Assembly: GCA_023489335.1 (NCBI GenBank)
Contig: JAMDCP010000002.1
Location: forward strand, 124,001 to 188,000
Source of the DNA: Deltaproteobacteria bacterium
GTDB lineage: Bacteria > SZUA-79 > Acidulodesulfobacterales > Acidulodesulfobacteraceae
Length of the DNA: 64,000 bases
Direction of reading: 5' to 3'
Shown here: in pieces, positions 1 through 64,000 of the stretch
Numbering within the stretch: position 1 is the first letter of the stretch
Layout: each line of letters starts with the position of its first letter
The notes under the pieces: generated by a model
What the model was told of the DNA's origin: nothing
What the model saw: the letters and a program-made list of their open reading frames with translations, nothing else
Database searches by the model: none
Translations under genes and position numbers: made by a program

Positions 1-1
1 T

Positions 2-838
2 TTTTATGATAATTCAACTGGCAAAAGGTATGCGGTCGAGGTTTTAAGATGTTTGGGAAACGGTTCCAACGCCCAGCTCAAATTTAACTTGTCCCAAAGG
101 CTTTCCGAAGTCGGCCTCCTGGCCGAGGGAGTGGCGCATGAAATAAATAATCCGCTTAACAATATATTGGCTTCCGTAGATATGATGAGGATGTGCTTCG
201 GAAACAATGAGCTCATTCAAAGTAATCTTCCCGACGGTTTCAAAGAAGGCATCTGCGATATTAAAAAATATTTTGAATTGATAAGAACGGAGATCGAGAG
301 GTGTAAAGATATCACAAAAAAGCTTCTCCTCCTATCCAGACCCGTATCGGTGAAAACCGATATAGTAAATGTCAATAAATCGGTGGATGAGAGCCTTTCT
401 TTGCTTTCCTTCCTGGCAAACAAGAAGAATGTTATGATAAAGAAAAACTTTGCCGGTTGTCCTCCCCTGATTAGTTTTTCGGAAGCAGGGTTAAGGCAGG
501 TTATACTTAATATAGGGCTTAACGCAATCCAGGCAGTTCAGGAAGAGTCAGGGGTTGTCTATTTTATAACTAAGATAATAAAGGATTATATTTATATATT
601 GATTATAGATAACGGCCAGGGTATTGCGCCGGCCGATATCAAAAAGATTTTTGACCCCTTTTTTTCGAAAAATAAGGGCGCTGGAAGTACGGGGCTCGGG
701 CTTTCCATATCTTTGAGCATAATTAAATCTCTCGGTGGCTCGATCGAGGTCAGGTCTAAACAGGATTTGGGAACAAAATTCGTAATAAAAATACCGGTTA
801 AAAGTAACTTTAGGGAAAATATCGATAAAGAAAAATAA
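2..838 (+). CDS. Sensor histidine kinase, NtrB-like, 5-prime truncated by window edge
   Basis: This is the C-terminal part of a sensor kinase that autophosphorylates on histidine and passes phosphate to a response regulator. The frame is open from base 2 with no stop, so the TTG at 53 is not the real start; the visible upstream residues look like the end of a PAS or other sensor domain. The phosphoacceptor H-box (VAHEINNPLNNI) is followed by the N-box (QVILNIGLNAIQAV), G1 (DNGQGI), F-box (FDPFF) and G2 (GLGLSIS) of the HATPase domain. The stop lies 5 bases before the NtrC-type regulator, so the two genes form a cognate pair. The input signal cannot be seen. Confidence 0.93.
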   Translation, partial: FYDNSTGKRYAVEVLRCLGNGSNAQLKFNLSQRLSEVGLLAEGVAHEINNPLNNILASVDMMRMCFGNNELIQSNLPDGFKEGICDIKKYFELIRTEIERCKDITKKLLLLSRPVSVKTDIVNVNKSVDESLSLLSFLANKKNVMIKKNFAGCPPLISFSEAGLRQVILNIGLNAIQAVQEESGVVYFITKIIKDYIYILIIDNGQGIAPADIKKIFDPFFSKNKGAGSTGLGLSISLSIIKSLGGSIEVRSKQDLGTKFVIKIPVKSNFRENIDKEK

Positions 839-843
839 AAGTC

Positions 844-2202
844 ATGGATAACAATTTAATTTCTATACTTGTAGTTGACGACGATATAAATTATAGAAAT
901 ATACTCACTGACTATTTAAGCAGCGAGGGCTATGACGTTAAATCCGCTCCTTCAGCCGAAGAAGCAATAGAAAAATTAGAAAAAGGCTATTTCAATATTA
1001 TAATATCCGACTTAAAGCTGCCCCGAAAGTCGGGCATAGAACTATTAAAAATTGTAAAATCAAAAACGGAAGATGTAGAAGTAATTATCCTGACAGCTTT
1101 CGGAACCGTCGATTCGGCCGTGGCCGCCTTAAAAATCGGCGCCTGCGATTACCTTGTCAAGCCGCTAAGCCTCGAAGAACTCAGTATAACCATAAAAAAA
1201 CTAATCGAAAATATTAACTTGAAAAATTATGCCGCCTATTTTAAAAGGGAGATTTTTAAGCGGTTTTTTATAGGAAAATCTAAAGCGGCATCGAAGGTAA
1301 TAGAAGATATTTCCGCCGCCGCCAAATCGGATTTAAATGTTTTGATTACGGGAGAATCCGGCACGGGCAAAGAATTAAGCGCAAATATGCTCCACAAGCT
1401 ATCGGCCAGAAAAGATAATCCCTTTATAATTGTCGATTCCTGTAATTTATCTGAAAATTTGTTCGAATCGGAGTTGTTCGGCCATGAAAGGGGTTCGTTT
1501 ACAGGAGCGGACGCCCTTAAAAAAGGGCTTCTGGAATATGCGGACAAAGGAACGCTTTTTATCGATGAGATTGGCGAGGTCAGCGGCATTATACAGGCGA
1601 AACTTCTAAGAATATTGGATACGAAAAGCTTCAGAAGGGTAGGTTCGTCCAAAAACCTCTTTATCGACACAAGAATAATAACCGCGACAAATAAAAATCT
1701 AAAAAAGATGGTTGAAGAAGGCCGTTTTAGAGGCGACTTATTTTATAGGATAAATGGTTTTACGATAGAGCTTCCGCCTTTAAGAGAGAGAAAAGAAGAT
1801 ATTTCTTATTTAGCCCATTTTTTTATGACAAAAGAAAATAAAATTAAATTTTCAAAGCACCTTTCCGCATCCGCCGAAAGCAAACTTTTAAACTATGACT
1901 GGCCCGGCAATGTCAGGGAATTAAAAAATGTTATCGAAAGAGCAATGGTTTTATCCGAAGGCAAAGAAGAAATACCGCCGGAGGCTATCCAGCTCGAAGT
2001 TTCGTGTGATAATGACAGGGAGGCGGCCAATGGGAAGACGCTCTTCGATAAAAATCCGACTTTAAGGGAAATAGAGGAAGAATATATCAAGTACCTTTTT
2101 TCTAAAAAGCTGAGCAAATCCGAAATTGCAGGTATTATCGGGGTAAGCGAAAGAAATCTTTACAGGAAACTTTCGATGTTAAAGCAAGGACTTAAGCCAT
2201 AG
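844..2202 (+). CDS. Sigma-54-dependent response regulator, NtrC/AtoC family
   Basis: A transcription activator that works with RNA polymerase carrying sigma-54. The 452 residues show a receiver domain (about 5-120, acceptor Asp56, switch Lys107), an AAA+ domain with Walker A GESGTGKE at 170-177, the sigma-54 contact loop as GSFTGA at 217-222 (the usual GAFTGA with Ala to Ser) and Walker B ending LFIDE near 241, then a Fis-type helix-turn-helix at the C-terminus (SKSEIAGIIGVSERNLYRKL). It begins 5 bases after the histidine kinase stop, so both are translated from one mRNA. The regulon is unknown; I saw no convincing -24/-12 promoter in this window. The chemoreceptor gene begins about 115 bases downstream. 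Confidence 0.93.
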   Translation: MDNNLISILVVDDDINYRNILTDYLSSEGYDVKSAPSAEEAIEKLEKGYFNIIISDLKLPRKSGIELLKIVKSKTEDVEVIILTAFGTVDSAVAALKIGACDYLVKPLSLEELSITIKKLIENINLKNYAAYFKREIFKRFFIGKSKAASKVIEDISAAAKSDLNVLITGESGTGKELSANMLHKLSARKDNPFIIVDSCNLSENLFESELFGHERGSFTGADALKKGLLEYADKGTLFIDEIGEVSGIIQAKLLRILDTKSFRRVGSSKNLFIDTRIITATNKNLKKMVEEGRFRGDLFYRINGFTIELPPLRERKEDISYLAHFFMTKENKIKFSKHLSASAESKLLNYDWPGNVRELKNVIERAMVLSEGKEEIPPEAIQLEVSCDNDREAANGKTLFDKNPTLREIEEEYIKYLFSKKLSKSEIAGIIGVSERNLYRKLSMLKQGLKP

Positions 2203-2317
2203 CATTAGCCTTTCAGTGAATTTAGAATTCATTTAAATGTTTACTTTTTTTGTTTAATTGTATTTAATAATACCGGAATTATATTATTATTTTAATGCCA
2301 AAAAAATGGGGGGGTAA

Positions 2318-3214
2318 ATGAAGGGGGGCTTAAATTTCGTTAAAAAGGTCTCTATCAAGGCCAAACTGCTTTTTCTAATCATTTTTGTTTTTATTTTAAT
2401 TTTGTCGTTTTTAACTTATTACTCTGTTTCCAGCCAGAACAAAATGTCCGTTAAAATGACATCTGCTGACGCCGTCATTACCGCCAAAACGATGCTTTCC
2501 AGTTTAAATGCTATGATGCTTAATGGAACTATTTCGAAAAAGTCCGATAGGAGGCAGCTTTTTAAGATATTTAAAAAAATTCAGGGCATTAAAGATGTTA
2601 AAGTTATAAGGGGCGAAGCCGTTGATAAAGAATTCGGTCCCGGGCTCAAGCAGGAAAATCCGACAACGGGGTTTGACAAAGAAATATTAGGGTCAAATAA
2701 GGAAATTATCAGCATATTCAATAAAAACGGACATGAATATCTAAAAGTCGGTGTTCCGTTTGTCGCAAAAAAGATGTCGAGGGGCATAAACTGCCTCATG
2801 TGCCATACGGTTAAAGACGGGACGACGCTTGGCGGGGTTAAGCTTATTTATTCCATGAAAAATGCCGTAAGCTCATCCGATATTTTTATGAGAAACATTA
2901 TTATCGTTTCTGCCATCTTTCTTGTTCTATCGATTTTAGCCATATACGGTTTATTAAAATCTATCTTTATAAAGCCGACAAAAAATCTTTATGATAAGCT
3001 AAACGATATCGTAAGGGGAGACGGAGATTATTTCCCCAATCTCGTAAGAACCCTTTTCAAGCCCGTTTATGAGGTTTCCCAGTTCTTCCGTAAGAACCGC
3101 AACATTTTTAATGCCGGTTATAGCCCTTTCGACTATGTCAAAGCCCTCTTTTGCACTGCTGGAAGCCTCTTTTGCGACATTGCTCAAATTTTGCGTAAAA
3201 TGCGATGTTTATAA
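2318..3214 (+). pseudogene. Methyl-accepting chemotaxis protein with heme-c sensor, N-terminal fragment
   Basis: N-terminal part of a chemoreceptor: TM1 about 17-37, a periplasmic sensor with a CxxCH heme-c motif (C159, C162, H163), TM2 about 191-213, then the start of a HAMP linker. The sensor resembles the Tll0287-like/DUF3365 heme domain, suggesting redox or gas sensing. After residue 237 (GDGD) the frame enters an antisense copy of the gene's own signalling region (3021-3197) and ends in 60 unrelated residues. The original coding sequence resumes at 3198 in another frame, so the gene is split unless the assembly is wrong. The SD-like GGGGGG lies 5-10 bases before ATG. Confidence 0.85.
3021..3197 (-). 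repeat. Left arm of 177-bp inverted repeat (antisense copy of MCP signalling region)
   Basis: The reverse complement of this segment matches 3455-3631 base for base in my reading. Both arms are 177 bp and are separated by 257 bp. The segment interrupts the chemoreceptor between its HAMP start and the rest of the linker. Its first bases (ACGGAGAT) coincide with the native Gly-Asp-Gly-Asp codons, which suggests microhomology at the junction. Confidence 0.9.
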
Positions 3215-4127
3215 AAATTCCGTATATGACGAAATTACATCCGTCGCTAACAAATTTAACAAATTTATTATAGATATAAGGGAAATCGTAAAATCTATAA
3301 CCGAAGAGGCCATGACAATTGTCGATGTAAACACATCGATAGAAACCCATGTGGATGAAATAAGCGATAAGGCTAAAGAACAGGCTTTGCTTTCGACGCA
3401 TGTGGCTGCGGCCTCGGAAGAAATGTCTCAGACGATTAAAGAGATATCCAAAAATACGCAAAATTTGAGCAATGTCGCAAAAGAGGCTTCCAGCAGTGCA
3501 AAAGAGGGCTTTGACATAGTCGAAAGGGCTATAACCGGCATTAAAAATGTTGCGGTTCTTACGGAAGAACTGGGAAACCTCATAAACGGGCTTGAAAAGG
3601 GTTCTTACGAGATTGGGGAAATAATCTCCGTTATCAACGATATAGCCGACCAGACAAACTTGCTGGCGCTTAACGCCGCAATAGAGGCCGCGCGAGCGGG
3701 GGAGTCAGGCAGGGGGTTTGCCGTTGTGGCGGATGAGGTGAGAAAACTCGCGGAAAGGACGGTTAAGGCAACAAAAGAAATAGTATCGAAGGTTCAAACT
3801 ATACAGCAAAGCACCCAAAATACAAAATCTTCGATGGATTCCACAATGAAAGAAGTCGGCTTATCGGTGGAATATGCTTCAAAAGCGGGGGAATCCCTTA
3901 ATAGCATAGAAAGAAACATAATCGGTCTGGCGGATCAGGTTAATTCCATAGCCGCTGCATCGGAGGAGCAGACGGCGGCAACAAATGAGATTTCTCAAAA
4001 TATCGAAATGGTATCGAATCTTGCCGCATCAAATTCTGAAGCGTCGGAAAACACCGCCAAAGAAGCGGCTTCCGTTTACGGAGAACTGGAAAAACTTATC
4101 GGGATAATAAAAAGGTTTAAGTATTAA
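3198..4127 (+). pseudogene. Methyl-accepting chemotaxis protein, C-terminal signalling fragment
   Basis: Remainder of the chemoreceptor interrupted by the inverted duplication. Coding resumes at 3198 ([15 protein letters not shown], the HAMP end) and continues through the long coiled coil to the conserved hairpin tip ([20 protein letters not shown]), which binds CheA and CheW, and ends at 4127. Any start codon in this frame upstream of 3198 (for example ATG at 3069) lies inside the antisense insert, so a translated product would be a cytoplasmic stump without sensor or membrane anchor. An internal ATG at 3312 could initiate it. Relative to the N-terminal fragment the frame differs by +1. Confidence 0.85.
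3455..3631 (+). repeat. Right (native, sense) arm of 177-bp inverted repeat
   Basis: This is the native position of the duplicated stretch. It encodes the coiled-coil segment just before the signalling tip (from [12 protein letters not shown] to EIGEIISV) in the sense orientation. The homology to 3021-3197 ends abruptly on both sides. Confidence 0.9.
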
Positions 4128-4171
4128 AAAAATAGAAAAATAATATATGGGATATTAAGGGGGATATTAAG

Positions 4172-5743
4172 TTGGAATTTAAAGTTATCGATTCTATCGA
4201 AAAAATTTTAAAAGAGAAAGAAGCGAAACAAAAGGAAGTTCAACTGAGTTCATTTGAGCGTATTTTTATATTCGGGGTCTTTGAAGGGGATGAGGACAGT
4301 TTTTTAAAAAATAAAAATCTCAAAAAATTTGATTTTATATACAAAAGGCTAAAACAACTTAATTTCAAAGCAAAAAAGGGAAAGAATGTAATGATTGAAT
4401 CCCCGATTCTTTCATTAGTGTATGGCATAGGTAAAAAAGATAAGTTTAATTACGATTCTATAAGATATTTTGTTTCAAGCTCTTTAAAAATTGCCAAAAC
4501 AAATCGAATTAAAGAGGCAATCTTTATAATTCCAGAATTATCAGGAGAATATTATCAAAAAAACGGATTATTTTATATGTCGTCGGCCATTGTCGAGGGA
4601 GCGTTATTAGGTTTATACGAATTTAAAAAATATAAGACAAAAGATGACGAGAAAAATAATAACAAAGCCGGGGATTTTAAACTTATCGGGATTTATTTCA
4701 ACTCGCTTAAAATCGATAAGAACAAAGAGGAAAATCTTAAGGAAGGCGTAAGATTCGGAAAAATAACCTCGCAGGCCGCGAATTTTGCAAGGGATATAGT
4801 TAACGAGCCGGGAAATATCGCTACGCCCGAATATCTTGCAAATATTGCAAGGGATTTATCCGCGCAAGAGGGTATAGAATGTGAAATATTCAACGAGAAA
4901 GAGATAATTAAAAAGGGCATGCTTTCCTTTTACGGTGTTGCGCAGGGGTCAAAAAATCCTCCCAGATTTATCCACATGATTTATAAGCCGAAAAATAAAA
5001 CAAAAAAAGTTAAACTTAAAAAGATTGCAATAGTAGGAAAGGGTATAACCTTTGATAGCGGTGGGCTTTCTTTGAAGCCGGCCGATTTTATGACGACTAT
5101 GAAGTCGGATAAATCAGGGGCTTGCGCCGTCCTGGGGATAATGAAATATATTTCTAACCTGGACCTGGATGCGGAGGTTCACGGCATTATAGCCGCCTGC
5201 GAAAATATGCCCGGCGGCGGCGCTCAGAGGCCGGATGATATAGTTAAAGCGCTTAACGGCAAGACTATCGAAATAGAAAATACCGATGCGGAGGGTCGTT
5301 TAACGCTTGCGGATGCTTTGACCTTTGCGGAGAATCAGGGGGCGGAAGAGATAATAGACATGGCCACCCTGACCGGAGCCTGCGTCGTTGCTTTAGGCGA
5401 ATATACATCCGGGGTCATGGGAAACGACAAAGGCTTAATAGACAGCATTATTAAGACAAGCGAGATTTCCGGCGAAAAAATGTGGGAATTGCCGTTCGAT
5501 GATAATCAAAAAGAAAAACTCTTAAGCCCCGTCGCCGATGTCAAAAATGTAGGAAATAAATATGGCGGAGCCATAACGGCAGGGATGTTTCTGGAGGAAT
5601 TCGTTTCAGGGAAAGTCAAATGGTGCCACATAGATATAGCCGGTCCTGCCTTTACTAAAACAGGTTTTACTTATAATCCAAAGGGTGCGACGGGGGTCGG
5701 CGTCAGGACAATGTTATACTATTTAAAACAACATAAAGATTAA
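4172..5743 (+). CDS. pepA: Leucyl aminopeptidase, M17 family
   Basis: Cytosolic two-metal aminopeptidase that removes N-terminal residues from peptides. The C-terminal catalytic domain carries the M17 signature NTDAEGRLTLADAL around 370-383; expected metal ligands and catalytic residues are visible as K290, D295, D313, D372, E374 and R376. The N-terminal half (1-190) is the variable macro-like domain, here rich in Lys. At 523 residues it is about the usual 480-520. I accept the TTG start because AAGGGGG sits a normal distance upstream and no better start is near. It stands alone between the chemoreceptor and the complex I operon, with about 130 bases to nuoA. Confidence 0.95.
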   Translation: MEFKVIDSIEKILKEKEAKQKEVQLSSFERIFIFGVFEGDEDSFLKNKNLKKFDFIYKRLKQLNFKAKKGKNVMIESPILSLVYGIGKKDKFNYDSIRYFVSSSLKIAKTNRIKEAIFIIPELSGEYYQKNGLFYMSSAIVEGALLGLYEFKKYKTKDDEKNNNKAGDFKLIGIYFNSLKIDKNKEENLKEGVRFGKITSQAANFARDIVNEPGNIATPEYLANIARDLSAQEGIECEIFNEKEIIKKGMLSFYGVAQGSKNPPRFIHMIYKPKNKTKKVKLKKIAIVGKGITFDSGGLSLKPADFMTTMKSDKSGACAVLGIMKYISNLDLDAEVHGIIAACENMPGGGAQRPDDIVKALNGKTIEIENTDAEGRLTLADALTFAENQGAEEIIDMATLTGACVVALGEYTSGVMGNDKGLIDSIIKTSEISGEKMWELPFDDNQKEKLLSPVADVKNVGNKYGGAITAGMFLEEFVSGKVKWCHIDIAGPAFTKTGFTYNPKGATGVGVRTMLYYLKQHKD

Positions 5744-5876
5744 GTTGTTTTTTCTTATTGATTTTGAATATGCTATTATGATACATTCGAAAGTAAGATA
5801 TTGTAAGTTTTTCAATCATACATACATTCAATAATTAATTCATTTTAATATTATAAACAATATTAAGGGAGATAAT

Positions 5877-6230
5877 TTGAATCCTTTTTTGCCTATCCTT
5901 ATAATGCTTGTAATAGCCATATTATTTGCCGTTTTTACAATTATAGCCTCAACTTTTCTTGGAAAAAAAACATACGAAATCGGAAAATTAAAACCTTATG
6001 AGTGCGGGGTTGAACCGACAGGCGATGCCCAATTCAGATTCGATGTTAAATTTTATCTTGTTGCCATTTTTTTTCTTCTTTTTGATATCGAAGCACTTTT
6101 TTTATTCCCCTGGGCTGTTGTTTTTTCGGAACTGGGGCTTTTCGGATTTATAGAAATGTTTATGTTTATCGTGATATTAGTCATAGGTCTTTTGTATGTA
6201 TGGAAAAAGGGGGCGCTTAGATGGGAATAG
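5877..6230 (+). CDS. nuoA: NADH-quinone oxidoreductase subunit A
   Basis: Small membrane subunit of complex I that helps form the quinone cavity at the junction between arms. It has three transmembrane segments and the conserved [19 protein letters not shown] loop containing the cysteine of the deactive/active loop region. The 117-residue length is typical. The start is TTG preceded by AGGGAG. It is the first gene of a 13-gene operon; its last codons overlap nuoB by 10 bases. Confidence 0.95.
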
Positions 6231-6715
6231 AAGAACATCTGGGTGATAACATCATAACGACATCGTTAGATAAGCTTGTTTCATGGGGCAGAAAATGGTC
6301 GATTTGGCCTGCAACATTTGGTTTGGCCTGTTGTGCTATCGAAATGATGACGGCCGCATCTTCCCGGTATGATTTCGATAGATTAGGTTTAATTTTCAGG
6401 TCGAGTCCCAGGCAATCCGATTTAATTATCGTATCCGGAAGAGTTTCGTACAAAATGGCTCCCATGGTTAAAAGAATTTATGATCAAATGCCAAATCCAA
6501 AATGGGTTATTGCAATGGGTGATTGCGCCTGTTCGGGGGGGCTTTTTAATGTTTACAGCATAGTTCAGGGCATTGACAGAATTATTCCCGTCGATGTTTA
6601 TATCCCCGGTTGTCCGCCCAGGCCCGAAGCCCTTATACACGGTATAGTAAAACTTCAAGAAAAGATAGAAAAAGGGACTATAAAAAGCGGGGAACCGCCT
6701 AAGATTTTAAAGTAA
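6221..6715 (+). CDS. nuoB: NADH-quinone oxidoreductase subunit B (N2 cluster)
   Basis: Carries iron-sulfur cluster N2, the last electron carrier before quinone. The tandem cysteines ([11 protein letters not shown]) and the two further ligands in [12 protein letters not shown] and [12 protein letters not shown] are all present, so this is a functional PSST-type subunit. Length 164 fits the family. The ATG start overlaps the end of nuoA by 10 bases, indicating translational coupling. Confidence 0.96.
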
Positions 6716-6774
6716 AGTAAAGCCGGACTAAGTTTTTTAAATTATCTTAAAGATAATATAAATTTAATATAAAC

Positions 6775-7293
6775 ATGAGCCTTAAAGAGATGGATGTCTT
6801 ATTTGCGCTTAGCGTCGTAAAGGAATCTATGCCAAAATTAGTTTCTTCGGTTGAAACCTCTAATGGCGACATACATATATTCACCGGTAAAGAAAATATT
6901 ATAGATTTTGCAAAATTTTTAAAAGACGACTCCAGGCTGCAATTCGATATGTTATCCGACTTGTTTGCCGTTGACTACCCACAAAAGCCCGAAAGAATAG
7001 AAGTAATTTATAATTTTTATTCTACAAAGAATAATTTCAGAATATTTGTGAAGGTTAGAAGCAAAATAGACGAACCCGATTACCCCAGTTTAACACCGCT
7101 TTACAATTCGGCAAATTGGTTTGAAAGGGAGGTTTACGATATGTTTGGGTTAAAATTTAAGGGGCATCCCGATTTAAAAAGAATATTAAATCCCGATGAC
7201 TGGGAAGGGCATCCTCTCCTTAAAGATTACCCGTTAAGGCAAAGGCCGCCGGTCGAAACGATAAATTTTGATACCCCCGGATATGTTGAATGA
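6775..7293 (+). CDS. nuoC: NADH-quinone oxidoreductase subunit C (30 kDa)
   Basis: Peripheral-arm structural subunit. The family signature near the C-terminus (WFEREVYDMFGLKFKGHPDL followed by RILNPDDWEGHPLLKDYPL) is intact. At 172 residues it is a stand-alone NuoC, not the NuoCD fusion of enterobacteria. It lies 59 bases after nuoB with no strong Shine-Dalgarno sequence, like several genes in this operon. Confidence 0.95.
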   Translation: MSLKEMDVLFALSVVKESMPKLVSSVETSNGDIHIFTGKENIIDFAKFLKDDSRLQFDMLSDLFAVDYPQKPERIEVIYNFYSTKNNFRIFVKVRSKIDEPDYPSLTPLYNSANWFEREVYDMFGLKFKGHPDLKRILNPDDWEGHPLLKDYPLRQRPPVETINFDTPGYVE

Positions 7294-7360
7294 ATATGTT
7301 GAATTAGATGAAATAACCCAAAAACTATAAATCATCAAATTATTAATAAGAAATTTAACA

Positions 7361-8560
7361 ATGTTTGAATACAAAGATTTCTTAATAGAGGCAGATAAAT
7401 TTCCATTGAATGTGGGTCCCTCGCACCCTGCTACACACGGCGTTCTCAGAGTTTTGGTTCAATTAGACGGGGAGGTTGTAGTCGATGCAGAACCTATAAT
7501 AGGTTATTTGCACACAAGTATGGAAAAATATGCCGAATTCCGAACTTATCACCAGGCTGAGACTATTACGGATAGAATGGACTATGTTTCCGCCGCCTCA
7601 AATAATTTAGGTTATATACTTGCCGTCGAAAAGCTTTGCGGCGTCAAAGCCCCTAAAAGAGCGGAATATGTCAGGGTTATCCTTGCAGAGTTCACAAGAA
7701 TCAGTTCCCATCTTGTATGGCTGGGTACGCACGCTGTCGATATCGGCGCTTTAACCGAGTTTTTATACTGTTTTCGCGAAAGAGAGTTAATACTGGATAT
7801 TATAGAAACTATTACGGGCGCCAGGATGACCCCTTCTTTTTATCGGGTCGGCGGCATAGCTTTGGATATACACAAAGATTTTATAGATAAAACGAGGAAT
7901 TTTATAAAAATTTTTCCCGAAAAGGTCAGCGAGTATGAAGCATTACTCACAAAGAACAAAATTTGGCTGGAAAGAACCAAAAATTTAGGTATAATTTCCG
8001 CAGAAGATGCGGTTAATTTTGCATTGACAGGACCTTCCCTTAGAGGCAGCGGATTAAAATATGATGTCAGGAAGGCAAATCCTTATTCAAGCTATGAAGA
8101 TTTTGATTTTGAAATACCCATTGGAGATGCGGGAGATGTTTACGATAGATATTTAGTAAGAATCGAAGAGATGAGGCAAAGCCTTAGAATAATTGCTCAA
8201 GCCATAGAAAATATTCCGGAGGGCGACTATTTAAGCTATGACGAATACCCCCGCTATGTCATTCCTCCTAAAAAAAGGGCGCTAACCACAATGGAAGGTA
8301 TGATATCACTTTTTAAATACGGTATGGAGGGCATAAAGCCGCCAAAGGGCGAGGCATACTGCTCCGTGGAAAATCCGAGAGGGGAATTGGGTTTTTATTT
8401 GGTATCCGACGGTTCGGCCTTTCCTTATCGCATGCGGGTGAGGCCGCCGTCGTTTTGCAATATCAGCGCTTTATGTAAAATGACGAAGGGGCATTTATTA
8501 GCCGACCTGGTTGCAATTATGGGCAGCGTGGATATATTGCTGGGAGAAGTGGACAGGTAA
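7361..8560 (+). CDS. nuoD: NADH-quinone oxidoreductase subunit D (49 kDa)
   Basis: Forms the quinone-binding site with NuoB. The N-terminal NVGPSHPATHGVLR motif, with the quinone-site histidine, and the C-terminal MGSVDILLGEVDR ending are both present; the 399-residue length is normal. Related to the large subunit of NiFe hydrogenases, but it lacks their CxxC nickel ligands, as expected for complex I. The next gene, 31 bases downstream, is not nuoE as it would usually be. Confidence 0.96.
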   Translation: MFEYKDFLIEADKFPLNVGPSHPATHGVLRVLVQLDGEVVVDAEPIIGYLHTSMEKYAEFRTYHQAETITDRMDYVSAASNNLGYILAVEKLCGVKAPKRAEYVRVILAEFTRISSHLVWLGTHAVDIGALTEFLYCFRERELILDIIETITGARMTPSFYRVGGIALDIHKDFIDKTRNFIKIFPEKVSEYEALLTKNKIWLERTKNLGIISAEDAVNFALTGPSLRGSGLKYDVRKANPYSSYEDFDFEIPIGDAGDVYDRYLVRIEEMRQSLRIIAQAIENIPEGDYLSYDEYPRYVIPPKKRALTTMEGMISLFKYGMEGIKPPKGEAYCSVENPRGELGFYLVSDGSAFPYRMRVRPPSFCNISALCKMTKGHLLADLVAIMGSVDILLGEVDR

Positions 8561-8591
8561 AGGATAAAATTATAAATTAAATTCAGGTTAT

Positions 8592-10496
8592 ATGAAAATC
8601 ATAGATAAAATCGGTTCAAAATTAGATATTTCATTCTTTAAAAGAACGGGCCATACCGAAATATCTTCCATACTTAATTGGAACGGCGTAGTTTTGCTTG
8701 ACGATAAAGATAATAAAGTTGACCTGGCAAGATGCTATATGAATGAGCTTCAAAAGGTTTCTTGCGGCGTTTGCACTCCGTGCATGGTTGGAACTTCGGT
8801 TGCTTCCGATATCCTGGAACATATATGCAACGGCCGCGCTATTTTAGAAGATTTGGATAGGTTAAGAAACCAGTGCGAATGGATTTTATCGTCTTCTAAG
8901 TGTACGGTGGGAACTATAGGGCCGTTGGCCGTTACCGAACTAATCGATAATTTCAGGGAAGATTTTGAAAACGCAATAATAAATAAAGAAATTATACCGA
9001 AAGGAGATTATATAACCAAGGTAACAGCTCCTTGCATTAATGGCTGCCCATCCAAACTCGATATTCCAAACTGGATCGAAAGAGTCAGGGACGGCAGATT
9101 TGAGGATGCGCTTCAATCTGCCAGGAGAAATACTCCGTTAGCAGGAATTTTAGGAAGAACTTGCTTTCATCCGTGCCAGAATAATTGCCGCAGGGCTAAT
9201 GTCGATGAGCCCATTCAGATATGTTTGATCAGAAGATTTGCAGCCGATAACGAATTTTATTCCGATATTAAGCCCGAGTTTGCAATCAAAGACAATGGAA
9301 TCAAGGTAGCAATCGTAGGTTCGGGCCCCGCAGGTTTAAGCTGCGCATATTATTTGCGTTTAATGGGTTATAAGCCCGTGATATTCGAAGCATTGCCTGT
9401 TTTGGGAGGGATGATGAATGTCGGTATCCCAAAGTACAGATTGCCGCAAGAATTCCTGGATAAAGAATTAGGTTATATCCTTTCCACCGGAATTGACTAC
9501 AAATTAAATCAAAGACTTGGAACCGATTTCAGGATACAGGATCTTTTTGAGCAGGGTTTTAAAGCTGTTTTCCTTGCGGTTGGCGCCCATAAAGGGCAAA
9601 ATATAGGGTTGCCCGGAGAGCAAGACAATCTTAAAGGTTTTTATGAAGGGGTTAAATTTTTAAGGGATGTCTCTCTCGGCAATAAAATTGAACCAGGTAA
9701 GAAGGTTATCATAGAAGGGGGCGGCAATGTAGCTATAGATTGTTGCAGGACTGCTATCAGGTTAGGATTCAAAGAAGTTATCGTTGTGTATAGAAGAGGG
9801 AGAGAGCAGATGCCTGCAGCGCCTTACGAAATCGATACAGCCATTAAAGAAGGCGTTAAATTCGAGTTTTTGACCAACCCTATAAGTATTATTCAAGAAA
9901 ACGGAGCCGTTAAAGGCGTAAAGTGCAGAAAAATGAAACTCGGAGACCCGGATGAAAGCGGCAGAAGAAGCCCTGTGGAAGTTTCCGGTTCCGATTTTGA
10001 CATAGAATGCGATTCATTTATTATGGCAGTCGGACAGGTCCCCGATTTTGATTTTTTAAAAGATACGCCGCAGATTAAAACGGATAAAGGCAAAAAAATA
10101 ATAGCGGACGAGTTTACGCATATGACCGATATGCCGGGGGTATTTGCCGGCGGCGATGCATTTACGGGACCCATTAGCATAGTCGATTCAAACCGCGACG
10201 GTAAAAATGCCGCAAGAAGAATAGACCAGTATATAAGAACGGGTTCATTCGAAGCGACGGACGATTGCCTTTTTGAATATCTATTAGAAAAAATCGGCGT
10301 TTATGACAAAAAAGAGATAATAGATTATGCCGATTTTCCAAAAGGAAATCCCGCAGCTAAACAGGTGGAAGAAGATGTTGAAATGCGCATAAGTAATTTT
10401 ATGGAAGTTGACAAGGGCTTAACCAGCGATGATGTTATTTATGAAGCCACAAGGTGCATGAGGTGTTATTTTCTTATGCTTGTAAAGTTTAAATAA
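8592..10496 (+). CDS. NuoF C-terminal iron-sulfur domain fused to GltD-like FAD/NAD(P)H oxidoreductase
   Basis: A 634-residue fusion occupying the position of nuoE-nuoF. Residues about 50-125 match only the C-terminal part of NuoF: N3-cluster ligands C58, C61, C64 (SCGVCTPC) and C104. The NADH- and FMN-binding part of NuoF is absent. Residues about 140-625 resemble glutamate synthase small subunit: iron-sulfur ligands C148, C152, C191, C195, C199, an FAD motif VAIVGSGPAGLS at 239-250 and a second nucleotide motif GGGNVA at 376-381 followed by YRR at 400-402, a pattern usually linked to NADPH. A late RCMRC pair sits near the end. I infer that it replaces the NADH dehydrogenase module of this complex I with an NAD(P)H- or other-donor entry. 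It could alternatively be a soluble partner. Confidence 0.88.
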   Translation: MKIIDKIGSKLDISFFKRTGHTEISSILNWNGVVLLDDKDNKVDLARCYMNELQKVSCGVCTPCMVGTSVASDILEHICNGRAILEDLDRLRNQCEWILSSSKCTVGTIGPLAVTELIDNFREDFENAIINKEIIPKGDYITKVTAPCINGCPSKLDIPNWIERVRDGRFEDALQSARRNTPLAGILGRTCFHPCQNNCRRANVDEPIQICLIRRFAADNEFYSDIKPEFAIKDNGIKVAIVGSGPAGLSCAYYLRLMGYKPVIFEALPVLGGMMNVGIPKYRLPQEFLDKELGYILSTGIDYKLNQRLGTDFRIQDLFEQGFKAVFLAVGAHKGQNIGLPGEQDNLKGFYEGVKFLRDVSLGNKIEPGKKVIIEGGGNVAIDCCRTAIRLGFKEVIVVYRRGREQMPAAPYEIDTAIKEGVKFEFLTNPISIIQENGAVKGVKCRKMKLGDPDESGRRSPVEVSGSDFDIECDSFIMAVGQVPDFDFLKDTPQIKTDKGKKIIADEFTHMTDMPGVFAGGDAFTGPISIVDSNRDGKNAARRIDQYIRTGSFEATDDCLFEYLLEKIGVYDKKEIIDYADFPKGNPAAKQVEEDVEMRISNFMEVDKGLTSDDVIYEATRCMRCYFLMLVKFK

Positions 10497-10601
10497 AATT
10501 TTAAAAAGCCTCATAAAAAGGTTAGATTCAAGATATACGGCACAAAAGAAGGGTTTATTTTAAAAGTTATATATTCGCACATGTTTACAGGATTAAATTA
10601 A

Positions 10602-12728
10602 ATGGATATAGAAATTACGATAAACGGCAAAAAAATAATGACTAAATCAGGCCTTACGATTCTCGAGGCCGCCGCTCAAAATGGCATAAAAATACCCACG
10701 CTTTGCTATCTTAGAAGGCTCAGGCCTATCGGCTCCTGCAGAATTTGCGTAGTCGAGGTTAAAGGAGTTAAAAATCCTCTCCCGTCCTGCGTTGCAAAAA
10801 TAAAAGAAGGGTATGAAATCTCAACCGATACCGAAAAACTATGGAAGGTAAGAAAAGAAGTGCTGTCGCATCTTCTACTGGACCATCCTCTCGATTGTCC
10901 CGTTTGCGATAAATCAGGCGAATGCAGTTTGCAGGATTTATCATTTGAATTTGGCATCACAACCCAGAAAAACGAAAAGATTTTTCCCGATAGAACGCAT
11001 ATATTTAAAAGCGATCTTATCGAATATACTGCGACGAGGTGCGTGCTATGCTCAAGATGCATTAGGGTATGCACCGATATGTACGGGAATCCATTTTATC
11101 AAATTAAAGATAAAGGATATAATGGTTACATCGGTTTAAAACAAGACGATAAACTGGAAATGGGCGCAATTCCAGCCGAGAACTGCGGATTTATGGAAAT
11201 TAAGCGGGAGGTAAATTATTTAGATTGCTATTATTGCGGGAATTGCGTGGAAGTCTGTCCTGTCGGCGCATTAATTTCAAAACCTTCTAAATTCAAAGAA
11301 AGATACTGGCAGGTATCGCCATTTTCATCCGTATGCGATAAATGTTCCGCCGCATGCAGGATTGAGTACTATAGGTACGATAAAGAAGAATCTTTGGTCA
11401 GAACGGCTTCTTTATTCGGCGGATACTTGTGCCGTTCCGGTTTTTTTTACGAGGGTATCGGAAAATCGGACGGTTATTATATTCAAGCCCCCCTTATTAA
11501 AAAGAAATCTATGCCGAGAGAAACCGATCTCGAAGAAGCAATAAATGAATTTGTCTTAAGAATTAAAAATATTTCCGGAAAAAATGGCATGGAAAATACC
11601 GCAGTTTTAGTATCCCCAACTATTTCCACAAATGACGGGTTCGTAATTTCTAATTTTGTAAAATATATTTTAAAGCCCGCCTATTTTGATATAGCCGAAC
11701 CCGAACTTTACAGGGAGAACTTCAATAAATTTAAAACTATTTTTAGAAACGAGGAAAACTTCGAGATTAAAGCCATACAAAATTCCAATGTTATATTATA
11801 TATCGGTTCTATAGAGGATGAAATTCCGTATGTGTCGTATAACATTATGAAAACACACAGGGAACATGGGGGGAAACTTTTACTTGTAAATATTAAAAAA
11901 CAGATAAATCCCGTTTTAACAAGATTTGAGGATATTGCGCATATCAGGGAGGATATCGAGTTATCCGGAATCCATGATTTTTTGAATAGCCTGAGATTAA
12001 AACTTTACGATTACGACTTTAAAAAAGATAATGAAATGGGCGACTGGCTGAGCAGGGTAGCCAAAAATATTCTTAAATCAAATTCGGTTTCCATTATAAT
12101 CGGCGATCTTCCAATGTCGGCTTATAATATGGGTAAAGACTTTCTTGCTATCAAAGAAATTGTCGAATTTTTAAGGGATGAACAGAAAGCCGTATATGTT
12201 TATCCTCTTATGAAGCCTTTTAATTATAGGGGGCTTGAAAGTGCAGGGGTAAACCCCTCCAATCTTTTAGGTTTTAATTCTATATATCCCGGATTTGATG
12301 CGGGAAAAATAAAAAATCTCATTTATATAGGCGATCCTATAAATAATTACATAACTAAAGAATTGACTAAATATATAACGGATTTAGAGTTTTTGGCCGT
12401 TTTTTCTTCTAAAGCGAGCATATTATCCGCTATGGCGGATGTTGTCATACCGATATACGATTTTCTTGAATCAAAAGACGCGTCCTATGAAAATTTCGAG
12501 GGTAAAAAGATACACTTGAATAACGAATTCGATTTGGGCGCATATAGAAGCGATATTTTAGATCTTTTAACCTTAGTTTCGAGCAAATTAGGATATTCGT
12601 TTAATTATATAAAGGATGAATTGTCCGGGTTTGTTAAATCATTAAAATTAGGGAATGCAACATATTACAATAAGATTAAAACTAAAAGTAAATTTTATTA
12701 TAACGATAAAACTAAGTTATATTATTAA
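10602..12728 (+). CDS. nuoG: NADH-quinone oxidoreductase subunit G
   Basis: Iron-sulfur subunit of the peripheral arm, 708 residues. The N-terminus holds a [2Fe-2S] ferredoxin fold (CYLRRLRPIGSCRICVVEV with a further Cys), then the His/Cys-ligated cluster (HLLLDHPLDCPVCDKSGEC), then two [4Fe-4S] motifs (CVLCSRCIRVC and CYYCGNCVEVCPVGAL) and a CDKCSAAC motif. The rest is a weakly conserved molybdopterin-oxidoreductase-like domain without obvious cofactor residues, as is normal for NuoG. It follows the unusual NuoF-GltD fusion by 105 bases and would receive its electrons. Confidence 0.94.
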   Translation: MDIEITINGKKIMTKSGLTILEAAAQNGIKIPTLCYLRRLRPIGSCRICVVEVKGVKNPLPSCVAKIKEGYEISTDTEKLWKVRKEVLSHLLLDHPLDCPVCDKSGECSLQDLSFEFGITTQKNEKIFPDRTHIFKSDLIEYTATRCVLCSRCIRVCTDMYGNPFYQIKDKGYNGYIGLKQDDKLEMGAIPAENCGFMEIKREVNYLDCYYCGNCVEVCPVGALISKPSKFKERYWQVSPFSSVCDKCSAACRIEYYRYDKEESLVRTASLFGGYLCRSGFFYEGIGKSDGYYIQAPLIKKKSMPRETDLEEAINEFVLRIKNISGKNGMENTAVLVSPTISTNDGFVISNFVKYILKPAYFDIAEPELYRENFNKFKTIFRNEENFEIKAIQNSNVILYIGSIEDEIPYVSYNIMKTHREHGGKLLLVNIKKQINPVLTRFEDIAHIREDIELSGIHDFLNSLRLKLYDYDFKKDNEMGDWLSRVAKNILKSNSVSIIIGDLPMSAYNMGKDFLAIKEIVEFLRDEQKAVYVYPLMKPFNYRGLESAGVNPSNLLGFNSIYPGFDAGKIKNLIYIGDPINNYITKELTKYITDLEFLAVFSSKASILSAMADVVIPIYDFLESKDASYENFEGKKIHLNNEFDLGAYRSDILDLLTLVSSKLGYSFNYIKDELSGFVKSLKLGNATYYNKIKTKSKFYYNDKTKLYY

Positions 12729-12802
12729 TTAATTAAAAATAGCCGTTGTGGTATTATGTGAATAGTATAACAATGCTAAACTTATTTTAATAAGCAAAGA
12801 TT

Positions 12803-13789
12803 ATGATATTTTGGCTCATAGCAGAGATTATAAAAATATTAATCGTTTTCGCGGGTTTGCTTATGGCGGCGGCTTATCTTACCCTTCTGGAGCGTAAAGT
12901 GGCTGCAAAAATCCAAAACAGGATGGGGCCTATGGAAGCAGGATTTCATGGGTTATTGCAGCCGATAGCGGACGGAATAAAACTCTTTTTTAAGGAGGAT
13001 ATTATACCCGCGGATGCCGATGGGATTTTGTTTATCCTGGCCCCTATAATAGCAGTTATTCCTGCGCTGACCACATTTGCGGTTATACCGTTCGGCGCGC
13101 CGGTTAAGATTCTGGGGCATACCGTTCCGCTTCAGATTACGGATGTAAATATCGGAATACTTTTCATTTTAGCATTGTCATCGCTCGGGATTTACGGGGT
13201 AGTTTTGGGGGGATGGGCTTCCAATAGCAAATATTCACTGCTTGGAGGAATACGTACGGCGGCCCAAATGATTAGCTATGAGATTCCCCTTGTCCTTTCG
13301 ATTATCGGAGTAATAATGATTGCGGGAGATTTGAGTTTATCTAAAATAGTTTCCGAGCAGTCGCATATCTGGTTTATAGTTTACCAGCCTGTAGGCTTTA
13401 TGATTTATTTAATTGCTTCAACGGCTGAAATGAACAGGGTTCCTTTCGATTTAGGGGAGGCGGAGGGAGAGCTTGTCGCCGGGTTTCACACGGAATATTC
13501 AAGCATGAAGTTTGCGTTCTATTTTATCGGCGAGTATGCTCAAATAGTAGTTAATAGCGCGGTAATAGTTACTTTATTTTTAGGAGGATGGCAGGGTCCC
13601 TTACTTCCTTCGGTTTTATGGTTTTTAATAAAAGTTTTTTTTGTCGTACTTATTTATTTATGGTTAAGATGGACATATCCAAGGTTAAGGTATGACGAAC
13701 TCATGGATTTCGGATGGAAGTTTTTATTGCCGTTGGCATTAGCCAACATTATAGTTACAGGTTTTATAATGATTTTAATAAACAAATAA
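12803..13789 (+). CDS. nuoH: NADH-quinone oxidoreductase subunit H
   Basis: Membrane subunit (ND1) that lines the quinone channel. About eight transmembrane helices. The conserved loops LERKVAAKIQNRMGP near the N-terminus and AEMNRVPFDLGEAEGELVAG in the middle, with acidic residues linked to proton coupling, are intact. Length 328 is typical. Start ATG, 74 bases after nuoG. Confidence 0.96.
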   Translation: MIFWLIAEIIKILIVFAGLLMAAAYLTLLERKVAAKIQNRMGPMEAGFHGLLQPIADGIKLFFKEDIIPADADGILFILAPIIAVIPALTTFAVIPFGAPVKILGHTVPLQITDVNIGILFILALSSLGIYGVVLGGWASNSKYSLLGGIRTAAQMISYEIPLVLSIIGVIMIAGDLSLSKIVSEQSHIWFIVYQPVGFMIYLIASTAEMNRVPFDLGEAEGELVAGFHTEYSSMKFAFYFIGEYAQIVVNSAVIVTLFLGGWQGPLLPSVLWFLIKVFFVVLIYLWLRWTYPRLRYDELMDFGWKFLLPLALANIIVTGFIMILINK

Positions 13790-13807
13790 AATAATTAATA
13801 AAATAAT

Positions 13808-14323
13808 ATGAATACTAAGAAACAGGAAAATTCTATTATAGAAATTTCCAAAAATTTATTGGTTGGGTTAAAGACTACGATAAAGACCTTTTTCAATAAA
13901 CCCGTAACCTTTCAATATCCGAGGGAAAGGCTCGAAATAGCCGAAAGATTCAGAGCCTTTCCCAAACTTAATGTGAATAAAGACGGGTCGCTAAAGTGCG
14001 TTGCATGTTTTTTATGCCAGACCGTATGCCCGTCCGAGGCCATTAAAATAAAATCAGGGTATATCGATTACGGCGACGATCATGAGCTTACGGAGAGGCA
14101 GAAGAATAACCATAGCTTGGACAAACTTGCGCATAATACATTTAATGACGGAAGAAGGCATCCGTCGTCTTTTGATATAGATTTATTAAGATGTATCTGC
14201 TGCGGCTATTGCGAAGAGATTTGCCCCGAAGAAGCGATAAGCATGGGAAGTAATTATGAAGTGGCTTTTTATACGCGGGATGAAGGAATTTACGGTATAG
14301 AAAAGTTAATAGAATCCAGATAA
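13808..14323 (+). CDS. nuoI: NADH-quinone oxidoreductase subunit I (2x[4Fe-4S])
   Basis: Ferredoxin-like subunit carrying clusters N6a and N6b that pass electrons from NuoG to NuoB. Two CxxCxxCxxxCP motifs are visible: CVACFLCQTVCPSEAI and CICCGYCEEICPEEAI. Length 171 matches the family. Placed 18 bases after nuoH. Confidence 0.96.
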   Translation: MNTKKQENSIIEISKNLLVGLKTTIKTFFNKPVTFQYPRERLEIAERFRAFPKLNVNKDGSLKCVACFLCQTVCPSEAIKIKSGYIDYGDDHELTERQKNNHSLDKLAHNTFNDGRRHPSSFDIDLLRCICCGYCEEICPEEAISMGSNYEVAFYTRDEGIYGIEKLIESR

Positions 14324-14351
14324 ATATTAATAATTTATTAAGAGGATAATT

Positions 14352-14855
14352 TTGGAAGCGCTTTTTTATGTTTTTTCAATTATAGCTGTTTTTTCGGCGT
14401 TAATGGTTATATCGATGAAAAACCCTTTAACCTCCGCCTTATATTTAGTGCTTTGCTTTTTTGCTCTTGCCGGTTTTTATGTCCTGCTCGATATGCAGTT
14501 TCTTGCGGCCATGCAAATCCTTGTTTACGCCGGAGCTATTATGGTATTGGTTGTTTTAATTATCATGCTGCTCAATCTTTCAAAAATAAAAAAAATCAAA
14601 ATGGATTTGCATCAGGTTTTCATAGCCATGGTAATTTTTATAATTTTATTGGTAGAAATAACTATTTATATTCTTAACGGTTCCCTAAAAAAACCAACGG
14701 GTATTTATACTCACGCTTTAATTAATAAAATTGGAAATACGCAGATATTAGGCGAATTTTTATTTACAAAGTATATATTTCCGTTCGAAGTTGCATCAGT
14801 TTTTTTATTGGTCGCTATAATCGGCGCTTATCTGTTTGCCAAAAAGAAATATTAA
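14352..14855 (+). CDS. nuoJ: NADH-quinone oxidoreductase subunit J
   Basis: ND6-type membrane subunit with five hydrophobic helices; the conserved AMQILVYAGAIMVLVVLIIM segment (TM3, with the pi-bulge) is present. Length 167. The start is TTG, preceded by AGAGGA at a suitable distance. Confidence 0.94.
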   Translation: MEALFYVFSIIAVFSALMVISMKNPLTSALYLVLCFFALAGFYVLLDMQFLAAMQILVYAGAIMVLVVLIIMLLNLSKIKKIKMDLHQVFIAMVIFIILLVEITIYILNGSLKKPTGIYTHALINKIGNTQILGEFLFTKYIFPFEVASVFLLVAIIGAYLFAKKKY

Positions 14856-14895
14856 TTGGATTAATCAAATTAAATAATTTTAATTTATAATAAAA

Positions 14896-15195
14896 ATGTC
14901 GATAAACGGTTATTTAATAGTTGCGGGAATAATTTTTTGCATTGGAATGCTCGGCGTTTTAATGCGCAAAAACTTAATAGTAATATTTATGAGTTTGGAG
15001 TTAATGTTTAACGCCGCCAATCTGGGATTCGTTGCCGTTTCAAACTACCTTAATCTTATAGACGGAGATATTTTCGTTATTTTTGTAATGGTCGTGGCTG
15101 CCGCCGAAGCCGCAATAGCCCTCGGCATCGCCGTTGCATTTTATAGGGAAAAGGGAACGGTAGATATAGATAAGGCTCAGGAGTTAAAATTATAG
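14896..15195 (+). CDS. nuoK: NADH-quinone oxidoreductase subunit K
   Basis: ND4L-type subunit of 99 residues with three transmembrane helices. Both conserved membrane glutamates are visible, in SLELMFNAANL and AAAEAAIALGI. It sits between nuoJ and nuoL as in most complex I operons. Confidence 0.95.
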   Translation: MSINGYLIVAGIIFCIGMLGVLMRKNLIVIFMSLELMFNAANLGFVAVSNYLNLIDGDIFVIFVMVVAAAEAAIALGIAVAFYREKGTVDIDKAQELKL

Positions 15196-15235
15196 CCGCA
15201 TTAAATTAAACATAAAAGCATAAAAGGATATTTTG

Positions 15236-17119
15236 ATGGATGCAAAATTTATAATTACATGGCTTATACCGTTATTTCCCTTTGCGGGTTGGTTTCTCTG
15301 GGGATTATTTGGAAAATATTTCAAGGGGTATTCCGGTTATATAGCAAGTTCATTTGTGGTAATATCCTTTATCCTTTCTTCCATTTTGTTTTTTATCGTT
15401 TCATATACGCATGGGTTTACGACTACTCTTTATCCGTGGATTCATGCGGCAAACTTTAAGGCAGGGGTATCTGCCGTAATAGATAGGCTTTCCGTCGTGA
15501 TGCTTGTTATGGTTACGGGAGTAAGCGCCCTCGTGCATATATATTCGATAGGATATATGCAGGATGATAAAGGTTTTGCGAGATATTTTTCGTTCTTAAA
15601 TCTTTTTGTTTTCTCTATGATAATGCTCGTAATTTCCAATAACCTTTTACTTTTATATGTGTTCTGGGAAGCAGTCGGGTTTTGTTCGTATATCTTGATA
15701 GGGTTCTGGTATGAGAAGAAATCCGCTTCCGATGCTGGGAAAAAAGCCTTTATAGTTAATAGAGTGGGGGATTTTGGGTTTGCGATCGGCATTTTTTTGT
15801 TATTTATCACCACGGGAACCCTTAATTATGAAACCATATTTAAAATGATCCCGTCTATTCCGTCTATTACCGTTACGATTATCGCTTTACTGCTATTCGC
15901 TGGAGCCGTCGGAAAATCGGCGCAATTCCCTCTGCATGTGTGGCTGCCTGACGCCATGGAGGGCCCCACCCCGGTCAGCGCATTAATTCATGCGGCTACC
16001 ATGGTTACTGCCGGCGTTTATATGATTGCAAGATTTCACGTAATCTTTTCATATTCGCAATTTGCATCCGAAGTTGTTTTAACGATTGGGACATTTACCG
16101 CCTTTTTGGCTGCATTTATAGCTTTAACGCAGTTCGACATTAAAAGAATTATCGCATATTCGACCATAAGCCAATTGGGATATATGTTTATGGCTGTGGG
16201 CATTGGTTCTTATACGGCGGGGATATTTCATCTTATCTCGCACGCTGTTTTTAAAGGATTGCTATTTTTAACCGCTGGCAGTGTAATGCATGGACTTGCG
16301 GGCGAATTAGACTTAAGAAAGATGGGCGGGCTGTATTCAAAGATGAGAACCACCGCAATTACATTTATCGTGGGCGGACTTGCGTTATCCGGAATACCTC
16401 CCTTTTCAGGATTTTTTAGCAAAGACGCCATATTGGCAGATGTTTATAATAAGGGTTTTTATTTTGCATGGGTAATTGGAGAAATTACCGCTTTAATGAC
16501 CGCTTTTTATATTTTTAGGTTAATATTCGTGGCTTTTTTTGGAGAATCTAATCTAGACCCGGAGGTGCATGTCCATGAATCTCCGAAAATTATGACGATC
16601 CCCATGATAATACTGGCATCGCTTGCTTTAATAATCGGGTTTCTGGGTATTCCTCCATTTAATAATTCCATATTTTATAGTTTTTTACATGTTGACTTCA
16701 AAAACGCATATAACTTTGCCCCATTCGTAAACAGTACTCCGTGGTACATTTTGAGCCTCATATCTGTTTTGGCCGGGCTTATTGGAATATGCACAGCCTA
16801 TCTTTTATACATTAAAAAGGTTGTGAACCCTGAAACGGTTAAAAATATTTTTAAGCCGATATACGCGTTATCCTACAACAAGGTTTATATCGATGAGATA
16901 TATAATTTTATAATTGTCAAGCCGGTTCTTGGCTTTTCCAATTTTTTATGGAAGGTTATAGATATTTCGATTATTGACGGAGCCGTTAACGGCATTGCAT
17001 CGGGTTTTGCATTTTTTGGCGTTAAAGCAAAAAGAATCCAAAACGGGATGTTAATGAGTTATATTTTAACTCTGACTATCGGTGTTGCCGCACTGCTTTT
17101 TTATTTTTTTATCAGGTGA
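15236..17119 (+). CDS. nuoL: NADH-quinone oxidoreductase subunit L (antiporter-like)
   Basis: Largest antiporter-like subunit, with about 16 transmembrane segments and the long lateral helix at the C-terminus. The key glutamate (YVFWEAVGFCSYILIGFWY), the lysine region (GKSAQFPLHVWLPDAMEGPT) and HAATMVTAGVYM are conserved. About 627 residues. A TTG lies directly before the ATG; I prefer ATG because AAAGGA sits at normal spacing from it. Confidence 0.95.
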   Translation: MDAKFIITWLIPLFPFAGWFLWGLFGKYFKGYSGYIASSFVVISFILSSILFFIVSYTHGFTTTLYPWIHAANFKAGVSAVIDRLSVVMLVMVTGVSALVHIYSIGYMQDDKGFARYFSFLNLFVFSMIMLVISNNLLLLYVFWEAVGFCSYILIGFWYEKKSASDAGKKAFIVNRVGDFGFAIGIFLLFITTGTLNYETIFKMIPSIPSITVTIIALLLFAGAVGKSAQFPLHVWLPDAMEGPTPVSALIHAATMVTAGVYMIARFHVIFSYSQFASEVVLTIGTFTAFLAAFIALTQFDIKRIIAYSTISQLGYMFMAVGIGSYTAGIFHLISHAVFKGLLFLTAGSVMHGLAGELDLRKMGGLYSKMRTTAITFIVGGLALSGIPPFSGFFSKDAILADVYNKGFYFAWVIGEITALMTAFYIFRLIFVAFFGESNLDPEVHVHESPKIMTIPMIILASLALIIGFLGIPPFNNSIFYSFLHVDFKNAYNFAPFVNSTPWYILSLISVLAGLIGICTAYLLYIKKVVNPETVKNIFKPIYALSYNKVYIDEIYNFIIVKPVLGFSNFLWKVIDISIIDGAVNGIASGFAFFGVKAKRIQNGMLMSYILTLTIGVAALLFYFFIR

Positions 17120-17181
17120 TTTAAGCATATATTAATTTAATTTAGTTTAATTTAATAAGGGGTTTAAGAAGGTTGGCGAAT

Positions 17182-18723
17182 ATGGATTTCTTTATAAAAT
17201 ATCTTTTGTCTATATTGATTTTTTTTCCATTAGCTTCGGTTGTTTTATTACTTTTCATTAATAAAAAAAATGAAGGGTTATTAAGAAATCTTGCCTCAAT
17301 TTTATCTCTTGTAGAATTTATCTTTTCGGTTTATCTTTTTGTTTATTTTAAACCGGATACATATAAGTTTCAATTTGTCGAAAAATTAAACTGGATAAGC
17401 ACATTCGGCGCATCATATTTTTTGGGAATAGACGGCGTAAGCCTATTTTTAATTCTATTAACGACCCTTTTAACATTTGTCTCCCTCATTTCAAGTTACA
17501 GGTATATAAAGGACCATATAAAGGAATTTGTTATATTAATGTTAACGCTTGAAACATTTATGATTGGAACATTTGCGTCGTTAGATGTTCTTTTATTTTA
17601 TTTATTTTGGGAATTTATGCTGATTCCTATGTATTTTATCATCGGAATGTGGGGAACGGGCAGAAGGGTGTATTCGGCCGTTAAATTTGTTCTCTACACA
17701 TTGTCGGGGTCGCTTATAATGCTATTCGGATTGATTTATATATTTATACTTCATTACGATCAGACTGGAAATTTTACATTTAATATCTTGAGATTATATA
17801 ATACCCATATACCTATTAATCTTCAAATACTGCTGTTTATTGCCTTATTTTTGGGTTTTGCGATTAAGATACCCGTTTTTCCATTTCACACATGGCTTCC
17901 GGATGCCCATACCGAAGCCCCCACGGCAGGCAGTGTTATACTTGCCGGCGTTCTTTTAAAATTCGGGGTTTACGGATTTTTCAGGTTTGCGATGCCTCTT
18001 TTGCCCGCTGCGACTTTAATGCTTGCGCCGCTCGTTATTATTATCGGAGTTATAGGGGTTCTATACGGGGCTTTAGTTTCCATGGTTCAAAAGGATTTAA
18101 AAAGATTGGTGGCATTTTCAAGCGTTTCGCATATGGGTTTTATAATGCTGGGTTTGTTTGCAATGTCCGCGATTAGCGTAGATGGTTCGATACTTCAACT
18201 TTTAAACCATGGAATCACAACCGGGGCGCTATTTCTTTTTGTAGGAATGCTTTACGAGAGGGCGCATACGAGACAAATTGCGGATTTTGGCGGTATTGCA
18301 AAAAAAGCCCCGATACTTACAACGCTTTTTATGATTTCCGTTTTGGCGTCCATCGGACTACCCGGTTTAAACGGTTTTGTGGGGGAATTTTTAATATTAA
18401 TCGGGTCTTTTAATCATTACATGCTTTTAACGATAATTGCGACAAGCGGAATAATTTTTGCAGCGGTTTACTTGTTATGGATGTTTCAGAGGGTTATGTT
18501 TCAAGGCATCACAAATCCTCAAATAGAAAGTTTTCAGGACATGGATTTAAGGGAAATTATCACTGTTTTACCGTTAATATTACTGATGTTTCTTATAGGA
18601 TTTTATCCCGCGCCGTTTTTAGAAAGAATTGATCCTACGGTGGTGCATTTTCTCAGTATGATAAGCCGTCACGGATACGTTCACAATTTAATTAAATTAA
18701 AGATGGGGTTGTCCAATGCTTGA
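17182..18723 (+). CDS. nuoM: NADH-quinone oxidoreductase subunit M (antiporter-like)
   Basis: Antiporter-like proton-pumping subunit with about 14 helices. Conserved parts include FYLFWEFMLIPMYFIIGMWG (membrane Glu), IKIPVFPFHTWLPDAHTEAP (membrane Lys/His) and KRLVAFSSVSHMGF. About 513 residues from ATG 17182. A TTG nine bases upstream (17173) is open in frame but directly abuts the purine-rich AAGAAGG, so ATG is better placed. The 3-prime end overlaps nuoN by 8 bases. Confidence 0.94.
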   Translation: MDFFIKYLLSILIFFPLASVVLLLFINKKNEGLLRNLASILSLVEFIFSVYLFVYFKPDTYKFQFVEKLNWISTFGASYFLGIDGVSLFLILLTTLLTFVSLISSYRYIKDHIKEFVILMLTLETFMIGTFASLDVLLFYLFWEFMLIPMYFIIGMWGTGRRVYSAVKFVLYTLSGSLIMLFGLIYIFILHYDQTGNFTFNILRLYNTHIPINLQILLFIALFLGFAIKIPVFPFHTWLPDAHTEAPTAGSVILAGVLLKFGVYGFFRFAMPLLPAATLMLAPLVIIIGVIGVLYGALVSMVQKDLKRLVAFSSVSHMGFIMLGLFAMSAISVDGSILQLLNHGITTGALFLFVGMLYERAHTRQIADFGGIAKKAPILTTLFMISVLASIGLPGLNGFVGEFLILIGSFNHYMLLTIIATSGIIFAAVYLLWMFQRVMFQGITNPQIESFQDMDLREIITVLPLILLMFLIGFYPAPFLERIDPTVVHFLSMISRHGYVHNLIKLKMGLSNA

Positions 18724-20296
18724 TATATCGCAAGTATATAATATTAATTTTTTGGAAGAAGGTATGCTAAGCGTAATACCTGAGGCTATTGTTATAATTT
18801 TTGCCTTTATAGTTCTTTTTCTTACTTTTTTTGAAAAACTTTCAAAAAGCGATAATCCATATTATCTCTCCCTTATAAGCATTGGTTTTTCCATGCTTTA
18901 TATTCTAATGTTGTCGGGGAGGACAATAGACGGTTTTTACGGTTCTATTGTTTTCAACAGGTTTTCCGTTTTTTTATTTATCGGCATCCTTTTTTCGGGT
19001 TTTTTAACTATCCTGATGTCAAAAAATTATATAGATAATTTCGAAGTGCCGCTTCCCGAATATTATAGCCTTATTCTATTCGGGGTAGCCTCGATGATGC
19101 TTTTGGTATCGTCGAATAATCTTATTATGGTGTTTTTGTCCATCGAATTTATGTCTATTACCGCGTATATTCTTACAGGCTATTTAAAGGGAAACTTAAG
19201 AAGCACCGAAGCCGCGTTAAAATATTTTGTGCTCGGGACTTTTGCATCCGCGTTTTTAATTTTCGGGTCGGTATTTATTTATGCCGCTACGGGTCATCTA
19301 AATTTATATAATATCCATTTTTTTATCGTTAATATTGCAAGCAAAGGATTGGTAAATTTTGGCGATATAAAGATTTACCTTGCTATAGGGCTGATTTTAT
19401 TCTTAGTGGGACTTGCATTTAAAATGTCGCTTTTTCCGTTTCATTCATGGACGCCGGATGCTTATGACGGAGCTCCCACGCCGGTTACCAATTTTATGGC
19501 AACAGGGGTTAAAATAGCGGCTTTCGCAATTTTTTTAAGAATATTTTCCCTCATTTATAATTTTAATATAATGGACTTTAATAATATATTATGGATGCTT
19601 GCTATACTTTCGATGTCATTTGGAAACATTGCGGCTCTTATGTCCTCAAATATTAAAAGGCTGCTGGCATATTCGTCTATAGCGCAGGCAGGCTATATAC
19701 TCGTTGGGATTATAGGCGGCGGATATTACGGATATTCCGGAACCCTTTTTTATTTATTGGCGTATGTTTTTATGACAGCGGGGGCGTTTGCGGTTGTCAT
19801 TATATTTGAAAATTTTGATTTAATGTCTTTAGACATTAAAAAATATTCGGGCATCGGATATAAATACCCTATTGTTGCAGCCGCCATGACATTTTTTCTT
19901 TTATCTTTGGCTGGAATCCCTGTCACTTCAGGCTTTATGGGAAAATTTTATGTGTTTTCCGCGGCAATTAAATCAAGATATAACCTGCTGGTCTTAATAG
20001 CCTTTATTAACAGTGCTTTTGCCGCATTTTACTACATAAAGATAATAGTACGGATGTACATGCCGGACAAGGAAGAATTAATTGCATCATTAAACGGTGT
20101 CCAGAGAGGCGGCATGTCCGGCGGATCCGACCAGGGTAAGCCTTCCGGCGATTTTGGCATTGTCAACGGTAAAATAAACGAAGAATTAATGATAGTAATT
20201 TTTATTTGCCTATTTTTCACATTGCTAATGGGCATTTATCCGCAATTATTTATAAATTTTGCGCATAATTCCATAAGTTCGTTATGGAACATCTAA
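18716..20296 (+). CDS. nuoN: NADH-quinone oxidoreductase subunit N (antiporter-like)
   Basis: Third antiporter-like subunit and last gene of the complex I operon. Conserved stretches include LSIEFMSITAYILTGYLKG, GLAFKMSLFPFHSWTPDAYDGAP and IKRLLAYSSIAQAGY. Length 526, slightly long because of a Gly/Ser-rich loop (RGGMSGGSDQGKPSGD) between the last helices. The start overlaps nuoM; the end overlaps ispE by 13 bases, so ispE is probably co-transcribed. Confidence 0.94.
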   Translation: MLDISQVYNINFLEEGMLSVIPEAIVIIFAFIVLFLTFFEKLSKSDNPYYLSLISIGFSMLYILMLSGRTIDGFYGSIVFNRFSVFLFIGILFSGFLTILMSKNYIDNFEVPLPEYYSLILFGVASMMLLVSSNNLIMVFLSIEFMSITAYILTGYLKGNLRSTEAALKYFVLGTFASAFLIFGSVFIYAATGHLNLYNIHFFIVNIASKGLVNFGDIKIYLAIGLILFLVGLAFKMSLFPFHSWTPDAYDGAPTPVTNFMATGVKIAAFAIFLRIFSLIYNFNIMDFNNILWMLAILSMSFGNIAALMSSNIKRLLAYSSIAQAGYILVGIIGGGYYGYSGTLFYLLAYVFMTAGAFAVVIIFENFDLMSLDIKKYSGIGYKYPIVAAAMTFFLLSLAGIPVTSGFMGKFYVFSAAIKSRYNLLVLIAFINSAFAAFYYIKIIVRMYMPDKEELIASLNGVQRGGMSGGSDQGKPSGDFGIVNGKINEELMIVIFICLFFTLLMGIYPQLFINFAHNSISSLWNI

Positions 20297-21231
20297 ACCG
20301 TTATTTTAAGGATTACGAAAAGATAGCCCCGCCTGATTCAACAATTTTCTGCTATTATGCCCCCGCTAAAGTTAATTTTTCCTTAAAGATTGGCGAAAAG
20401 GGACCGAATAATCTTCATAATATTCAATCTTTAATGCGTAAAATTGGAATTTTTGATAAAATTTCTTTTAAATTTACGGAAGGTTGCTATGAAATTTCCG
20501 TTATCCCAGGCAGGATATTAAAGAAAGATATTTTCAAATCAGAATTAGAATCCATTGCAAATTTAGACAACATAATTATAAAAGCGGCTAAAATTTATTT
20601 TGAAAGATTAAATATTAAAGATAAAGGCATCGATGCTTTAATAGAAAAGAATATTCCTCTTAAAGCTGGATTAGGCGGCGGTTCAAGCGACGCCTCCGGA
20701 ATGTTGTTAAAGTTAAATGAAATATTCGGGAATCCCTTTAACCTGCAGGAATTGCAAAAATTAGCCTTTGAATTGGGATCGGATGCCCCCTTTTTTTTAA
20801 CCAAAGGCGATGCAATTATAACAGGGTTTGGAGAAAAAATTTATGAAATCCCCGAAGCGGCTTTGCCAAAATACTTTATTGTAATCATAATTCCGGATTT
20901 TGGAATAAGCACAAAAGAGGCATATAATCATTTTGACGATTTTTTATTGACAAATAACCTAAATTATTATAATATTCAATACTTAGATTTTAAAAATATA
21001 AAATTCGAAAACGATTTCGAGACCGTAATATTTAGAAAGTATCCGATACTCAAAGAAATTAAGGATTCTATGGCGCAGTGCGGCGCTGAACTGTCCCTTT
21101 TATCAGGGAGCGGTTCTACTGTTTTCGGCGCATTTAGAAGCAAAGAAAAGGCGGTAACTTATCTGGGCAGCTTAGAGTCGTATCCTTTCAATAAAAGGAT
21201 AGTATCAGGTTCTTTGGCAACAACTTTATAG
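20284..21231 (+). CDS. ispE: 4-diphosphocytidyl-2-C-methyl-D-erythritol kinase
   Basis: GHMP kinase that phosphorylates CDP-methylerythritol in the MEP pathway of isoprenoid synthesis. The ATP-binding glycine-rich motif KAGLGGGSSDASGML and the N-terminal YYAPAKVNFSLKI are present, and the C-terminal GSGSTVFG loop closes the family pattern. At 315 residues it is slightly longer than usual (about 280-300), the excess being in the first 20 residues, which overlap nuoN. An alternative start may therefore exist inside the first 20 codons, but I see no internal ATG before the conserved region. Confidence 0.93.
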   Translation: MEHLNRYFKDYEKIAPPDSTIFCYYAPAKVNFSLKIGEKGPNNLHNIQSLMRKIGIFDKISFKFTEGCYEISVIPGRILKKDIFKSELESIANLDNIIIKAAKIYFERLNIKDKGIDALIEKNIPLKAGLGGGSSDASGMLLKLNEIFGNPFNLQELQKLAFELGSDAPFFLTKGDAIITGFGEKIYEIPEAALPKYFIVIIIPDFGISTKEAYNHFDDFLLTNNLNYYNIQYLDFKNIKFENDFETVIFRKYPILKEIKDSMAQCGAELSLLSGSGSTVFGAFRSKEKAVTYLGSLESYPFNKRIVSGSLATTL

Positions 21232-21267
21232 ATTATTTACGCAACTTATTTATTTGGAGGATTTGCT

Positions 21268-21531
21268 ATGCAAGTTACTGAAGTTAATGTGTTTCCCGTT
21301 GATGAAGAAAAATTAAAAGCCTATGTTACTATCACCTTTGATAACTGTTTTGTTGTCAGAGACCTTAAGATAATAAACGGCAAGGAAGGTTTATTTGTTG
21401 CAATGCCGAGCAAAAAAAGGAAGGACGGGACATTTAAAGATACAGCCCATCCATTAAATAACGAAACAAGAGATATGATAGAATCGGTTGTGCTTAGCGC
21501 GTATGAAGCCGCTATAAGTAGCCAGGATTAG
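21268..21531 (+). CDS. spoVG: Septation/RNA-binding regulator SpoVG
   Basis: Small 87-residue protein of the SpoVG family, which binds nucleic acid and regulates septation or gene expression in several bacteria. It has the typical beginning MQVTEVNVFPVDEEKLKAY, the LKIINGKEGLFVAMPSKK core and the DTAHPLN motif. A strong TTTGGAGG site precedes ATG. It follows ispE by 36 bases; the ispE-spoVG-tRNA-Gln-prs-ctc order resembles an arrangement known from other bacteria such as Bacillus (ispE/purR/spoVG/glmU/prs/ctc/pth region). Confidence 0.94.
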   Translation: MQVTEVNVFPVDEEKLKAYVTITFDNCFVVRDLKIINGKEGLFVAMPSKKRKDGTFKDTAHPLNNETRDMIESVVLSAYEAAISSQD

Positions 21532-21579
21532 CTCAAATCCCAAATCCTCTTTAATTTTATTTTCGATTTTATTTAAAAT

Positions 21580-21654
21580 TGGGGCGTCGACAAGCGGCAA
21601 GTCACAGGATTTTGATTCCTGCATTCGGAGGTTCGAATCCTCCCGCCCCAGCCA
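21580..21654 (+). tRNA. tRNA-Gln (UUG)
   Basis: Cloverleaf with acceptor TGGGGCG/CGCCCCA, D-arm with GCGG, anticodon loop around TTTTGAT giving UUG, T-arm GGAGGTTCGAATCCTCC, discriminator G and encoded CCA. 75 nt. A repeat unit that re-creates its 3-prime end follows directly. Confidence 0.96.
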
Positions 21655-21796
21655 GTAGAATGTAAGACGAGAGCAGTAAATTAGATTAACAATATTGCAG
21701 GTTGGGCGATCATGAGCATATCTTTGACCGCGTGCTTATAAAAGCCGAAGGCTTTTATAGCGGCAAAGATGCGAATCATCCTTCCGCCCCCAGCCA
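21655..21796 (+). repeat. tRNA tail element behind tRNA-Gln (one copy, 142 nt)
   Basis: Begins right after the tRNA CCA and ends with a second copy of the tRNA-Gln 3-prime end in diverged form (CCGCCCCCAGCCA; upstream GAATCATCC resembles the T-arm GAATCCTCC). Inside is a long imperfect hairpin, ATCTTTG...CAAAGAT, capped by TATAAAAGCCGAAGGCTTTTATA with a GAA triloop. Length and architecture match the elements behind both tRNA-Ser genes, though most of the sequence differs. The prs gene starts 13 bases after its end. Confidence 0.75.
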
Positions 21797-21808
21797 AAAG
21801 GAAAAATT

Positions 21809-22756
21809 ATGCTCGATAGATTAAAACTGTTCGCAGGCAATTCAAATATAGATTTGGCGAGAAAAATGGCCGAATATCTTTGTATATCTCTTGGAGATGC
21901 CGAAGTTTATAATTTTAGCGACGGCGAGACATTTATAAACATAAGCGAAAATGTCCGCGGATACGATGTTTTTCTGGTCCAATCTACATCAAATCCAGTG
22001 GATAAAAATCTTATGGAGCTTTTAATAATGATCGACGCCATGAAAAGGGCATCGGCAAAAAGGGTAACAGCCGTTATTCCTTATTACGGGTATGCAAGGC
22101 AGGATAGGAAGACAGCCTCAAGAGTGCCAATTACTGCCAAGTTAGTGGCAGACATTATAACTACCGCAGGTGCGGACAGGGTTTTATCGATGGATTTACA
22201 TGCGGGACAGATACAGGGTTTTTTTAATATTCCGGTCGACCATTTATATGCCGTTCCCGTTTTGATGAAATATATAAACGAAAAAGGCCTGGACCCTGCC
22301 GATATAGTCGTGGTTTCTCCTGATGCGGGAGCGGTGGAAAGGGCAAGGGCATTTGCAAAACATTTAGGCTCAAACCTTGCTATCATCGACAAAAGAAGAG
22401 TAAAGGCAAATGTTGCCGAAATAATGAATGTTATCGGGGATGTTAAAAATAAAACCGCCATTATGCTGGACGATATGATAGATACCGCAGGCACGATTAC
22501 CCAGGGAGCGGCTGCGCTTTTTGAGAACGGAGCAAGCGAGATAATTGCAATGGCGACGCACGGCGTTCTTTCGGGCGAGGCAATGAATAAAATAGATAAT
22601 TCGCCGATAAAGGAACTAATAATTACCGATACTATAAACCAAAAGAACAGGCGGGAATTATCAAATAAAATTAAAGTTTTAAGTGTTGCAAATCTTTTAG
22701 CTGAAGCGGTTAAAAGGATTTATGACGAGGATTCGGTCAGTTCGCTTTTTATTTAG
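21809..22756 (+). CDS. prs: Ribose-phosphate pyrophosphokinase
   Basis: Makes PRPP from ribose 5-phosphate and ATP for nucleotide, His and Trp synthesis. The PRPP-binding motif VVSPDAGAVERARAFA and the second motif AIMLDDMIDTAGTI are intact, with the flexible-loop region RQDRKTASRVPITAK containing the catalytic Arg/Lys residues. Length 315 is standard. The ATG follows AAGGA 8 bases upstream, which itself lies just after the tRNA-Gln tail element. Confidence 0.97.
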   Translation: MLDRLKLFAGNSNIDLARKMAEYLCISLGDAEVYNFSDGETFINISENVRGYDVFLVQSTSNPVDKNLMELLIMIDAMKRASAKRVTAVIPYYGYARQDRKTASRVPITAKLVADIITTAGADRVLSMDLHAGQIQGFFNIPVDHLYAVPVLMKYINEKGLDPADIVVVSPDAGAVERARAFAKHLGSNLAIIDKRRVKANVAEIMNVIGDVKNKTAIMLDDMIDTAGTITQGAAALFENGASEIIAMATHGVLSGEAMNKIDNSPIKELIITDTINQKNRRELSNKIKVLSVANLLAEAVKRIYDEDSVSSLFI

Positions 22757-22801
22757 AATAATTTTTATAAAACGAAAATATAAGATAAAAGGAGATATTC
22801 A

Positions 22802-23431
22802 TTGGAAATAATTAATTTGAATGTGAACTCGAGAAACAAAGAGGACAATGTTAAATCCCTGAGAAAACAGGGGCTTATTCCTGCCGTGATATACGGAAGA
22901 AATTTAGATTCTTTAAGGATTTCATTAAACTACAAAGATTTTATTAAAACTTTTGCAAATCATTCCATCTCATCTTTTATCAATATAGCAAGCAAGGAAG
23001 ATGGGATTAACGGGAAAACCGCGGTAATCAAGGAGATTCAAAAGGATCCTGTAACGGATAATATTATCCATATCGACTTTCATGAAGTATCCATGGATGA
23101 GAAGATTGAGATAGAAGCGGCTATCCACTTTATAGGCAAGCCGGAAGGCGTGAAACTCGGGGGTATTCTTGAGCCTCTTATGAGGCATATCGCAATTAAG
23201 GGTTATCCTAAAGATATAATCGACACTATAAATATCGATGTGGCGTCCCTTCAGATTGGAGATATTATTCATGTCAAGGATTTAAAGCTAAGCGATGGTA
23301 TCGAGATAATGGCTGATGAGGATGCGCCTATTGTTACGGTTGCAGAGCCTGCGGTAGAAGAAGTTGTTGCGCAACCCGAAGTTCAGGAGGAAGCCCCTGC
23401 TCAAACCGCGCAAACCCAGCCAAAGGCTTAA
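22802..23431 (+). CDS. rplY: 50S ribosomal protein L25, long form (Ctc/TL5)
   Basis: 5S-rRNA-binding protein with the long two-domain architecture (L25 domain 1-90, TL5 C-terminal domain 95-185), followed by an acidic, Ala/Pro/Gln-rich tail. The beginning SRNKEDNVKSLRKQGLIPAVIYG is characteristic. 209 residues. The start is TTG with AAGGAGA upstream. The neighbours prs and pth are the classic partners of ctc. Confidence 0.95.
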   Translation: MEIINLNVNSRNKEDNVKSLRKQGLIPAVIYGRNLDSLRISLNYKDFIKTFANHSISSFINIASKEDGINGKTAVIKEIQKDPVTDNIIHIDFHEVSMDEKIEIEAAIHFIGKPEGVKLGGILEPLMRHIAIKGYPKDIIDTINIDVASLQIGDIIHVKDLKLSDGIEIMADEDAPIVTVAEPAVEEVVAQPEVQEEAPAQTAQTQPKA

Positions 23432-23451
23432 TAAACAAAAGCCAATGAAAA

Positions 23452-24051
23452 ATGAACTCTGATGCATTTATATTCGGTCTCGGAAACCCCGGGCAGGAGT
23501 ATTCTTTTTCCAGGCATAATTTTGGATTTATTGCCTTAGATAGCTTTTCTAAAGAAAACTATTTCCCTGCTTTCAGCCATAAAAAAAATTATCTGATTTC
23601 AAATAAGACCATATCGGATAAAAATATTTATTTAATCAAGCCGCTTACATATATGAATTTAAGCGGGAAAGCCGTGAAAGAAGCGCTAAATAAGCATGGC
23701 GTTTTTAAAATATCGGATAATAACGGCGCTTCGAACATTATTTTAATTCACGACGACCTCGACCTCGCTTTCGGAAGCTATAAGATTAAACTCGGGGGCA
23801 GCGGCGGCTCGCATAACGGTGTTAATTCGGTAATAAATTCGCTTCAGAGCAAAAATTTTATTCGCGTAAAATTGGGCATTAACTCTCCGGACAGAGCCAG
23901 GTTTAGCGCCGGGGCAGATTATGTCCTGTCGAATTTTTCGAAAGAAGAAATTAAAAAAATTCCCGGTATTTTAAAAATCATAAATGAAATTTTGTTAGTT
24001 ATTATATCGGACGGGCTTACAAAAGCGATGAATACTTTTTCCCGCAAATAA
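23452..24051 (+). CDS. pth: Peptidyl-tRNA hydrolase
   Basis: Recycles peptidyl-tRNA released by stalled ribosomes. The N-terminal FGLGNPGQEYSFSRHNFGF contains the catalytic His, and KPLTYMNLSGKAV and IHDDLDLAFGSYKIKLGGS contain the substrate-binding Asn and Asp. Length 199. It follows L25 by 20 bases. Confidence 0.96.
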   Translation: MNSDAFIFGLGNPGQEYSFSRHNFGFIALDSFSKENYFPAFSHKKNYLISNKTISDKNIYLIKPLTYMNLSGKAVKEALNKHGVFKISDNNGASNIILIHDDLDLAFGSYKIKLGGSGGSHNGVNSVINSLQSKNFIRVKLGINSPDRARFSAGADYVLSNFSKEEIKKIPGILKIINEILLVIISDGLTKAMNTFSRK

Positions 24052-24127
24052 AAAACCAGGCGATAATAATATTATTTATTATTAATACTATATATATCAA
24101 GATGCAATTTGAAACGAGGCTAAGGAC

Positions 24128-25228
24128 ATGGGACTTAAATGCGGAATAGTAGGCCTTCCAAATGTCGGGAAGTCAACTATATTTAATGCTATTACCTCCG
24201 GATGCGCGGAAGCCAGCAACTACCCCTTTTGCACAATAGATCCTAATGTCGGCATAAAGCCGATTAACGATAAAAGGCTTTACAAGCTTAAAGAAATGGT
24301 TAACCCTGAAAAGGTTACGCCGACTTATGTCGAATTTGTAGATATTGCGGGGCTTGTAAAAGGAGCTTCGGCAGGCGAAGGACTCGGGAACAAGTTTCTT
24401 TCGCATATTAGAAATGTCGATTTGATTATACAGGTAATAAGGGTTTTTAAAGAAAGTTCGGTCGTGCATGTAGAAGGGGCAATTGATCCGGTCAGGGATC
24501 TCGAGATTATTAATACCGAGCTTGCCTTAAGCGATATAGAAATTCTTTCCAAACATATTCAAAAACTTGAAAAAATGGCTAAAAGCGGGGATAAAACCGC
24601 ATTATCCAACCTTGATTTTTTAAAAAATATTAATAAGCAGCTTGAAGGAACAGGCAATATAATTAATAAAGAATTCGGCGAAACCGAAAAAAGCCTTTTA
24701 AAATCTTTAGGTATCATATCGGCAAAACCGGTTATATATGTTCTTAATGTGGATGAACAAATGCTGTCCAAAGATTTTTCCAATAACGAGATAGAGGGGA
24801 TATTAAATATTGCCAAACCGAAAAATATACCCGTAATAAGGTTGTGCGCAAAATTGGAGGAGGAGTTATCGACTTTAAGCCCTGAGGATAAGGACGCTTT
24901 TTTAAAAGATTACGGCCTCGAATCCTCCGCTTTAGACATCGTTGCGCAGGTCTCCTTCAGGCTTTTAGGCTTGATTTCATTTTTTACCGCAGGAAAGCAG
25001 GAGGTCAGGGCGTGGGAGATAAAAAACGGCTGGAAAGCGCCGCAAGCCGCAGGGACGATTCATTCCGATTTCGAAAAGGGTTTTATAAGGGCGGAAGTTA
25101 TATCTTATGATGATTTTATAAGGGCGGGGTCTGAATCTAATGCGGCAAGAATGGGACTTTTAAGGCTTGAGGGCAAGGATTATGTCGTTAAGGACGGCGA
25201 TATAATGCACTTCAGGTTTAATGTTTAA
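24128..25228 (+). CDS. ychF: Redox-regulated ATPase YchF (Obg family)
   Basis: Obg-family P-loop NTPase that prefers ATP. G1 GLPNVGKST and G3 DIAGLVKGASAGEGLG are present; a G4 variant NVDE replaces NKxD, which is the basis of its ATP preference. A C-terminal TGS domain (SFFTAGKQEVRAWEI to MHFRFNV) completes the usual 366 residues. The stop codon overlaps the end of the convergent marC gene by 4 bases. Confidence 0.96.
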   Translation: MGLKCGIVGLPNVGKSTIFNAITSGCAEASNYPFCTIDPNVGIKPINDKRLYKLKEMVNPEKVTPTYVEFVDIAGLVKGASAGEGLGNKFLSHIRNVDLIIQVIRVFKESSVVHVEGAIDPVRDLEIINTELALSDIEILSKHIQKLEKMAKSGDKTALSNLDFLKNINKQLEGTGNIINKEFGETEKSLLKSLGIISAKPVIYVLNVDEQMLSKDFSNNEIEGILNIAKPKNIPVIRLCAKLEEELSTLSPEDKDAFLKDYGLESSALDIVAQVSFRLLGLISFFTAGKQEVRAWEIKNGWKAPQAAGTIHSDFEKGFIRAEVISYDDFIRAGSESNAARMGLLRLEGKDYVVKDGDIMHFRFNV

Positions 25229-25863
25229 CGCAACGGATGCGCAATATTTTTTATGTAAATCGAGATGGTATTGATAATTCCTACCCGCATCATCATGACG
25301 GCGTAGGCCGCAAGTAAAAGCGCCGCTAACTTTCCGGCCGCGTTAGAACCTGTTTTGCCGAGGTATTTTAAAATTATTCTTGTATTTTTTAAAACAACAT
25401 AAACGATTAAAAGATTAATAATCAATGAAATCGTGATTACCAAATAGCCATAAATGCCCGTCAGAATTAAAAGCGTGGTTAAAACCCCGGGTCCGACAAT
25501 CAAAGGAACGCCTATGGGGACAACTCCTAAATCCGCCTTTTCGGCAGAGGCGAATAGTTTAGGTTTTTCGGAAATCAGGTTATTTATGGATATTATCAGT
25601 AAAAGTATGCCCCCAGCTATTTCAAAATCGTAAATAGATATGCCCATAACGGCAAAGAGGGATTTTCCCAGCAAAAGAAACCCGATACCTACGCTGAAGG
25701 CCGTGACTAAAGAGTTTTTTCTAATATGTTTTTCTTCATCCAGACCTGTATCTTTTACGAAATCTAAATAAATAGGCAGGACGCCGAAGATGTCTATCGC
25801 AACAAATAGGGGTATTAAGGCAAGCAATACCTCTTTGAAAAAAATTAGAATAATGTTTGACAT
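25225..25863 (-). CDS. MarC family integral membrane protein
   Basis: Multi-pass inner membrane protein of 212 residues with six hydrophobic helices. Family-typical segments are PLFVAIDIFGVLPIYL and VVPIGVPLIVGPGVLTTLLI. The biochemical role of MarC proteins is not established; the old link to antibiotic resistance is not supported. It is convergent with ychF (4-base overlap) and divergent from the glycosyltransferase. Confidence 0.9.
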   Translation of the reverse strand: MSNIILIFFKEVLLALIPLFVAIDIFGVLPIYLDFVKDTGLDEEKHIRKNSLVTAFSVGIGFLLLGKSLFAVMGISIYDFEIAGGILLLIISINNLISEKPKLFASAEKADLGVVPIGVPLIVGPGVLTTLLILTGIYGYLVITISLIINLLIVYVVLKNTRIILKYLGKTGSNAAGKLAALLLAAYAVMMMRVGIINTISIYIKNIAHPLR

Positions 25864-25947
25864 ATATTTGTTATAAGCTATATTATTAATGAACTGTTTA
25901 AATAATTATAATACAATTTTTATAACAATTATATTTTTATATTCATA

Positions 25948-27099
25948 ATGGATAAAAAATCCAAATTTAATATACTTCATATAGATAGCTTTCAAAATTA
26001 CGGCGGAGCGCAAAACGATATTGTAATCCTGCTCGAATTTATAAAACTTTACTATGATACAAGTTTTAATATTTATGTTATACATAATAATAATAAACGA
26101 TTAAAAGGCGAATTAGATAAAATCGGCATTAATAATTTATCTATTGAAATGAAGAATTTTCTCGATATTTATGCCGTATTTAAAATAAGGAATTTTTTAA
26201 TAAAGCACGATATAGATTTGGTAAATTTCCACTCCTCGAGGGATCATTTTTTGGGGGGAATTGCCTCGCTTTTAATTTTTAAAAAAAGAATTATTAAGGT
26301 TTTAACAAGGCATGTTGCTTACAGGATAAGTTTTTTAAAGGGATTTTTAATCTACAGGTTTTTAACGGACGGGTTCATCGCCATATCGGATTACATTAAA
26401 AACATCTTGGTTAAAGATGTCAGGATTGATCCAAAAAAGATTGAAACGATTTATAGTCCGAGGATTTACGATGAAGACGGACTGCAAAAGGAAATGCTTA
26501 TTTATGAGCTTGAAAGGCAAAATGTCAGAAGCAAACTCGGGATTAAGCCGGACGAAAAAATGATTTCTCTTATCGGAAGGCTGTCTAAAGAAAAGGGTCA
26601 TGAAGTATTAATAAAGGCGGCGGAATTGGTAATAAAGACACGAAACGATATAAAATTTGTTATTATCGGAGAAGGCGCGTTATATAGCCATATAACGGAT
26701 TTTATTAGTAAAAAAGGGCTTAAAGAATATTTTATTATAAGCGGTTTCAAAAAAGACATAAAAAAATTTATCGTTGCAAGCGATTTAATAATCGTTCCGT
26801 CGGGTCTTGAAGGAATGGGAAGCATTATTATAGAATCATGCGCATTTAAAAAGGCGGTTATTGCTTCCAATGCGGGGGGAATACCGGAGATAATAAGAAA
26901 CAATGAAACAGGGCTTTTATTTGAGACGGGGAATTATGCCCAGCTTGCGGGTAAGATTATTTCATTGCTCGACAAACGGGAGCTGATTGAAAAATTGGGA
27001 TTAAATTGTTATAATGAAGTCGTTAAAAAGTTCGATGCCAAAGGAATTGCATCAAAAACGGTTCTATTTTATTTAAAGTTACTGACAAATTTTTCTTAA
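25948..27099 (+). CDS. Glycosyltransferase, GT4 family
   Basis: Retaining, GT-B-fold glycosyltransferase of 383 residues. The C-terminal domain has IGRLSKEKGHEVLIKAAEL and the EX7E-type motif EGMGSIIIE followed by ASNAGGIPEIIRNNETGLL, which binds the sugar nucleotide. N-terminal HSSRDHFLGG fits the acceptor domain. Donor and acceptor cannot be told from sequence; the neighbouring ABC transporter suggests envelope glycan or lipid work. ATG start without a strong Shine-Dalgarno. Confidence 0.88.
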   Translation: MDKKSKFNILHIDSFQNYGGAQNDIVILLEFIKLYYDTSFNIYVIHNNNKRLKGELDKIGINNLSIEMKNFLDIYAVFKIRNFLIKHDIDLVNFHSSRDHFLGGIASLLIFKKRIIKVLTRHVAYRISFLKGFLIYRFLTDGFIAISDYIKNILVKDVRIDPKKIETIYSPRIYDEDGLQKEMLIYELERQNVRSKLGIKPDEKMISLIGRLSKEKGHEVLIKAAELVIKTRNDIKFVIIGEGALYSHITDFISKKGLKEYFIISGFKKDIKKFIVASDLIIVPSGLEGMGSIIIESCAFKKAVIASNAGGIPEIIRNNETGLLFETGNYAQLAGKIISLLDKRELIEKLGLNCYNEVVKKFDAKGIASKTVLFYLKLLTNFS

Positions 27100-27125
27100 A
27101 ATATAAATTATTGGAATAATAGCCT

Positions 27126-27881
27126 GTGGAAATTTTTACTCGCAAGTTTATAAAAGCCTTCATTGTGCCTATATTCATAGTATTTTTGGCTTATTCTATA
27201 TTTTTTTCTTTTAGCCGCATAGCTTTATCAAAACACAGCCTAAAATTAAAACTTGTGTCTTTCTTAAGATATTCTTCCATAAAGCCGGAATTTATCAAAT
27301 TTATCGACTTAAACTTCGACACGCTTTTTTCCGATTACTTTTGGGTGCTTTTTGTTCAGGAGGCCTCCTCGTTTAGGCTCGCAAAGATGCATTATCCGTA
27401 TATGTATAAAATATCGGTCATTACCGTTAGCCTTAATCCCAGGTTTAATTATGCTTATCAGGCAGGCGGGACTCTTCTTGGCCTGACCGGCAAGCCAAAA
27501 AGGGCCATAAAATTATTAAAAATGGGAATGAGCCATATTAACGGAAACTGGAATATACCCTTTTTAATCGCATTTAATTATTTTTATAACCTGAATAACT
27601 TTAAGAAGGCGGCTTATTACCTTAAATATGCCGTTAACACAAAGGGCAGTCCAAAATACTTAGAGTTTTTGTATATGAAACTTCTTAATAAATCGGGGAA
27701 TCTGAAGGGAGCTTTGAGTTTTCTTAAGGAGATGTACAAAAACAACGATAACCCGTATATAAGGCAAATAATAAAGTACAGGATTAATGCGGTTAAAAAA
27801 GAGATGGAGCTTAAAAAAGAGCATAAAAAATATAAAGTACCATATTCGTTAAAACTATTTTTACCGCAAAAAAGTTTATGA
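27126..27881 (+). CDS. Membrane-anchored TPR-like protein, unknown function
   Basis: I do not recognise a named family. An N-terminal hydrophobic segment (about 10-30) is followed by a region with helical repeats resembling TPRs (for example AGGTLLGLTGKPKRAIKLLKM and the segment starting LNNFKKAAYYLKYA). The C-terminus is Lys-rich. 251 residues from a GTG start. Its stop overlaps the ABC ATPase start by 4 bases, so it belongs to the same operon and may assist the transporter or envelope assembly. Confidence 0.7.
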   Translation: MEIFTRKFIKAFIVPIFIVFLAYSIFFSFSRIALSKHSLKLKLVSFLRYSSIKPEFIKFIDLNFDTLFSDYFWVLFVQEASSFRLAKMHYPYMYKISVITVSLNPRFNYAYQAGGTLLGLTGKPKRAIKLLKMGMSHINGNWNIPFLIAFNYFYNLNNFKKAAYYLKYAVNTKGSPKYLEFLYMKLLNKSGNLKGALSFLKEMYKNNDNPYIRQIIKYRINAVKKEMELKKEHKKYKVPYSLKLFLPQKSL

Positions 27882-28714
27882 TTGAATTAAAAAATACAAC
27901 AAAATATTTTCGAATCGGTTTTTTTGGAATTAAAAAAAACGCAGTCGAAAACCTTTCTCTAACCGTAGAGGCAGGGAAAGTTACAGGATTTTTCGGTCCA
28001 AACGGCGCGGGAAAATCTACAACGATCAAGATGATAGTGGGACTGGTTCATCCATCAAACGGAATTATTAAGATAAACGGTTACGATTCAATGGATTATA
28101 AGGCGCGGCTTAATTTGGGTTATTTACCCGAAAATCCAAGTTTCCCCAGGGGACTTAAGGGGATTGAGATTATTAGTTATTATTCTAAGTTATTGAATAA
28201 GAAAATAGATAAAAACGAAATTTATGATGCGCTAAAATTAGCAGGTATTTTTTATGCAAAAGATATTCATGCCCACAAATATTCAAAGGGGATGACCCAG
28301 AGATTAGCTCTGGCTATTTCTATTTTGGGAGATCCGGAGATTTTAATTTTTGACGAACCGTTATCGGGACTCGATCCTATTGGGAGAAAAGAATTTAAGG
28401 ATATAATATTTAAGTTAAAAGAAAGAAGAAAAACCATATTTTTTTCGTCGCATGTGCTTGCCGACAGCAAGGAATTGTGCGATAAGATAGCTGTTCTGGT
28501 GAACGGCAGGCTAATTAAGAATGAAGGTATTACCGCTATTGAAAAAGAGGCGGAAGGTTATACGGAAGCAAAATTAAATTCTTCCAAGAATCACGAGCGT
28601 ACGCCCGATACGACTAAACCGGAACAAGATAAAGATTATCGCTTAATAGCAGAATACAATACGCCGTTAGAGGTATATCTTTACGATTTAATGCGTAAAA
28701 ACAAGAAAAATTAG
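27878..28714 (+). CDS. ABC transporter ATP-binding protein (ABC-2 type)
   Basis: ATPase of an export-type ABC system, 278 residues. Walker A GPNGAGKST, signature YSKGMTQRLA, Walker B ILIFDEPLSGLDP and H-loop SSHVLAD are all present. The C-terminal 50 residues are a hydrophilic extension. It overlaps the TPR-like gene by 4 bases and is followed 11 bases later by its permease. The substrate is unknown. Confidence 0.93.
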   Translation: MIELKNTTKYFRIGFFGIKKNAVENLSLTVEAGKVTGFFGPNGAGKSTTIKMIVGLVHPSNGIIKINGYDSMDYKARLNLGYLPENPSFPRGLKGIEIISYYSKLLNKKIDKNEIYDALKLAGIFYAKDIHAHKYSKGMTQRLALAISILGDPEILIFDEPLSGLDPIGRKEFKDIIFKLKERRKTIFFSSHVLADSKELCDKIAVLVNGRLIKNEGITAIEKEAEGYTEAKLNSSKNHERTPDTTKPEQDKDYRLIAEYNTPLEVYLYDLMRKNKKN

Positions 28715-28725
28715 CAGGTATTCCA

Positions 28726-29577
28726 ATGAAAAAAATTTTATATTCAACGATGTATTCTTTCAAAGAGATAAAAAATTCCAAGATTTTTTACTCGTTTTTA
28801 ATATTTGCCTTGATACTCATTTCGGGAAGCTACTTTGTCTCTCAAACAAGTTTTATAAGCCAGGGCAGGATTATGGTAGATTTTTCCATTTTTGCCATAA
28901 CGATTTTTAATATTTTTATCGGCATTTTTATCGGTTCGTCCATAGTATATGACGATATAGAGAAAAAAAGCATATTTTTAAGCATTACAAGGCCTGTTAA
29001 AAGAACGGAATACTTAATAGGCAGATTTTTGGGGTTAACGGCTGCCATAATATTTTCGACGGTTATAATGATGCTTATTTTTTACTTTGTTCTTTTGATT
29101 ATGCACAAATATGTCATACCTCTTAAGCCGTTTGCGGGGCAACCCACCATTTATTCTTTGCCTCAGCCTTTAATAATTCAGGCGCTCTTTATTATAATAG
29201 AATCGGTATTTATTGCGGCTGTGGCATTACTTTTTTCCTTAATAACATCGAAGGCGTTAGCCTCTATATTTACTATACTTGTTTTTTTCATAGGCAATGT
29301 CTCAAGCAAAATGAACGACCTTGTAAGGCCGGTTAAAAAAATTATAGGCGGAAAGATAGTAATTGTTCATCAGGCAAACCATGCGCTGACTAACATTGTC
29401 CATATCATCTATGCCATTTTGCCGAATTTTTCCATATTCAATATAAGTTCTGAGGCGGCATATAAAATATTTATTTCGGCGGGGACGGTTTTTTACAGAA
29501 TTGTTTATGGCTTGAGCTATATGGTTTTGCTGTTCATTATCTCGTCTTTAATATTTACAAGGAAGGATATAAGCTAA
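28726..29577 (+). CDS. ABC-2 type transporter permease
   Basis: Membrane partner of the preceding ATPase: 283 residues with about six helices and the cytoplasmic motif YDDIEKKSIFLSITRPVKRTEYLIGR typical of ABC-2 permeases of the NosY-like type. Last gene of the operon; a strong bidirectional terminator follows within 10 bases. Confidence 0.9.
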   Translation: MKKILYSTMYSFKEIKNSKIFYSFLIFALILISGSYFVSQTSFISQGRIMVDFSIFAITIFNIFIGIFIGSSIVYDDIEKKSIFLSITRPVKRTEYLIGRFLGLTAAIIFSTVIMMLIFYFVLLIMHKYVIPLKPFAGQPTIYSLPQPLIIQALFIIIESVFIAAVALLFSLITSKALASIFTILVFFIGNVSSKMNDLVRPVKKIIGGKIVIVHQANHALTNIVHIIYAILPNFSIFNISSEAAYKIFISAGTVFYRIVYGLSYMVLLFIISSLIFTRKDIS

Positions 29578-29585
29578 ATATTAGA

Positions 29586-29633
29586 AAAGAGAGCTATTAA
29601 TATTAATCGATTAATTAACAGCTCTCTTTTGGC
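29586..29633. terminator. Bidirectional Rho-independent terminator
   Basis: Stem AAAGAGAGCT (29586-29595) pairs with AGCTCTCTTT (29620-29629), with further A/T pairs inside, and a T-run follows on each strand. It separates the convergent ABC permease and acetate transporter genes. Confidence 0.85.
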
Positions 29634-29641
29634 AGTAAGAG

Positions 29642-30214
29642 TTACGCCGGAAGAACGGTTTTTTCCGCTGCCCCGTTAATTAATACAGCTATGGCAGTAT
29701 AAAGCGCGCATAAACCTGCAACTATGCCGACTATTCCTACCACCGGCAGAAGACCGGCTAACGACCCGGTAAAAAGCCCTATAGCTTGTATTAAAAGAAA
29801 AACGCTTGTTAAAAAAAGGGCAATCTGCAGCATTACCCATTTTTTTAATACATTAGCTCCAAAAAATGTTGCAAAGCCAAAGATAGCCCACAACAAGTGA
29901 AACCAGCCGCCAAACGCGGGTGCAGGCGCTGCTGCGGCTTTCGCAAGAACTGTCGCAATAAAAAAAGTTGAAACAGTCAAAAACAACAAGCCCCATCCTG
30001 TAAATGCAACTCCTCCGAAAGCGCTGCCGCGCATGAAATCATAAACGCCGGCTAAAACTAAGCCGACTCCTCCCGTAAAGATAATCGTGCCTAAAATCAG
30101 CCCGTTAAACGGACCTGCGAAACCGCCGATTACTGAAGCCAAAAGTGTAAGAGCTATGCCATACGCAAATAAACCCAACGCCGTTGGGTCGCCAACTTTT
30201 TTTTCATCTGACAT
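29642..30214 (-). CDS. satP: Acetate uptake transporter, SatP/GPR1-FUN34-YaaH family
   Basis: Six-helix inner-membrane channel-like transporter for acetate and succinate. The family opening DPTALGLFAYGIALTLL corresponds to the NPxPLGL motif, followed by IFTGGVGLVLAGVYDFMRGSAFGGVAFTGWG. 190 residues. A perfect AAGGAGG is 9 bases upstream of ATG. It probably feeds acetate to the AckA encoded at 38.9 kb, or exports it. The leader contains a duplicated 21-nt block and a hairpin. Confidence 0.9.
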   Translation of the reverse strand: MSDEKKVGDPTALGLFAYGIALTLLASVIGGFAGPFNGLILGTIIFTGGVGLVLAGVYDFMRGSAFGGVAFTGWGLLFLTVSTFFIATVLAKAAAAPAPAFGGWFHLLWAIFGFATFFGANVLKKWVMLQIALFLTSVFLLIQAIGLFTGSLAGLLPVVGIVGIVAGLCALYTAIAVLINGAAEKTVLPA

Positions 30215-30221
30215 AAAGATT

Positions 30222-30242
30222 TCCTCCTTAGTTAAATGTTTT
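30222..30242 (-). repeat. satP leader direct repeat, proximal copy with Shine-Dalgarno
   Basis: A 21-nt block (in gene sense AAAACATTTAACTAAGGAGG plus A) that contains the satP ribosome-binding site. It is repeated exactly at 30306-30326, 84 bases upstream. Confidence 0.85.
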
Positions 30243-30276
30243 CGTTTTAGTTGCGAGAATACACTCCTCTTTTTTT

Positions 30277-30294
30277 GTGCCCCATTAGGGGTAC
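30277..30294. promoter_or_regulatory. Hairpin in satP leader
   Basis: GTGCCCC and GGGGTAC pair around an ATTA loop. It lies between the two copies of the 21-nt Shine-Dalgarno block in the satP 5-prime UTR and could affect leader stability or ribosome access. Confidence 0.5.
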
Positions 30295-30305
30295 AGTATA
30301 ACCTG

Positions 30306-30326
30306 TCCTCCTTAGTTAAATGTTTT
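30306..30326 (-). repeat. satP leader direct repeat, distal copy
   Basis: Second exact copy of the 21-nt block carrying AAGGAGG. No ATG, GTG or TTG follows it at ribosome-binding spacing, so it does not obviously serve a leader peptide. Confidence 0.85.
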
Positions 30327-30353
30327 TGGCATTAAAACACTGCCTTAGGCACA

Positions 30354-30381
30354 ATATTATCATAAAAATAAAGTTTGTCAA
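30354..30381 (-). promoter_or_regulatory. Sigma-70-like promoter of satP
   Basis: On the minus strand TTGACA (30381-30376), a 16-base spacer and TAATAT (30359-30354). This gives a 5-prime UTR of about 135 nt that contains both copies of the 21-nt block. Confidence 0.65.
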
Positions 30382-30708
30382 TTATTTTCTTTAATAATAA
30401 TTATAAGTAATAAGTTAATTTAATTATAAATGTTTCATTATAAATAATTAATAATTACATATAATATAGATATGGTAATATAGATATAGCAATATAGATA
30501 TAGAGTAATACCGATATAGAAGAATTTAAAGGGGAAAATACTTTCTAATGCAGGATTAATCAAAAATAAATCGGATACCTTTTTAGGATATTGCTTGCGT
30601 TTATAAAACCAACGGTTTTATGCAGGCAAAGATGGGCGGGGTATTTATAAAAAAAATAAAAAAAAAGATATCTGATTTATTTCATTTAATTGGAAAAAAT
30701 AAAAAGGG
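30382..30708. other. AT-rich intergenic region without a gene
   Basis: No convincing coding sequence on either strand. It holds simple ATATAG-type repeats near 30460-30510 and one isolated palindromic element at 30589-30640; otherwise I see nothing in it. Confidence 0.6.
30589..30640 (+). repeat. Solitary relative of the tRNA-Gln tail hairpin
   Basis: Hairpin ATAAAACC-AAC-GGTTTTAT flanked by TTGC and GGCAAAGATG. The layout and the GGCAAAGATG end match the hairpin of the tRNA-Gln tail element (TATAAAAGCC-GAA-GGCTTTTATA then GGCAAAGATG at about 21760-21772), but no tRNA end is attached. Confidence 0.6.
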
Positions 30709-30993
30709 GGCGGAGAGAGAGGGATGAGCGTCCTTCGGACGCTAAAAGAAACGAACTTCCCCTTGCGGGCTTCGCCCTTACCGGGGGTTCGAACCCCTCT
30801 CTTACTTATAATAACGAATCTTATGTATAATATTACTTTTTTTAAATAACTGGCGGAGAGAGAGGGATGAGCGTCCTTCGGACGCTAAAAGAAACGAACT
30901 TCCCCTTGCGGGCTTCGCCCTTACCGGGGGTTCGAACCCCTCTCTTACTTATAATAACGAATCTTATGTATAATATTACTTTTTTTAAATAAC
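30709..30993 (-). repeat. Two tandem tail elements (143 nt each) behind tRNA-Ser(UGA)
   Basis: Two units, identical in my reading, with period 143 directly after the tRNA-Ser CCA on the minus strand. Each unit, read in tRNA sense, has an AT-rich spacer of about 45 nt, then AGAGAGGGGTTCGAACCCCC (which is the reverse complement of a tRNA-Ser T-arm), a GGGCGAAGCCC hairpin, an AGCGTCC-GAA-GGACGCT hairpin and a final copy of the tRNA 3-prime end ATCCCTCTCTCTCCGCCA. The outer AGAGAGGG and CCCTCTCT ends can pair. The core is shared with the tail of tRNA-Ser(CGA). Confidence 0.85.
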
Positions 30994-31082
<89 letters not shown>

Positions 31083-31109
31083 GTAAAATATGAATTGCAA
31101 CTTTATATT

Positions 31110-31138
31110 ATTATAGATATTGGCGGGTTATATTTCAA
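31110..31138 (-). promoter_or_regulatory. Sigma-70-like promoter of tRNA-Ser(UGA)
   Basis: Minus-strand TTGAAA (31138-31133), 17-base spacer, TATAAT (31115-31110), placing the start of transcription about 20 bases before the mature tRNA. Confidence 0.7.
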
Positions 31139-31148
31139 TACAAAAGTG

Positions 31149-32351
31149 CTAAGCCATAATGCGCGCAAATATTTCAGAGGATAAAAGCATACCTTTTAGG
31201 GTCAGAGCGATATTTCCGTTCCCTTTGATTTGCATAAGTCCTTCCTCTATAAAGCTATTTATAATATCGGGGTTAACCAATTCCGTCAGCCTTTTTGCAT
31301 TAATTCCCAAATTTGTCCTTAAAGATAGAAATATTTCCTCGTTTATTTTATCTTTTTCGGTTAATATTTCCATAAAATCGGTTTCGGGTTTATGAACAGG
31401 TTTTTTTAATACATTATTTGCGTATTTATCTAAATCAGGCACATTGGTTTTTCTGATTTCTTTCCCATCTTCCGTTTTCAAAAAAGACGAAGCCGAAGGT
31501 CCTAACCCTAAATATTGACCCCTTTTCCAGTAGTTTAAATTATGCCTGCTTTCATGCCCGTTTTTTGCAAAATTTGATATTTCGTAGTGAATATAACCAT
31601 TTTCAACCAATAATTTACATAATATTTCGTAATATTTAGCCGTATTTTCTTCCGATATGAATGTCAGCCTATTTTTTTTATTTTTTTCATTACAGGTTTT
31701 ATAAAATTTTGTATTCTTTTCGATGCTGAGCATATAAGCCGAAATATGCCGTGGTTCCAGAGCCAATGTTTGCATTATGTCATCATAAAAGATAGTTTCG
31801 GTTTGCCCTGGAAGCCCGATTATTAAATCAAGCGATATGTTGTCAAAGCCAGCTTTTTTTGCATTATTTGCCGCATTATAAATGTCTTTTTCGTTATGGA
31901 TTCTGCCTGCCGTTTTTAGTACATTGCCGTTAAAGCTTTGTGCTCCGATAGATAAACGATTTACCCCAAGCGATTTTAACCCGGACAGCTTATTAAAACT
32001 TCCGCTTTCAGGATTTATCTCAACGGTGATTTCTGCCGTCTTTGCTATCAGGAAGTTTTTATTAATAAACCATAGTAAATTTTGAAAAAATTGAACCTGC
32101 ATAATAGACGGGGTGCCGCCGCCAAAATATATGCTGTTTATATGCGAACCTGAAAGAGCGAATCTTTCAATCGTAATTTCTATTTCTTTTTTTAATAAAT
32201 CGGCATAATCTTTGGGCAACAGGTTATTTTCGGATTTCAATATCGGTATAGAATAAAAGCTGCAATAATTACATTTGCTTTTGCAAAAAGGGATATGTAT
32301 ATAAATGCTTAACTGCCTTATTTTCTTACCGTTTGTTTTGTGTTTGCTCAT
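31149..32351 (-). CDS. hemW: Radical SAM heme chaperone HemW-like (oxygen-independent coproporphyrinogen oxidase family)
   Basis: Radical SAM protein with the HemN/HemW cluster motif HIPFCKSKCNYCSF (CxxxCxxC plus the family's early Cys context) and the SAM motif YFGGGTPSI. It lacks the extra N-terminal cysteine region of true HemN, so I favour HemW, which inserts heme into target proteins. The C-terminal HemN-type domain is present. Length 400 is normal. Monocistronic on the minus strand between tRNA-Ser and the divergent flavodiiron gene. Confidence 0.9.
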   Translation of the reverse strand: MSKHKTNGKKIRQLSIYIHIPFCKSKCNYCSFYSIPILKSENNLLPKDYADLLKKEIEITIERFALSGSHINSIYFGGGTPSIMQVQFFQNLLWFINKNFLIAKTAEITVEINPESGSFNKLSGLKSLGVNRLSIGAQSFNGNVLKTAGRIHNEKDIYNAANNAKKAGFDNISLDLIIGLPGQTETIFYDDIMQTLALEPRHISAYMLSIEKNTKFYKTCNEKNKKNRLTFISEENTAKYYEILCKLLVENGYIHYEISNFAKNGHESRHNLNYWKRGQYLGLGPSASSFLKTEDGKEIRKTNVPDLDKYANNVLKKPVHKPETDFMEILTEKDKINEEIFLSLRTNLGINAKRLTELVNPDIINSFIEEGLMQIKGNGNIALTLKGMLLSSEIFARIMA

Positions 32352-32477
32352 ATTTGCTTATATTTCATTATATTATATGATATAATATTTTAAAACATCG
32401 ATAAACGATATATATATAAAAAATTTGCTGTTTTAATTTACCGCAAATCCTTAAACTTAAATAGGAGGTTTAAGCCA

Positions 32478-33710
32478 ATGGATAATAATAACGGTTTTTC
32501 TCAAAAAGCCTTGCCTATAAAGGACGGCGTGTTTTATGCCGGCGCATTCGACCCCGATTTAAGAATATTCGATATAGTAATTCCTACGGAAAACGGAACC
32601 ACATACAATTCTTATTTTATTCAGGGAAGTCAAAAATCGGCTTTAATAGATACGGTAAAACTCAATACAAAGGATCAGTTAATAAATAAATTAAGCGGAT
32701 TAACCGACATATCAAAAATAGATTACATAATTATAAACCATACGGAACCTGACCATTCTGGTGCGCTTCATTTAATAAAAGACATAGCAAAAGACGCAAC
32801 ATTGGTTTATTCGAAAAATGCGCATCACTTTGTCAAGCATATTATTAAAAAGGATTATAATAATATTACCGTCGGCGATGGGGATCAGATTGATTTGGGC
32901 GGTAAAACATTACAGTTTATCAGCGCTCCGTTTTTACACTGGCCTGATACCATGTTTACATATCTAAAAGAGGATAAAATTCTTTTTCCCTGCGATTTTT
33001 TCGGCGCCCATTATTGCGATTCTAATGTTTTCAACGATTTGCTTAAGGATAAGGATGCGGCTTTCGAGGCATTCAAATATTATTTTACCCACATAATGAG
33101 GCCGTTTAAAAATTATGCCTTAAGCGCATTAGAAAAACTCAAAAATTATGAAATCGACATAATTGCGCCGTCGCACGGTCCAATTTTAAGAAAAGATTTA
33201 AAAAAATATATCGATTGGTATGCAGGCGCAAGTAAGGCATCAGACGCAAACGAAGCCGTAAAGAAGATAGCGGTTGTGTATGCGTCGGCTTACGGCAATA
33301 CCGAAGAAATGGCGAAACATATCGCAAAGGGAGCTAATATCGAAGGTTTAACGGATGTAACTCTGGTAAATTTAGTTAATACCGACATTAAAGATGTTGT
33401 GGATACAATCGAAGATTCCGATGCCGTCATCGTAGGCTCCCCCACACTTAACGCAAAACCGCCTAAACCCATATTCGACATGATATCGTCTTTAGTCATG
33501 TTGAATGTCAAAAATAAAAAAGCGGCTGTTTTTGGCTGCTACGGATGGAGCGGCGAGGCCGTTCAAATGGTGCAGGACATTCTTAAAAGCCTCAGGTTTG
33601 TTATTGTGCAGGACGGCTTAAAGATTCAAATGACGCCGTTTGAAGAGGATTTGCTAAACTGCGAAAAATTCGGGATGGATTTTGCTTACAAGATAACACA
33701 GGATTCATAA
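32478..33710 (+). CDS. Flavodiiron protein (A-type flavoprotein, FprA/Rub:oxygen oxidoreductase-like)
   Basis: Reduces O2 to water or NO to N2O in anaerobes. Residues 1-250 are a metallo-beta-lactamase-like domain with diiron ligands in NHTEPDHSGAL and CDFFGAHYC; residues 260-400 are a flavodoxin domain with the FMN loop YASAYGNTEEM. 410 residues. AGGAGG precedes ATG. The rubrerythrin at 37.0 kb would be a functional companion in oxidative defence. Confidence 0.93.
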   Translation: MDNNNGFSQKALPIKDGVFYAGAFDPDLRIFDIVIPTENGTTYNSYFIQGSQKSALIDTVKLNTKDQLINKLSGLTDISKIDYIIINHTEPDHSGALHLIKDIAKDATLVYSKNAHHFVKHIIKKDYNNITVGDGDQIDLGGKTLQFISAPFLHWPDTMFTYLKEDKILFPCDFFGAHYCDSNVFNDLLKDKDAAFEAFKYYFTHIMRPFKNYALSALEKLKNYEIDIIAPSHGPILRKDLKKYIDWYAGASKASDANEAVKKIAVVYASAYGNTEEMAKHIAKGANIEGLTDVTLVNLVNTDIKDVVDTIEDSDAVIVGSPTLNAKPPKPIFDMISSLVMLNVKNKKAAVFGCYGWSGEAVQMVQDILKSLRFVIVQDGLKIQMTPFEEDLLNCEKFGMDFAYKITQDS

Positions 33711-33732
33711 ATAGTAAGGAGAAATAGCCATA

Positions 33733-34848
33733 ATGAGTTTTGACGGCAAAAACAACGGCAAACTAAACTTAAAGAGCGATTTAAACAAAGAATCCCCCGG
33801 CAAATCTTTGATTTGGGAGGATAACGATTTTAACTTTTTTACCTTGATAGATGGAAAAGAGGTTTTTATCGGGAGAGGCAGGGATGTGCCGTATCCGCTT
33901 GAGGAGGGCGACTGCTGGTCTTTGCCGAACGGCAGAACATTTATTTACAGAGACGGCGCCGTCAAACCTATAACCCCGCAAAGCCAGGAAAAAAAATTAA
34001 AAGAGTGCCTCGAAGATTTATATGAAAAATTTGAGGAATCTTATTTATATTCCGATCCCTTAGGGTTTGTGCATAAGTTTGAAGATATTAAAGACATAGA
34101 AGTTGCAGGGTTTATAGCCGCAGGGTTTGCATTCGGCAATGTCAGCCAAATTATTAAAATTTTAGATAAAATAGACCGGATAGTAAATCATAAATTTTAT
34201 GAATTTACGGTTAATTTTAATGCGGCTGACGGCTTTAAATTTTTTAACGGCCTATACTACAGATTCATTAAAGAAAGGGATATCGTAGCCCTTTTTTTAA
34301 TTTTAAGCGAAATGCTTAAAAAATACGGTTCAATCGAAAATTTTTTCCTTAAAGACTATAACCCATCGGATTTAAACTTAAAAAACGCCATAATCGGTTT
34401 TTCAAAAAGGGCGCTTGAACTTGTGGATTTTTCGCCTGTTTATAACTCGGCTGTTCCGCCGGAAGATTCAATGGTTCATTTCTTTTTTACATCGCCGCTC
34501 GACAATAGCCCGTGCAAAAGAATCAATTTATTCTTAAGATGGATGGTAAGGAATTCCGATAATCTTGACTTTGGAATTTGGCGGGATATAAATCCGTCCC
34601 AGTTAATAATGCCGGTAGATACCCATATAGGTAGAATTAGCCAATATATCGGCTTAACGACTTATAAAAATCCTTCATTTAAAATGGCGGAAGAGATAAC
34701 CGGGAACCTTAAAAAACTTGACTGTTTTGACCCGATAAAGTATGATTTTGCCATTACAAGACTGGGGATACTGGATCTTTGCCCTAAAAACAAGAATGAA
34801 GAGAATTGCGGAAAATGTTCCATTTTTAATATATGTAAATTAAGTTAA
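33733..34848 (+). CDS. TIGR02757-like protein (DUF2400)
   Basis: The C-terminal 270 residues resemble the TIGR02757/DUF2400 family, of unknown function with features of the HhH-GPD endonuclease III fold: the segment SPCKRINLFLRWMVR, IMPVDTHIGRIS and a C-terminal Cys motif CxxxxxxxCGKCSIFNIC that could hold an iron-sulfur cluster. Residues 1-85 form an extension with no recognised domain. A role in nucleic acid repair is possible but unproven. It starts 22 bases after the flavodiiron gene with AAGGAG upstream, likely one operon. Confidence 0.75.
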   Translation: MSFDGKNNGKLNLKSDLNKESPGKSLIWEDNDFNFFTLIDGKEVFIGRGRDVPYPLEEGDCWSLPNGRTFIYRDGAVKPITPQSQEKKLKECLEDLYEKFEESYLYSDPLGFVHKFEDIKDIEVAGFIAAGFAFGNVSQIIKILDKIDRIVNHKFYEFTVNFNAADGFKFFNGLYYRFIKERDIVALFLILSEMLKKYGSIENFFLKDYNPSDLNLKNAIIGFSKRALELVDFSPVYNSAVPPEDSMVHFFFTSPLDNSPCKRINLFLRWMVRNSDNLDFGIWRDINPSQLIMPVDTHIGRISQYIGLTTYKNPSFKMAEEITGNLKKLDCFDPIKYDFAITRLGILDLCPKNKNEENCGKCSIFNICKLS

Positions 34849-34931
34849 GGCTATATTAAGGCTATTTAGATTATTAATTTTAACAATTAAATTTACTTTA
34901 TAAATTTAAATTTTAGTAAGGGGCTAAAGTA

Positions 34932-36917
34932 ATGAGGATATTAAAATTATCGCTGTTTTTTTGTTTTTTTTTAATTATTATTAGTAGTTTAAATCTTATA
35001 AATCCCGTAAATTCTTTTGCCCTTGGCATTATCCGCCAAAATAAAACGAATAAACCAGATGAGGAATTTAAATATAAAAAATTTGGGGCTGAATTGCTCA
35101 AAAAAAATGTCATTCTTAAACTAAATAAAAATTATCAAGCCAGAGTTTATGTCAGCGAATCCATAAAGATATTGTCTCAAAGGGGTATAAATAGATTTTC
35201 GGAAGTCATTATTCCGTTTTCTACAAAATATCAAAAGGTTAAGCTGTTATACGCCTATACGCTTCTTAAAGGAATGTTTAAGATTCCTGTAGGAAAGCAC
35301 GCTGTTAATGTTGTTTCGCCAGGCATCGCCATAAAATATCCGATATATTCAAGCATAAAATACTTAACATTATCGATGCCGGCCGTAGAAGACGGTTCAA
35401 TAATAAACTTTTCTTACGAACTTTATAATTTTAAGCCGCTTATTAAAAATGGAGCATTCTATTCCGACTATTTTACCCGTGCTATTCCGGTTAAAGATAC
35501 CGGCTTTACTTTAATTTACCCTGCCGGCTTAAATATTAATTTATATCTGCATAATATGAATAAATCTTCGGTCGTAAAAAAAGTAATGAATATAAAAAAC
35601 AAAAAATATATAAAACTTTATTTGCGCTTTAAGAATATTCCGGCTATAAAAAAAGAATCCTATATGCCCCCTTTGAAAAATTATAGAAAGTATATATCTA
35701 TTTCCACTTATACTTCGTGGAGCAGATTACTAAACCATATAAATAAGCTATTTATAAAGTCAGAAAAAGCCGATAATAAAATTAAAAGGTTTGTCAAAAA
35801 AAGCATAGGCGGCGTTAAGAATAAAAATATAAGCCAAAAAGGAAAAATAATTTCAATTTATAACGATTTCATTAAATCTTTTAGATATGTCGGGCTCGGC
35901 TACGGCATAAACGGCTATAATCCTGAACCCGCACCATTCACTCTTTCCAACGGTTACGGCGATTCGAAGTCTTTAGCCGCGCTTTTAATAACAATGTTAA
36001 AAATTGAGGGTATCCGCGCCTTTCCTGTACTCGTAACATCATTAAATACATCAAATTTAAATATTAAATCCGTTTCCCCAAAACAGTTTGATTCCGTAAT
36101 CGTCGGGATAAAAATTGATGGCAGGCGGTTTTATTTATATCCGGATTCATCTTCATATAAGGCTTTTAGCCTCCCGTTTAACATATCCGGCAGGAAAGGG
36201 GTTGAGTTGTTATCCAACCACAGGTACAAATTTATGACCCTTCCTGCTCAAAAAGCGGGCATGAATGAAAAAGTGTTTAAATTTAGAGGAAAAATAGACA
36301 AAAAAGGGCAACTGAACGGGAGAATCATAGTTATTTATAAAGGGGTTTATTCAAATTTTAAAAGGTCGTCTTTGAAAGATGCAAGCAGGTACCAAAAAGA
36401 GATTCAAGCAACGGATTTCCTATATAATTTTGCTCCCGGAGCACATATCGAACATTTCAGATATGAAAATCTTAAAAATATCAATAAAAATATTATGTTA
36501 AAAATAAAATTTTTAGATAAGCGCTATGGGCAGGCAAGAGGCGATAAGGTAATATTTCATCAGGTAATACCTGTAGATACCGGACTTCTTCATGCCGTCT
36601 TAAAGTCCCGCAGGATTTACCCGTTGGTGATGGGCTATCCATTTAAACATATCGCAAAAATAACTATTAAACTCCCCAAAAAATCCAATATTTATTATAT
36701 GCCGGCGGTTTTAAAATTAAGCAATAATGTAGGAATGGCTTCCGGCAAATGTTCTTATTTAAAAAGTAAAAATGCGTTAAATTGCCTTTATGCGTTTGAA
36801 TCCAAAATCCCTCTAATTTCGGTAAAGGACTATGAAAAATATAGGCAGCTTATAAGAGCATATCTTGGATATTTAAAAAATTATTATATAGCCCTATCCA
36901 GTATATATTTTTATTAA
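34932..36917 (+). CDS. Exported DUF3857/transglutaminase-like protein with lost catalytic residues
   Basis: 661 residues with a signal peptide (about 1-30), an N-terminal DUF3857-type beta domain and a transglutaminase-like core. In active relatives the core reads GDCKDKA and FNHVI; here it reads GYGDSKSLAALL (Cys to Ser) and QFDSVIVG (His to Ser), while the Asp in LYPDSS remains. So it is probably a non-catalytic, cell-envelope structural or binding protein. Strong AAGGGG site upstream. Function unknown. Confidence 0.75.
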   Translation: MRILKLSLFFCFFLIIISSLNLINPVNSFALGIIRQNKTNKPDEEFKYKKFGAELLKKNVILKLNKNYQARVYVSESIKILSQRGINRFSEVIIPFSTKYQKVKLLYAYTLLKGMFKIPVGKHAVNVVSPGIAIKYPIYSSIKYLTLSMPAVEDGSIINFSYELYNFKPLIKNGAFYSDYFTRAIPVKDTGFTLIYPAGLNINLYLHNMNKSSVVKKVMNIKNKKYIKLYLRFKNIPAIKKESYMPPLKNYRKYISISTYTSWSRLLNHINKLFIKSEKADNKIKRFVKKSIGGVKNKNISQKGKIISIYNDFIKSFRYVGLGYGINGYNPEPAPFTLSNGYGDSKSLAALLITMLKIEGIRAFPVLVTSLNTSNLNIKSVSPKQFDSVIVGIKIDGRRFYLYPDSSSYKAFSLPFNISGRKGVELLSNHRYKFMTLPAQKAGMNEKVFKFRGKIDKKGQLNGRIIVIYKGVYSNFKRSSLKDASRYQKEIQATDFLYNFAPGAHIEHFRYENLKNINKNIMLKIKFLDKRYGQARGDKVIFHQVIPVDTGLLHAVLKSRRIYPLVMGYPFKHIAKITIKLPKKSNIYYMPAVLKLSNNVGMASGKCSYLKSKNALNCLYAFESKIPLISVKDYEKYRQLIRAYLGYLKNYYIALSSIYFY

Positions 36918-36995
36918 TTTATTTATATTTGAGGCATTTTTTATGATATAATGCCCTATAAATCCTACAAATAATAATTCATGGAGGAATTGAAA

Positions 36996-37508
36996 ATGAG
37001 AAAGATGACGGAAGATGATTTGAAATCGGCGTTTGCCGGTGAAAGTCAGGCGCATGTCAAATATATGATATTTTCCGAAGAGGCTAAAAATGAAGGCAAG
37101 CCTAAACTGGCAAATGCTTTTAAGGCTATTGCGCATGCCGAACTTGTTCACGCCAGAAATCATTTAAGGGCTTTGGGGGGTATTAAGAAATCCTCCGAGA
37201 ATATAAGCGCCGCATTCAACGGGGAGAATTACGAAATAGAGGAGATGTATCCCGTGTTTAACGAAGTAGCCAAATTTCAAAATGAAAAGGAAGCCGTGCG
37301 CTCCACCCATTATGCATTAGAGGCTGAAAAAATACACAGGGATATTTATAAAAAAGCAAAAGAGTTAATAGATTCGGGAAAAGATTTTGACGGGGGAACC
37401 ATTTATATTTGCCCTGTCTGCGGCCATACCCATGTCGGGGCTGAAGCGCCCGATAAATGTCCTGTCTGCGGCTGCCCAAAAGATAAGTATGTTAAATTTA
37501 GCGCTTAA
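36996..37508 (+). CDS. rbr: Rubrerythrin
   Basis: Peroxide-reducing diiron protein of 170 residues. The ferritin-like four-helix bundle has EE-type ligands (GESQAHVKYMIF, AHAELVHARNH, the segment AKFQNEKEAVRSTHYALEAE), and the C-terminus is a rubredoxin domain with two CPVCG knuckles (ICPVCGHTH and KCPVCGCPKD). I start at ATG 36996 because the earlier ATG at 36981 overlaps the GGAGG that serves this one. Typical of anaerobes. Confidence 0.95.
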   Translation: MRKMTEDDLKSAFAGESQAHVKYMIFSEEAKNEGKPKLANAFKAIAHAELVHARNHLRALGGIKKSSENISAAFNGENYEIEEMYPVFNEVAKFQNEKEAVRSTHYALEAEKIHRDIYKKAKELIDSGKDFDGGTIYICPVCGHTHVGAEAPDKCPVCGCPKDKYVKFSA

Positions 37509-37628
37509 AAATAAAATTTGAACGCCTTTTACATTGAAATTTGACAATATGCTTTTTTGCGATATTCTAAAAGTATAAGGTTATTTTTATTTAATCTAAC
37601 TATTACTAAAAAGGGGGTGAGAACTATT

Positions 37629-37973
37629 ATGGTTCAAGGAGTTGGAAACGGCCTTAACAATGGGCTTGCGCTGAACTCCGTTTCAAGCGGCGAAAATCTG
37701 TTTCAAACAAATCAAGCAAATGCCAATAAGGGCAATTATCAAAATATAGCCGGTCCAAACGATGTCTATAATAAAACTGCCGCTCTGACATTAAACACCA
37801 TTGACACATTGAATCAGGGTTTGGTTAATGCTCTAAACGAATCTGTCGCGAACCTTAACCAAAATACGGCAGCCAATAATAACAACGCTAACGGCAATGT
37901 TCAATATAACGGCAATGGACAGGCCACCATCGGCATTACCCAGACGGGGAACATCTTAAATAAAATAGTATAG
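37629..37973 (+). CDS. Small Asn/Gly-rich protein, unknown function
   Basis: 114 residues, no recognised family. It is strikingly rich in Asn, Gln, Gly and Ala with little charge (for example NLNQNTAANNNNANGN), has no signal peptide and no membrane helix, and no Cys or Trp. A strong GGGGGTGAG site sits 8 bases before ATG, supporting translation. The composition and the NLNQ/TLNTIDTLNQ helical pattern recall killing-factor or R-body-associated small proteins, but that is only an impression. It precedes panB by 12 bases. Confidence 0.65.
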   Translation: MVQGVGNGLNNGLALNSVSSGENLFQTNQANANKGNYQNIAGPNDVYNKTAALTLNTIDTLNQGLVNALNESVANLNQNTAANNNNANGNVQYNGNGQATIGITQTGNILNKIV

Positions 37974-37985
37974 CATTATTTTGCC

Positions 37986-38780
37986 ATGAAAGGAACAGCA
38001 GACTTCATCAAGATGAAGTTAGATAAAGAAAAAATAGTGATGGTTACCGCCTACGATTATATATCGGCGGGCATTGCGAAAGAAGCGGGCATAGATATAG
38101 TGTTGGTGGGAGACTCCCTTGCAACCACCGTTCAGGGCAAGAATAATACTATCGGCGTTACATTGGAGGAAATGATTTACCACACCAAAATCGTTAAAAG
38201 TGCTTTAACGGATTTTTTTGTCGTTTGCGATATGCCGTTTATGTCATATCAGGTTAGTTCCGAGCAGGCTTTGATTAATGCGGGCAGGATATTAAAAGAA
38301 AGCGGCGCAAACGGCGTTAAAATGGAGGGCGGGGAACTCATTGCGAAGACCGTTAAAAAAATAACCGAAACAGGTATTCCCGTTGTCGCTCACATAGGAT
38401 TAATGCCGCAATTTATAAATGTTTTAGGCGGCTATAAGGTTCAGGGAAGAATCGAGTCGCAAGTTGAAAGGCTTGTTAACGATGCCGTGTCTCTTGAAAA
38501 GGCGGGTGCATTTATGATAGTTCTGGAAGCCATGCCCGAAGAGGCTGCGTTAAGTATCCAGAGCAATATTTCCATACCGACAATCGGAATAGGAGCAGGC
38601 AGATATACGGATGGACAGGTTCTTGTTTTTTATGACGCCGTCGGAATGTTAGATAAAAAACCGCCAAAGTTTGTTAAGAAATTTGCCGATTCGAGAACAT
38701 TAATCGTTAATGCGCTAAAAAGCTATAAAGAAGAGGTAAAAAACGGCTCATTTCCTGCGGAAGAAAATATATATAAATAA
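37986..38780 (+). CDS. panB: 3-methyl-2-oxobutanoate hydroxymethyltransferase
   Basis: First committed step of pantothenate synthesis: transfers a hydroxymethyl group from methylene-THF to ketoisovalerate. Conserved MVTAYDYISAGIAKEAGID, the metal ligands in VLVGDSLATTVQG and FVVCDMPFMSY, GAHIGL-type GIPVVAHIGLMPQ and IPTIGIGAGRYTDGQVLV are all there. Length 264 is standard. panC and panD are not in this window. Confidence 0.96.
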   Translation: MKGTADFIKMKLDKEKIVMVTAYDYISAGIAKEAGIDIVLVGDSLATTVQGKNNTIGVTLEEMIYHTKIVKSALTDFFVVCDMPFMSYQVSSEQALINAGRILKESGANGVKMEGGELIAKTVKKITETGIPVVAHIGLMPQFINVLGGYKVQGRIESQVERLVNDAVSLEKAGAFMIVLEAMPEEAALSIQSNISIPTIGIGAGRYTDGQVLVFYDAVGMLDKKPPKFVKKFADSRTLIVNALKSYKEEVKNGSFPAEENIYK

Positions 38781-38853
38781 AATAAATAGTAAATAAAACC
38801 CGGTATATTAAGATATACAAACTTTACATACAAACTTTGGCAATTTAATTTTA

Positions 38854-40125
38854 TTAAGTTGCGCCCCGTTTTTCATAAAATAGCAGCTTCACAGCCTCGC
38901 TTGCCATTTGAATGTCCTCGTCTGTATGAACGGCAAAAATGGGAATTTTCCCGCCGCCTATTGATTTCACCTGTTTTCTTATTTTGATTTTTCCATGGCA
39001 ATCAAATTTATTGAAATATTCCGAAGCCTTTTTATTTTTCCGGTCGTCTATTTTTATGCCAAGGTAAGCCAGGTTTTTGCATACTTCTTTTCTCAAGAGG
39101 GAAGAATTTTCGCCTATCCCCCCGGTGAAAACCAGAGCGTCTATTCCGTTCAGGGCTGCGCAATACCCCCCGATAAATTTAATTATTCTATAAACATACA
39201 TTTTAAAAGCAAGCTTCGAGTTCTCATCGCTATAAGTCAATAACTCTTTAAAATCGTAAGTTTTTTGGGATATCCCGAGAAGCCCGCTTTTTTTATTTAG
39301 AATGTCATACAATTCTTCGCATGAAATATTTAGTTTTTCTTTAAGAATAAACGGTATGGACGGGTCTATATCGCCGCATCTCGTTCCCATCATAAGGCCT
39401 TCTAAAGGAGTATAGCCCATCGACGTATCAACGGAAACGCCGTTTTTTACGGCACAGATACTTGCCCCGTTGCCCAGATGACAGATAATCAATTTTTTTA
39501 TATCCTTTTTATTTAAGCTCAATAAATTATTTATATAAGAATATGAAATTCCATGAAATCCGTATCTTTTTACCTTATATCTATAGTAATAATCAAGCGG
39601 TATGGGATATATTCCCGCATACAGGGGAATGGTACGGTGAAAAGCGGTGTCAAAAACGCAAACCTGTTTTGCATGGGGCATACATCCCGACATAATCTTC
39701 AACCCTTTTAAATTGGAAGGATTATGAAGAGGGGCAAGTTCAGTCAGCCCATTTAGTTTAACGATATTTTCTTTGGTAACTACCACAGGTTCCCTAAATT
39801 CATCGCCTCCATGGACAAACCTGTGAACCACAATGTTAATATTTAAATTAGCAATATTAAATCCTAATTTATGAATCATAAAATTTATTGCTTCGGAATG
39901 ATCCTTAAAATTTAATTTTCCAAAATCTTCTTTTCCTTTTGTTTTAAAATGAAACTCGCCAAATTTAGTCCCGATTTCCTCTATTACCCCCGAAAAAATT
40001 CTTTCAGCATTTAATAATGGATTTTTTTTACCCAAAGAATCCGGTATTTCGAAAATTGAAAATTTTACGGAGGAACTTCCGCAATTAATTGATAAAATAT
40101 GGATTTGACCGGTTTTCTTAATCAT
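38854..40125 (-). CDS. ackA: Acetate kinase
   Basis: Interconverts acetate plus ATP and acetyl phosphate. ASKHA-fold motifs: INCGSSSVKFSIFE near the N-terminus, VHRFVHGGDEF, AFHRTIPLYA, GFHGISY, HLGNGASICAVKNG and FTGGIGENSSLLR. 423 residues, slightly longer than average because of insertions in the N-terminal third. No pta is adjacent. With the SatP transporter it points to acetate turnover. Confidence 0.95.
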   Translation of the reverse strand: MIKKTGQIHILSINCGSSSVKFSIFEIPDSLGKKNPLLNAERIFSGVIEEIGTKFGEFHFKTKGKEDFGKLNFKDHSEAINFMIHKLGFNIANLNINIVVHRFVHGGDEFREPVVVTKENIVKLNGLTELAPLHNPSNLKGLKIMSGCMPHAKQVCVFDTAFHRTIPLYAGIYPIPLDYYYRYKVKRYGFHGISYSYINNLLSLNKKDIKKLIICHLGNGASICAVKNGVSVDTSMGYTPLEGLMMGTRCGDIDPSIPFILKEKLNISCEELYDILNKKSGLLGISQKTYDFKELLTYSDENSKLAFKMYVYRIIKFIGGYCAALNGIDALVFTGGIGENSSLLRKEVCKNLAYLGIKIDDRKNKKASEYFNKFDCHGKIKIRKQVKSIGGGKIPIFAVHTDEDIQMASEAVKLLFYEKRGAT

Positions 40126-40278
40126 CGTGAATACCTTTTCTATTTTTTCTTTATAATACTATAATGATAATGCAAAGGTATTGCAAAAGCAAAATTTTTT
40201 CCTTTAAATATATTTTTTTTATTATATAATATTAATAATTACAAAAATAACAATTAAAAACCTGTCAGGGAGGCATGC

Positions 40279-40620
40279 ATGAATTACATTTCGTATTTTA
40301 AACTTAAAGGTACATTTAAGAACGACTCAAAGTATCCCGCACTTTCCCTTATCGCGTTTATTCTTAAAATTATTGCCTTAATTTACCTTGTTGTCGGTTT
40401 AATCGGCACCCTTATTATGTCGTTTATATGGGCTGATGAAGCAGGGAAAATGTCGGTTCTATACGGTTCTTCCGGATTTAATTTCAGTTCGGCAATATCT
40501 TCATTTTTCTTTTCGCTGATTGGCGGAATTATCGTATCTATCTTAATATTTTTATTGATATGGGCATATGCAGAGCTTATTTTAGTCCTTATGGATATCG
40601 AAAGCAATACTTCCAAATAA
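40279..40620 (+). CDS. Small membrane protein, DUF4282-like
   Basis: 113 residues with two or three hydrophobic helices separated by a short polar loop. The C-terminal FLLIWAYAELILVLMDIESNT resembles the RxxxELxIVxFxIxxN ending of DUF4282 proteins. Function unknown. GGGAGG precedes ATG. It ends just before tRNA-Arg(CCU) on the other strand. Confidence 0.65.
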   Translation: MNYISYFKLKGTFKNDSKYPALSLIAFILKIIALIYLVVGLIGTLIMSFIWADEAGKMSVLYGSSGFNFSSAISSFFFSLIGGIIVSILIFLLIWAYAELILVLMDIESNTSK

Positions 40621-40654
40621 TAAAAGCGGCTTAAAGAATACGCTTGTTTTTAAC

Positions 40655-40731
40655 TGGTGCCCCCGACCGGAATCGAACCGATGACCAAAGGTTTAGGAAA
40701 CCTCTGCTCTATCCTTCTGAGCTACGGGGGC
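40655..40731 (-). tRNA. tRNA-Arg (CCU)
   Basis: 77 nt including CCA; acceptor GCCCCCG/CGGGGGC, anticodon loop TTCCTAA (CCU), T-arm CGGTTCGATTCCG. Divergent from the next tRNA-Arg. No tail repeat follows it. Confidence 0.95.
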
Positions 40732-40905
40732 AGGCAAAAAATGAATGGACGGCAACTATTTGGTAAAATGGCAAAAAATAATTATTTAATTTGCGTTATG
40801 CCGAACTATTATATATAATTAATACTATAAAATCAATTATTAAAACAAAGCATAATAATAACATAACTGCTTCAACCGCAATTTTAGCGTATCACAAATC
40901 TAAAA

Positions 40906-40982
40906 GCGCCCATAGCTCAGCTGGATAGAGCGTCAGACTACGAATCTGCAGGCCGGGGGTTCGAATCCCTCTGGGCGCACCA
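40906..40982 (+). tRNA. tRNA-Arg (ACG)
   Basis: 77 nt including CCA; acceptor GCGCCCA/TGGGCGC, anticodon loop CTACGAA (ACG, expected to be edited to ICG), T-arm GGGGGTTCGAATCCCTC. No tail repeat follows it. Confidence 0.95.
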
Positions 40983-41009
40983 CTTCAAACCGCAGCAAAT
41001 AAGCCGTTT

Positions 41010-41348
41010 TTACCTGTTCGATATTTTTATATTTTTTTTGTTTTTAATTGTCCAGTTGTGAATTATTTCTATTGCCTGAACCAGTTCCTTGCCTGCTTTC
41101 GTAAGGTTGTATTCAACCCTTATGGGCTTAACCTCTATAATTTTTCTATTAACCGCTCCTATCTCTTCCAGAACTTCAAGCCTTTTAGACAATTCTCTGG
41201 CAGAGATCCCTTCCGTTTTTTTCTTAATTTGGTTAAATCTTAACTTTCCATTGGAAAGTTCTTTAATTATAATTAAAGACCACTTATTGGCAAGCATTTT
41301 AAAGGCTTCCTGCGCGGGACAGAAAGCTTCCTTTTTGTTATTTTCCAT
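41010..41348 (-). CDS. HxlR family transcriptional regulator
   Basis: Winged-helix regulator of 112 residues. The opening CPAQEAFKMLANKWSLIIIKEL with its N-terminal Cys and the helix-turn-helix FNQIKKKTEGISARELSKRL match HxlR proteins; the conserved Cys can sense quinones or oxidants in the HypR/YodB branch. I start at ATG (MENNKKEAF); a TTG seven codons upstream is also open. Divergent from the doxX gene with a palindromic operator between them, so it probably represses doxX and itself. Confidence 0.9.
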   Translation of the reverse strand: MENNKKEAFCPAQEAFKMLANKWSLIIIKELSNGKLRFNQIKKKTEGISARELSKRLEVLEEIGAVNRKIIEVKPIRVEYNLTKAGKELVQAIEIIHNWTIKNKKNIKISNR

Positions 41349-41427
41349 AGCCCCATTTAAATTTATCAAAATATTAATAATAATTTATTTTATTTATATG
41401 AATAGCCTACCACATTTTAATATACAT

Positions 41428-41504
41428 TGTCAATTAGGTATATAAAAATATACTTAATAATAATAAAATCCCTAATTGACTTAATATACCTAACAACTTA
41501 TAAT
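41428..41504. promoter_or_regulatory. Divergent hxlR/doxX promoter-operator region
   Basis: For doxX (plus strand): TTGACT (41476-41481), 17-base spacer, TATAAT (41499-41504). For hxlR (minus strand): TTGACA (41433-41428) with a weak -10. Operator candidates: perfect palindrome GTATAT-AAAA-ATATAC at 41438-41453, and the inverted pair TTAGGTATA (41434-41442) / TATACCTAA (41485-41493), whose second half lies in the doxX promoter spacer. Confidence 0.7.
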
Positions 41505-41580
41505 TATCATATCCATGGGGTAAGGCGTCTAAAGTAACTTAAATTAAAATTTAAATCAAAGATTATTAAAGAGGTTAAAA

Positions 41581-41994
41581 ATGAAAAAAGAATCCATAAG
41601 TTTATTTTTCTTAAGGTTTGTGCTGTTTCTCAGTTTTTTTTACCATGGGACGGGAATTTTATTTGATTGGTTTGACGGACCGGGCATAGCCGGCTTTGCA
41701 GGGTATATGCATTTCCCAATCGTTATAGCGGCATTAGTAGGCATAGCCGAAACAACTGGAAGCCTTGCAATGGTTAGCGGAATATTAACAAGAATAGGGG
41801 CGTTAAACATAATGCTCGTAATGCTCGGCGCGATATTTATACTCCACTTGCCCCACGGGTTTAATATTATGAACGGGGGTTACGAATATGCTTTAACGGA
41901 GTTCACAATAGCGTTAAGCATTTTCATAATGGGACCAGGCGAATATACGCTGACGGCTTTTATAACCAAAAACGCGCCCTTTATTTTACAGTAA
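41581..41994 (+). CDS. DoxX family membrane protein
   Basis: Four-helix membrane protein of 137 residues in the DoxX/DoxD-like superfamily; it has FHGTG-like SFFYHGTGILFDWF, AALVGIAETTGSLAMVSGILTRIGAL and HLPHGFNIMNGGYEYALTEF. Relatives take part in quinone or thiosulfate redox chemistry or in stress tolerance, but the reaction here is unknown. Transcribed divergently from the HxlR regulator. GAGG lies 8 bases before ATG. Confidence 0.88.
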   Translation: MKKESISLFFLRFVLFLSFFYHGTGILFDWFDGPGIAGFAGYMHFPIVIAALVGIAETTGSLAMVSGILTRIGALNIMLVMLGAIFILHLPHGFNIMNGGYEYALTEFTIALSIFIMGPGEYTLTAFITKNAPFILQ

Positions 41995-42174
41995 TAATAA
42001 AATCATGAAAATTAAACCCTCTTATACTTATAATCCGTAGGCTCAATTAATACGATTTTTATTGCAACGCGCAAAATTTTATTATATCATTAAACTAATT
42101 TGCGGTTATAAGTTTGATTACATTTATAGCATAACCATAAAGAGCCATAAAACAAAATAAGGGGGTTTAGGTAT

Positions 42175-42891
42175 ATGAAAAATAATAAAATGAATATTAA
42201 AAAAAGATTTGGCATAATAGTCATCCTTTTGCTTTCGATTTTTATTGCTTCATCCTCTCTTAGCGGATGCGCAACTTCAAGGGCGACGGCGGCAAGCGGA
42301 ACCACCGGGGCATTATTTGGAGCAGGCACCGGTTTTGTAATAGGAGCGTTAACGGGAGGCCCGATTGGCGCAATAATAGGAACTGCCGCCGGATTATCCA
42401 TAGGTTACGGCGTGGGTTATGTAACGGGAAAGTATGTTGTTACAAGGGAAGGCAGGATTAGAGGAATATCTATGCGGACACTCCCTTATAAATTAGCAAG
42501 CAATGAGTTTATTTATGATCCGGCAAGCAGTCCAAAAATTAACTTTAAAGAGGTTAAAGGCGTATTAATATCCAATCTTAAAATATCCACCGTTCCCAAA
42601 TCGGTAATGGTTGGGAATAAGATTAAGTTAATTATGGAATATAATGTCATCGGAGCATCCAATAATATCAAAAATCATTCCATTCAAGAAACAAGAATAT
42701 TGGAAGGGTTAGACGGAAAGATTTTTTATAATCATACCACAAGCACCAATATTGGAAAGGAAGGCTACTATAAAACTGTTTTGCCTGTTACGATTCCAAA
42801 ATCTGCCCCGAAGATTTACATATACGAGGCAATTATTAAAGTAAACAATGTAATTACGGCATTAAGCTCCAGATTGGTTACGGTAAAGTAA
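42175..42891 (+). CDS. Glycine-zipper lipoprotein, unknown function
   Basis: 238 residues with an N-terminal signal and lipobox LSGC (Cys32), so probably outer-membrane or periplasm-anchored. Residues about 40-85 form a glycine zipper (TTGALFGAGTGFVIGALTGG and GAIIGTAAGLSIGYGVGYV), a membrane-inserting pattern seen in OmpA-like and SlyB/17-kDa antigen proteins. Residues 110-238 look like an all-beta domain of unknown type. Its role is unknown. GGGGG precedes ATG. Confidence 0.75.
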   Translation: MKNNKMNIKKRFGIIVILLLSIFIASSSLSGCATSRATAASGTTGALFGAGTGFVIGALTGGPIGAIIGTAAGLSIGYGVGYVTGKYVVTREGRIRGISMRTLPYKLASNEFIYDPASSPKINFKEVKGVLISNLKISTVPKSVMVGNKIKLIMEYNVIGASNNIKNHSIQETRILEGLDGKIFYNHTTSTNIGKEGYYKTVLPVTIPKSAPKIYIYEAIIKVNNVITALSSRLVTVK

Positions 42892-42908
42892 GGTAAAATA
42901 GAAGAACT

Positions 42909-43499
42909 TTATTTTTTTATCTTATTTTCCGTCCCGCTTATAAGCCTCTTTATATTGGGGGAATGTTTGTATATTATTAAAATTGTTATGAAGGCCGATG
43001 CAATAAATATGTAAATGCTTTTAAGCGTGTAAAATATTAGAAATGGCATAAAAAAAGCGCTTACAATCGAAGAAAGTGAAACATACCTTGAAAAAAATAA
43101 TATTACTAAGAATATTAAAAAAGCCATTAAAACCGCTTTGGGGGATAGTGCAAGAAATACTCCCAGCGCCGTAGCAACCCCTTTCCCGCCTTTAAATTTT
43201 ATAAATATCGAATAGCAATGGCCTACTACGGGGGCTATAATTATTAAAGGTAAAAAAATTAAAGGCGCATGGAATAATTTTATCGCCAAAAATACGGGTA
43301 TAAATCCCTTTGCCGCATCGATTACCAGCGTAATAAAACCGAATTTCTTTCCTATAACCCGGGAAACATTTGTTGCGCCGAGATTACCGCTCCCTGCTTT
43401 AGTAAGGTCTATCCCACCCTTAAATTTTGCAACTATGGCAGAGGTGGGAATGCTTCCCAGTAAATACGATGCTAATATATAAATTATTCCCGTTAAAAT
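42909..43499 (-). CDS. plsY: Glycerol-3-phosphate acyltransferase PlsY, apparent ATT start
   Basis: Membrane acyltransferase using acyl-phosphate to make lysophosphatidate. All three PlsY motifs are present: GSIPTSAIVAKFKGG, KAGSGNLGATNVSRVIGKK and GHCYSIFIKFKGGKGVATALG, with about five helices. The only standard start in frame (TTG at 43289) would remove motifs 1 and 2. The frame opens after a TAA stop four codons upstream of ATT (43499-43497), which has AAAGAGG seven bases before it. I therefore infer initiation at ATT, giving 196 residues, the usual length. It follows the regulator gene by 12 bases. Confidence 0.85.
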   Translation of the reverse strand: MLTGIIYILASYLLGSIPTSAIVAKFKGGIDLTKAGSGNLGATNVSRVIGKKFGFITLVIDAAKGFIPVFLAIKLFHAPLIFLPLIIIAPVVGHCYSIFIKFKGGKGVATALGVFLALSPKAVLMAFLIFLVILFFSRYVSLSSIVSAFFMPFLIFYTLKSIYIFIASAFITILIIYKHSPNIKRLISGTENKIKK

Positions 43500-43511
43500 G
43501 GCTAAACCTCT

Positions 43512-44573
43512 TTAAGCAACTTTTTCCCCGCAATAAGGGCAATATTTAAGTCCGGGCATCAATGGGATTTCCATTCCGCATTTTTTGTTTAGACATACTT
43601 TGTTTACTTCTAAACTATTTAATTTATCCGTCAGGGTGGTACTTAATTTATCGACGAATTTTTCAAACTTTTTTTCATCCTCGTTTTTAAAATTTTTGGT
43701 AATTTCATCGATTATTACGGTATCATTCATGAGCCTTTTTTCAAGGTTTTTTTTATTGATATAAAAATATACTTTAAATTTATTTATTTCTTTTCTTGTT
43801 ATAATATCTTCATCGATGAACTTCTTAAAACTTTGACTGATAATAGATGGAGCAAGGCCCGTTTCTTCCTTGACTTTCTTGGTTGTAATGGGTTTTTTAT
43901 CGTTTTTAATATAAAATTTTATTATCAGCGCGTAAACCATAAATTCAGATGGACCCATTAATTTAATCTGAAAACTGGTTATGAGATATCTGCTTGTCCA
44001 TAAAGCAAGCGCTACATAATAAAATTTAAAATAATTATCGGATTTATTTAAAAATTCGTCAAGGTTTTTTTCCTGCTCTTCATTAATTATCTTGTTGCTT
44101 TTAAGGAGGGCTATCGTTCCCTTTATTAAATTATTAATAATATAAGTGTCGGTTTCATTAAAATTGCAAAACTGAAGAGCTTTTATATTTATCTCGTTAA
44201 ATTTTTTAAGTTCGCTATAAGGCAGGATGTAATTCGTTTTGCGTTTATCTTCGCTTAAGGTAGATTTGTTAATGAGTTTATTGTCCTGCAAACTCTTAAG
44301 CACGGTTGCGAGATGCGGCGTTGAAATATATAATCTATTTAATTCTTTATATGAAACCGTTACGCCGGTTTTTTCATAATTCTTTTTTTCTTTTGCGGAT
44401 GAATGGGTATATTTATAAGCAAAATATGCGAAAATAGTGAATTCTATATCGCTTAAGTATGCAATATTTTTATATCCCGGCGGTATCATAGATATAGTGT
44501 CTTTGATTAGTTTTTCCCTGCTAAGGAAAAATAAGCTAAAAAGAATATATAGCTTGGCTTGCAATGTTTTCAT
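43512..44573 (-). CDS. Predicted regulator: two winged-helix regions plus C-terminal zinc ribbon
   Basis: 353 residues, no named family recognised. Two segments look like MarR/winged-helix DNA-binding regions: one around SYKELNRLYISTPHLATVLK and one around KVKEETGLAPSIISQSFKKF, each followed by a basic beta-wing-like stretch. The C-terminus is a zinc ribbon (VCLNKKCGMEI then YCPYCGEKVA). The ATG at 44573 has TTGAGGAT upstream; an in-frame TTG at 44588 is less likely. It is divergent from the unusual radical SAM gene and upstream of plsY. Confidence 0.65.
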   Translation of the reverse strand: MKTLQAKLYILFSLFFLSREKLIKDTISMIPPGYKNIAYLSDIEFTIFAYFAYKYTHSSAKEKKNYEKTGVTVSYKELNRLYISTPHLATVLKSLQDNKLINKSTLSEDKRKTNYILPYSELKKFNEINIKALQFCNFNETDTYIINNLIKGTIALLKSNKIINEEQEKNLDEFLNKSDNYFKFYYVALALWTSRYLITSFQIKLMGPSEFMVYALIIKFYIKNDKKPITTKKVKEETGLAPSIISQSFKKFIDEDIITRKEINKFKVYFYINKKNLEKRLMNDTVIIDEITKNFKNEDEKKFEKFVDKLSTTLTDKLNSLEVNKVCLNKKCGMEIPLMPGLKYCPYCGEKVA

Positions 44574-44846
44574 AATACAAATCCTCAATTAAATAAAATA
44601 AATTAAATTAAGAATACGGGTTAACATAAAATTCATTATTAAAACCAAAAATTAAAATATCTTAAAAATAAACAATTAAATAAATAAGCCATAAATTATT
44701 TTTGTATAATTTAGAATAATATATTTATATATGTATTTTACATTATAATATTTTTTTACCGTCTATGTAAAGGAAAAAGTAAAGGAAAAATTTTACCTAA
44801 ATTTTATAGGTTGAATTTCTTTTCTTAAAGTAATAAAATAAAGGAC

Positions 44847-46151
44847 ATGGTAAATACACATATAGGCGGGTTGGAATTTTTCATTAAAGAATACGGCCAT
44901 TTATTAAACCCCGAAGCCATCATAAAAGAAGACATATTAAGGCAGGGGATTTTCTTCGAACCGCTAAAGGATGTTAAAAATTTTTCAAGCAAATCTTATT
45001 TCATTTTTTCTTTTAACATAGATAATGATAATGATATAATCACAAATAAATATCCGGAAGAAATTGCCCTTCAAAATGGGATATATAACCTAAAAAGAAC
45101 TATTATCTCCGTTAGGATTAACAAATCTTCCCCTTACCGGGTTAAGTTTGACGCTGCCGCAAATAAATATGTCCTGTTTCTCGATGATAATTTTATAGGG
45201 GATGTTATTTTTTCGCCCGAAAAATCCTACATGCTGCAAAAAACCCCGTCGGGGAAATCGGTCAGGGATATTGCTCCCACTATCGAATGGGGCTACTTAA
45301 TATATCTCGCGGTTTTCAGAATGTGCCAGTATTTTGAAAATAAGAGCGAATGCGCATTTTGCGATATGAACTCAAATTATGTAAATCAAAAAAAAACAAA
45401 CAAAAGCTATTCCGCAGTAAAATCCATAGATGACATTATTGACGCTCTCGGCATAATCGACTCGTCGGAGGATTCCGAATCTAAGGCTTATACATTAACG
45501 GGGGGAAGCATTATAGATGAATTTAAATTTAACGGAGATACGGAGATAGATTTTTATGTCAGGTTTTTAGAAGCCATAGAAGATAAATACAAAGGCAAAT
45601 GGATAAGCAAGATTGTCGTTCAGGCCCACGATGCAAAAAACCTTAAAAGGCTTAAGGATGCAGGAGCTTACATCTATCATACTAACTTCGAGGTCTGGGA
45701 TAAAGAACTTTTCGATAATATTTGTCCCGGAAAGTCCAAATTTATCGGAAGGGATGAATGGATAAAAAGAATAGTGGATGCCGTATCTATATTTGGGGAA
45801 TACAGAGTTATTCCAAATTTTGTCGCTGGAGTCGAACTTTCCGAACCTTACGGGTTTAAAAGCATAGACGATGCCATTAATTCAACGGGAGAGGGTCTCG
45901 AATTTTTTATGTCAAATAATGTTATACCGAGGTACACCACATGGTGTCCCGAAAAGACAAGCAAACTTGGGAGATTGGGAAATTCATCGGCTCCTCTCGA
46001 GTATTATGTTAAACTGCTTCTTAAATGGCACGAACTTCATTATAAGTATAATTTACCCGTTCCTGAAGGGTATGGCGAGGCAGGTCCGGGCAGGGCAGAG
46101 TTTTCCGTCAGCGCATTTATGGATGCGTTTAAAATGGCCGATACCGCGTAA
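44847..46151 (+). CDS. Radical SAM-like protein with atypical Cx8CxxC cluster motif
   Basis: 434 residues. The only cysteine cluster of the radical SAM type is C160, C169, C172 (MCQYFENKSECAFCDMN), which gives Cx8CxxC instead of CxxxCxxC. Downstream LTGGSIIDE (about 222) resembles the GGE-like SAM-binding strand, and the later segments IVVQAHDAKNLKRLKDAGA and YHTNFEVWD fit a TIM-barrel. The N-terminal 140 residues form an extra domain. Substrate and product are unknown; distant similarity to HmdB- or BioB-like enzymes is only an impression. The upstream divergent gene is a probable regulator. Confidence 0.7.
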   Translation: MVNTHIGGLEFFIKEYGHLLNPEAIIKEDILRQGIFFEPLKDVKNFSSKSYFIFSFNIDNDNDIITNKYPEEIALQNGIYNLKRTIISVRINKSSPYRVKFDAAANKYVLFLDDNFIGDVIFSPEKSYMLQKTPSGKSVRDIAPTIEWGYLIYLAVFRMCQYFENKSECAFCDMNSNYVNQKKTNKSYSAVKSIDDIIDALGIIDSSEDSESKAYTLTGGSIIDEFKFNGDTEIDFYVRFLEAIEDKYKGKWISKIVVQAHDAKNLKRLKDAGAYIYHTNFEVWDKELFDNICPGKSKFIGRDEWIKRIVDAVSIFGEYRVIPNFVAGVELSEPYGFKSIDDAINSTGEGLEFFMSNNVIPRYTTWCPEKTSKLGRLGNSSAPLEYYVKLLLKWHELHYKYNLPVPEGYGEAGPGRAEFSVSAFMDAFKMADTA

Positions 46152-46312
46152 TCCAATTTTTAGGTTGAAACGACTAAAAAGCTATGATAATATAAATATA
46201 TGAATATTTATATATAACATACACGGCTATGCTATATATAATATGATAGCCATAAAATTAAATTAATAAAATTAACATTAAATAATAATAAAACTAAACT
46301 AAAGAGGTATTT

Positions 46313-47308
46313 ATGCATAATCATGACGATGAAAAGAAATTAAATAAATTTAACGCGAGTAGCGAAGATGAAGATTATAATTTTGAAGACGGAGGTGGAT
46401 GCGGCTGCGGGGATAGCGAGGAACACGGTTCTTCGTGCGGCTGCGGGGATGAAAGAGAAGAGGAATCTTCCTGCGGATGTTCTTCGGAAAATAATAGCGG
46501 TAAACCCAATAAAAATCCGTTCGAGGAACGGGCCCCTATTTTCGGCGTAAAAAATATTATTGCCGTTGCAAGCGGTAAAGGCGGCGTAGGAAAATCCACA
46601 TTTAGCGTCAACTTAGCCATCAGCTTAGCGCAGCAGGGTAAAAAAGTGGGTCTTATGGATGCAGATTTGTATGGTCCGAGTATTCCAACTATGATGGGCA
46701 TCAACAAAAGGCCCGATTTAACTTCTCAAAACAAAATAATACCTATAGAAAAATTTGGGATTAAACTTATGTCTTTAGGATTTTTAATTCCGGAAGATAC
46801 CCCCGCTATTTGGAGAGGACCTATAGTTATGCAGGTTACGACACAGTTTTTAAAAGATGTGGAATGGGGCGAAATCGATTTTCTCGTAGTCGATCTCCCT
46901 CCGGGAACAGGAGACATCCAGCTTACATTAGTCCAAACCGTCCCGATAAATTTTGCCATAGTAGTTTCCACGCCCCAGGATATTTCCCTTATAGATGCCA
47001 AAAAGGCGTTGGGTATGTTCGATAAGGTTAATGTTCCTGTTTTTGGCATAGTCGAAAATATGAGCTATTTTATATGTCCCCATTGCGATAAGCGTTCGGA
47101 TATATTTAAACATGGCGGCGCTAAAAAAACTGCCGAAAAATTAGGCGTTAATTTTCTGGGCGAGGTGCCTATAGTAGAAGAAATCTGCGAACTTTCCGAT
47201 AAAGGCGAACCTATTATGACAAAAGATATACATCCGGAGGTAAAAGCCGTATTTAATAAAATAGCGGATTCTTTAATTTTGAGATCGGAACAGCGGGTTA
47301 GTTTATAA
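46313..47308 (+). CDS. Mrp/NBP35-type iron-sulfur carrier ATPase with Cys-rich N-terminus
   Basis: P-loop ATPase of the ApbC/Mrp family that delivers iron-sulfur clusters. The deviant Walker A GKGGVGKST, MDADLYGPSIPTMMG and DLPPGTGDIQLTL are intact, and the cluster-binding CxxC appears in FICPHCDKRS. Unusually, the first 70 residues are very acidic and contain three CGCG-type motifs (GCGCGD, SCGCGD, SCGCSS). 331 residues. Sulfur-cycle anaerobes need much cluster assembly; trxA follows 75 bases downstream. Confidence 0.93.
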   Translation: MHNHDDEKKLNKFNASSEDEDYNFEDGGGCGCGDSEEHGSSCGCGDEREEESSCGCSSENNSGKPNKNPFEERAPIFGVKNIIAVASGKGGVGKSTFSVNLAISLAQQGKKVGLMDADLYGPSIPTMMGINKRPDLTSQNKIIPIEKFGIKLMSLGFLIPEDTPAIWRGPIVMQVTTQFLKDVEWGEIDFLVVDLPPGTGDIQLTLVQTVPINFAIVVSTPQDISLIDAKKALGMFDKVNVPVFGIVENMSYFICPHCDKRSDIFKHGGAKKTAEKLGVNFLGEVPIVEEICELSDKGEPIMTKDIHPEVKAVFNKIADSLILRSEQRVSL

Positions 47309-47383
47309 AAATTATAAAAGCCTTGCTTTATGAAACAAAAGGACATTTAAATAAAATTAAAATTTAAGGAGGATTTACTAATT

Positions 47384-47719
47384 ATGGCTTCAGAAAAAGT
47401 TTTAGCCTTTACGGATGCCAATTTTGAAACAGAGGTTTTGCAGTCTGATAAACCGGTTCTTGTGGATTTTTGGGCTGTTTGGTGTGCTCCATGCAGGGCT
47501 GTTGCCCCGATCATCGACGAGATGGCATCGGATTATGACGGCACCATAAAAGTGGGCAAGGTAAATGTTGATGAAAATCAGGTTATCCCGGGTAAATATG
47601 GGATAAGAGGGATACCGACGGTTATTTTGTTTAATAACGGAAAAGTGGTGGACCAAATAGTCGGGGCAGCGCCTAAAACTGCATTTAAACAGATGATAGA
47701 TAGGGCCGTTGCACATTAA
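47384..47719 (+). CDS. trxA: Thioredoxin
   Basis: Thiol-disulfide reductant, 111 residues, with the classic fold and cis-proline (GIPTVILF). The active site is WCAPC in [16 protein letters not shown], i.e. Ala replaces the usual Gly. AAGGAGG precedes ATG by 12 bases. The corresponding reductase is not in this window. Confidence 0.95.
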
Positions 47720-47799
47720 TTAAGTTTAATTAAGATGAAAAAGATGAAAAATTAAAATGAAAGCGCTGGGTAACATTTTCAATATTTATTAACCGTTTA

Positions 47800-49044
47800 T
47801 TAATAGCTTAAGATTACTTCTTTTAACGATTTGCTTGTTGATTGCGTTATTGTAAAGGTAAGGTTATCTATTGTGAACTTTTCGCCCGGAACAGGTATTC
47901 TTCCGAGTCTATCCATTATCAAACCTGAGACGGTTTCATAATCGGCTTCCGGGTGTCTTTCTATTTTTAAATTAAAAAGTTCCGATAATTCATCCAATGT
48001 GAGCCTTGCATTTATTAAATAAGTATTTTTGCCTATCTTTTTATACATCGGTTCTTCTTCATCGGTCTCGTCCCTAATCTCTCCGACTATTTCTTCCAGT
48101 ATGTCCTCAAAAGTTACTATTCCCGATGCCCCCCCATATTCGTCCACAACTATGACCATTTGCTGGTGGCTTTTTTGCATCTTAATCATTATTGACGATA
48201 TTTTTAATGTTTCGGGTATAAAAAGAACAGGCTTAGCTATATCGCTTATTACCTTATCCATATTTTCCATGTTATAAATATCGAAAGCAAATGCAATGCC
48301 GGATATGTTATCTATGCGGTCTTTGTAAACTGGTATTCTTGAATAATTGGATTCCACCAGGATTTGTCTTGCAGTTTTTACGCTTGCCTTTTCATCCACC
48401 GCTACCACATTGATTAGCGGGATCATAATGTCTTTGGCGGTTTTATTCCTAAAATCGAATATCCGTTTTATGATCTTTTTATCATATTCTTTAAGTTCTT
48501 CTATATTGCCGCTTATTGTCAGGACTTTTATAAGTTCATCTTTTGTTAAAAATACATTTTTAGATTTGCTTTTAAAAATTACATTTAAAAATTTGGAGAA
48601 AGCTATAAAAATAATATTAATCGGAAAGAATATAACACCAAAGGCGGCAAGCAGCGGGATGCTTTTTAACATCAGGCTATTTGCATGTCTTCTATATACC
48701 ATTTTTGGAATAATTTCGCCGAAAATTACCATAATAGGCGTAAGAATGACTGCCACGATAAACGGAGTGTAAGAGCGGGCATATCGATATATAATAGCCG
48801 TTGCTAAAATAGAAGCTGTCGTATAAGCGACATTGTTTCCGATAAGGGAAGTAGAAAATGTGCTTTCCGGTCTTTTTGTCATTTTAATCAAAAATTTAGC
48901 AAGTTTATTCCCCTGGGTTTCCTTGTGTTTTACTTTAATCTTGTCAAAGCTTATAATGCCGATTTCCGACCCGGCAAAAAATCCTTCGAAAAATATTGAG
49001 GCAATAATTATAATTATATAAATAAGATATAGGTTATTGAACAT
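47800..49044 (-). CDS. CorC/HlyC family transporter-associated protein (CNNM, CBS pair), copy 2
   Basis: 414 residues: DUF21/CNNM membrane domain with three to four helices (about 1-180), a CBS-domain pair (about 200-320; KDIMIPLINVVAVDE, SRIPVYKDRIDNISGIA) and a CorC_HlyC transporter-associated C-terminal domain. Relatives act in Mg2+ or Co2+ efflux. I start at ATG (MFNNLYLIYI, 49044) since the longer in-frame extension lies within the upstream gene. It overlaps that paralogue by 11 bases. Confidence 0.9.
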   Translation of the reverse strand: MFNNLYLIYIIIIIASIFFEGFFAGSEIGIISFDKIKVKHKETQGNKLAKFLIKMTKRPESTFSTSLIGNNVAYTTASILATAIIYRYARSYTPFIVAVILTPIMVIFGEIIPKMVYRRHANSLMLKSIPLLAAFGVIFFPINIIFIAFSKFLNVIFKSKSKNVFLTKDELIKVLTISGNIEELKEYDKKIIKRIFDFRNKTAKDIMIPLINVVAVDEKASVKTARQILVESNYSRIPVYKDRIDNISGIAFAFDIYNMENMDKVISDIAKPVLFIPETLKISSIMIKMQKSHQQMVIVVDEYGGASGIVTFEDILEEIVGEIRDETDEEEPMYKKIGKNTYLINARLTLDELSELFNLKIERHPEADYETVSGLIMDRLGRIPVPGEKFTIDNLTFTITQSTSKSLKEVILSY

Positions 49045-50005
49045 CGTATTCGTCCTCGATTTCACCGAATATTTCCTCAAGCAGGTCTTCCATAGTAACA
49101 ATGCCCACCATTTTTCCATATTCGTTCACTACAATCGCAATATGAATCTTTTTTCTTTGAAGCTCTCTGAAAAGTTCCAGCGCATTTTTTGACGACGGTA
49201 TAAAATAAGGTTTTATCAAAAAAGAGTTAAGGGTTCTTTTTTCCTCTCCAATATTGTACATTCTGGAAAGTATGTTTTTAGCGAGCAGTATTCCTATGAT
49301 ATTATCTTTTTCTCTAAAATATACAGGCATACGGGAAAAATGGTTTTCCTCGATAAGCTTAACCGCGGTTAAGACAGGGGTATTTACATCTAATCCGAAA
49401 ACATTATCCCTCTTTGTCATAATATTGCCCGCTTTTAAAAAAGAAAGTTTTAGGAAATTTTTAAGAAACTCATATTCTTTTTCTTTTATTTCGCCTTCGG
49501 TTTTACCGATTTCTATTATCATTCTCAGTTCCTCGTTGGAAATAGCTTCATCCTTTTTTAACTGGAACCGTTTTCCTTTAATTCCAATTTTATCCATTAA
49601 GATTTCTGCGTAAGAAATGGCAGGATAAAATATATGTGAAACGATTAAAGATAATTCCACAGGTTTCTTTAGCGCTATAATTTTTGGAATAATTTCGGCT
49701 AAAATAATAAGGGTAAAGGATATCGATATGATAGTATAAATTTCGGGTATTTTGTGAAAATATTCCGTTAAGATTATCGATCCGAAACTTGCGGTTATAA
49801 CATTGGCAGTCATATTCCCGATTAAAATTATTACAAGAAATATGGATGATTTTCTTATCAGGAATATTACCTTGTTCTTTTTTTTTAGGTTCAGTTCATC
49901 TATATCTGCCTGAGTCAATGAGAAAACGGAAGACTCGGAAATGGAAAAAATCGCCGAAATTGCGATAAATAATGTAAAAAATAAAAGATAAGATAGAATA
50001 TACAT
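49034..50005 (-). CDS. CorC/HlyC family protein (CNNM, CBS pair), copy 1
   Basis: 323-residue paralogue of the next gene: CNNM membrane domain (ISESSVFSLTQADIDEL) and a CBS pair (SRMPVYFREKDNIIGILLAK) ending with VVNEYGKMVGIVTMEDLLEE. It lacks most of the C-terminal CorC_HlyC domain. The pair overlaps and may form a heteromer. It follows thiL by 45 bases. Confidence 0.9.
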   Translation of the reverse strand: MYILSYLLFFTLFIAISAIFSISESSVFSLTQADIDELNLKKKNKVIFLIRKSSIFLVIILIGNMTANVITASFGSIILTEYFHKIPEIYTIISISFTLIILAEIIPKIIALKKPVELSLIVSHIFYPAISYAEILMDKIGIKGKRFQLKKDEAISNEELRMIIEIGKTEGEIKEKEYEFLKNFLKLSFLKAGNIMTKRDNVFGLDVNTPVLTAVKLIEENHFSRMPVYFREKDNIIGILLAKNILSRMYNIGEEKRTLNSFLIKPYFIPSSKNALELFRELQRKKIHIAIVVNEYGKMVGIVTMEDLLEEIFGEIEDEYDVQ

Positions 50006-50050
50006 CTTCTAAGTATATATTTAAGTATATATTATAATTATAATAGTGAA

Positions 50051-51091
50051 TTATAGGTGTCTAAAAGTCGAATCTTTAATGGGATATTCAACGCCGTTTT
50101 TTAGAAACTTAATTCCGTTAATTCCATTTACGACGCGCCCTATTTTTTTAATCTTGACCCCAAGCCTGCTCGATAAATTTAAAATCTCTTTTTCGTTTTT
50201 ATCGTCGGTTGTCCACAATAGCTCATAATCTTCGCCGAATGATATAATTTTGTCCTCATATTTTCTGATATTTAACAGTCCTGCAATGTGTTTCAGGTTT
50301 TCATTAACAGGCAGTTCATTTATCCAAATCAGGGCCCCTTGAGAAAACCTCAGGATGTTGGAAATATCTTTGTATAAACCGTCGCTAATATCCGTTAAGG
50401 AATTAGCAAGTTTTTTTGCAGCCAATTCTTTAGCTAATTTAATTCTTGGGGTAGGAAGTTTAAATTTGCTTATAAAGTTTTCAATGTTTTTTTTTTCAAA
50501 ATTTTTAAGGTTAATGTAGTTTTTATCGATGTGCTTCTCCTGTTTTTGCAAATAATATGTCATCCATGAATTTCCAATTTCTCCCGAAACAAAAACCGCA
50601 TCTCCTATTTTTGAATTACCCCTTTTTATGACATTTTCGTCTTTATAGTCGCCGATAATTGTTATGGATATAGAAAATTCGGATGCCCGCGATATATTGC
50701 CCCCTATAAGCGAAACCCTGTATTTTTTTGCAACGCCGACTATGCCGTAAAGGGCTTCTTTGATATTTTCTTCATTTACATATTTGGGAATGAAAAGAGA
50801 CAGGGTAAATAAACGGGGAATGCCTCCCATTGCGGCTATATCGCTTAAATTGACAAGCAAAGACTTAGACCCTATTTCATAAAAACTATAAAACTTGAGC
50901 GTGAAATGAACATTTTCCGTTATGTTGTCGGTGCTGACAAGCATGCTATTTTTATCTCTAAAAATAGCGCAATCATCGCCTATGGATTTGATAATTATAG
51001 ATTTATTAAATTTTTGGGTTATAAGGCTTATTTTTTCAATCTCTCTTATTAACCCGGTTTCATTAAGTCCTTCTTTTTCCCTCACACTCAC
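50051..51091 (-). CDS. thiL: Thiamine-monophosphate kinase
   Basis: Phosphorylates thiamine monophosphate to the active diphosphate. PurM-like fold with SIGDDCAIFRDK and LVSTDNITENVHF (metal-binding Asp residues), NLSDIAAMGGIPRLFTLSL and the C-terminal FGEDYELLW. 346 residues, within range. It starts 7 bases after lon, so the two are co-transcribed. Confidence 0.95.
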   Translation of the reverse strand: MSVREKEGLNETGLIREIEKISLITQKFNKSIIIKSIGDDCAIFRDKNSMLVSTDNITENVHFTLKFYSFYEIGSKSLLVNLSDIAAMGGIPRLFTLSLFIPKYVNEENIKEALYGIVGVAKKYRVSLIGGNISRASEFSISITIIGDYKDENVIKRGNSKIGDAVFVSGEIGNSWMTYYLQKQEKHIDKNYINLKNFEKKNIENFISKFKLPTPRIKLAKELAAKKLANSLTDISDGLYKDISNILRFSQGALIWINELPVNENLKHIAGLLNIRKYEDKIISFGEDYELLWTTDDKNEKEILNLSSRLGVKIKKIGRVVNGINGIKFLKNGVEYPIKDSTFRHL

Positions 51092-51098
51092 TCTTAAT

Positions 51099-53576
51099 TT
51101 ATTTTACAGGTTTAGATTTTGTTTTGCGGGCGGCAGGCTTTGAATTAAATGTTCCGACCCCGACTATTGCTTGTTTTATTACCTCGTCCATGTGTTTAAC
51201 GGGTATGAATTTTAAATTTTTTTTAACTAATGGAGAGATTTCCTCGAGATCCTTTTTGTTTCGTTCGGGTATCAAAACCGTTTTAATGCCCGCCCTCAAA
51301 GCGGCTAACGACTTTTCCTTTAATCCGCCGATTGGAAGAATATTACCCCTTAAAGTAATTTCGCCCGTCATAGCAATATCCTTTTTAACCGGTTTTTTTA
51401 ATATTGCGGAAATTAAAGATGTTGCCATAGTAATTCCTGCCGATGGTCCGTCTTTCGGGATAGCCCCTTCAGGTATATGTATATGAATATCATTTTTTTC
51501 GAATGTATCCGGCTTTATGCCAAGTTCGTCAACTTTTGACCTTGCATAGCTAAGGGCAGCCTGCGCCGATTCTTTCATGACATCCCCAAGCTGGCCCGTC
51601 AGCGATAATCCCCCTTTTCCTTTAACAAGTACGGTCTCGATATATAAAATCTCTCCTCCGAACGGGGTCCATGCAAGCCCAGTGGAAACGCCGATTTCGT
51701 CCTTTTGCCTTTCCTCTTCGGGAAGGATTTTTATAGTACCCAGATATTTATGGATATTTTTATTGGTTATGGTATATTTTTTAATTTTATTTTCGGCAAT
51801 TAACCTTGCCACCTTTCTGCATATGGTTCCAATCTCGCGTTCTAAGTTTCTTAAACCGGCTTCGCGCGTGTATCCGGCGATAATGGTTCTAACGGCGCTC
51901 GGTTTAAATTCGATATACTCCTTCTTTAACCCGTTTTCTTTTATTTGCCTTGAAATAAGATATTTTTCCGCAATCTTTTCCTTTTCCTCAAGGGTGTATC
52001 CCGATAAATTTATAATCTCCATCCTGTCTCTAAGCGGAGACGGTATCGTATCGGCTACATTAGCCGTGGCAACGAACATAACATTTGATAAATCGAACGG
52101 AACATTTAAGTAATGGTCGGAAAACGAAAAATTTTGTTCCGGATCTAATACTTCCAAAAGGGCGGAGGATGGATCGCCCCTAAAATCGGTGCCGATTTTA
52201 TCTATTTCATCGATCATAAAGACGGGATTGTTGGTTCCGGCTTGTTTAATACCCTGAATAACCCTTCCCGGGAGAGCGCCGACATACGTTCTTCTGTGTC
52301 CCCTAATTTCGGCCTCGTCATGTACGCCTCCCAGAGAAACCCGGATAAATTTCCTATTCATAGCCTTTGCAATAGATTTTCCGAGAGAGGTCTTGCCGAC
52401 GCCTGGAGGACCGATGAAACAAAGTATCGGCCCCCTCATTTTTTTATTAAGTTTTCTAACGCTGAGATATTCAAGTATTCTTTCCTTAATTTTTTCTAAA
52501 TCATAGTGATCCTCGTCTAATATCTTTTTTGCCGTTTCTATGTTTAAATTATCCTTTGTTTTCTTTGACCACGGAACATCCGTAAGCCATTCTAAATATG
52601 TCCGAACGGTTGATGCTTCGGCGGCATCCTGATGCATTGTTTCCAATCTTGAAAGCTGCTTTTCGGCTTCTTTTAAAACATCCGGCGGCATCTTGGCCGC
52701 AAGTATCTTTTCTCTTAATTCCGTTATTTCTTGAGTTTTTTCATCCGTTTCTCCCAATTCTTGCTTTATTTGCCTGAGCTGTTCTCTGAGAAAATAATTT
52801 CTCTGAGTTTTTGTCATTTCCTCTTTTGCCTGGGATTGGATTTTTGCCTGCATAGAGAGAATTTCAATTTCCCTTGCCAATATGTCGTTAACCTTTCTAA
52901 GCCTTTCTATTTGGTCGGAATCTTCCAATATTTTTTGGGATTCCTCCACTTTTAATCCTAAATTAGATGCCACTATATCGGCGAGCCTTCCAGGGTTATT
53001 GACATTTTCTAATATTATTAATATATCCTGCGATGGAAGCCTTCCTAAAGAAACATATTTTTCAAGCTGTTCTTTTACATTTCGCATTAAAGCATCGATA
53101 GCGGGCGTTATATCGACAATATTTTCCTCTTTTATCTTTGATACTTTTACAAGATAGAAAGGCTTTATTTGAACAAATGTTTCAATTTTAGCTTTCGATA
53201 TGCCCTGAACCAATATCTTAACTCTTCCGTCGGGAAGTTTAAGCATTTTCATTATCATCGCAACAACCCCGACATCATAAATATCGTTCTGCGAGGGTTC
53301 TTCGACGACAATATCCTTCTGGGCGGATAAAAGGATTAGCCTGTCTTTAGCTATAGCCTCGTCAACCGCTTTAATGGACGCTTCTCTTCCGACAAAAAGA
53401 GGAATTATCATAAAAGGAAAAAGAACAAGGTCCCTAATGGGGAGTAATGGGATAACCTCGGGTACCTGGATTTCTTCTGCCAAATTGGGTTGGTCAATGC
53501 CTTCGCCTTTACCAATCGCAATTTCGCTAATGTTGTCCGATAAACTTTCAAAATCTTTTTGATTTGCTCTCACCAT
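51099..53576 (-). CDS. lon: ATP-dependent protease La (Lon)
   Basis: 825-residue soluble LonA. N-terminal substrate-binding domain ([20 protein letters not shown]), AAA+ module with Walker [14 protein letters not shown] and Walker [11 protein letters not shown], and the proteolytic domain with the catalytic serine in [15 protein letters not shown] and its partner lysine further on. It degrades misfolded and regulatory proteins. No heat-shock operator was found in the 180 bases between hsp20 and lon. Confidence 0.97.
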
Positions 53577-53756
53577 ATTTGGAAACTCCTGTTGTTTGTT
53601 TTGTATAGAATATGTATTAATAGATTCTAATATATAAATATCTATTACTATAATATTATTATACTATAAATTCTCAAAATTTGCTCATTATAATTTGTTA
53701 TGACTAAAGCCTGTATCCTAATCTCACGCCCTTATATTTTATATATTTTTATAATC

Positions 53757-54221
53757 CTAAGATTCGTCATAATGGATAGGTATTCCTATCTCCGAGTGGG
53801 TAAAGATGTCGCTCAATTCAAAGCTTATTTTTAAAACCCCGTTGGATAAAACAGCCTTAACAAAATGCTTGGCAGGGCTTATCGGCAGAAGTATAAATTT
53901 TTCGAACTTTCCAAACCTTCTTTCCAAGCAAAAAAAATTAATATTAGAATTAGTTTTGGGCTCAAGCTTCCACATTATTGCCAGAATGTTGTCGCGAACG
54001 CCTATGGCAATATTGTCCTTGGAAACCCCCGGCAGTTCTATTTCCACCGCTAATTTACTGCGATTTATATAAATGTCGATAGGCGGACCGTTTGTTTTAA
54101 AAGAGTAGGCCGATTCCTCGAGCGAAAAAGATCCGAAAAGATAATTAAACAATCTTTCGACCTCTTTTTTGAACTTTATTATCTTTTTATTAAAATTTTC
54201 ATTTTCGTCAAGAAAATTCAT
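53757..54221 (-). CDS. Small heat shock protein, Hsp20/alpha-crystallin family
   Basis: 154-residue holdase chaperone. The alpha-crystallin core is visible (LAVEIELPGVSKDNIAIGVRD and FILLPISPAKHFVKAVLSNG, with GVLKISF in place of the usual GVLxIxxPK). Divergent and somewhat shorter at the end than typical Hsp20. Sits between galU and lon, both on the same strand. Confidence 0.85.
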   Translation of the reverse strand: MNFLDENENFNKKIIKFKKEVERLFNYLFGSFSLEESAYSFKTNGPPIDIYINRSKLAVEIELPGVSKDNIAIGVRDNILAIMWKLEPKTNSNINFFCLERRFGKFEKFILLPISPAKHFVKAVLSNGVLKISFELSDIFTHSEIGIPIHYDES

Positions 54222-54253
54222 GTAGCCGCTCTCCGTTAAAAATCGAAACGAAT

Positions 54254-55120
54254 TTAAACAAAATCCAGCTTTTTAATGAAATCTATAAGCCCGTTTCTTA
54301 TTTCGGCGTTTTTTAGCCCATACACTATTTGAGCTTTAAGCAAGTCAAGTTTATTTCCGCCGTCGTATCTTATCCCTTCAAATTCAAGGGCATAAACAGG
54401 CTGAATGGAAAGAAGAGATTTAATGGCGTCGGTAAGCTGAATTTCTCCGCCCTTTCCGGGCTTTGTTTTACTTATGAAATCAAAAATTTGGGGCATTAAA
54501 ATATATCTGCCTATTATGGCAAGATTGGAAGGAGCTTCGTCGATTTCAGGTTTTTCGACAAGGTCTTCGACTTTAAACAACCCTTTTTCTATTTCCTTTC
54601 CCTGTATTATTCCATATTTTGAAACATCTTCGTCCCGCACCCTCTGAACGGCTAAAATAGAATACCTGTAATGTTTATATACATCTATCATTTGTTTCAT
54701 TACGGGAATATTGGAGTCTATTATGTCATCGCTTAAAACTACCGCAAACGGTTCCTCTCCAACCATATTTTGAGCGCATAAAATTGCATGCCCCAGACCT
54801 AACGCCTCTTTTTGCCTGGTATATGTGAGGTTGATAAGATTGGAAATCTCGTCGACTGATTTTAACAAATCGTGTTTCCCCTTTTCCTTTAGCATAATTT
54901 CATGTTCGATTGATCTGTCAAAATAATCCTCTATAGCTGTTTTTCCTCTGCCCGTTACAATAATTATATCGTTAATTTTCGCGCTTATGCATTCTTCTAC
55001 GCCGTATTGTATTAACGGTTTATCGACCAATACCAGCATTTCTTTCGGGATAGATTTTGTAATAGGTAAAAGCCTTGTTCCAAGGCCTGCTGCCGGAAAG
55101 ATTGCCTTGTTTACCTTCAT
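54254..55120 (-). CDS. galU: UTP-glucose-1-phosphate uridylyltransferase
   Basis: Makes UDP-glucose for envelope polysaccharides. The nucleotidyltransferase motif AAGLGTRLLPITKSIPKEML, VVLSDDIID and LVEKPEIDEAPSNLAIIGRYI are intact. 288 residues from ATG 55120; GGAGG is 10 bases upstream. It may supply the GT4 glycosyltransferase elsewhere in the window. Confidence 0.96.
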   Translation of the reverse strand: MKVNKAIFPAAGLGTRLLPITKSIPKEMLVLVDKPLIQYGVEECISAKINDIIIVTGRGKTAIEDYFDRSIEHEIMLKEKGKHDLLKSVDEISNLINLTYTRQKEALGLGHAILCAQNMVGEEPFAVVLSDDIIDSNIPVMKQMIDVYKHYRYSILAVQRVRDEDVSKYGIIQGKEIEKGLFKVEDLVEKPEIDEAPSNLAIIGRYILMPQIFDFISKTKPGKGGEIQLTDAIKSLLSIQPVYALEFEGIRYDGGNKLDLLKAQIVYGLKNAEIRNGLIDFIKKLDFV

Positions 55121-55341
55121 CAAATTAAGACCTCCGCTTCTTTTGTCAATTAACTTTGATTTAATATATCATAAAAATTAAAATTTTTAAAATTAATAAA
55201 TTAATTAAAGACCAATAAAATTGCATTAATAATTTTTTGATAATAATGTAAGATTATGTTAAAATTTAAAAAGTAAAATTATTAATTAAATATATTTTAA
55301 GCATAAGATATAAGTAAGATATAAGGGGGATTTAATAAATA

Positions 55342-55911
55342 ATGGATAGAAAATATTCTCAAATTTTTAAGGCTTTAATTTTTGTGGCAGCGGTTGTCAT
55401 CATATCCATTTTAGTGGTCAAAGCGCCTTCTTTGCTATGGAAAAACGGCGTTAAAAAATCAGGGAGCGATGTCAATGCTCCGGAGTTTTCCGTCCCGAGT
55501 TTAAACTATCCCGGTACGGTCCTATCCCTTAAAAATTATAAAGGTAAAATTATTCTTGTAAATTTTTGGGCTACCTGGTGCCCCCCTTGCAGAGATGAAA
55601 TACCAAGGCTTGAAAAATTTTATAAATTGCATAAAAAAGACGGTTTTGTAATTATCGGCCTTTCCGTTAATAATCAGGGGAAAAAATATGTTCTGCATTT
55701 TGTAAAAACCTTTAAAGGCGGCATCATAACTTATCCGATAGGTATGGCGGATTATTCTATCGAAAAAGCATACGGAAATATATATGAAATACCGCAATCG
55801 TTTATTATAAATAAAAATGGATATGTCGTTGCGCATTTTACGGGAGAAATACCGAGGGGCTATTTGAGTTACGAATTCGGTAAATTAAATAATGTTAATA
55901 AGGCGAGTTAA
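55342..55911 (+). CDS. TlpA/ResA-like membrane-anchored thioredoxin
   Basis: 189 residues: an N-terminal membrane anchor (about 10-30) and a periplasmic AhpC/TSA-like thioredoxin domain with active site CPPC (FWATWCPPCRDEIPR) and the cis-proline loop IPQSFIIN. Such proteins reduce apocytochrome cysteines or other periplasmic disulfides. GGGGG lies ahead of ATG. The next feature is tRNA-Ser(CGA). Confidence 0.9.
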   Translation: MDRKYSQIFKALIFVAAVVIISILVVKAPSLLWKNGVKKSGSDVNAPEFSVPSLNYPGTVLSLKNYKGKIILVNFWATWCPPCRDEIPRLEKFYKLHKKDGFVIIGLSVNNQGKKYVLHFVKTFKGGIITYPIGMADYSIEKAYGNIYEIPQSFIINKNGYVVAHFTGEIPRGYLSYEFGKLNNVNKAS

Positions 55912-55928
55912 ATAATTTTTTTAAAAAC

Positions 55929-56020
55929 GGAGAGATGGCCGAGTCCGGTTGAAGGCGATTGACTCGAAATCAATTGTAGGCGCAAGCTTACCGGGGGTTC
56001 GAATCCCTCTCTCTCCGCCA
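55929..56020 (+). tRNA. tRNA-Ser (CGA)
   Basis: Class II tRNA of 92 nt: acceptor GGAGAGA/TCTCTCC, anticodon loop CTCGAAA (CGA), variable arm GTAGGCGCAAGCTTAC, T-arm GGGGGTTCGAATCCCTC, discriminator G and encoded CCA. Two tandem tail elements follow directly. Confidence 0.95.
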
Positions 56021-56318
56021 GTTAAAAGTAAAACAGTTAGTTTTTAATATAAAGCAGGTAAAGGCAAGTCAGAGAGGGGTTTGAACCCCCGGTAAGGGCG
56101 AAGCCCGCAAGGGGAAGTTCGAACGCTTTAAAACTTTCCGAAGGAAAGTTCATCCCTCTCTCTCCGCCAGTTAAAAGTAAAACAGTTAGTTTTTAATATA
56201 AAGCAGGTAAAGGCAAGTCAGAGAGGGGTTTGAACCCCCGGTAAGGGCGAAGCCCGCAAGGGGAAGTTCGAACGCTTTAAAACTTTCCGAAGGAAAGTTC
56301 ATCCCTCTCTCTCCGCCA
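56021..56318 (+). repeat. Two tandem tail elements (149 nt each) behind tRNA-Ser(CGA)
   Basis: Units 56021-56169 and 56170-56318 are identical in my reading; a third unit begins (about 12 nt) and then diverges. Each has an AT-rich spacer of about 50 nt, AGAGAGGGGTTTGAACCCCC (near-exact antisense of this tRNA's T-arm), a GGGCGAAGCCC hairpin, an AACTTTCC-GAA-GGAAAGTT hairpin and a closing copy of the tRNA 3-prime end (ATCCCTCTCTCTCCGCCA). The 51-nt core matches the tail elements of tRNA-Ser(UGA), on the opposite strand. Confidence 0.88.
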
Positions 56319-56357
56319 GTTAAAAGTAAACATCCCTTCTCTTTCGCTGTTTTGGAT

Positions 56358-56693
56358 ATGAAATTTAAATATGATTTGGAATATGTTTTAAAGATTACAA
56401 AATTAGATAAAGACAGAGTTGACGAATTACTGAAATATTTCGACGGACTTCCTTTACAGGCAAAACTTGAGGTATTTTACATAAGTAAAATAATTGAAGA
56501 AGACGATGAATTTGCGTTTCATCAGCACTATTTCGACAAAGAAAAATCTGCGGAATACGAATTTTCCTTATTCATTCTTGGAACCGAAAGGATATATTCC
56601 ATAGAACACAAAGATACCGAAGGTAAAAAACTTTCTCCTTACAAGCTCAATCTAATTTCAAAAATAAAAGAACTTAGGAAGCAAGATGAATGA
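56358..56693 (+). CDS. Hypothetical protein upstream of dsrN-like gene
   Basis: 111 residues, unrecognised, predicted mixed helix/strand and soluble, strongly charged (KFKYDLEYVLKITKLDKD at the start, KIKELRKQDE at the end), without Cys motifs. ATG at 56358 is the first good start; a TTG two codons upstream is possible, and neither has a clear Shine-Dalgarno. Its end overlaps the start of the CbiA-type gene by 8 bases, so it is translationally coupled to it and may be related to siroheme modification. Confidence 0.65.
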   Translation: MKFKYDLEYVLKITKLDKDRVDELLKYFDGLPLQAKLEVFYISKIIEEDDEFAFHQHYFDKEKSAEYEFSLFILGTERIYSIEHKDTEGKKLSPYKLNLISKIKELRKQDE

Positions 56694-58164
56694 TATTACC
56701 GGTAATGACAAAAAAAATAACTGCATCAACGGATTTTACATTTCTGCGGCAAAAAGAAATTCCGGCAAAACAACCATTTCTATCGCCATAACGCGGCTGC
56801 TCAGGGATAGAGGGCTTATAGTTCAACCCTTTAAAAAGGGCCCTGATTTTATAGACCCAATGTGGTTAAGCATGGCTACGGGTAAAAACTGCTATAACCT
56901 GGATTTTTATTTTATGTCTAAAAATAAAATTAAAAAGCACTTTTTAGAATATTCGCTTAATTCAGATATTAGCATCGTTGAAGGAAATCATGGGCTGCAC
57001 GACTCTTTTGACATATACGGAAAATCTTCGAATGCGGAGATGGCAAAGCTCTTGGGCATCCCTGTAATTCTTTTAATCGATGTAGGGGAGTTAAACAGGG
57101 GGGTCGTTCCGCTTATTTTAGGGTTCCAAAACTTTGATAAAGATGTAAATATAAAAGGGATAATTCTTAACAAGGTCCACAGTAAAAGGCATGAAAAAAA
57201 TTTAACCAAAGCAATTAATTATTATACCGATTTTAAGGTAGTCGGCAATGTTCCGAATGACCCCGAATTTTCCATAAAACAACGGCATCTCGGTCTTTTA
57301 TCCACGCTTTCCGCCGAAGACATCGAAAATTTTGTTTCAAATATGTCTTCTAAAATTGCAGGTTATATCGACATGGAAGGCATTATAAAGATTTCAAAAA
57401 TGGCGGGCAAACCTCACGGCGGCATTAAAAGTTTACCTATTGTATTTCAGAAAAAAAGTAATGCAAAAAATGGCAGGAATGCGGTTAAAATAGGCCTTGC
57501 TTACGATAATGCATTTAATTTTTATTATAATGAAAATATTGAAGCGCTTGAGAATTTGGGTTGCGAGATAATCAAATTTTCTCCCCTTAAAGACGCCTGC
57601 CTGCCCGATGTAGATGCCCTTTATATAGGAGGAGGCTTCCCGGAGATTTTCTGCAAGGATTTAGAGTCAAACATTAATTTAAGAAGAGATGTAAGGGAAA
57701 AGATCGAAACCGGCCTTCCGGTCTATGCCGAATGCGGCGGGCTTATGTATCTTTGCAAAAGTATTTCCTACGGCGATATTATATGCGAAATGGCCGGAGC
57801 AATAGATGCCGATGTAAAATTGACGAAAAAACCTAAGGGGCATGGCTACACCAGATTAACACCCGCCTTTTATGATAAAAATAGCCGGTCATGGTTTAAT
57901 AAGATTAAATTTATTAAAGGGCACGAGTTCCATCATTCATTTTTAGAAACACCATCGCCGGATAACATGAATTTTGCTTTTAATGTGAAAAAAGGATTTG
58001 GGGTAAACGGGGCAAGCGACGGTATTATCTATAAAAATATGGTCGCAAGCTATACGCACATATTTTCTCCTTCCGCTCCCAAATGGTTTAAAAACTGGGT
58101 GTCTTTCATCAAAGAGAATAAAAAGGAAATGAAAAAAGATTTTTTACAAATAAAAATAAAATGA
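56686..58164 (+). CDS. dsrN: CbiA/CobB-type a,c-diamide synthase, probable DsrN (siroheme amidase)
   Basis: 492-residue glutamine-dependent amidase: ATP-grasp-like P-loop domain (SAAKRNSGKTTISIAITRLL, PFKKGPDFIDPMW) and a class I glutamine amidotransferase domain with catalytic Cys in YAECGGLMYL and His in HEFHHSF. Family members amidate cobyrinic acid or, in dsr loci, siroheme (DsrN). No cobalamin genes are nearby, while dsrA starts 236 bases downstream, so I favour DsrN. Generic CbiA cannot be excluded. Confidence 0.82.
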   Translation: MNDITGNDKKNNCINGFYISAAKRNSGKTTISIAITRLLRDRGLIVQPFKKGPDFIDPMWLSMATGKNCYNLDFYFMSKNKIKKHFLEYSLNSDISIVEGNHGLHDSFDIYGKSSNAEMAKLLGIPVILLIDVGELNRGVVPLILGFQNFDKDVNIKGIILNKVHSKRHEKNLTKAINYYTDFKVVGNVPNDPEFSIKQRHLGLLSTLSAEDIENFVSNMSSKIAGYIDMEGIIKISKMAGKPHGGIKSLPIVFQKKSNAKNGRNAVKIGLAYDNAFNFYYNENIEALENLGCEIIKFSPLKDACLPDVDALYIGGGFPEIFCKDLESNINLRRDVREKIETGLPVYAECGGLMYLCKSISYGDIICEMAGAIDADVKLTKKPKGHGYTRLTPAFYDKNSRSWFNKIKFIKGHEFHHSFLETPSPDNMNFAFNVKKGFGVNGASDGIIYKNMVASYTHIFSPSAPKWFKNWVSFIKENKKEMKKDFLQIKIK

Positions 58165-58198
58165 TGTTAAATTTTTTTTATATATAAAGAATTTTTTC

Positions 58199-58228
58199 TT
58201 GACAATAGAAGCGTAAAAGTATTATAAG
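58199..58228 (+). promoter_or_regulatory. Sigma-70-like promoter of the dsr operon
   Basis: TTGACA (58199-58204), 18-base spacer, TATAAG (58223-58228). It predicts a leader of about 165 nt before dsrA. Confidence 0.65.
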
Positions 58229-58261
58229 GAAATAATACATTTAGTTCATTAACCTACAAGA

Positions 58262-58313
58262 CAAAAAGCCTCGCGTCTCAGCGTTATGCGCTTTGCAGGC
58301 GCATGCCTTTTTG
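58262..58313 (+). promoter_or_regulatory. Structured leader element upstream of dsrA
   Basis: Imperfect long stem: CAAAAAG (58262-58268) pairs with CTTTTTG (58307-58313), inner GCG/CGC pairs, and a tip AGCG/CGCT. An alternative hairpin GCGC (58288-58291)/GCGC (58299-58302) competes with it. GC-rich in an AT-rich gap. Could be an attenuator, a regulatory RNA or a palindromic repeat. Confidence 0.5.
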
Positions 58314-58400
58314 CTAGGACTTATCTTAAGTTAATTAAGTAAAATTATTTAAGTTAGCGTTTTTTAAAATGTCTTTTTAATTTTTTTTAAAGGAGGTTTT

Positions 58401-59597
58401 ATGGGTAAAAAACATGAAACTCCGCTTCTTGACGAACTAAAAAAGGGGAAGTGGATAAGTTTTGTTAAGGAAATGGAAAGGGCGGCCGAAAAGAGTGAAA
58501 GAACGGAAGACCTTTTGGGACAGGTTGAAGAATCTTACCGTGATAAAATTACCCACTGGAAACACGGAGGCATGGCAGGTGTTAAGGGATATGGCGCCGG
58601 AATGGTGGGAAGATTCTCGGAGTTTCCCGAAAAGTATCCGGGCGTTAAGGAATGCCACTCAATCAGGCTAAACCAGACATCCGGTTTTTTTTACAATTCC
58701 GATGTTCTGAGAAAATTAGCTGACATAGCAGACCAGCATGCCGGCGGACTCTTTAATTTTCACGGTTCAACGGGCGATATCCAGATATTAGGTCTTACAC
58801 AAGCCGATGCCGAAGATCTCTTTCAAAAAAGCGCGGAATTAGGATTCGACCTTGGCGGCAGCGGCTCGGATCTCCGTACCCCGTCCTGTTGTGTCGGACC
58901 TGCGAGATGCGAATTTGCAAATTATGACACGCTTCAGATATGCTATGACTTAACCCATGCTTTTCAGGATGAATTACACAGGCCGTCGTTCAATTATAAA
59001 TTTAAAATGAAATTTTCGGGATGCGCAAACGATTGCGTCGCGGCGGCATCAAGGTCGGATTTGGCATTTATCGGGACATGGCAGGATAATATAAAAATAA
59101 ATCAAAATGAAGTAAAAAATTACGTTAAAAAATTTAATGTTCAGAAATATGTATTGGATAAATGTCCGACAAAGTGCATGTGGTTCGAAGGAGAAAATCT
59201 TGTTATAGACGATTCGAACTGCGTAAAATGCATGCATTGCATAAACGAGATGCCCAGGGCTCTTAAATCGGGAGACCAGAAAGGTTTGTCGATTTTAATA
59301 GGCGCGAAAGCCCCGTTAGTTACTGGTCCGAGAATGGGCATGATGCTGATTCCTTTCTACGATGTGCATGAAGACAGCAAAAACGACTATGAATGGCTCA
59401 AAGGATTGATAAGCAATATGTGGGAATTCTGGGATGAATACGGTGTCAGCAGGGAAAGGATAGGCGAACTTATCGCAAGGGTCGGGCTTGTCACTTTCCT
59501 TGAAGGAATAGGGCTGGAGCCTACAATAGATATGGTCAAGGAACCCAGAAGCAATCCGTTTATAAAGTTTGAAGACGAAGAAGCAGGCGCAGAATAG
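58401..59597 (+). CDS. dsrA: Dissimilatory sulfite reductase alpha subunit
   Basis: Catalytic subunit of the alpha2beta2 siroheme sulfite reductase in the cytoplasm. Siroheme-[4Fe-4S] ligands are in SCCVGPARC (C164-x5-C170) and GCANDC (C208-x3-C212); a ferredoxin domain with NCVKCMHC follows. At 398 residues it is somewhat shorter than many DsrA proteins (about 420-440). A strong AAAGGAGG precedes ATG. First gene of dsrA-dsrB-dsrD-dsrL-dsrC-dsrM. Confidence 0.97.
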   Translation: MGKKHETPLLDELKKGKWISFVKEMERAAEKSERTEDLLGQVEESYRDKITHWKHGGMAGVKGYGAGMVGRFSEFPEKYPGVKECHSIRLNQTSGFFYNSDVLRKLADIADQHAGGLFNFHGSTGDIQILGLTQADAEDLFQKSAELGFDLGGSGSDLRTPSCCVGPARCEFANYDTLQICYDLTHAFQDELHRPSFNYKFKMKFSGCANDCVAAASRSDLAFIGTWQDNIKINQNEVKNYVKKFNVQKYVLDKCPTKCMWFEGENLVIDDSNCVKCMHCINEMPRALKSGDQKGLSILIGAKAPLVTGPRMGMMLIPFYDVHEDSKNDYEWLKGLISNMWEFWDEYGVSRERIGELIARVGLVTFLEGIGLEPTIDMVKEPRSNPFIKFEDEEAGAE

Positions 59598-59667
59598 CGG
59601 AACAATTATGCATTTTTTAATTTAATTTTATTAATTAAAGTTACCATATATAAATTTGGAGGTTTTT

Positions 59668-60753
59668 ATGCCGGAAGAGGTTAAAAAGAAAAGAATAACC
59701 GATGTGGGCCCTCATGATTATCATGACTATCTGTCCCCTATGATTAAAAAAAATTACGGCAAATGGGCATATCACGAGATATTAGATCCGGGTACTATGG
59801 TACATATCGCAGAAAATGGAGATAAGCTATATACGGTAAGAATGGGATCGCCGAGATTGGTTAGCAGCAGTTTTGTGCGGGATATATGCGATATGGCGGA
59901 TAAATATTGCGGAGGTTATTTAAGATTTACAACCAGAAATAATGTAGAATTTTTACTCGAAGACGAAAAAAATGTCGAACCGTTAAAAAAAGATCTTGAC
60001 AAATTAGGTTATAATGTCGGCGGCATCGGCAATATCGTTGCAAATATAGTTCATACCCAGGGCTGGGTTCACTGCCATACATCGGCAAGCGATGCGTCCG
60101 GCGTGGTAAAGTCGGTAATGGACGAACTATATGAATATTTTGTCGAAGAGAAGCTCCCTTCAAAAGTCAGAATAGCATTTGCATGTTGCTTAAATATGTG
60201 CGGGTCGGTTGCTTCGTCAGATATAGCTATACTGGGAACCCATAGAAAACCCCCGAAAATTAATCACGAAAGGCTTGTTAATCTTTGCGAAGTGCCCAGC
60301 ACTATTGCCGCATGTCCGACAAATTCTATAAGGCCGGAAATGGTCGGCGACAAGAAGTCGGTCAGGGTTAACGAGGAAACGTGCGTGTTTTGCGGGAGCT
60401 GTTATACCGTATGCCCTGCAATGCCGATAGCCGACGCCGAGAATGACGGACTTTCGATATGGGTAGGCGGAAAGGTTTCCAATGCAAGAACTAAACCCAC
60501 TTTTTCCAAGTTAGTCGTTCCTTTTATACCTAATGAGCCGCCAAGATGGGGTAAGGCAGTTCAGGCGGTAAAGACGATACTGGAAGCCTACAAAAAAGGA
60601 GCCGAGCCGGGTGAAAGAGTCATAGAATGGATAGAAAGAATCGGCTGGTCCAGGTTCTTTAAAATAACGGGATTTGAATTTACCAAATACCATGTCGATG
60701 ATTTCAGGCTTGCCGAAGCAACCATGAATTATTCGTCTCACGCAAGATTTTAA
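59668..60753 (+). CDS. dsrB: Dissimilatory sulfite reductase beta subunit
   Basis: Partner of DsrA, 361 residues. [12 protein letters not shown] and ACCLNMCGS hold the cluster ligands (C136, C174, C178), and the inserted ferredoxin domain has [17 protein letters not shown] start at ATG 59668, preceded by TTGGAGG; an in-frame TTG four codons upstream overlaps that site. Whether DsrAB is of the reductive or oxidative type needs a tree. Confidence 0.97.
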
Positions 60754-60776
60754 TATAAATTAAGAGGAAAAATATT

Positions 60777-61007
60777 ATGACCGATGAAACTAAAAAGAAG
60801 TTGGAAGATAAGATTATCGGACTTGTTAAGGAGTATGCGGGCAAAAAACGATTTAAGCCTATCGATATAGTAAAAGAGATGGAAAAAGAATTTGCCGCCG
60901 AGGGCGTGTCTAAGGAAGATATCAAGGGAGCCTTGAAAGAAATAATGGACGACGGCAAGTTGGTTTACGGATATGCTGGCGGAAGCTTCCTGGCTCTTCC
61001 CGAATAA
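60777..61007 (+). CDS. dsrD: DsrD, allosteric activator of DsrAB
   Basis: 76-residue winged-helix protein between dsrB and the DsrL-type gene. DsrD is known to activate DsrAB and is generally found in sulfite- and sulfate-reducing organisms. Typical features are the charged helix KLEDKIIGLVKEYAGKKRF and the wing DDGKLVYGYAGGSFLALP. AGAGG precedes ATG. Confidence 0.92.
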   Translation: MTDETKKKLEDKIIGLVKEYAGKKRFKPIDIVKEMEKEFAAEGVSKEDIKGALKEIMDDGKLVYGYAGGSFLALPE

Positions 61008-61071
61008 AATTAATAATATTTTATTAAAATTTTAAATCTTAAATATATTCTAGGATTAACGAGGATAAACT

Positions 61072-62784
61072 ATGCTTGAATTAAAAAAAGTTAAAAAACC
61101 GTTAAAGGTTTCACAGGCAGGTGCATCGGGGATGTCGCAATCGCCTTACAGGCCTAAGTATGTCGAAAAGAAGCCGCCCTGTATGGATACCTGCCCTAAC
61201 GGTACGAAAGTAAGAGACTATATCCAGCTTATCGCACAGAGCGAATCTTACGAAAGAAATATGGACGATTCTCTTACTCAGGCGTTTTATATACTTACCG
61301 AATCCAATCCCCTTCCTTCAACCACGGGCAGGGTTTGTCCGCATCCATGCGAGGATGCCTGCAACCGTAAAGAGAAAGACAAGCCGGTAGCGATAAACGC
61401 AATCGAAATGTTTGTGGGAGATTACGGTATAAAAAATAATCTTCAATTTAAAAAAATAACGGATATTTCCAGAAAGGAAAAGATTGCAATTATCGGAAGC
61501 GGACCTGCGGGACTTTCAGCCGCCTATCACCTGGCTATTAGGGGATACAATGTCGTGATATTCGAAAAATTTCCTGAAGCCGGAGGGTACTTAAGATACG
61601 GCATACCCCGTTTTAGGCTTCCGTTGGACATTATAGATGCAGAGGTCGGAAGAATTAAAAATCTCGGCGTCGAAATAAAAACCGGAGTGAATATCGGAAC
61701 CGATATTACGATGGCTCAACTTAAATCCGAATTTGATGCGGTATTTGTCGCGATAGGTACGCATGAACCTATAAAAATGAAGATGAATGGAGCGGATGAT
61801 CCTAATGTTTACACCGGGGTCGAATTTCTTCAGAAAGCAGCTTCGGGGGAGATTAAAGACGCAGGAAAAGAAGTGGTTGTTATCGGAAGCGACAGCGCTA
61901 TGGACGCCGGAATGGTATCCAGAAGGTTGGGCGCCAATGTAACCTTCATCTATAACAAAGGAACCTTAAGCGATGTTTCCGAAATAGAAGAAAAAGGTTC
62001 CGTTGAGGTAAAGGAAGGCTATGCCGAAGGGATTAAATTCGAATTCCTATTTGCTTTAGACGAAATTATTACCGAAAACGGAAAAGCCGCCGCCGTTCGT
62101 CTCAAAAAAATGAAGCTTTCGGAAAAAGACGCTTCAGGCAGGGTCCACCCGATTATAATAGAAGGCGGACAGGAACTCACCTTAAAATTAGATACGCTAA
62201 TATATTCATTCGGTCAAAAGCCCGATTATAAAGGCCTTGAAAATCTTACTAAAAATCCGAATAATGAATTTCTCAAGGTTGACGATAATTATCTGGTAGC
62301 CAACGAAGATAAGGTTTTTGCAGGCGGCGATATATTAAAATTCGGATTAGTTACGGATGCTATAGGAATGGGCAGATATGCGGCATATTCCATACATCAA
62401 AAACTAACCGGAGAACCTGCAAAGAAAGACGAAAGAACCGTCATTAAATACGGAGACGCAGTAAACAGGGAAGGTAAAAATATGTATATTGCATATTTTC
62501 AGGCTTCCGAAAGACAAAAAAGAACATCGAGGGATCCCTTAGCCAGGGTTAAAGATTTCGACGGGATTTTAAACGATCTCGGCATGGATGAATTAATCAT
62601 GGAGGCAAAGAGATGCATGAGCTGCGGTATGTGTTTCGACTGCGGAAGCTGTTTCGAATACTGCTCGCAGAGCGCCGTTAAAAAATTGCCGAAGGGGCAG
62701 CATTTCGAATTCCACTTAGAAACCTGCAACGGCTGCAAGAAATGCGCAGAGGCCTGTCCTTGCGGCTATATTGACATGATTTAA
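61072..62784 (+). CDS. dsrL: DsrL-type iron-sulfur flavoprotein, NAD(P)H:acceptor oxidoreductase
   Basis: 570-residue relative of the glutamate synthase small subunit with an added C-terminal ferredoxin, as in DsrL of the oxidative Dsr pathway. N-terminal iron-sulfur ligands C37, C41, C89, C93, C97; FAD motif IAIIGSGPAGLSAAYH at 138-153; second nucleotide site VVIGSDSAMDAGMVSRR at 269-285 without the Arg-Arg seen in NADPH-specific relatives. The end has CMSCGMCFDCGSCFEYC and CNGCKKCAEACPC. Shorter than the A. vinosum protein (about 655). It would exchange electrons between a pyridine nucleotide and DsrAB/DsrC. Confidence 0.85.
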   Translation: MLELKKVKKPLKVSQAGASGMSQSPYRPKYVEKKPPCMDTCPNGTKVRDYIQLIAQSESYERNMDDSLTQAFYILTESNPLPSTTGRVCPHPCEDACNRKEKDKPVAINAIEMFVGDYGIKNNLQFKKITDISRKEKIAIIGSGPAGLSAAYHLAIRGYNVVIFEKFPEAGGYLRYGIPRFRLPLDIIDAEVGRIKNLGVEIKTGVNIGTDITMAQLKSEFDAVFVAIGTHEPIKMKMNGADDPNVYTGVEFLQKAASGEIKDAGKEVVVIGSDSAMDAGMVSRRLGANVTFIYNKGTLSDVSEIEEKGSVEVKEGYAEGIKFEFLFALDEIITENGKAAAVRLKKMKLSEKDASGRVHPIIIEGGQELTLKLDTLIYSFGQKPDYKGLENLTKNPNNEFLKVDDNYLVANEDKVFAGGDILKFGLVTDAIGMGRYAAYSIHQKLTGEPAKKDERTVIKYGDAVNREGKNMYIAYFQASERQKRTSRDPLARVKDFDGILNDLGMDELIMEAKRCMSCGMCFDCGSCFEYCSQSAVKKLPKGQHFEFHLETCNGCKKCAEACPCGYIDMI

Positions 62785-62838
62785 ATTTTAAATAAAAACT
62801 AACTAATAACTAAATAAAATTTACAGGAGGTTTTACTT

Positions 62839-63180
62839 ATGGCTGAATTTGATTACAACGGAAAGAAGATTGAAACTGATGATGAAGGCTACCTTCAAAA
62901 TTTAGGCGATTGGGACAAAGGCCTTGCCGAAGTTCTGGCTAAACAGGAAAATGTAACGCTTACGGAAAAACACTGGAAACTTATCGAATGGATCAGGGAC
63001 TATTTCCAGAAGTATCAAGTAGCTCCCGCTATTAAGTCTCTTACAAAAGAAGTTATGAATCTTGAAAATTTGCCCGATAAAAAGGAAGCAAACAAGTTTA
63101 TTTACGAACTGTTTCCCGAAGGTCCGGCTAAACAGCTTGCCAAAATAGCAGGGCTTCCAAAGCCGACCGGTTGCGTTTAA
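62839..63180 (+). CDS. dsrC: DsrC-family sulfur carrier lacking CysB
   Basis: 113-residue DsrC/TusE protein. The C-terminal arm ends KIAGLPKPTGCV, so CysA is present as the penultimate residue (Cys112). The second cysteine, expected ten residues before CysA, is Ala101 (codon GCC) in GPAKQLAKIAGLP, where most DsrC proteins have KQ-x-C-K. Without CysB no intramolecular disulfide or trisulfide can form; this pattern is that of TusE. It is nonetheless inside the dsr operon. AGGAGG precedes ATG. Confidence 0.93.
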   Translation: MAEFDYNGKKIETDDEGYLQNLGDWDKGLAEVLAKQENVTLTEKHWKLIEWIRDYFQKYQVAPAIKSLTKEVMNLENLPDKKEANKFIYELFPEGPAKQLAKIAGLPKPTGCV

Positions 63181-63254
63181 CAGCGGGTAAATAAATAAAT
63201 CGCGGCTTTATTTATAAATTTAGGAGTTTTATTTAGTATAGAGGGGCAAACATA

Positions 63255-63283
63255 TATATAGAGGGATACTCTCCCTCTATATA
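63255..63283 (+). promoter_or_regulatory. Hairpin between dsrC and dsrM
   Basis: Perfect 11-bp stem TATATAGAGGG (63255-63265)/CCCTCTATATA (63273-63283) around a 7-nt loop. No T-run follows immediately; the nearest is about 15 bases on. More likely an mRNA-stability or partial-attenuation element than a full terminator, since dsrM continues. Confidence 0.55.
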
Positions 63284-63348
63284 GTAAAGTAGTAAAGGTT
63301 TTTTGATGTTATAAAATAACATAAATTATTATTTAGGGGGGAACAAAT

Positions 63349-64000
63349 ATGGCACCTCTTAATTTGACCACGGCAATATTTTTATTATTTACATACGGGG
63401 TCGGCTTGATTTTTGTAATCGGGGTGGTATTAAGAATATACCAATATGCAACGACGCCCCAACCCGTTAAAATACCTCTTACGCCCGCTCCCTTAACTTC
63501 AGGCGGGGCTTTTGCCAGAATTTTGGGAGAAGTTTTTTTCTTCAAGAGTCTTTTTAGGTCTAATAAGCCGACGTGGGTTTTTGGATATCTTTTTCATATT
63601 TCGTTTTTTATCTTGATATTTATGCACTTTTTAAGGCATTTTATATATTCCAATCCGCTGCCCTGGTGGTACAATATATTTGTCGATATCGGAATAGTTT
63701 GCGGCATTATTATGGTGTTGTCCCTTTTTCTTCTTTTAATGAGAAGGGTCGTTATAGAAAGAGTTAAATTTATATCGTTATTTGCTGATTACTTAATACT
63801 TATTCTTTTAATGCTTATAGGTCTGGCCGGTTTGTCTTTAAATTTTGTTTTGTCTCCCGCTGCCCTGACGACTGTCGATAACCAATTAGATCCTTATATG
63901 AACGGACTTTTAAACTTTCAATTTACGAATATTCCATCAAATCCTCTTTTTTTAATTCATTACACGCTTGTCATGCTGCTCATAGCTTATATTCCGTTCA
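63349..64000 (+). CDS. dsrM: DsrM, NarI-like cytochrome b subunit of DsrMKJOP (3-prime truncated)
   Basis: First 217 codons of a membrane cytochrome b that exchanges electrons with the menaquinone pool for the DsrMKJOP complex. Helices about 5-28, 85-107, 113-135 and 150-170 are visible; the motif LTPAPLTSGGAFARILGEVFF is typical of DsrM and heme-ligand histidines appear in FHISFFILIFMHFLRHF. AGGGGGG precedes ATG. Open at the right window edge. Confidence 0.88.
   Translation, partial: MAPLNLTTAIFLLFTYGVGLIFVIGVVLRIYQYATTPQPVKIPLTPAPLTSGGAFARILGEVFFFKSLFRSNKPTWVFGYLFHISFFILIFMHFLRHFIYSNPLPWWYNIFVDIGIVCGIIMVLSLFLLLMRRVVIERVKFISLFADYLILILLMLIGLAGLSLNFVLSPAALTTVDNQLDPYMNGLLNFQFTNIPSNPLFLIHYTLVMLLIAYIPF

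Follow-up and report, generated by a model that had tools for sequence, protein, structure and literature searches.

The window analysed here, a stretch of 64,000 nucleotides from a genome of Ca. Acidulodesulfobacteriota (Acidulodesulfobacterales; acid-loving sulfur bacteria that form a phylum without cultured members), carries a nuo operon at positions 5877–20296 with the gene order nuoABCD-[fusion]-GHIJKLMN. Both the Q module and the membrane arm of complex I are represented in full (NuoA, B, C, D, H, I and J–N), leaving just nuoE and nuoF missing; in their place sits a single reading frame, the product of which we refer to as NuoF-GltD (Table 1). Intergenic distances are 31 nt between nuoD and the fusion, too short for a remnant of NuoF to fit, and 105 nt between the fusion and nuoG.

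Table 1. Genes of the nuo operon, with their positions in the window and the evidence used for each assignment.
Feature	Position	Strand	Evidence
nuoA	5877..6230	+	Pfam
nuoB	6221..6715	+	Pfam, NCBIfam
nuoC	6775..7293	+	Pfam, NCBIfam
nuoD (the genome's only complex-I-type NuoD)	7361..8560	+	Pfam, NCBIfam, genome search
N3-GltD fusion (here named NuoF-GltD; 634 aa, ATG start)	8592..10496	+	ORF, Pfam, NCBIfam, alignment, AlphaFold model
nuoG (708 aa; presumed docking partner of the fusion)	10602..12728	+	Pfam, alignment
nuoH	12803..13789	+	Pfam, NCBIfam
nuoI	13808..14323	+	Pfam, NCBIfam
nuoJ	14352..14855	+	position, translation; blastp to distant homologues in nuo operons
nuoK	14896..15195	+	position, translation; blastp to distant homologues in nuo operons
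nuoL	15233..17119	+	position, translation; blastp to distant homologues in nuo operons
nuoM	17173..18723	+	position, translation; blastp to distant homologues in nuo operons
nuoN	18716..20296	+	position, translation; blastp to distant homologues in nuo operons

From its N-terminus onwards, the fusion comprises a NuoF-type N3 [4Fe-4S] domain and then a GltD/NfnB-type FAD and NADPH module, with three Pfam domains each scoring above cut-off: NADH_4Fe-4S (residues 44–127, 64.7 bits), Fer4_20 (145–222, 74.1 bits) and Pyr_redox_2, made up of two dinucleotide folds (238–528, 105.2 bits). The Pfam search returned no match to Complex1_51K anywhere in the 634 residues, and the NCBIfam model for NuoF is covered only over its final 108 positions (303–410). 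In a sequence search, residues 1–137 align with NuoF and HydB chains. A YRR motif at residues 400–402 is invariant in all 55 aligned fusions. These data bear out the original prediction of an operon complete save for nuoE and a true nuoF, in which a 634-residue NuoF(C-terminal)-GltD fusion keeps the N3 cysteines, lacks the FMN/NADH part of NuoF and adds a GltD-like FAD/NAD(P)H domain with a YRR motif.

The cysteines of the N3 domain (C58, C61, C64 and C104) and of Fer4_20 (C148, C152, C191, C195 and C199) are invariant across the same 55 sequences, save for the third N3 cysteine, C64, which is kept in 51. In four fusions from Nitrospinota (L077, L080, L081 and L082) this residue is replaced by glycine; N3 may be altered or lost in these proteins, which would be odd if the cluster were always essential. 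At the opposite end of the molecule, a C-terminal RCMRC motif holds C622 and C625, present in all 54 complete sequences and probably cluster ligands that complete the second [4Fe-4S] cluster. In classical GltD/NfnB proteins the RCxxC motif instead stands just to the N-terminal side of the CxxxCP motif; among the proteins compared, it was found N-terminally in four, C-terminally in 79 (by a strict pattern) and at both positions in none, an either/or placement that suggests C148, C199, C622 and C625 as the ligand set of the distal cluster. The strict C-terminal pattern is matched by 53 of 57 fusions, and the remaining four likewise end in RCMRC. Ligands for both [4Fe-4S] clusters of the GltD-like module are thus present, with RCxxC in its C-terminal version, and from these we infer the cluster geometry. 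K170 of StnC serves as fourth ligand to the FAD-proximal cluster, and a K170R mutant retains half of the activity (PMC10482914); by alignment, the equivalent residue of the fusion is R214, a position occupied by arginine in 25/25 family members and by lysine in 30/30 others.

An AlphaFold model of the fusion, built with a 41-sequence alignment (pLDDT 88.5, pTM 0.87), has NfnABC and StnC as its best structural matches (Z 39.6–41.3, rmsd 2.0–2.6 Å over 473–485 residues), followed by NfnB and GltD with Z-scores of about 28–32; a sequence search ranks the relatives in the same order. The superpositions on NfnABC/StnC run as far as model residues 629–634, and so take in the C-terminal RCMRC motif.

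The neighbouring NuoG is divergent, scoring under its NCBIfam cut-off. Ligands for N1b (C35, C46, C49, C63), N4 and N5 (H95, C99, C102, C108) are all present, with those for N7 lying within residues 245–277, a numbering that we take from comparison with known NuoG; the N1b, N5 and N7 ligands are conserved throughout the 50 NuoG sequences aligned. An eight-cysteine, two-cluster ferredoxin pattern (residues 147–157 and 209–219), kept in 49 of the 50, may give the protein one [4Fe-4S] cluster more than is found in Thermus NuoG.

Profile searches across all 1.8 Mb of the genome, which is 92% complete, returned no PF01512 (the FMN/NADH domain of NuoF), no PF01257 (NuoE), no PntB or PntAB and no second complex-I-type NuoD; two further PF00346 loci both fall inside group-4-hydrogenase-like operons. 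A standard nuoEF encoded elsewhere in this genome, which would speak against the original prediction, was thus sought with PF01512 and PF01257 and not found. It is possible that the pair was missed in a genome that is 92% complete, though PF01512 is missing too from several relatives with completeness values of 95–100%. The genome is also without StnA/StnB partners (NuoE-like and FMN-bearing NuoF-like, respectively), and no NfnA partner adjoins the fusion gene, its neighbours being nuoD and nuoG; an NfnA/NfnB-like pair is encoded elsewhere (L129) and could link the NADH, ferredoxin and NADPH pools. Beside complex I, the organism carries two group-4 hydrogenase-like / formate-hydrogenlyase-like membrane operons (L130 and L131; C11 and C8). 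Two sets of PF01512 proteins from other genomes were considered and rejected as a standard nuoEF: those of four sampled relatives are 547–758 aa long and stand beside NuoG/formate-dehydrogenase-like proteins of ~1000 aa, outside nuo operons, whilst 430–500-aa proteins sampled in other fusion carriers (L119–L124) match NuoF weakly (24–34%) and look RnfC-like by sequence.

Within the host family, the fusion was found in 28 of 30 sampled genomes at 70–95% identity and with open frames, ruling out an assembly error or pseudogene; the two in which it is missing have completeness values of 86% and 59%. When 84,980 genomes were scanned for N3-GltD proteins that lack the FMN domain, 54 loci emerged: 24 belong to family members and the other 30 come from beyond the family, at about 40% identity, in MAGs labelled as Nitrospinota, Nitrospirota/Nitrospirae, Desulfobacterota/Deltaproteobacteria, Spirochaetota/Spirochaetia, Abyssobacteria and Poribacteria. 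Homologous loci include those of Ca. Acididesulfobacter diazotrophicus AP1 and MAG SZUA-79, both Ca. Acidulodesulfobacteriota. In the phylum to which one carrier (G062) belongs, 18 of 24 genomes searched match the 41-sequence profile (E ≤ 1e-150), 16 of these matches being near full length, one a contig-edge fragment and one the GltD part only. The short fusions form a single clade (SH-aLRT 93), apart from both long NuoF-GltD fusions and GltD-only proteins; the tree shows no nesting of short and long forms, a topology that speaks neither for nor against an origin by truncation of a long fusion.

The order NADH_4Fe-4S, Fer4_20, Pyr_redox_2 recurs inside nuo operons: nuo genes adjoin the fusion in 50 of the 54 loci, and nuoG starts no more than 160 nt downstream in 49. 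Outside the family the fusion typically heads the operon (fusion-nuoG-nuoABCDHIJK-L). Three distant homologues from Desulfobacterota MAGs (L059, L078 and L079) are orphans with no nuo neighbours and, given this location, may serve other partners; the genome of L059 has a nuo-linked copy as well (L075). Could the fusion then be a soluble NADPH oxidoreductase that simply shares an operon with a complex I fed by ferredoxin at NuoG/NuoI? Forms of complex I without NuoEF do exist, in cyanobacteria and archaea, and a few homologues are, as noted, orphan genes. The fusion has, however, kept its N3 domain, the role of which is to bridge from the flavin to N1b of NuoG, and NuoG, its ligands intact, is still encoded and lies immediately next to the fusion in 49/54 loci; we see only a small chance that this alternative is correct.

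With regard to the electron donor, the YRR residues of T. maritima NfnB hold the 2′-phosphate, and DsrL-2 from Desulfurella amilsii, which also carries YRR, works with NADP(H), not NAD(H) (PMC7596348); in StnC, the corresponding module passes electrons from NADPH to a non-bifurcating FAD, through two [4Fe-4S] clusters and onward (PMC10482914). Taken together, these precedents make NADPH the most likely nucleotide partner of the fusion, the motif being a prediction of specificity, not proof. The same hybrid complex might use NADH physiologically, or both nucleotides, as YRR is not decisive: complex I in general uses NADH, and GltD-like modules include the NAD(H)-using DsrL-1 forms (PMC7596348). 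We regard this as rather unlikely, as YRR is invariant in 55/55 fusions whereas NAD(H)-preferring DsrL proteins are without it, and the DsrL of the window has YNK at this site, such that the organism's own GltD-like proteins differ here. That DsrL (61072–62784) follows dsrA and dsrB in a cluster at 58401–62784; its YNK in place of YRR corresponds to the published exception for Acidulodesulfobacterales, and it likewise has a C-terminal motif, RCMSC.

In our preferred reading, which we hold to be likely, the operon encodes a proton-pumping, reversible NADPH:quinone oxidoreductase that uses FAD, the NuoE and FMN-NuoF tip of complex I having been replaced by NuoF-GltD. Gene content, ligand conservation, fold and linkage are as observed above; the cofactors bound, the preference for NADPH, the assembly of the fusion with NuoG, proton pumping and direction are what we infer from them. 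The idea at the heart of the original prediction, that the NADH/FMN module has given way to an N3-GltD fusion that carries FAD and probably binds NADPH, finds support in the genome-wide absence of NuoE/NuoF, the conservation of the fusion, its linkage to nuoG, the invariant YRR and the superposition on StnC/NfnABC.

Following the presumed path of the electrons, the N-terminal N3 domain of NuoF-GltD would dock on NuoG in the manner of standard complex I, as homology and gene linkage suggest, whilst the StnC/NfnB-type C-terminal part would take hydride from NADPH to FAD. Single electrons would then pass from FAD to the proximal [4Fe-4S] cluster (C152, C191 and C195 plus R214), on to the distal cluster (C148, C199, C622 and C625) and so to N3; thence to N1b in NuoG, the usual chain and quinone, with the intact membrane arm translocating protons, driven by the flow of electrons from NADPH to quinone. 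Like complex I the enzyme should be reversible, and at high proton-motive force could produce NADPH from quinol. It may even work mainly in this reverse sense, with quinol and proton-motive force reducing NADP+ for biosynthesis during chemolithotrophic growth; this would be one form of the NADPH:quinone reading, with which its probability overlaps, and we entertain it as a lesser possibility. For Acidulodesulfobacterales, sulfide oxidation has been put forward alongside sulfate reduction (PMC6776010, PMC7596348), and in a genome without PntAB a source of NADPH driven by proton-motive force would be useful; against this, sequence cannot give direction and the NfnA/NfnB-like pair is another possible source of NADPH. 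Alternatively, the GltD-type clusters might exchange electrons with ferredoxin, or the fusion might bifurcate electrons between quinone and ferredoxin, given that the fold is that of NfnB, a bifurcating protein, and that the arginine equivalent to NfnB R201 / StnC R239 is kept (R283, 55/55). The operon, however, encodes no NfnA, StnAB or ferredoxin-domain partner, and in StnC, the nearest relative by structure, the equivalent FAD is non-bifurcating (PMC10482914); we consider such activity very improbable.

Returning to the NADPH:quinone reading, on balance we favour the view that these proteins define a distinct class of complex I, of single origin and present throughout one phylum and in parts of several others, in which an StnC/NfnB module has been grafted onto the N3 domain of NuoF and FAD substitutes for FMN; a dedicated NADPH:quinone proton pump or a proton-motive-force-driven NADP+ reductase. 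Were this true, complex I would here be wired directly to the NADPH pool through a different flavin, with bearing on how N-modules are assembled from exchangeable parts and on the NADPH supply of lithotrophs; with the input module swapped on an otherwise standard machine, the dependence of complex I on FMN and NADH can be directly asked. The nuo complex of Acidulodesulfobacterales was described by Tan et al. (2019) as complete except for nuoE, nuoF and nuoG (PMC6776010). In comparison, the window has a divergent nuoG, and the fusion, standing in for nuoE/F, offers an explanation for the published complex.

Relatives of complex I with other input devices are known. None of the open-licence papers searched describes a complex I of the N3-GltD type, and an earlier description elsewhere is possible. 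Replacement of NuoEF is already known from Campylobacterota, and we class the present system as a new variant within complex I. In Campylobacterota, NuoX/NuoY stand in for NuoE/F, with flavodoxin or ferredoxin coupling described (PMC6682613); in both systems other genes have taken the place of the NADH module within a nuo operon and the donor is altered, but by its description NuoXY is set apart from the large NADPH-type flavoprotein seen here, fused to an N3 domain. With canonical 14-subunit complex I our system shares NuoA, B, C, D, G, H, I, J, K, L, M and N plus the N3 domain, differing in that NuoE and the FMN/NADH part of NuoF are absent and a FAD/NADPH module is present instead.

The long NuoF-GltD fusions have the same N3-Fer4_20-Pyr_redox_2 order but keep the FMN domain, stand mostly beside NuoE and NuoG-like/hydrogenase-like subunits and occupy a separate branch of the tree. 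Eight of these (L110–L117; about 1020–1060 aa) have such subunits as neighbours and are candidates for soluble complexes that join FMN and FAD input; another, from an unrelated genome, lies upstream of nuoABCD (L023:1-6268) and is possibly part of a complex I with both flavins. NfnAB, GltD and DsrL are alike in having the GltD-like FAD/NAD(P)H module with two [4Fe-4S] clusters, but possess neither an N3 domain nor nuo linkage, and in classical GltD/NfnB the RCxxC is N-terminal. Closest of the solved relatives, at 36–42% identity and rmsd 2.0–2.6 Å, are the Stn/NfnABC transhydrogenases (StnC of Sporomusa ovata; NfnA of Caldicellulosiruptor and Thermococcus), which have in common with the fusion the FAD/NADPH module, the C-terminal RCxxC and the feeding of a NuoG-type chain. 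These are soluble, with an FMN-bearing NuoF-like subunit (StnB), where the fusion system has a membrane arm and no FMN subunit; and their GltD part is joined to a NuoG-like protein, that of the fusion to the N3 domain of NuoF.

Follow-up and report, generated by a model that had tools for sequence, protein, structure and literature searches.

Folded tRNA-end repeats with an rtT-like layout behind tRNA-Ser genes of an Acidulodesulfobacteraceae bacterium

The rtT repeats are known mainly from enterobacteria and their relatives, and their role is uncertain. At the tyrT locus of E. coli K-12, the tRNA end is followed by a spacer of ~60 nt, an antisense copy of the T-arm, GC-rich hairpins and a tRNA 3′ end with CCA, and the arrangement is present in three tandem copies. 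The 3′ ends of tRNA genes also serve as attachment sites for integrative elements, and tandem folded repeats make up the attC cassette arrays of integrons, where attC sites fold to rebuild the core site. The accessible portions of published reports implicate rtT in the stringent response and place RtT at Pasteurellaceae tRNA genes (PMC4986893), liken rtT to BIME-borne sequences (PMC2965389) or, as far as the available text of one article goes, mention RtT for its structure only (PMC7657543). Within the limited open-access literature that we covered, no such repeats are described outside enterobacteria and Pasteurellaceae.

The window, the whole 64,000-nt stretch of DNA analysed here, carries two arrays of this kind. 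Array 1 lies behind tRNA-Ser(UGA) (30994-31082, minus strand; ARAGORN, 59.2 bits with the Rfam tRNA model) and consists of a proximal unit (30851-30993) and a distal unit (30708-30850), each of 143 nt and on the same strand. Tandem Repeats Finder gives a period of 143, 2.1 copies and 100% matches over 30709-31011, in agreement with a preliminary description of two identical 143-nt units in tandem behind this tRNA. That description also had every unit ending in the tRNA 3′ end and CCA, which is true of the proximal unit and of the tRNA; the distal unit runs from CCGCC into CCC and lacks the CCA. Copies of the tRNA 3′ end lie at 30852-30868 and 30709-30725 (direct repeat D2), and antisense copies of the Ser T-arm at 30924-30945 and 30781-30802 (inverted repeats I1 and I2), all on the minus strand. 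The antisense T-arm proposed to open the core is indeed present, starting ~50 nt past the tRNA end, after an AT-rich spacer. Array 2, overlooked in the preliminary description, lies behind tRNA-Ser(CGA) (55929-56020, plus strand; ARAGORN) and has two units of 149 nt at 56021-56169 and 56170-56318 (plus strand; Tandem Repeats Finder). The two arrays have the same core, AAGGGCGAAGCCCGCAAGGGGAAGTTCG, and unlike spacers, and a search of the source genome (1.80 Mb, 92% complete) for this core, with up to three mismatches allowed, gives just these four units. A covariance model, R1, matches all four: the array 1 proximal unit scores 107.3 bits (30852-30949) with a model partly trained on that array's own unit, and the array 2 proximal unit, which is outside the training set, scores 80.6 bits.

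The only coding potential of array 1 is a single 65-aa frame overlapping the array and its tRNA. With the Rfam models at gathering score, the whole window returned tRNAs only. Weak matches to mir-4484, MIR9563, mir-727, sX4 and Plastid-psbl-rps4 were rejected; the three that were aligned are the tRNA T-arm, sense or antisense. Array 2 and its tRNA stand directly 5′ of a gene run (55929-60753 in all), which starts ~30 nt 3′ of the last tRNA-end copy with a 113-aa reading frame (56352-56693, plus strand; ORF list and NCBIfam) and continues with cobB-like, dsrA-like and dsrB-like genes (NCBIfam). Just downstream of array 1 there is a 21-nt inverted repeat of 90% (30564-30584 and 30662-30682), and a palindrome related to the GCAGGCGTTTACAAAAGCAAAGCTTTTGTGCCTGC type occurs at 30598-30630 and in the flank of locus L067. 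Further short tandem repeats were found at 30462-30503 (14 nt, three copies) and 46400-46476 (36 nt, 2.1 copies; both Tandem Repeats Finder).

In the direction of the tRNA, a unit is composed of the AT-rich spacer, the antisense T-arm, hairpin 1, a split sense T-arm and the tRNA 3′ end, the split arm being a copy of the 5′ half of the T-arm followed by hairpin 2 placed in the T-loop. Each unit is flanked by two tRNA 3′ end copies, and the 3′ half of the tRNA forms with the antisense arm a 22-nt inverted repeat that is 95% complementary. RNA folding of both arrays predicts a three-way junction that is more stable than shuffled sequences (z −2.7 to −4.1) and is closed by pairing of the antisense T-arm with the tRNA-end copy on the tRNA-sense strand. 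The inverted repeat, a fold that beats shuffles and the equivalent units in 20 other genomes described below make neither chance nor faulty assembly a sufficient account of the locus. In five other loci (L070, L074, L083, L097 and L098), a second small palindromic repeat of the GCAGGCGTTTACAAAAGCAAAGCTTTTGTGCCTGC type is inserted in the unit hairpins.

The likeness to E. coli tyrT suggested in the preliminary description is sound as regards layout, since the order in K-12 is the same, and fails as regards family membership. Both rtT (RF00391) and the units here stand in tandem behind a tRNA, each closing with a tRNA 3′ end, and comparison with the RtT structure line shows the closing stem in both to be formed by the antisense T-arm and the tRNA-end copy. 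However, rtT has a tRNA-Tyr host and a different hairpin set, and K-12 has three copies where the window arrays have two each. The Rfam RtT model gave a window unit 18.8 bits (E 0.1 in 126 nt) against a gathering score of 45, and returned nothing at E ≤0.1 in 30 genomes of the phylum; R1 in turn found no match in E. coli rtT. Because each model misses the other's repeats, the units fall outside the RtT family as judged by covariance models in both directions, while sharing a layout already known from rtT.

With up to three mismatches tolerated, a 28-nt pattern from the core matched 10 of 99 genomes, all from the family of the window, and tRNA-Ser was present at all 15 further loci that it gave. 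An exact core pattern matched eight stretches in genome_contigs, which had tRNA-Ser at none and were taken as chance; viral_contigs gave no match. R1, trained on seven units that match it by construction, gave 76 matches in 21 of the 30 phylum genomes; the nine genomes without a match were genus g2 (7/7), the single genome of g3, and G003. After the loci were fetched and searched again with R1 together with the window, there were 78 units at 52 loci, with one match at 32 loci, two at 15, three at 4 and four at 1, counts that include truncated matches. A tRNA-Ser gene lies directly upstream at 43 of the 52 and all four isoacceptors are used (TGA 16, GCT 10, CGA 9, GGA 8); of the other nine, eight are at contig ends and one (L069) is 6 kb from another array. 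Searching the 30 genomes for the hairpin-2 motif with no or one mismatch led back to known loci, apart from a decayed copy with no detected tRNA nearby (G006:C71); at two mismatches it found a decayed copy within a tRNA-Ser-like remnant (G018:C168), and at three mismatches it gave a few further hits. At L185 (G025) and L222 (G018), the whole tRNA-Ser(CGA) is present as tandem duplicates or decayed copies beside the array or tRNA.

The T-arm segments of the units follow the tRNA next to which they lie. The T-stems of tRNA-Ser fall into two classes, GAGGG (GCT, GGA) and GGGGG (TGA, CGA). Among 51 distinct units with a known tRNA (42 genome-isoacceptor combinations, orthologues included, so that P values serve as a rough guide only), the sense T-arm copy has A in all 22 units beside a GAGGG-type tRNA and G in all 29 beside a GGGGG-type tRNA, and the antisense copy reads CCTCG in 21/22 of the former and 0/29 of the latter. 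A Ser-TGA unit of G027 is close to a Ser-GCT unit of G022 along its full length, and the T-arm letters of each fit its own tRNA, which implies that units seem to move occasionally between tRNA-Ser genes, their T-arm parts then changing to match. Spacers from different isoacceptors are up to 85% similar with the T-arm letters switched. Of the spacer pairs that are at least 75% similar, 59 are within one isoacceptor and 24 across, so jumps would be rare and most units inherited. At two different tRNA-Ser genes of G025 (L078 and L079), the units end in CTCTTAAGCC in place of CTCTCCGCC, which suggests exchange between these arrays.

Two pairs of orthologous Ser-CGA sites, one empty and one filled in each (L165 of G022 and L058 of G021; L168 of G018 and L087 of G014), show where units enter. 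In both pairs the same flank begins right past the tRNA end, and this comparison places the insertion precisely at the tRNA 3′ end, of which the filled site has a second copy. Integrative elements that target tRNAs likewise insert at the tRNA end, duplicate it, keep the gene intact and leave a clean empty site in relatives, as in these pairs, but the units differ from them in being 143-149 nt long, with no gene and no integrase of their own, and in being folded with an antisense T-arm. Tandem copies within an array are often identical, array ends can carry truncated extra units, and four arrays (L059, L081, L085 and L096) combine different unit types.

The fold is under selection by the measure of covariation. 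In 62 distinct rows, 90% of cells are paired and double changes occur at 18 of 30 pairs; there are 141 double-change cells against 43.5 ± 5.3 in shuffled alignments (0 of 500 as high), and the covariation score is 0.238 and at most 0.086 after sliding the partners, in an alignment that was fitted to the R1 structure, which favours the score, and whose rows are related by descent. Helix 1, the outermost stem, is the weakest (76% paired), and in many units it pairs poorly at its outer end. In helices 2-5 there are 23 G-U cells versus 6 A-C cells, counted as dependent events in related rows, a surplus that makes the tRNA-sense strand the more probable one to fold. A strongly covarying fold that favours the tRNA-sense strand is therefore supported by the alignment.

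The layout is also found outside the phylum. A pattern of a sense T-loop, 65-95 nt and an antisense T-loop matched 9 of 356 genomes outside the phylum, and its reversed control 0 of 386 searched. Around G324 it matched 9 of 57 genomes, with G324, G037 and G007 again among them; around G042 (59 genomes) it added no genome. We then considered 39 tRNA genes in 20 loci (19 pattern loci and E. coli) over a range of 250 nt. Exact antisense of at least 13 nt was present at 22 genes, 11-12 nt at 5, 10 nt in E. coli and none at 11, where shuffled controls reached at most 12 nt. Antisense of at least 11 nt together with a second tRNA 3′ end was found at 14 tRNA genes in 10 genomes from 9 other families, and the layout occurs at Ser, Arg, Cys, Gly and Gln tRNAs. 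The near-constant offset of ~60 nt is in part a product of the pattern, which forces 10 antisense letters and limits the distance; the E. coli locus, which was reached independently of the pattern, likewise has an offset of 60 nt. In G407, at least four neighbouring tRNA genes have antisense arms and at least three of them also tRNA-end copies; the match in G061 is ambiguous, with 11 nt of antisense and the tRNA-end copy absent. Rfam at gathering score returned tRNAs only at six loci from other families.

On balance we lean towards an rtT-class repeat, a short non-coding element built on the tRNA end that has spread by insertion and tandem copying and lies within the tRNA transcript. A first unit would arrive by insertion at a tRNA end, after which the tRNA-end repeats, 17-22 nt long, would recombine or slip and tandem copies would be gained and lost. 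The T-arm parts may be kept matched to the host both by copying from the tRNA, through hairpin-templated correction, and by selection on pairing; we infer that template switching performs such correction. Lying directly behind the tRNA, units would form a trailer of its transcript, to be trimmed wherever a tRNA-like end occurs. The preliminary description further has RNase processing at each such end releasing two small RNAs; this may happen, but the distal unit of array 1 lacks the CCA, and the hairpin-loop sequences would also allow the folded strand to act as DNA. No terminator-like sites were found on the tRNA strand; the candidate hits were all on the opposite strand, six of seven being the T-arm palindrome, and were rejected. 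The rarity of jumps noted above and the failure of the mobilising enzymes considered below to track the units count against this reading. We think that the repeat is mainly selfish, or neutral to mildly useful, and not a dedicated regulator.

An alternative that we regard as unlikely holds that the units are recombination sites of folded single-stranded DNA, whose duplex equals the tRNA T-arm/acceptor target, much as attC sites fold, and that a trans-acting recombinase inserts units, and sometimes gene cargo, at tRNA ends. The exact insertion with duplication of the tRNA end agrees with this, and so do T-arm parts that fit the host tRNA, which recombination would call for. With DNA folding parameters the tRNA strand adopts the same fold (z −2.5 and −2.8), but the opposite strand has similar energy and is nearly as stable. 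RNA hairpin loops prefer GNRA. The short hairpin loops of the units are C-G-closed GNA, GNYA or GNRA in 57 of 105 cases versus 13 of 485 in shuffles (45, 11 and 1 versus 8, 1 and 4, respectively), and the loop sequences fit the rule for stable DNA loops, as cited for d(cGNNAg) in PMC9969394 and described for d(GCGAAGC) in PMC10527192, better than the RNA preference. This is the strongest hint at a single-stranded DNA role, an argument weakened by the common ancestry of the units from which the loops were counted.

Cargo bears on the same alternative. In G022, a 6.1-kb island (L139, 2235-8373) lies between two units at tRNA-Ser(TGA) and encodes two N6-type methylases, one protein of no assigned family and an AAA_13 ATPase (best PADLOC model PDC-S06). 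It begins right behind the tRNA end of a unit and joins the next spacer at CCGCC-A. Genes between units in this one genome, and the tandem folded repeats themselves, recall integron cassette arrays, but most units have no cassette genes. The island is, moreover, the single clean case of cargo and has inverted-repeat-like ends of its own, TTGGCGGT and ACCGCCA. In G010, a unit at tRNA-Ser(CGA) is interrupted after its first 18 nt by restriction-modification genes, among them one for a BsaWI-type nuclease, and there is no tRNA end at the right side of this set; G009 has similar reading frames behind the same tRNA. Separately, a stretch similar to TTGGCGGT lies right behind tRNA-Ser(CGA) in G007 (L175). 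No recombinase tracks the units either. Y1 transposases (REP/RAYT, IS200-type criterion) are lacking in 10 of the 21 genomes with units, several of these 10 being incomplete, and 8 of the 9 genomes without units have them; REP/BIME sequences, which are short hairpin repeats like the units, differ in that the units are bound to tRNA ends and are not tracked by these transposases. Reverse transcriptases occur in 8 of 21 unit-bearing and 5 of 9 unit-free genomes, again without tracking, and tyrosine recombinases (PF00589) occur in 30 of 30 genomes, so their count is uninformative on a link to integrons. A broader proposal places all tRNA-end repeats with this layout, those of the phylum and E. 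coli rtT alike, in a single widespread class of recombination sites formed by a folded strand, which would be the tRNA-addressed equivalent of integron cassettes; it appears to us doubtful.

That the trailer or a processed unit is a regulatory RNA, sensing or titrating tRNA-Ser or its processing enzymes with an antisense T-arm that switches partner between the tRNA and the rest of the unit, we judge distinctly improbable. The covarying sense-strand fold and the 22-nt complementarity to the tRNA itself would suit such a switch, as would the role of rtT in the stringent response implied in the accessible part of one report (PMC4986893). However, the units are patchy, lacking a match in the nine genomes noted above and missing at many orthologous tRNA-Ser genes, their copy number varies, and elsewhere the layout is at unrelated tRNAs. 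We disfavour, as very improbable, plain tandem duplication of a tRNA end followed by neutral drift, with neither selected structure nor mobility: the identity of many tandem copies and the truncated units at array ends agree with it, but the strong covariation, the comparison of empty and filled sites, the mixed arrays and the recurrence of the layout in other families speak against it. An artefact of assembly or binning, which the frequent position of repeats at contig ends (8 of 9 tRNA-less loci, among 52) might suggest, can practically be dismissed because 20 other genomes carry unit sequences of their own and finished E. coli K-12 has the same layout.

The occurrence of the rtT layout in an unrelated phylum, and elsewhere at several types of tRNA, makes a recurrent class of what was a single odd locus, a class in which a non-coding sequence keeps matching the tRNA gene that it adjoins. 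If the units were recombination sites, each would rebuild the T-arm/acceptor target of its own host in one DNA strand, to be used by a trans-acting recombinase and with defence genes as cargo. Covariation, empty sites and host-matched T-arms together provide comparative material for weighing mobile DNA against processed RNA, or a combination of the two, as the nature of these repeats.

Follow-up and report, generated by a model that had tools for sequence, protein, structure and literature searches.

Tandem RtT-like units behind two serine tRNA genes of a deltaproteobacterium suggest tRNA-tail modules with a structured insert

The window, a stretch of 64,000 nucleotides from a deltaproteobacterial contig, carries behind two of its tRNA-Ser genes tandem units that each close with a copy of the 3′ end of the tRNA, and these arrays are of the RtT type by plan but not members of the Rfam family RF00391 by score. 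We give an even chance to the explanation that the units are tRNA-tail modules of the RtT kind, which would be co-transcribed with their tRNA, released as a small RNA and turned over by recombination. The chief rival to this RtT-type reading is a mobile cassette that targets tRNA T-loops, and some of the data point to an insert that is able to move, in certain lineages at least. A search of the open-access literature, with subscription papers outside its scope, found no description of such units.

The tRNA-Ser(CGA) gene (55929–56020, forward strand; ARAGORN and Rfam tRNA) is followed on the same strand by unit 1 (56021–56169, 149 nt), unit 2 (56170–56318, identity 1.0 to unit 1) and the first 12 nt of a third, truncated one (56319–56330), and TRF places this array at 56003–56330 with a period of 149 nt, 2.2 copies and 100% matches. 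On the reverse strand, tRNA-Ser(UGA) (30994–31082; ARAGORN and Rfam tRNA) precedes two units of 143 nt (30851–30993 and 30708–30850), reported by TRF as a 143-nt period with 2.1 copies and 100% matches at 30709–31011; the second ends in CCGCCC, not CCGCCA, and thus has C as the last base of its tRNA-tail copy. The two identical 149-nt units in tandem behind tRNA-Ser(CGA) at 56021–56318, and a second array 25 kb off on the opposite strand with a core common to both, had been proposed by a first-pass annotation, and both claims were borne out by TRF and the sequence: the two unit types have 51 nt in common with one difference (by eye), plus the tRNA-tail end. Its description of both arrays as two units plus a truncated third start held at the CGA locus, and no third start was seen at the UGA locus. 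An Rfam scan of the window at the gathering score returned five tRNAs and nothing else, and matches to plastid 3′ UTR and microRNA families were set aside as inverted-repeat or tRNA similarity.

A 36-nt core, used for the own-genome search, occurred at four places in the 1.80-Mb genome, every one inside the CGA or UGA array (backward control, 0); for the insert in the T-loop, taken by itself, the search covered the window. When each of 39 distinct tRNA genes was probed for a copy of its own 12-nt 3′ strand in the downstream 500–600 nt, two, Ser(CGA) and Ser(UGA), had one, and the 37 others had no such tail. Shuffled probes matched in 0.13%, which excludes chance as the source of the tails. The proposed check whether every tRNA-Ser carries the core came out negative, since the genome's own tRNA-Ser(GGA) has none. 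Relatives have 0–3 units at the same loci. It is possible that the window arrays are an assembly duplication; similar arrays in other assembled genomes, and the RtT arrays of E. coli K-12, argue against this. The genes next to the arrays encode redoxin, CobB/CobQ-like, HemN-like and YaaH proteins, and a further ORF has no Pfam match; neither the arrays nor their neighbours code for a recombinase or integrase.

Every unit has the same order of parts. It opens with an AT-rich spacer, followed by the T-arm in inverted copy and a first hairpin; next come the T-arm 5′ strand and another hairpin, and the unit closes by repeating the tRNA directly from T-loop nucleotide 59 to the CCA end. The sequence elements are the left arm AGAGAGGGGTTYGAACCCCC, the hairpin GGGCGAAGCCC, the T-arm 5′ strand GGGGAAGTTCG and tRNA nucleotides 59–76, ATCCCTCTCTCTCCGCCA. 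In unit 1 of the CGA locus, on the forward strand, the spacer (56021–56070) leads into the left arm, which repeats the tRNA T-arm and acceptor 3′ strand in inverted orientation (56071–56090; fold and alignment A3), then hairpin 1, GGGC(GAA)GCCC (56096–56106; fold and covariation), the T-arm 5′ strand copy AAGGGGAAGTTCG (56109–56121), which is the partner of the left arm in the fold, hairpin 2, an insertion where the T-loop would be (56132–56150; fold and covariation), and the direct copy of nucleotides 59–76 (56152–56169). For the sense strand of the two own units a three-way junction is predicted, with energies of −43.8 and −44.0 kcal/mol and z values of −3.7 and −3.4. This junction was found in the minimum-energy folds of four of the nine units from six sources (both own units, L112 and E. 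coli) and was absent from those predicted for L114, L115, L124 and the unit of genome G354; the stretch folded for L157 ended before the right arm.

Across 19 distinct units of the family, 97.0% of the cells pair, and 12 cells had changed on both sides compared to 3.2 in shuffles (0/500), with a control that ignores relatedness. On the sense strand G-U outnumbered A-C cells by 15:4. In 50 distinct units of seven sets, triloops of the form C(GNA)G made up 24/59 on the sense strand and 0/59 on the complement, against a window background of 2/130. Loops of the C(GNA)G type are very stable in DNA, so they are evidence of sense-strand folding, be it of an RNA or of single-stranded DNA.

RtT is catalogued behind the tRNA-Tyr of enterobacteria and is released from the tyrT transcript. 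At tyrT–tyrV of E. coli K-12 there are four copies with the same part order as the window units (GGGGAAGGATGAGAA, AAGGTTCG, hairpins, TAATCCTTCCCCCACCACCA), and the annotated ncRNA rttR (1287066–1287236) begins a few nucleotides past tyrV, its end falling on the CCA of unit one; public records annotate RttR as an sRNA. Of 5426 E. coli genomes, 4655 had RtT unit matches, at 1–9 places each, and the absence of a megablast match in the other 771, like the absence of a unit from 18 of 27 CGA loci in the window's own family, indicates that the unit is dispensable. PMC7657543 describes a tandem GA motif in RtT, and copy number at the locus varies, as seen in a 175-bp VNTR row in an excerpt of PMC2658671.

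RtT/RttR and the window units have in common tandem units behind a tRNA, a tRNA 3′ end at the end of each unit, a left arm that pairs with it, the T-arm 5′ strand followed by hairpins, and varying copy number. Like members of RF00391, the window units stand behind a tRNA gene whose 3′ end they carry, and a closing stem formed with the tRNA end, a T-arm stem and inserted hairpins appear in the folds of the own units and of the E. coli locus L103. The host, however, is tRNA-Ser and not an enterobacterial tRNA-Tyr, the insert is shorter and the lineage is another one. The RF00391 model matched the window units over its full length with 18.8 bits (CGA unit 2), 23.7 and 21.2 bits (UGA units), at E values of 0.02–0.41 and below the cut-off of 45; three full-length matches to units of G120, a genome of an unrelated lineage, reached 25.9–30.5 bits (E 0.007–0.1; same cut-off). 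At the left junction, where RtT has UGAGAA, the window units have UUCGAAC: the RUGAGAA motif is missing from them, and GUUCGAAC or GUUUGAAC stands in its place. RUGAGAA was found at this junction in 11/12 units of Bacteroidales, 4/4 of E. coli, 4/4 of G354, 3/3 of G120, 1/3 of G297 and 2/28 of the family, whose remaining 26 units have RUUYGAAC. The Rfam model sX4 (RF02223) also covers a tRNA-Ser and a downstream inverted stretch; it gave 26.2 and 26.4 bits in the window and up to 50.8 bits in L150, all below its cut-off of 70, and the score apparently comes mostly from the tRNA part.

The family sample consisted of 30 genomes, 16 with a tRNA-Ser(UGA) (17 places) and 26 with a tRNA-Ser(CGA) (28 places). 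Fifteen of the 17 UGA loci held 1–3 units; the unit of G016 is broken, and the contig of G024 stops after 51 nt. Among the 27 CGA loci that were parsed, nine held 1–3 units and 18 none, the latter including G025 and G006, each with a further tRNA copy behind, and G025 also with a run of N. In G025 (L087) this second tRNA-Ser(CGA) copy lies 227 nt behind the first with the N run between them, and may be an assembly join. The first-pass annotation had called for a search for empty sites in sister strains, and such sites do exist in sister genomes: filled and empty loci with the same flank are paired in G020/G021 and G022, in G028 and G018, and in G024 and G026, the empty one being the last of each pair. 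The intact tRNA end kept at the empty sites matches the expected outcome of recombination between direct repeats, which would also suffice for copy-number change at one locus.

Between loci, arrays differ in length by complete units. Full units within one array were identical, except in the UGA array of G023 and where runs of N intervene, and the first units of different genomes had median identities of 67–75%. The own UGA unit contains GGTAAG, the complement of CTTACC, which is found in the CGA tRNA and is absent from the UGA tRNA, and one UGA array of G023 mixes two unit types that are 73% alike; both observations make it seem that units are exchanged between loci. A repeat beginning TACGTAAGCAGGCGTTTACAAAAGCAAGGCTTTTGTG is nested in hairpin 2 of three units of relatives (L066, L081 and L065, from G022, G002 and G026) and is absent from the window, and G018 (L072) has another, different insert within hairpin 1.

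A 113-aa ORF (56352–56693, forward strand; TTG at 56352 or ATG at 56358) lies 34–40 nt past the CGA array. Similar ORFs occupy the same locus in relatives, and it has no Pfam match. Since no terminator-like site was found between the array and this ORF, tRNA-Ser(CGA), the array and the ORF are probably on one transcript, to judge from the sequence. Upstream of tRNA-Ser(UGA) there is a promoter-like site matching at 11/12 positions. In the RtT-type explanation, the unit would be transcribed with its tRNA, and in the case of the CGA array with the following ORF as well; the tRNA 3′-end processing machinery would then cut out the unit, yielding a small RNA some 145 nt long whose end resembles that of a tRNA, comparable to the annotated RttR. 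Recombination between the repeated tRNA ends would let arrays grow, shrink and become uniform, and a unit may pass to another tRNA that has the same 3′ end. That such an RNA acts in regulation linked to tRNA supply is a guess. The E. coli precedent, the likely co-transcription with the ORF and the covariation all favor the RNA reading. It is weakened by scores below the RtT cut-off, patchy presence, the lack of UGAGAA in the window units, the four folds without a junction and the dispersed core in the order of G120; the terminator-like hairpin seen between tRNA and unit in Bacteroidales and G354 also counts against it, because it would stop transcription before the unit.

Similar units were found in other lineages. 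When 84,980 species genomes were scanned for a split T-arm followed by a Ser tail, 27 stretches matched: 13 from the window family and close relatives (two being interrupted tRNA copies), 11 from Bacteroidota (10 with units), one from Opitutia, one from Clostridia, in which no tRNA was seen, and one other. L106, of Bacteroidota, was rejected as a unit because it is a bare tRNA-end duplication, and no tRNA was found at L117. A second pattern gave 28 matches in 22 of 386 varied genomes (backward control, 5), seven of the 28 being tRNA-linked or bearing a Ser tail, and a similar pattern matched in four of 199 genomes of the phylum of G354, G354 among them. A covariance model, R1, was dropped as a survey tool, since ordinary tRNA-Ser genes score up to 23.5 bits with it and weak matches mean little. 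Tails were present at 3/43 tRNAs of G297 (Asp, Glu, Gln) and at 3/23 of G354 (two Arg-UCU, one Ser-GCU). In four genomes picked irrespective of the feature, with 85 tRNAs, tails stood at four of nine tRNA-Ser genes (three in G120, one in G058) and at 0/76 others, so that tail units favor tRNA-Ser and are possibly common, in what is a small sample.

Whatever the tRNA, identity with the upstream tRNA begins at T-loop nucleotide 57, 58 or 59 in all units of the seven sets: at 59 in the family (one at 58), 57 in Bacteroidales (one at 58), 58 in E. coli, 59 in G354, 57 and 58 in G297, and 59 in L114 and L124. This count left out whole tRNA copies and L073 at offset 27, which has one mismatch. The three units of G120, behind Ser-UGA, Ser-GCU and Ser-GGA, have one core and differ in both arms, which pair as GAGGTAGGA with TCCTACCTC, AGAGAGAGGG with CCCTCTCTCT, and GGGGGGG with CCCCCCC. 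In a pairing table the own tRNA was the best or tied-best partner of the left arm for 8/9 units; the G120 GGA unit failed the pairing register of that table, though its GGGGGGG faces CCCCCCC.

The core of the G120 units is also a dispersed repeat, with 85 matches in 6/6 genomes of its order. The 29 distinct copies parsed from fetched loci comprised 11 with the tail CTCCGCCA and 18 without it, a few of the latter resembling worn tails, and many of the dispersed copies are preceded by TTGACCC and followed by CCCTTGA. A dispersed structured repeat, CCCAAGATACCTTAATGT...GCCGTCGCAGACGGC...GCGGGACACGCGAAGCGTAA, was observed at L220 and L264–L293, with up to 30 matches per genome in the order of G120, and no Rfam family of its own was seen for it. 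At L271 an insert of the G120 type splits the T-loop of a tRNA-Ser copy. In the window's family, at L053, L113 and L120, a degenerate tRNA-Ser(CGA) copy lies just upstream of the real tRNA; its anticodon arm and its T-loop are each interrupted by a hairpin of about 20 nt. Mobility of the insert is suggested by the dispersed G120 cores, the split T-loop of L271 and the interrupted copies of L113 and L120.

These observations bear on the mobile cassette, in which the unit would target T-loops as folded single-stranded DNA or by way of a tyrosine integrase of the T-loop class, the tRNA-end repeat would restore the tRNA, and arrays would be repeated insertions. We regard it as rather unlikely, although it is favored by the dispersed copies and by a join that stays in the T-loop, and the interrupted tRNA-Ser copies, the stability of GNA loops in DNA and the mixed unit types of G023 fit it as well. 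An excerpt of PMC1762012 states that class II integrases target the T-loop, where strand exchange probably takes place, and the sites that it describes, such as that of phage Ms6, resemble the window units in having a direct repeat that starts within the T-loop and extends over the 3′ end of the tRNA. The window arrays differ in that there is no integrase in or beside them, the insert is of 140 nt and not genome-sized, and conserved hairpins split the T-arm, unlike a plain attachment site; the own-genome copies are confined to two tRNAs, and the Ser pattern was not found in viral contigs. The earlier proposal of a mobile or gene-converting element at tRNA-Ser 3′ ends stands insofar as the units are tied to these ends at two isoacceptors, vary among relatives and have seemingly been exchanged between loci; specific aiming at tRNA-Ser is not supported, given similar units behind other tRNAs elsewhere and the same plan in E. 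coli RtT, and no recombinase is encoded at the arrays. The RNA and cassette readings may both be true, if a tRNA-tail RNA has taken up a hairpin insert that is mobile.

It is less probable still, and in our estimate quite unlikely, that the units have no function, a past template switch having copied the tRNA end in inverted and direct orientation and slippage making tandem units come and go. The left and right arms indeed repeat the tRNA end, one inverted and the other direct, the units of an array are identical, empty sites are precise and presence is patchy, but compensatory changes, strand-specific loops, a UGAGAA motif common to several lineages and G120 arms that fit different tRNAs around one core speak against it. 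A cis-acting switch, in which the left arm, by pairing to the upstream tRNA's 3′ half, would control maturation of that tRNA or the downstream gene, agrees with a predicted fold of tRNA plus array that pairs the left arm of unit 1 with the T-arm and acceptor strand (z −6.7), but is very improbable given that the left arms of relatives' UGA-locus units make about 4 closing-stem pairs, that tRNAs normally fold before the left arm is made, and that downstream contexts are several.

Returning to the RtT-type modules, we propose tentatively, and with somewhat less than even confidence, that RtT is one of a widespread, unrecognized class of tRNA-tail cassettes, with a split T-loop copy and arms fitted to the host tRNA, preferably tRNA-Ser, which in some lineages spread as dispersed repeats that target T-loop-like sequence. 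Its occurrence at Ser, Arg, Gln, Glu and Asp tRNAs of distant lineages, each time with a join at T-loop nucleotides 57–59, would make the plan a general feature of tRNA genes, and the paired empty and filled sites, together with the three G120 paralogues whose arms follow their tRNAs, make both RNA function and movement directly testable.

Follow-up and report, generated by a model that had tools for sequence, protein, structure and literature searches.

Tandem structured repeats behind tRNA genes of a deltaproteobacterium resemble the tRNA-linked repeats of Escherichia coli

Behind a tRNA-Ser gene in the window, a stretch of 64,000 nucleotides from a Deltaproteobacteria bacterium (assembly GCA_023489335.1, contig JAMDCP010000002.1, positions 124,001 to 188,000), lies a group of hairpins that a first-pass annotation had read as a selected RNA structure, as their stems differ between copies behind different tRNAs and still pair. 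The locus thus raises the question of what these hairpins belong to and whether their pairing reflects a function in RNA. The element first noted (56070-56169) is part of one of two identical tandem units of 149 nt (56021-56318). Units of this kind in the window are 142-149 nt long, each directly 3′ of its tRNA, and we list them as TLR units after the tRNA-linked repeats of E. coli that they resemble.

Repeat units in the window and their predicted fold

The features of the three loci are as follows.

55929..56020, + strand: host gene tRNA-Ser(CGA) (ARAGORN, Rfam tRNA)
56021..56169, + strand: TLR unit 1 behind tRNA-Ser(CGA), 149 nt, terminating with the tRNA 3′ end (tandem repeat finder)
56070-56169, + strand: folded core of this unit, after the spacer
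56071..56096, + strand: inverted copy of the T-arm and part of the variable arm, Ser-CGA unit (24/26 nt; above 100/100 shuffles)
56096..56106, + strand: hairpin C of the Ser-CGA unit, GGGC-GAA-GCCC (three of four pairs covary, E<0.05)
56111..56121, + strand: direct T-stem 5′ strand with an AA bulge, GGGG-AA-GTTCG, predicted to pair with the inverted arm
56132..56150, + strand: hairpin D, AACTTTCC-GAA-GGAAAGTT, replacing the T-loop (three pairs covary; shuffle control)
56152..56169, + strand: copy of the tRNA-Ser 3′ end in the Ser-CGA unit, ATCCCTCTCTCTCCGCCA, identical to the tRNA end
56170..56318, + strand: TLR unit 2 behind tRNA-Ser(CGA), equal to unit 1 in sequence
56319..56330, + strand: start of a third spacer copy, a truncated unit at the end of the Ser-CGA array (GTTAAAAGTAAA repeated)
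30994..31082, − strand: host gene tRNA-Ser(UGA) (ARAGORN, Rfam tRNA)
30851..30993, − strand: TLR unit 1 behind tRNA-Ser(UGA), 143 nt (tandem repeat finder)
30870-30886, − strand: hairpin D of that unit, AGCGTCC-GAA-GGACGCT
30708..30850, − strand: TLR unit 2 behind tRNA-Ser(UGA), 143 nt, last base differing
21580..21654, + strand: host gene tRNA-Gln(UUG) (ARAGORN, Rfam tRNA)
21655..21796, + strand: single TLR unit behind tRNA-Gln(UUG), 142 nt
21718..21773, + strand: dispersed palindrome region within the Gln unit (as a query, it matches many other genome sites in the phylum)
21737-21759, + strand: Gln hairpin TATAAAAGCC-GAA-GGCTTTTATA, within the nested palindrome
21778-21796, + strand: copy of the tRNA-Gln 3′ end closing the Gln unit, slightly altered here (exact in the equivalent L132 unit)

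Among 41 tRNA loci screened in the 1.8-Mb genome, one of them at a contig end with its downstream side unreadable, the repeat was found at three only, and at gathering level Rfam matched tRNAs and no other family in the window. By eye, tyrosine-recombinase-like reading frames lie downstream of many tRNA genes of genome G000 (for example L001, L010, L013, L021, L027).

The Ser units follow one order: an AT-rich spacer of about 50 nt, an inverted T-arm, hairpin C, the 5′ strand of a direct T-stem, hairpin D and the 3′ end of the host tRNA up to CCA. The inverted T-arm copy (AGAGAGGGGTTTGAACCCCCGGTAAG) extends into the variable arm and exceeded 100 of 100 shuffles in every Ser unit of family f1 tested, as did that of the E. 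coli RtT RNA. A copied tRNA 3′ end closes all complete units examined; it is 18 nt long in the Ser-CGA unit, and units at other loci likewise end in the tail of their own host. In the fold predicted for the Ser-CGA core, the outer arms pair with each other, the inverted arm pairs with the direct T-stem strand, and hairpins form at C and D (−43.8 kcal/mol, z −3.7, better than 200 of 200 shuffles); against shuffles, the Ser-UGA and Gln folds reach z −3.4 and −4.2.

The three hairpins named in the first-pass annotation are present exactly (Ser-CGA, 56132-56150, +; Ser-UGA, 30870-30886, −; Gln, 21737-21759, +), and so is the second GAA triloop hairpin, GGGC-GAA-GCCC, at 56096-56106. The ends AGAGAGGG and CCCTCTCT, proposed to close the element, do occur, but their outer pairs are kept in only about half of the units, while the inner GGAT/ATCC pairs are retained. 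The tip had been called invariant, which does not extend to the other units: GAA is common, and AAA, TTAA, CTAA, TTT, TT, GCA or a hairpin of about 50 nt also stand at the tip of D. This extra hairpin (ATACGTAAGCAGGCGTTTACAAAAGC...) is the same in L070, L072, L080 and L128, from two genera. A variant unit tail, CTCTCTTAAGCC instead of CTCTCTCCGCC, was seen in L097, L122 and L128, with a remnant in L043, and recurs at different Ser tRNAs of different genomes.

The Gln hairpin, which had been placed at the same position as the Ser hairpins, belongs instead to a palindromic repeat dispersed over many other genome sites, so that these hairpins do not represent one stem evolving by compensation; a common stem for the Ser and Gln hairpins is ruled out by this dispersed apex. 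The palindrome (ATCTTTGACCGC...GCGGCAAAGAT, with a GCCGAAGGC tip), at 21718-21773 of the window inside the Gln unit, has further sites at G000 C1:193347, C12:19987, C18:17815 and C19:68652, and about 20 in G022.

The inverted arm could in principle act on the tRNA itself, as a switch in which it pairs with the T-arm and variable arm of the tRNA while the unit tail takes the acceptor strand, blocking maturation conditionally. When tRNA and unit are folded jointly, the predictions prefer such pairing by 12-17 kcal/mol for Ser-CGA, Ser-UGA, the Ser-GGA locus of G023 and E. coli tyrV with RtT, and the inverted arm reaches into the variable arm past the unit's own copy. However, a tRNA is made, and able to fold, ahead of its trailer, no cross pairing is predicted for the window's Gln unit, and a long inverted arm is absent from the Gln, Asn and Tyr units as a group, and we regard a switch as very unlikely.

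Relatives and the tRNA-linked repeats of E. coli

A covariance model built from 21 cores gave 79 matches in 21 of 30 genomes of this phylum, all in family f1; among 386 genomes, the only match outside f1 was at chance level and had no tRNA. The f1 matches inspected lie behind Ser tRNAs with anticodons CGA, UGA, GCU and GGA, in arrays of one to four units that are mostly identical and sometimes mixed, numbers that come from metagenome bins, where tandem copies of about 150 bp may be misassembled, while the E. coli comparison uses a finished genome. Some arrays close with truncated units whose junctions to a similar flank differ in position. The junction at the tRNA end is exact: one tRNA site holds two units in L033 and is empty in L050, both going on as CCA|TTTACTCCGCC, and another site holds one unit in L132 and none in L156, both going on as CCA|AAAGGAAAAAT.

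A shorter form of 90-93 nt, built on one 23-nt core (GATCACGACCGAAGGGAGTCATC), lies behind Gln(UUG), Gln(CUG), Asn(GUU) and Tyr(GUA) tRNAs; every unit carries the end of its own host tRNA, and the core is kept across these four tRNAs and several genera. In G006, the spacer of the Gln unit is related to that of the Tyr unit. A search of 84,980 named genomes for a 24-nt Gln/Asn/Tyr core gave 15 stretches, all of them from bacterial MAGs, and viral contigs and phage records gave no match to the units. In a third group, f92, units of about 200 nt with host-matched arms lie behind four Ser tRNAs. The interior of the f92 unit (AAGATACC...GCCGTCGNAGACGGC...GCGGGACACGCG) is a dispersed repeat as well (L227-L243; G120, G388-G390), with a tRNA in the stretch at one of 17 sites read and no Rfam match at gathering level. 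A generic pattern, CCGAAGGG...GAGTMATCC, which misses minimal units where its halves overlap, gave six chance matches in 386 genomes and no TLR.

In E. coli, TLRs have been known since 1978; 22 copies at ten loci repeat, in their last 18-19 bp, the end of the tRNA or rRNA that precedes them, and an early functional claim was withdrawn, with no function established (PMC8144298). For some E. coli TLRs, transcription together with the preceding gene and processing into a defined RNA have been shown. The units described here share their place directly behind a tRNA, the last 17-18 nt equal to its end, tandem copies and a hairpin interior. All complete units examined (Ser, Gln, Asn, Tyr) lie just downstream of their host gene; the 3′ end identity of 18-19 bp in the TLR definition corresponds to 18 nt in the Ser-CGA units and to the host's own tail at the other loci, slightly altered in the window's Gln unit and exact in L132; one to four tandem copies, as counted in bins of uncertain copy number, compare with one to five in the TLR definition. 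The E. coli TLRs of lysQ, lysV and tyrV are built of an inverted T-arm, a direct T-stem, hairpins and the tRNA end, as are the Ser units. In contrast to the E. coli TLRs, the present units belong to another phylum, have four Ser, two Gln and an Asn tRNA as hosts, and their interiors cannot be aligned by Rfam.

Most of the Gln, Asn and Tyr units share a GA-clamped hairpin with the E. coli TLRs, whereas the Ser units have no such clamp. The motif GA-stem-loop-stem-GA-RU(C/A), just 5′ of the host AUCC, occurs in 10 of 10 E. coli TLRs extracted, in 21 of 23 Gln/Asn/Tyr units and in none of 39 Ser units; its frequency in shuffles was 0.5%, a rate that is not blind, since the motif was defined after some of the sequences had been viewed. 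The stems within the motif differ and yet pair (GC/GC, GAC/GUC, GCC/GGC, AGCGC/GCGCU, CC/GG). A tandem G-A motif had previously been noted in RtT (PMC7657543).

RtT RNA (RF00391), which lies in three tandem copies behind E. coli tRNA-Tyr, had been suggested for comparison, and it proved the right comparator in plan, with the same order of spacer, inverted T-arm, direct T-stem, hairpins and tRNA end, but not in score: the best match in the phylum reached 20.2 bits against a gathering cut-off of 45, and none lay in the window. The model gave 11 weak matches in the phylum, of which six coincide with the units described here and a further two with TLR-type units behind tRNA-Tyr. The full RtT plan, with hairpins at the T-loop, is found in the Ser units and not in the minimal Gln/Asn/Tyr units. 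Repeat-number variation at rtT RNA has been listed in Salmonella (PMC2658671). Taken together, the units fit the TLR definition where it is testable and stand outside the RtT family as Rfam defines it. They appear to be distant cousins of the E. coli repeats, extending TLRs to other phyla; this extension is new here, as is the GA motif common to E. coli TLRs and the Gln/Asn/Tyr units.

The rRNA-operon TLRs RrA, RrB and RrF likewise repeat the 3′ end of the stable RNA that precedes them and have a structured interior, but they lie behind 5S rRNA between two terminators, and CsrA and Hfq binding is described for them. RrB RNA is transcribed and processed and binds both proteins, its copied end being proposed as an RNase E signal (PMC8144298). 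The role proposed for the E. coli rrB TLR, that of a CsrA or Hfq sponge, would also be conceivable in this genome, which encodes CsrA, but G006 and G007, which are 99-100% complete, have units and no detectable CsrA, which makes a CsrA sponge unlikely as a general role; overall we give the sponge the lowest likelihood of the roles considered. 3′ETS-leuZ and other tRNA trailer RNAs would resemble the units as RNA derived from a tRNA trailer, if the units are transcribed; 3′ETS-leuZ sponges other sRNAs and is described without a copied tRNA end or tandem repeats in PMC8144298. The Rfam sRNA family sX4 matches tRNA-Ser plus trailer below its cut-off of 70 (L162:1366-1527 and L169:1372-1527, 34.8 and 19.7 bits), and the family itself may contain a tRNA-Ser with a trailer.

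Covariation and exchange of stems

Covariation was measured on 49 distinct units, which are non-independent where they come from one array or genus, with our own implementation of the R-scape idea, in which substitutions were redistributed along a FastTree topology in 60 null alignments. The expectation that more copies would show covariation was borne out in seven of 24 pairs with E<0.05, three each in C and D and one in B, all seven scoring above the strongest pair outside the helices. A simpler count agrees, with 87% of cells paired, against 80.3% after shuffling and 29-53% after sliding, a percentage that is biased for hairpin D, which was aligned on the best hairpin of each unit. The control free of this bias, on whole D inserts, agrees with the expected pairing, as 30 of 37 distinct inserts have at least seven Watson-Crick pairs compared with 1.8% of shuffles.

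The covariation claimed as a signature of RNA function exceeds a tree-based null, yet for the most part it reflects whole stems being replaced. Within hairpin C, the two strands were altered on the same branch 6-9 times per pair against 0-2 single-sided changes, with GGGC/GCCC, GCGC/GCGC and GCCC/GGGC as stem versions, indicating that these stems are replaced as blocks. Elements that exchange stems, which the first-pass annotation had offered as its alternative, fit these changes at least as well as stepwise RNA compensation does. Among single-sided changes on the tRNA strand, G-U exceeded A-C by 17 to 7 (p = 0.064), which hints weakly at constraint in RNA and is no proof of it. Apparent RNA covariation can come from swapped whole hairpins, a caution for structure searches in general.

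Block exchange could also come from a non-autonomous DNA element, in which folded single-stranded hairpins would serve a recombinase or transposase in trans at the tRNA 3′ end and RNA would be a by-product. The exact presence or absence at the tRNA end, the nested hairpins and dispersed palindromes inside units and the stem exchange are consistent with this, as are the loops of hairpin C, which are of the types C-GNA-G and C-GNNA-G (including GATA, GTCA, GTTA and GACA); loops of these two types are classes of stable DNA loops. On the other hand, no recombinase is tied to the units, every copy has the tRNA end of its own host, which an element with fixed ends would not, the viral and phage sequences searched have no match, and the G-U bias favours RNA, and we judge such an element unlikely, though deserving more weight than the other alternatives.

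The same stems might arise with no selected function at all, through fold-back copying and tandem duplication, with template switching in imperfect palindromes keeping stems matched. Host tRNA arms present as direct and as inverted copies, simultaneous two-sided changes and truncated units would all be expected from such copying, but the plan is conserved in E. coli and here, with the GA motif in common, and the 23-nt core persists behind four tRNAs in several genera, which makes a purely mutational origin improbable in our assessment.

Units as candidate tRNA trailer modules

We consider it reasonably probable that the units are TLRs in the sense of structured modules in tRNA 3′ trailers, released by tRNA 3′ processing. 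This reading draws on the copied tRNA ends and the exact empty and filled sites (L050 against L033, L156 against L132), on covariation above the tree null, the hairpin shuffle control and the G-U excess, on the plan shared with tyrV, lysQ and lysV, the GA motif counts and the six of 11 weak RtT matches that fall on units, and on the annotated end of E. coli RtT, the processing of RrB (PMC8144298) and the two Ser loci, whose tRNA strand showed no terminator-like site. Against it, the block replacement in hairpin C could come from DNA exchange alone, the G-U bias lies above 0.05 and the Ser units have no GA motif. Since units are often truncated or absent, any role would be dispensable.

Under the trailer reading, tRNA and downstream units would be transcribed together. 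Neither Ser locus showed a terminator-like site on the tRNA strand at its units, from which we infer that tRNA and units probably form one transcript; the hairpins were rejected as terminators on the same ground. The copied AUCC...CCA end would be read by the tRNA 3′ processing machinery, RNase E and trimming exonucleases, and each unit would be freed as a separate, folded RNA whose tail resembles that of a tRNA. Release at the copied end is suggested by analogy, as the RtT RNA annotated in E. coli ends at the CCA of its unit and an RNase E signal was proposed for RrB (PMC8144298). Copy number and spread among tRNA genes may result from recombination at the directly repeated tRNA ends, and trailer processing itself would be the most economical guess at a role for the freed RNA.

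The TLR plan appears in two further bacterial groups, in each with arms that match the host tRNA, and one of these groups shares the GA-clamped hairpin; the comparison shows what tRNA-linked repeats have in common across phyla. As a tentative idea, to which we give rather less than even weight, TLRs over several phyla might form a class of tRNA-dependent genetic elements. Each would be a module with an exchangeable hairpin, clamped by GA or flanked by T-arms, that passes from one tRNA gene to another, copies its ends afresh from every tRNA it joins and relies on host tRNA processing for release of its RNA. Comparison across groups separates the conserved from the variable parts of TLRs and so gives experimenters targets for mutation.
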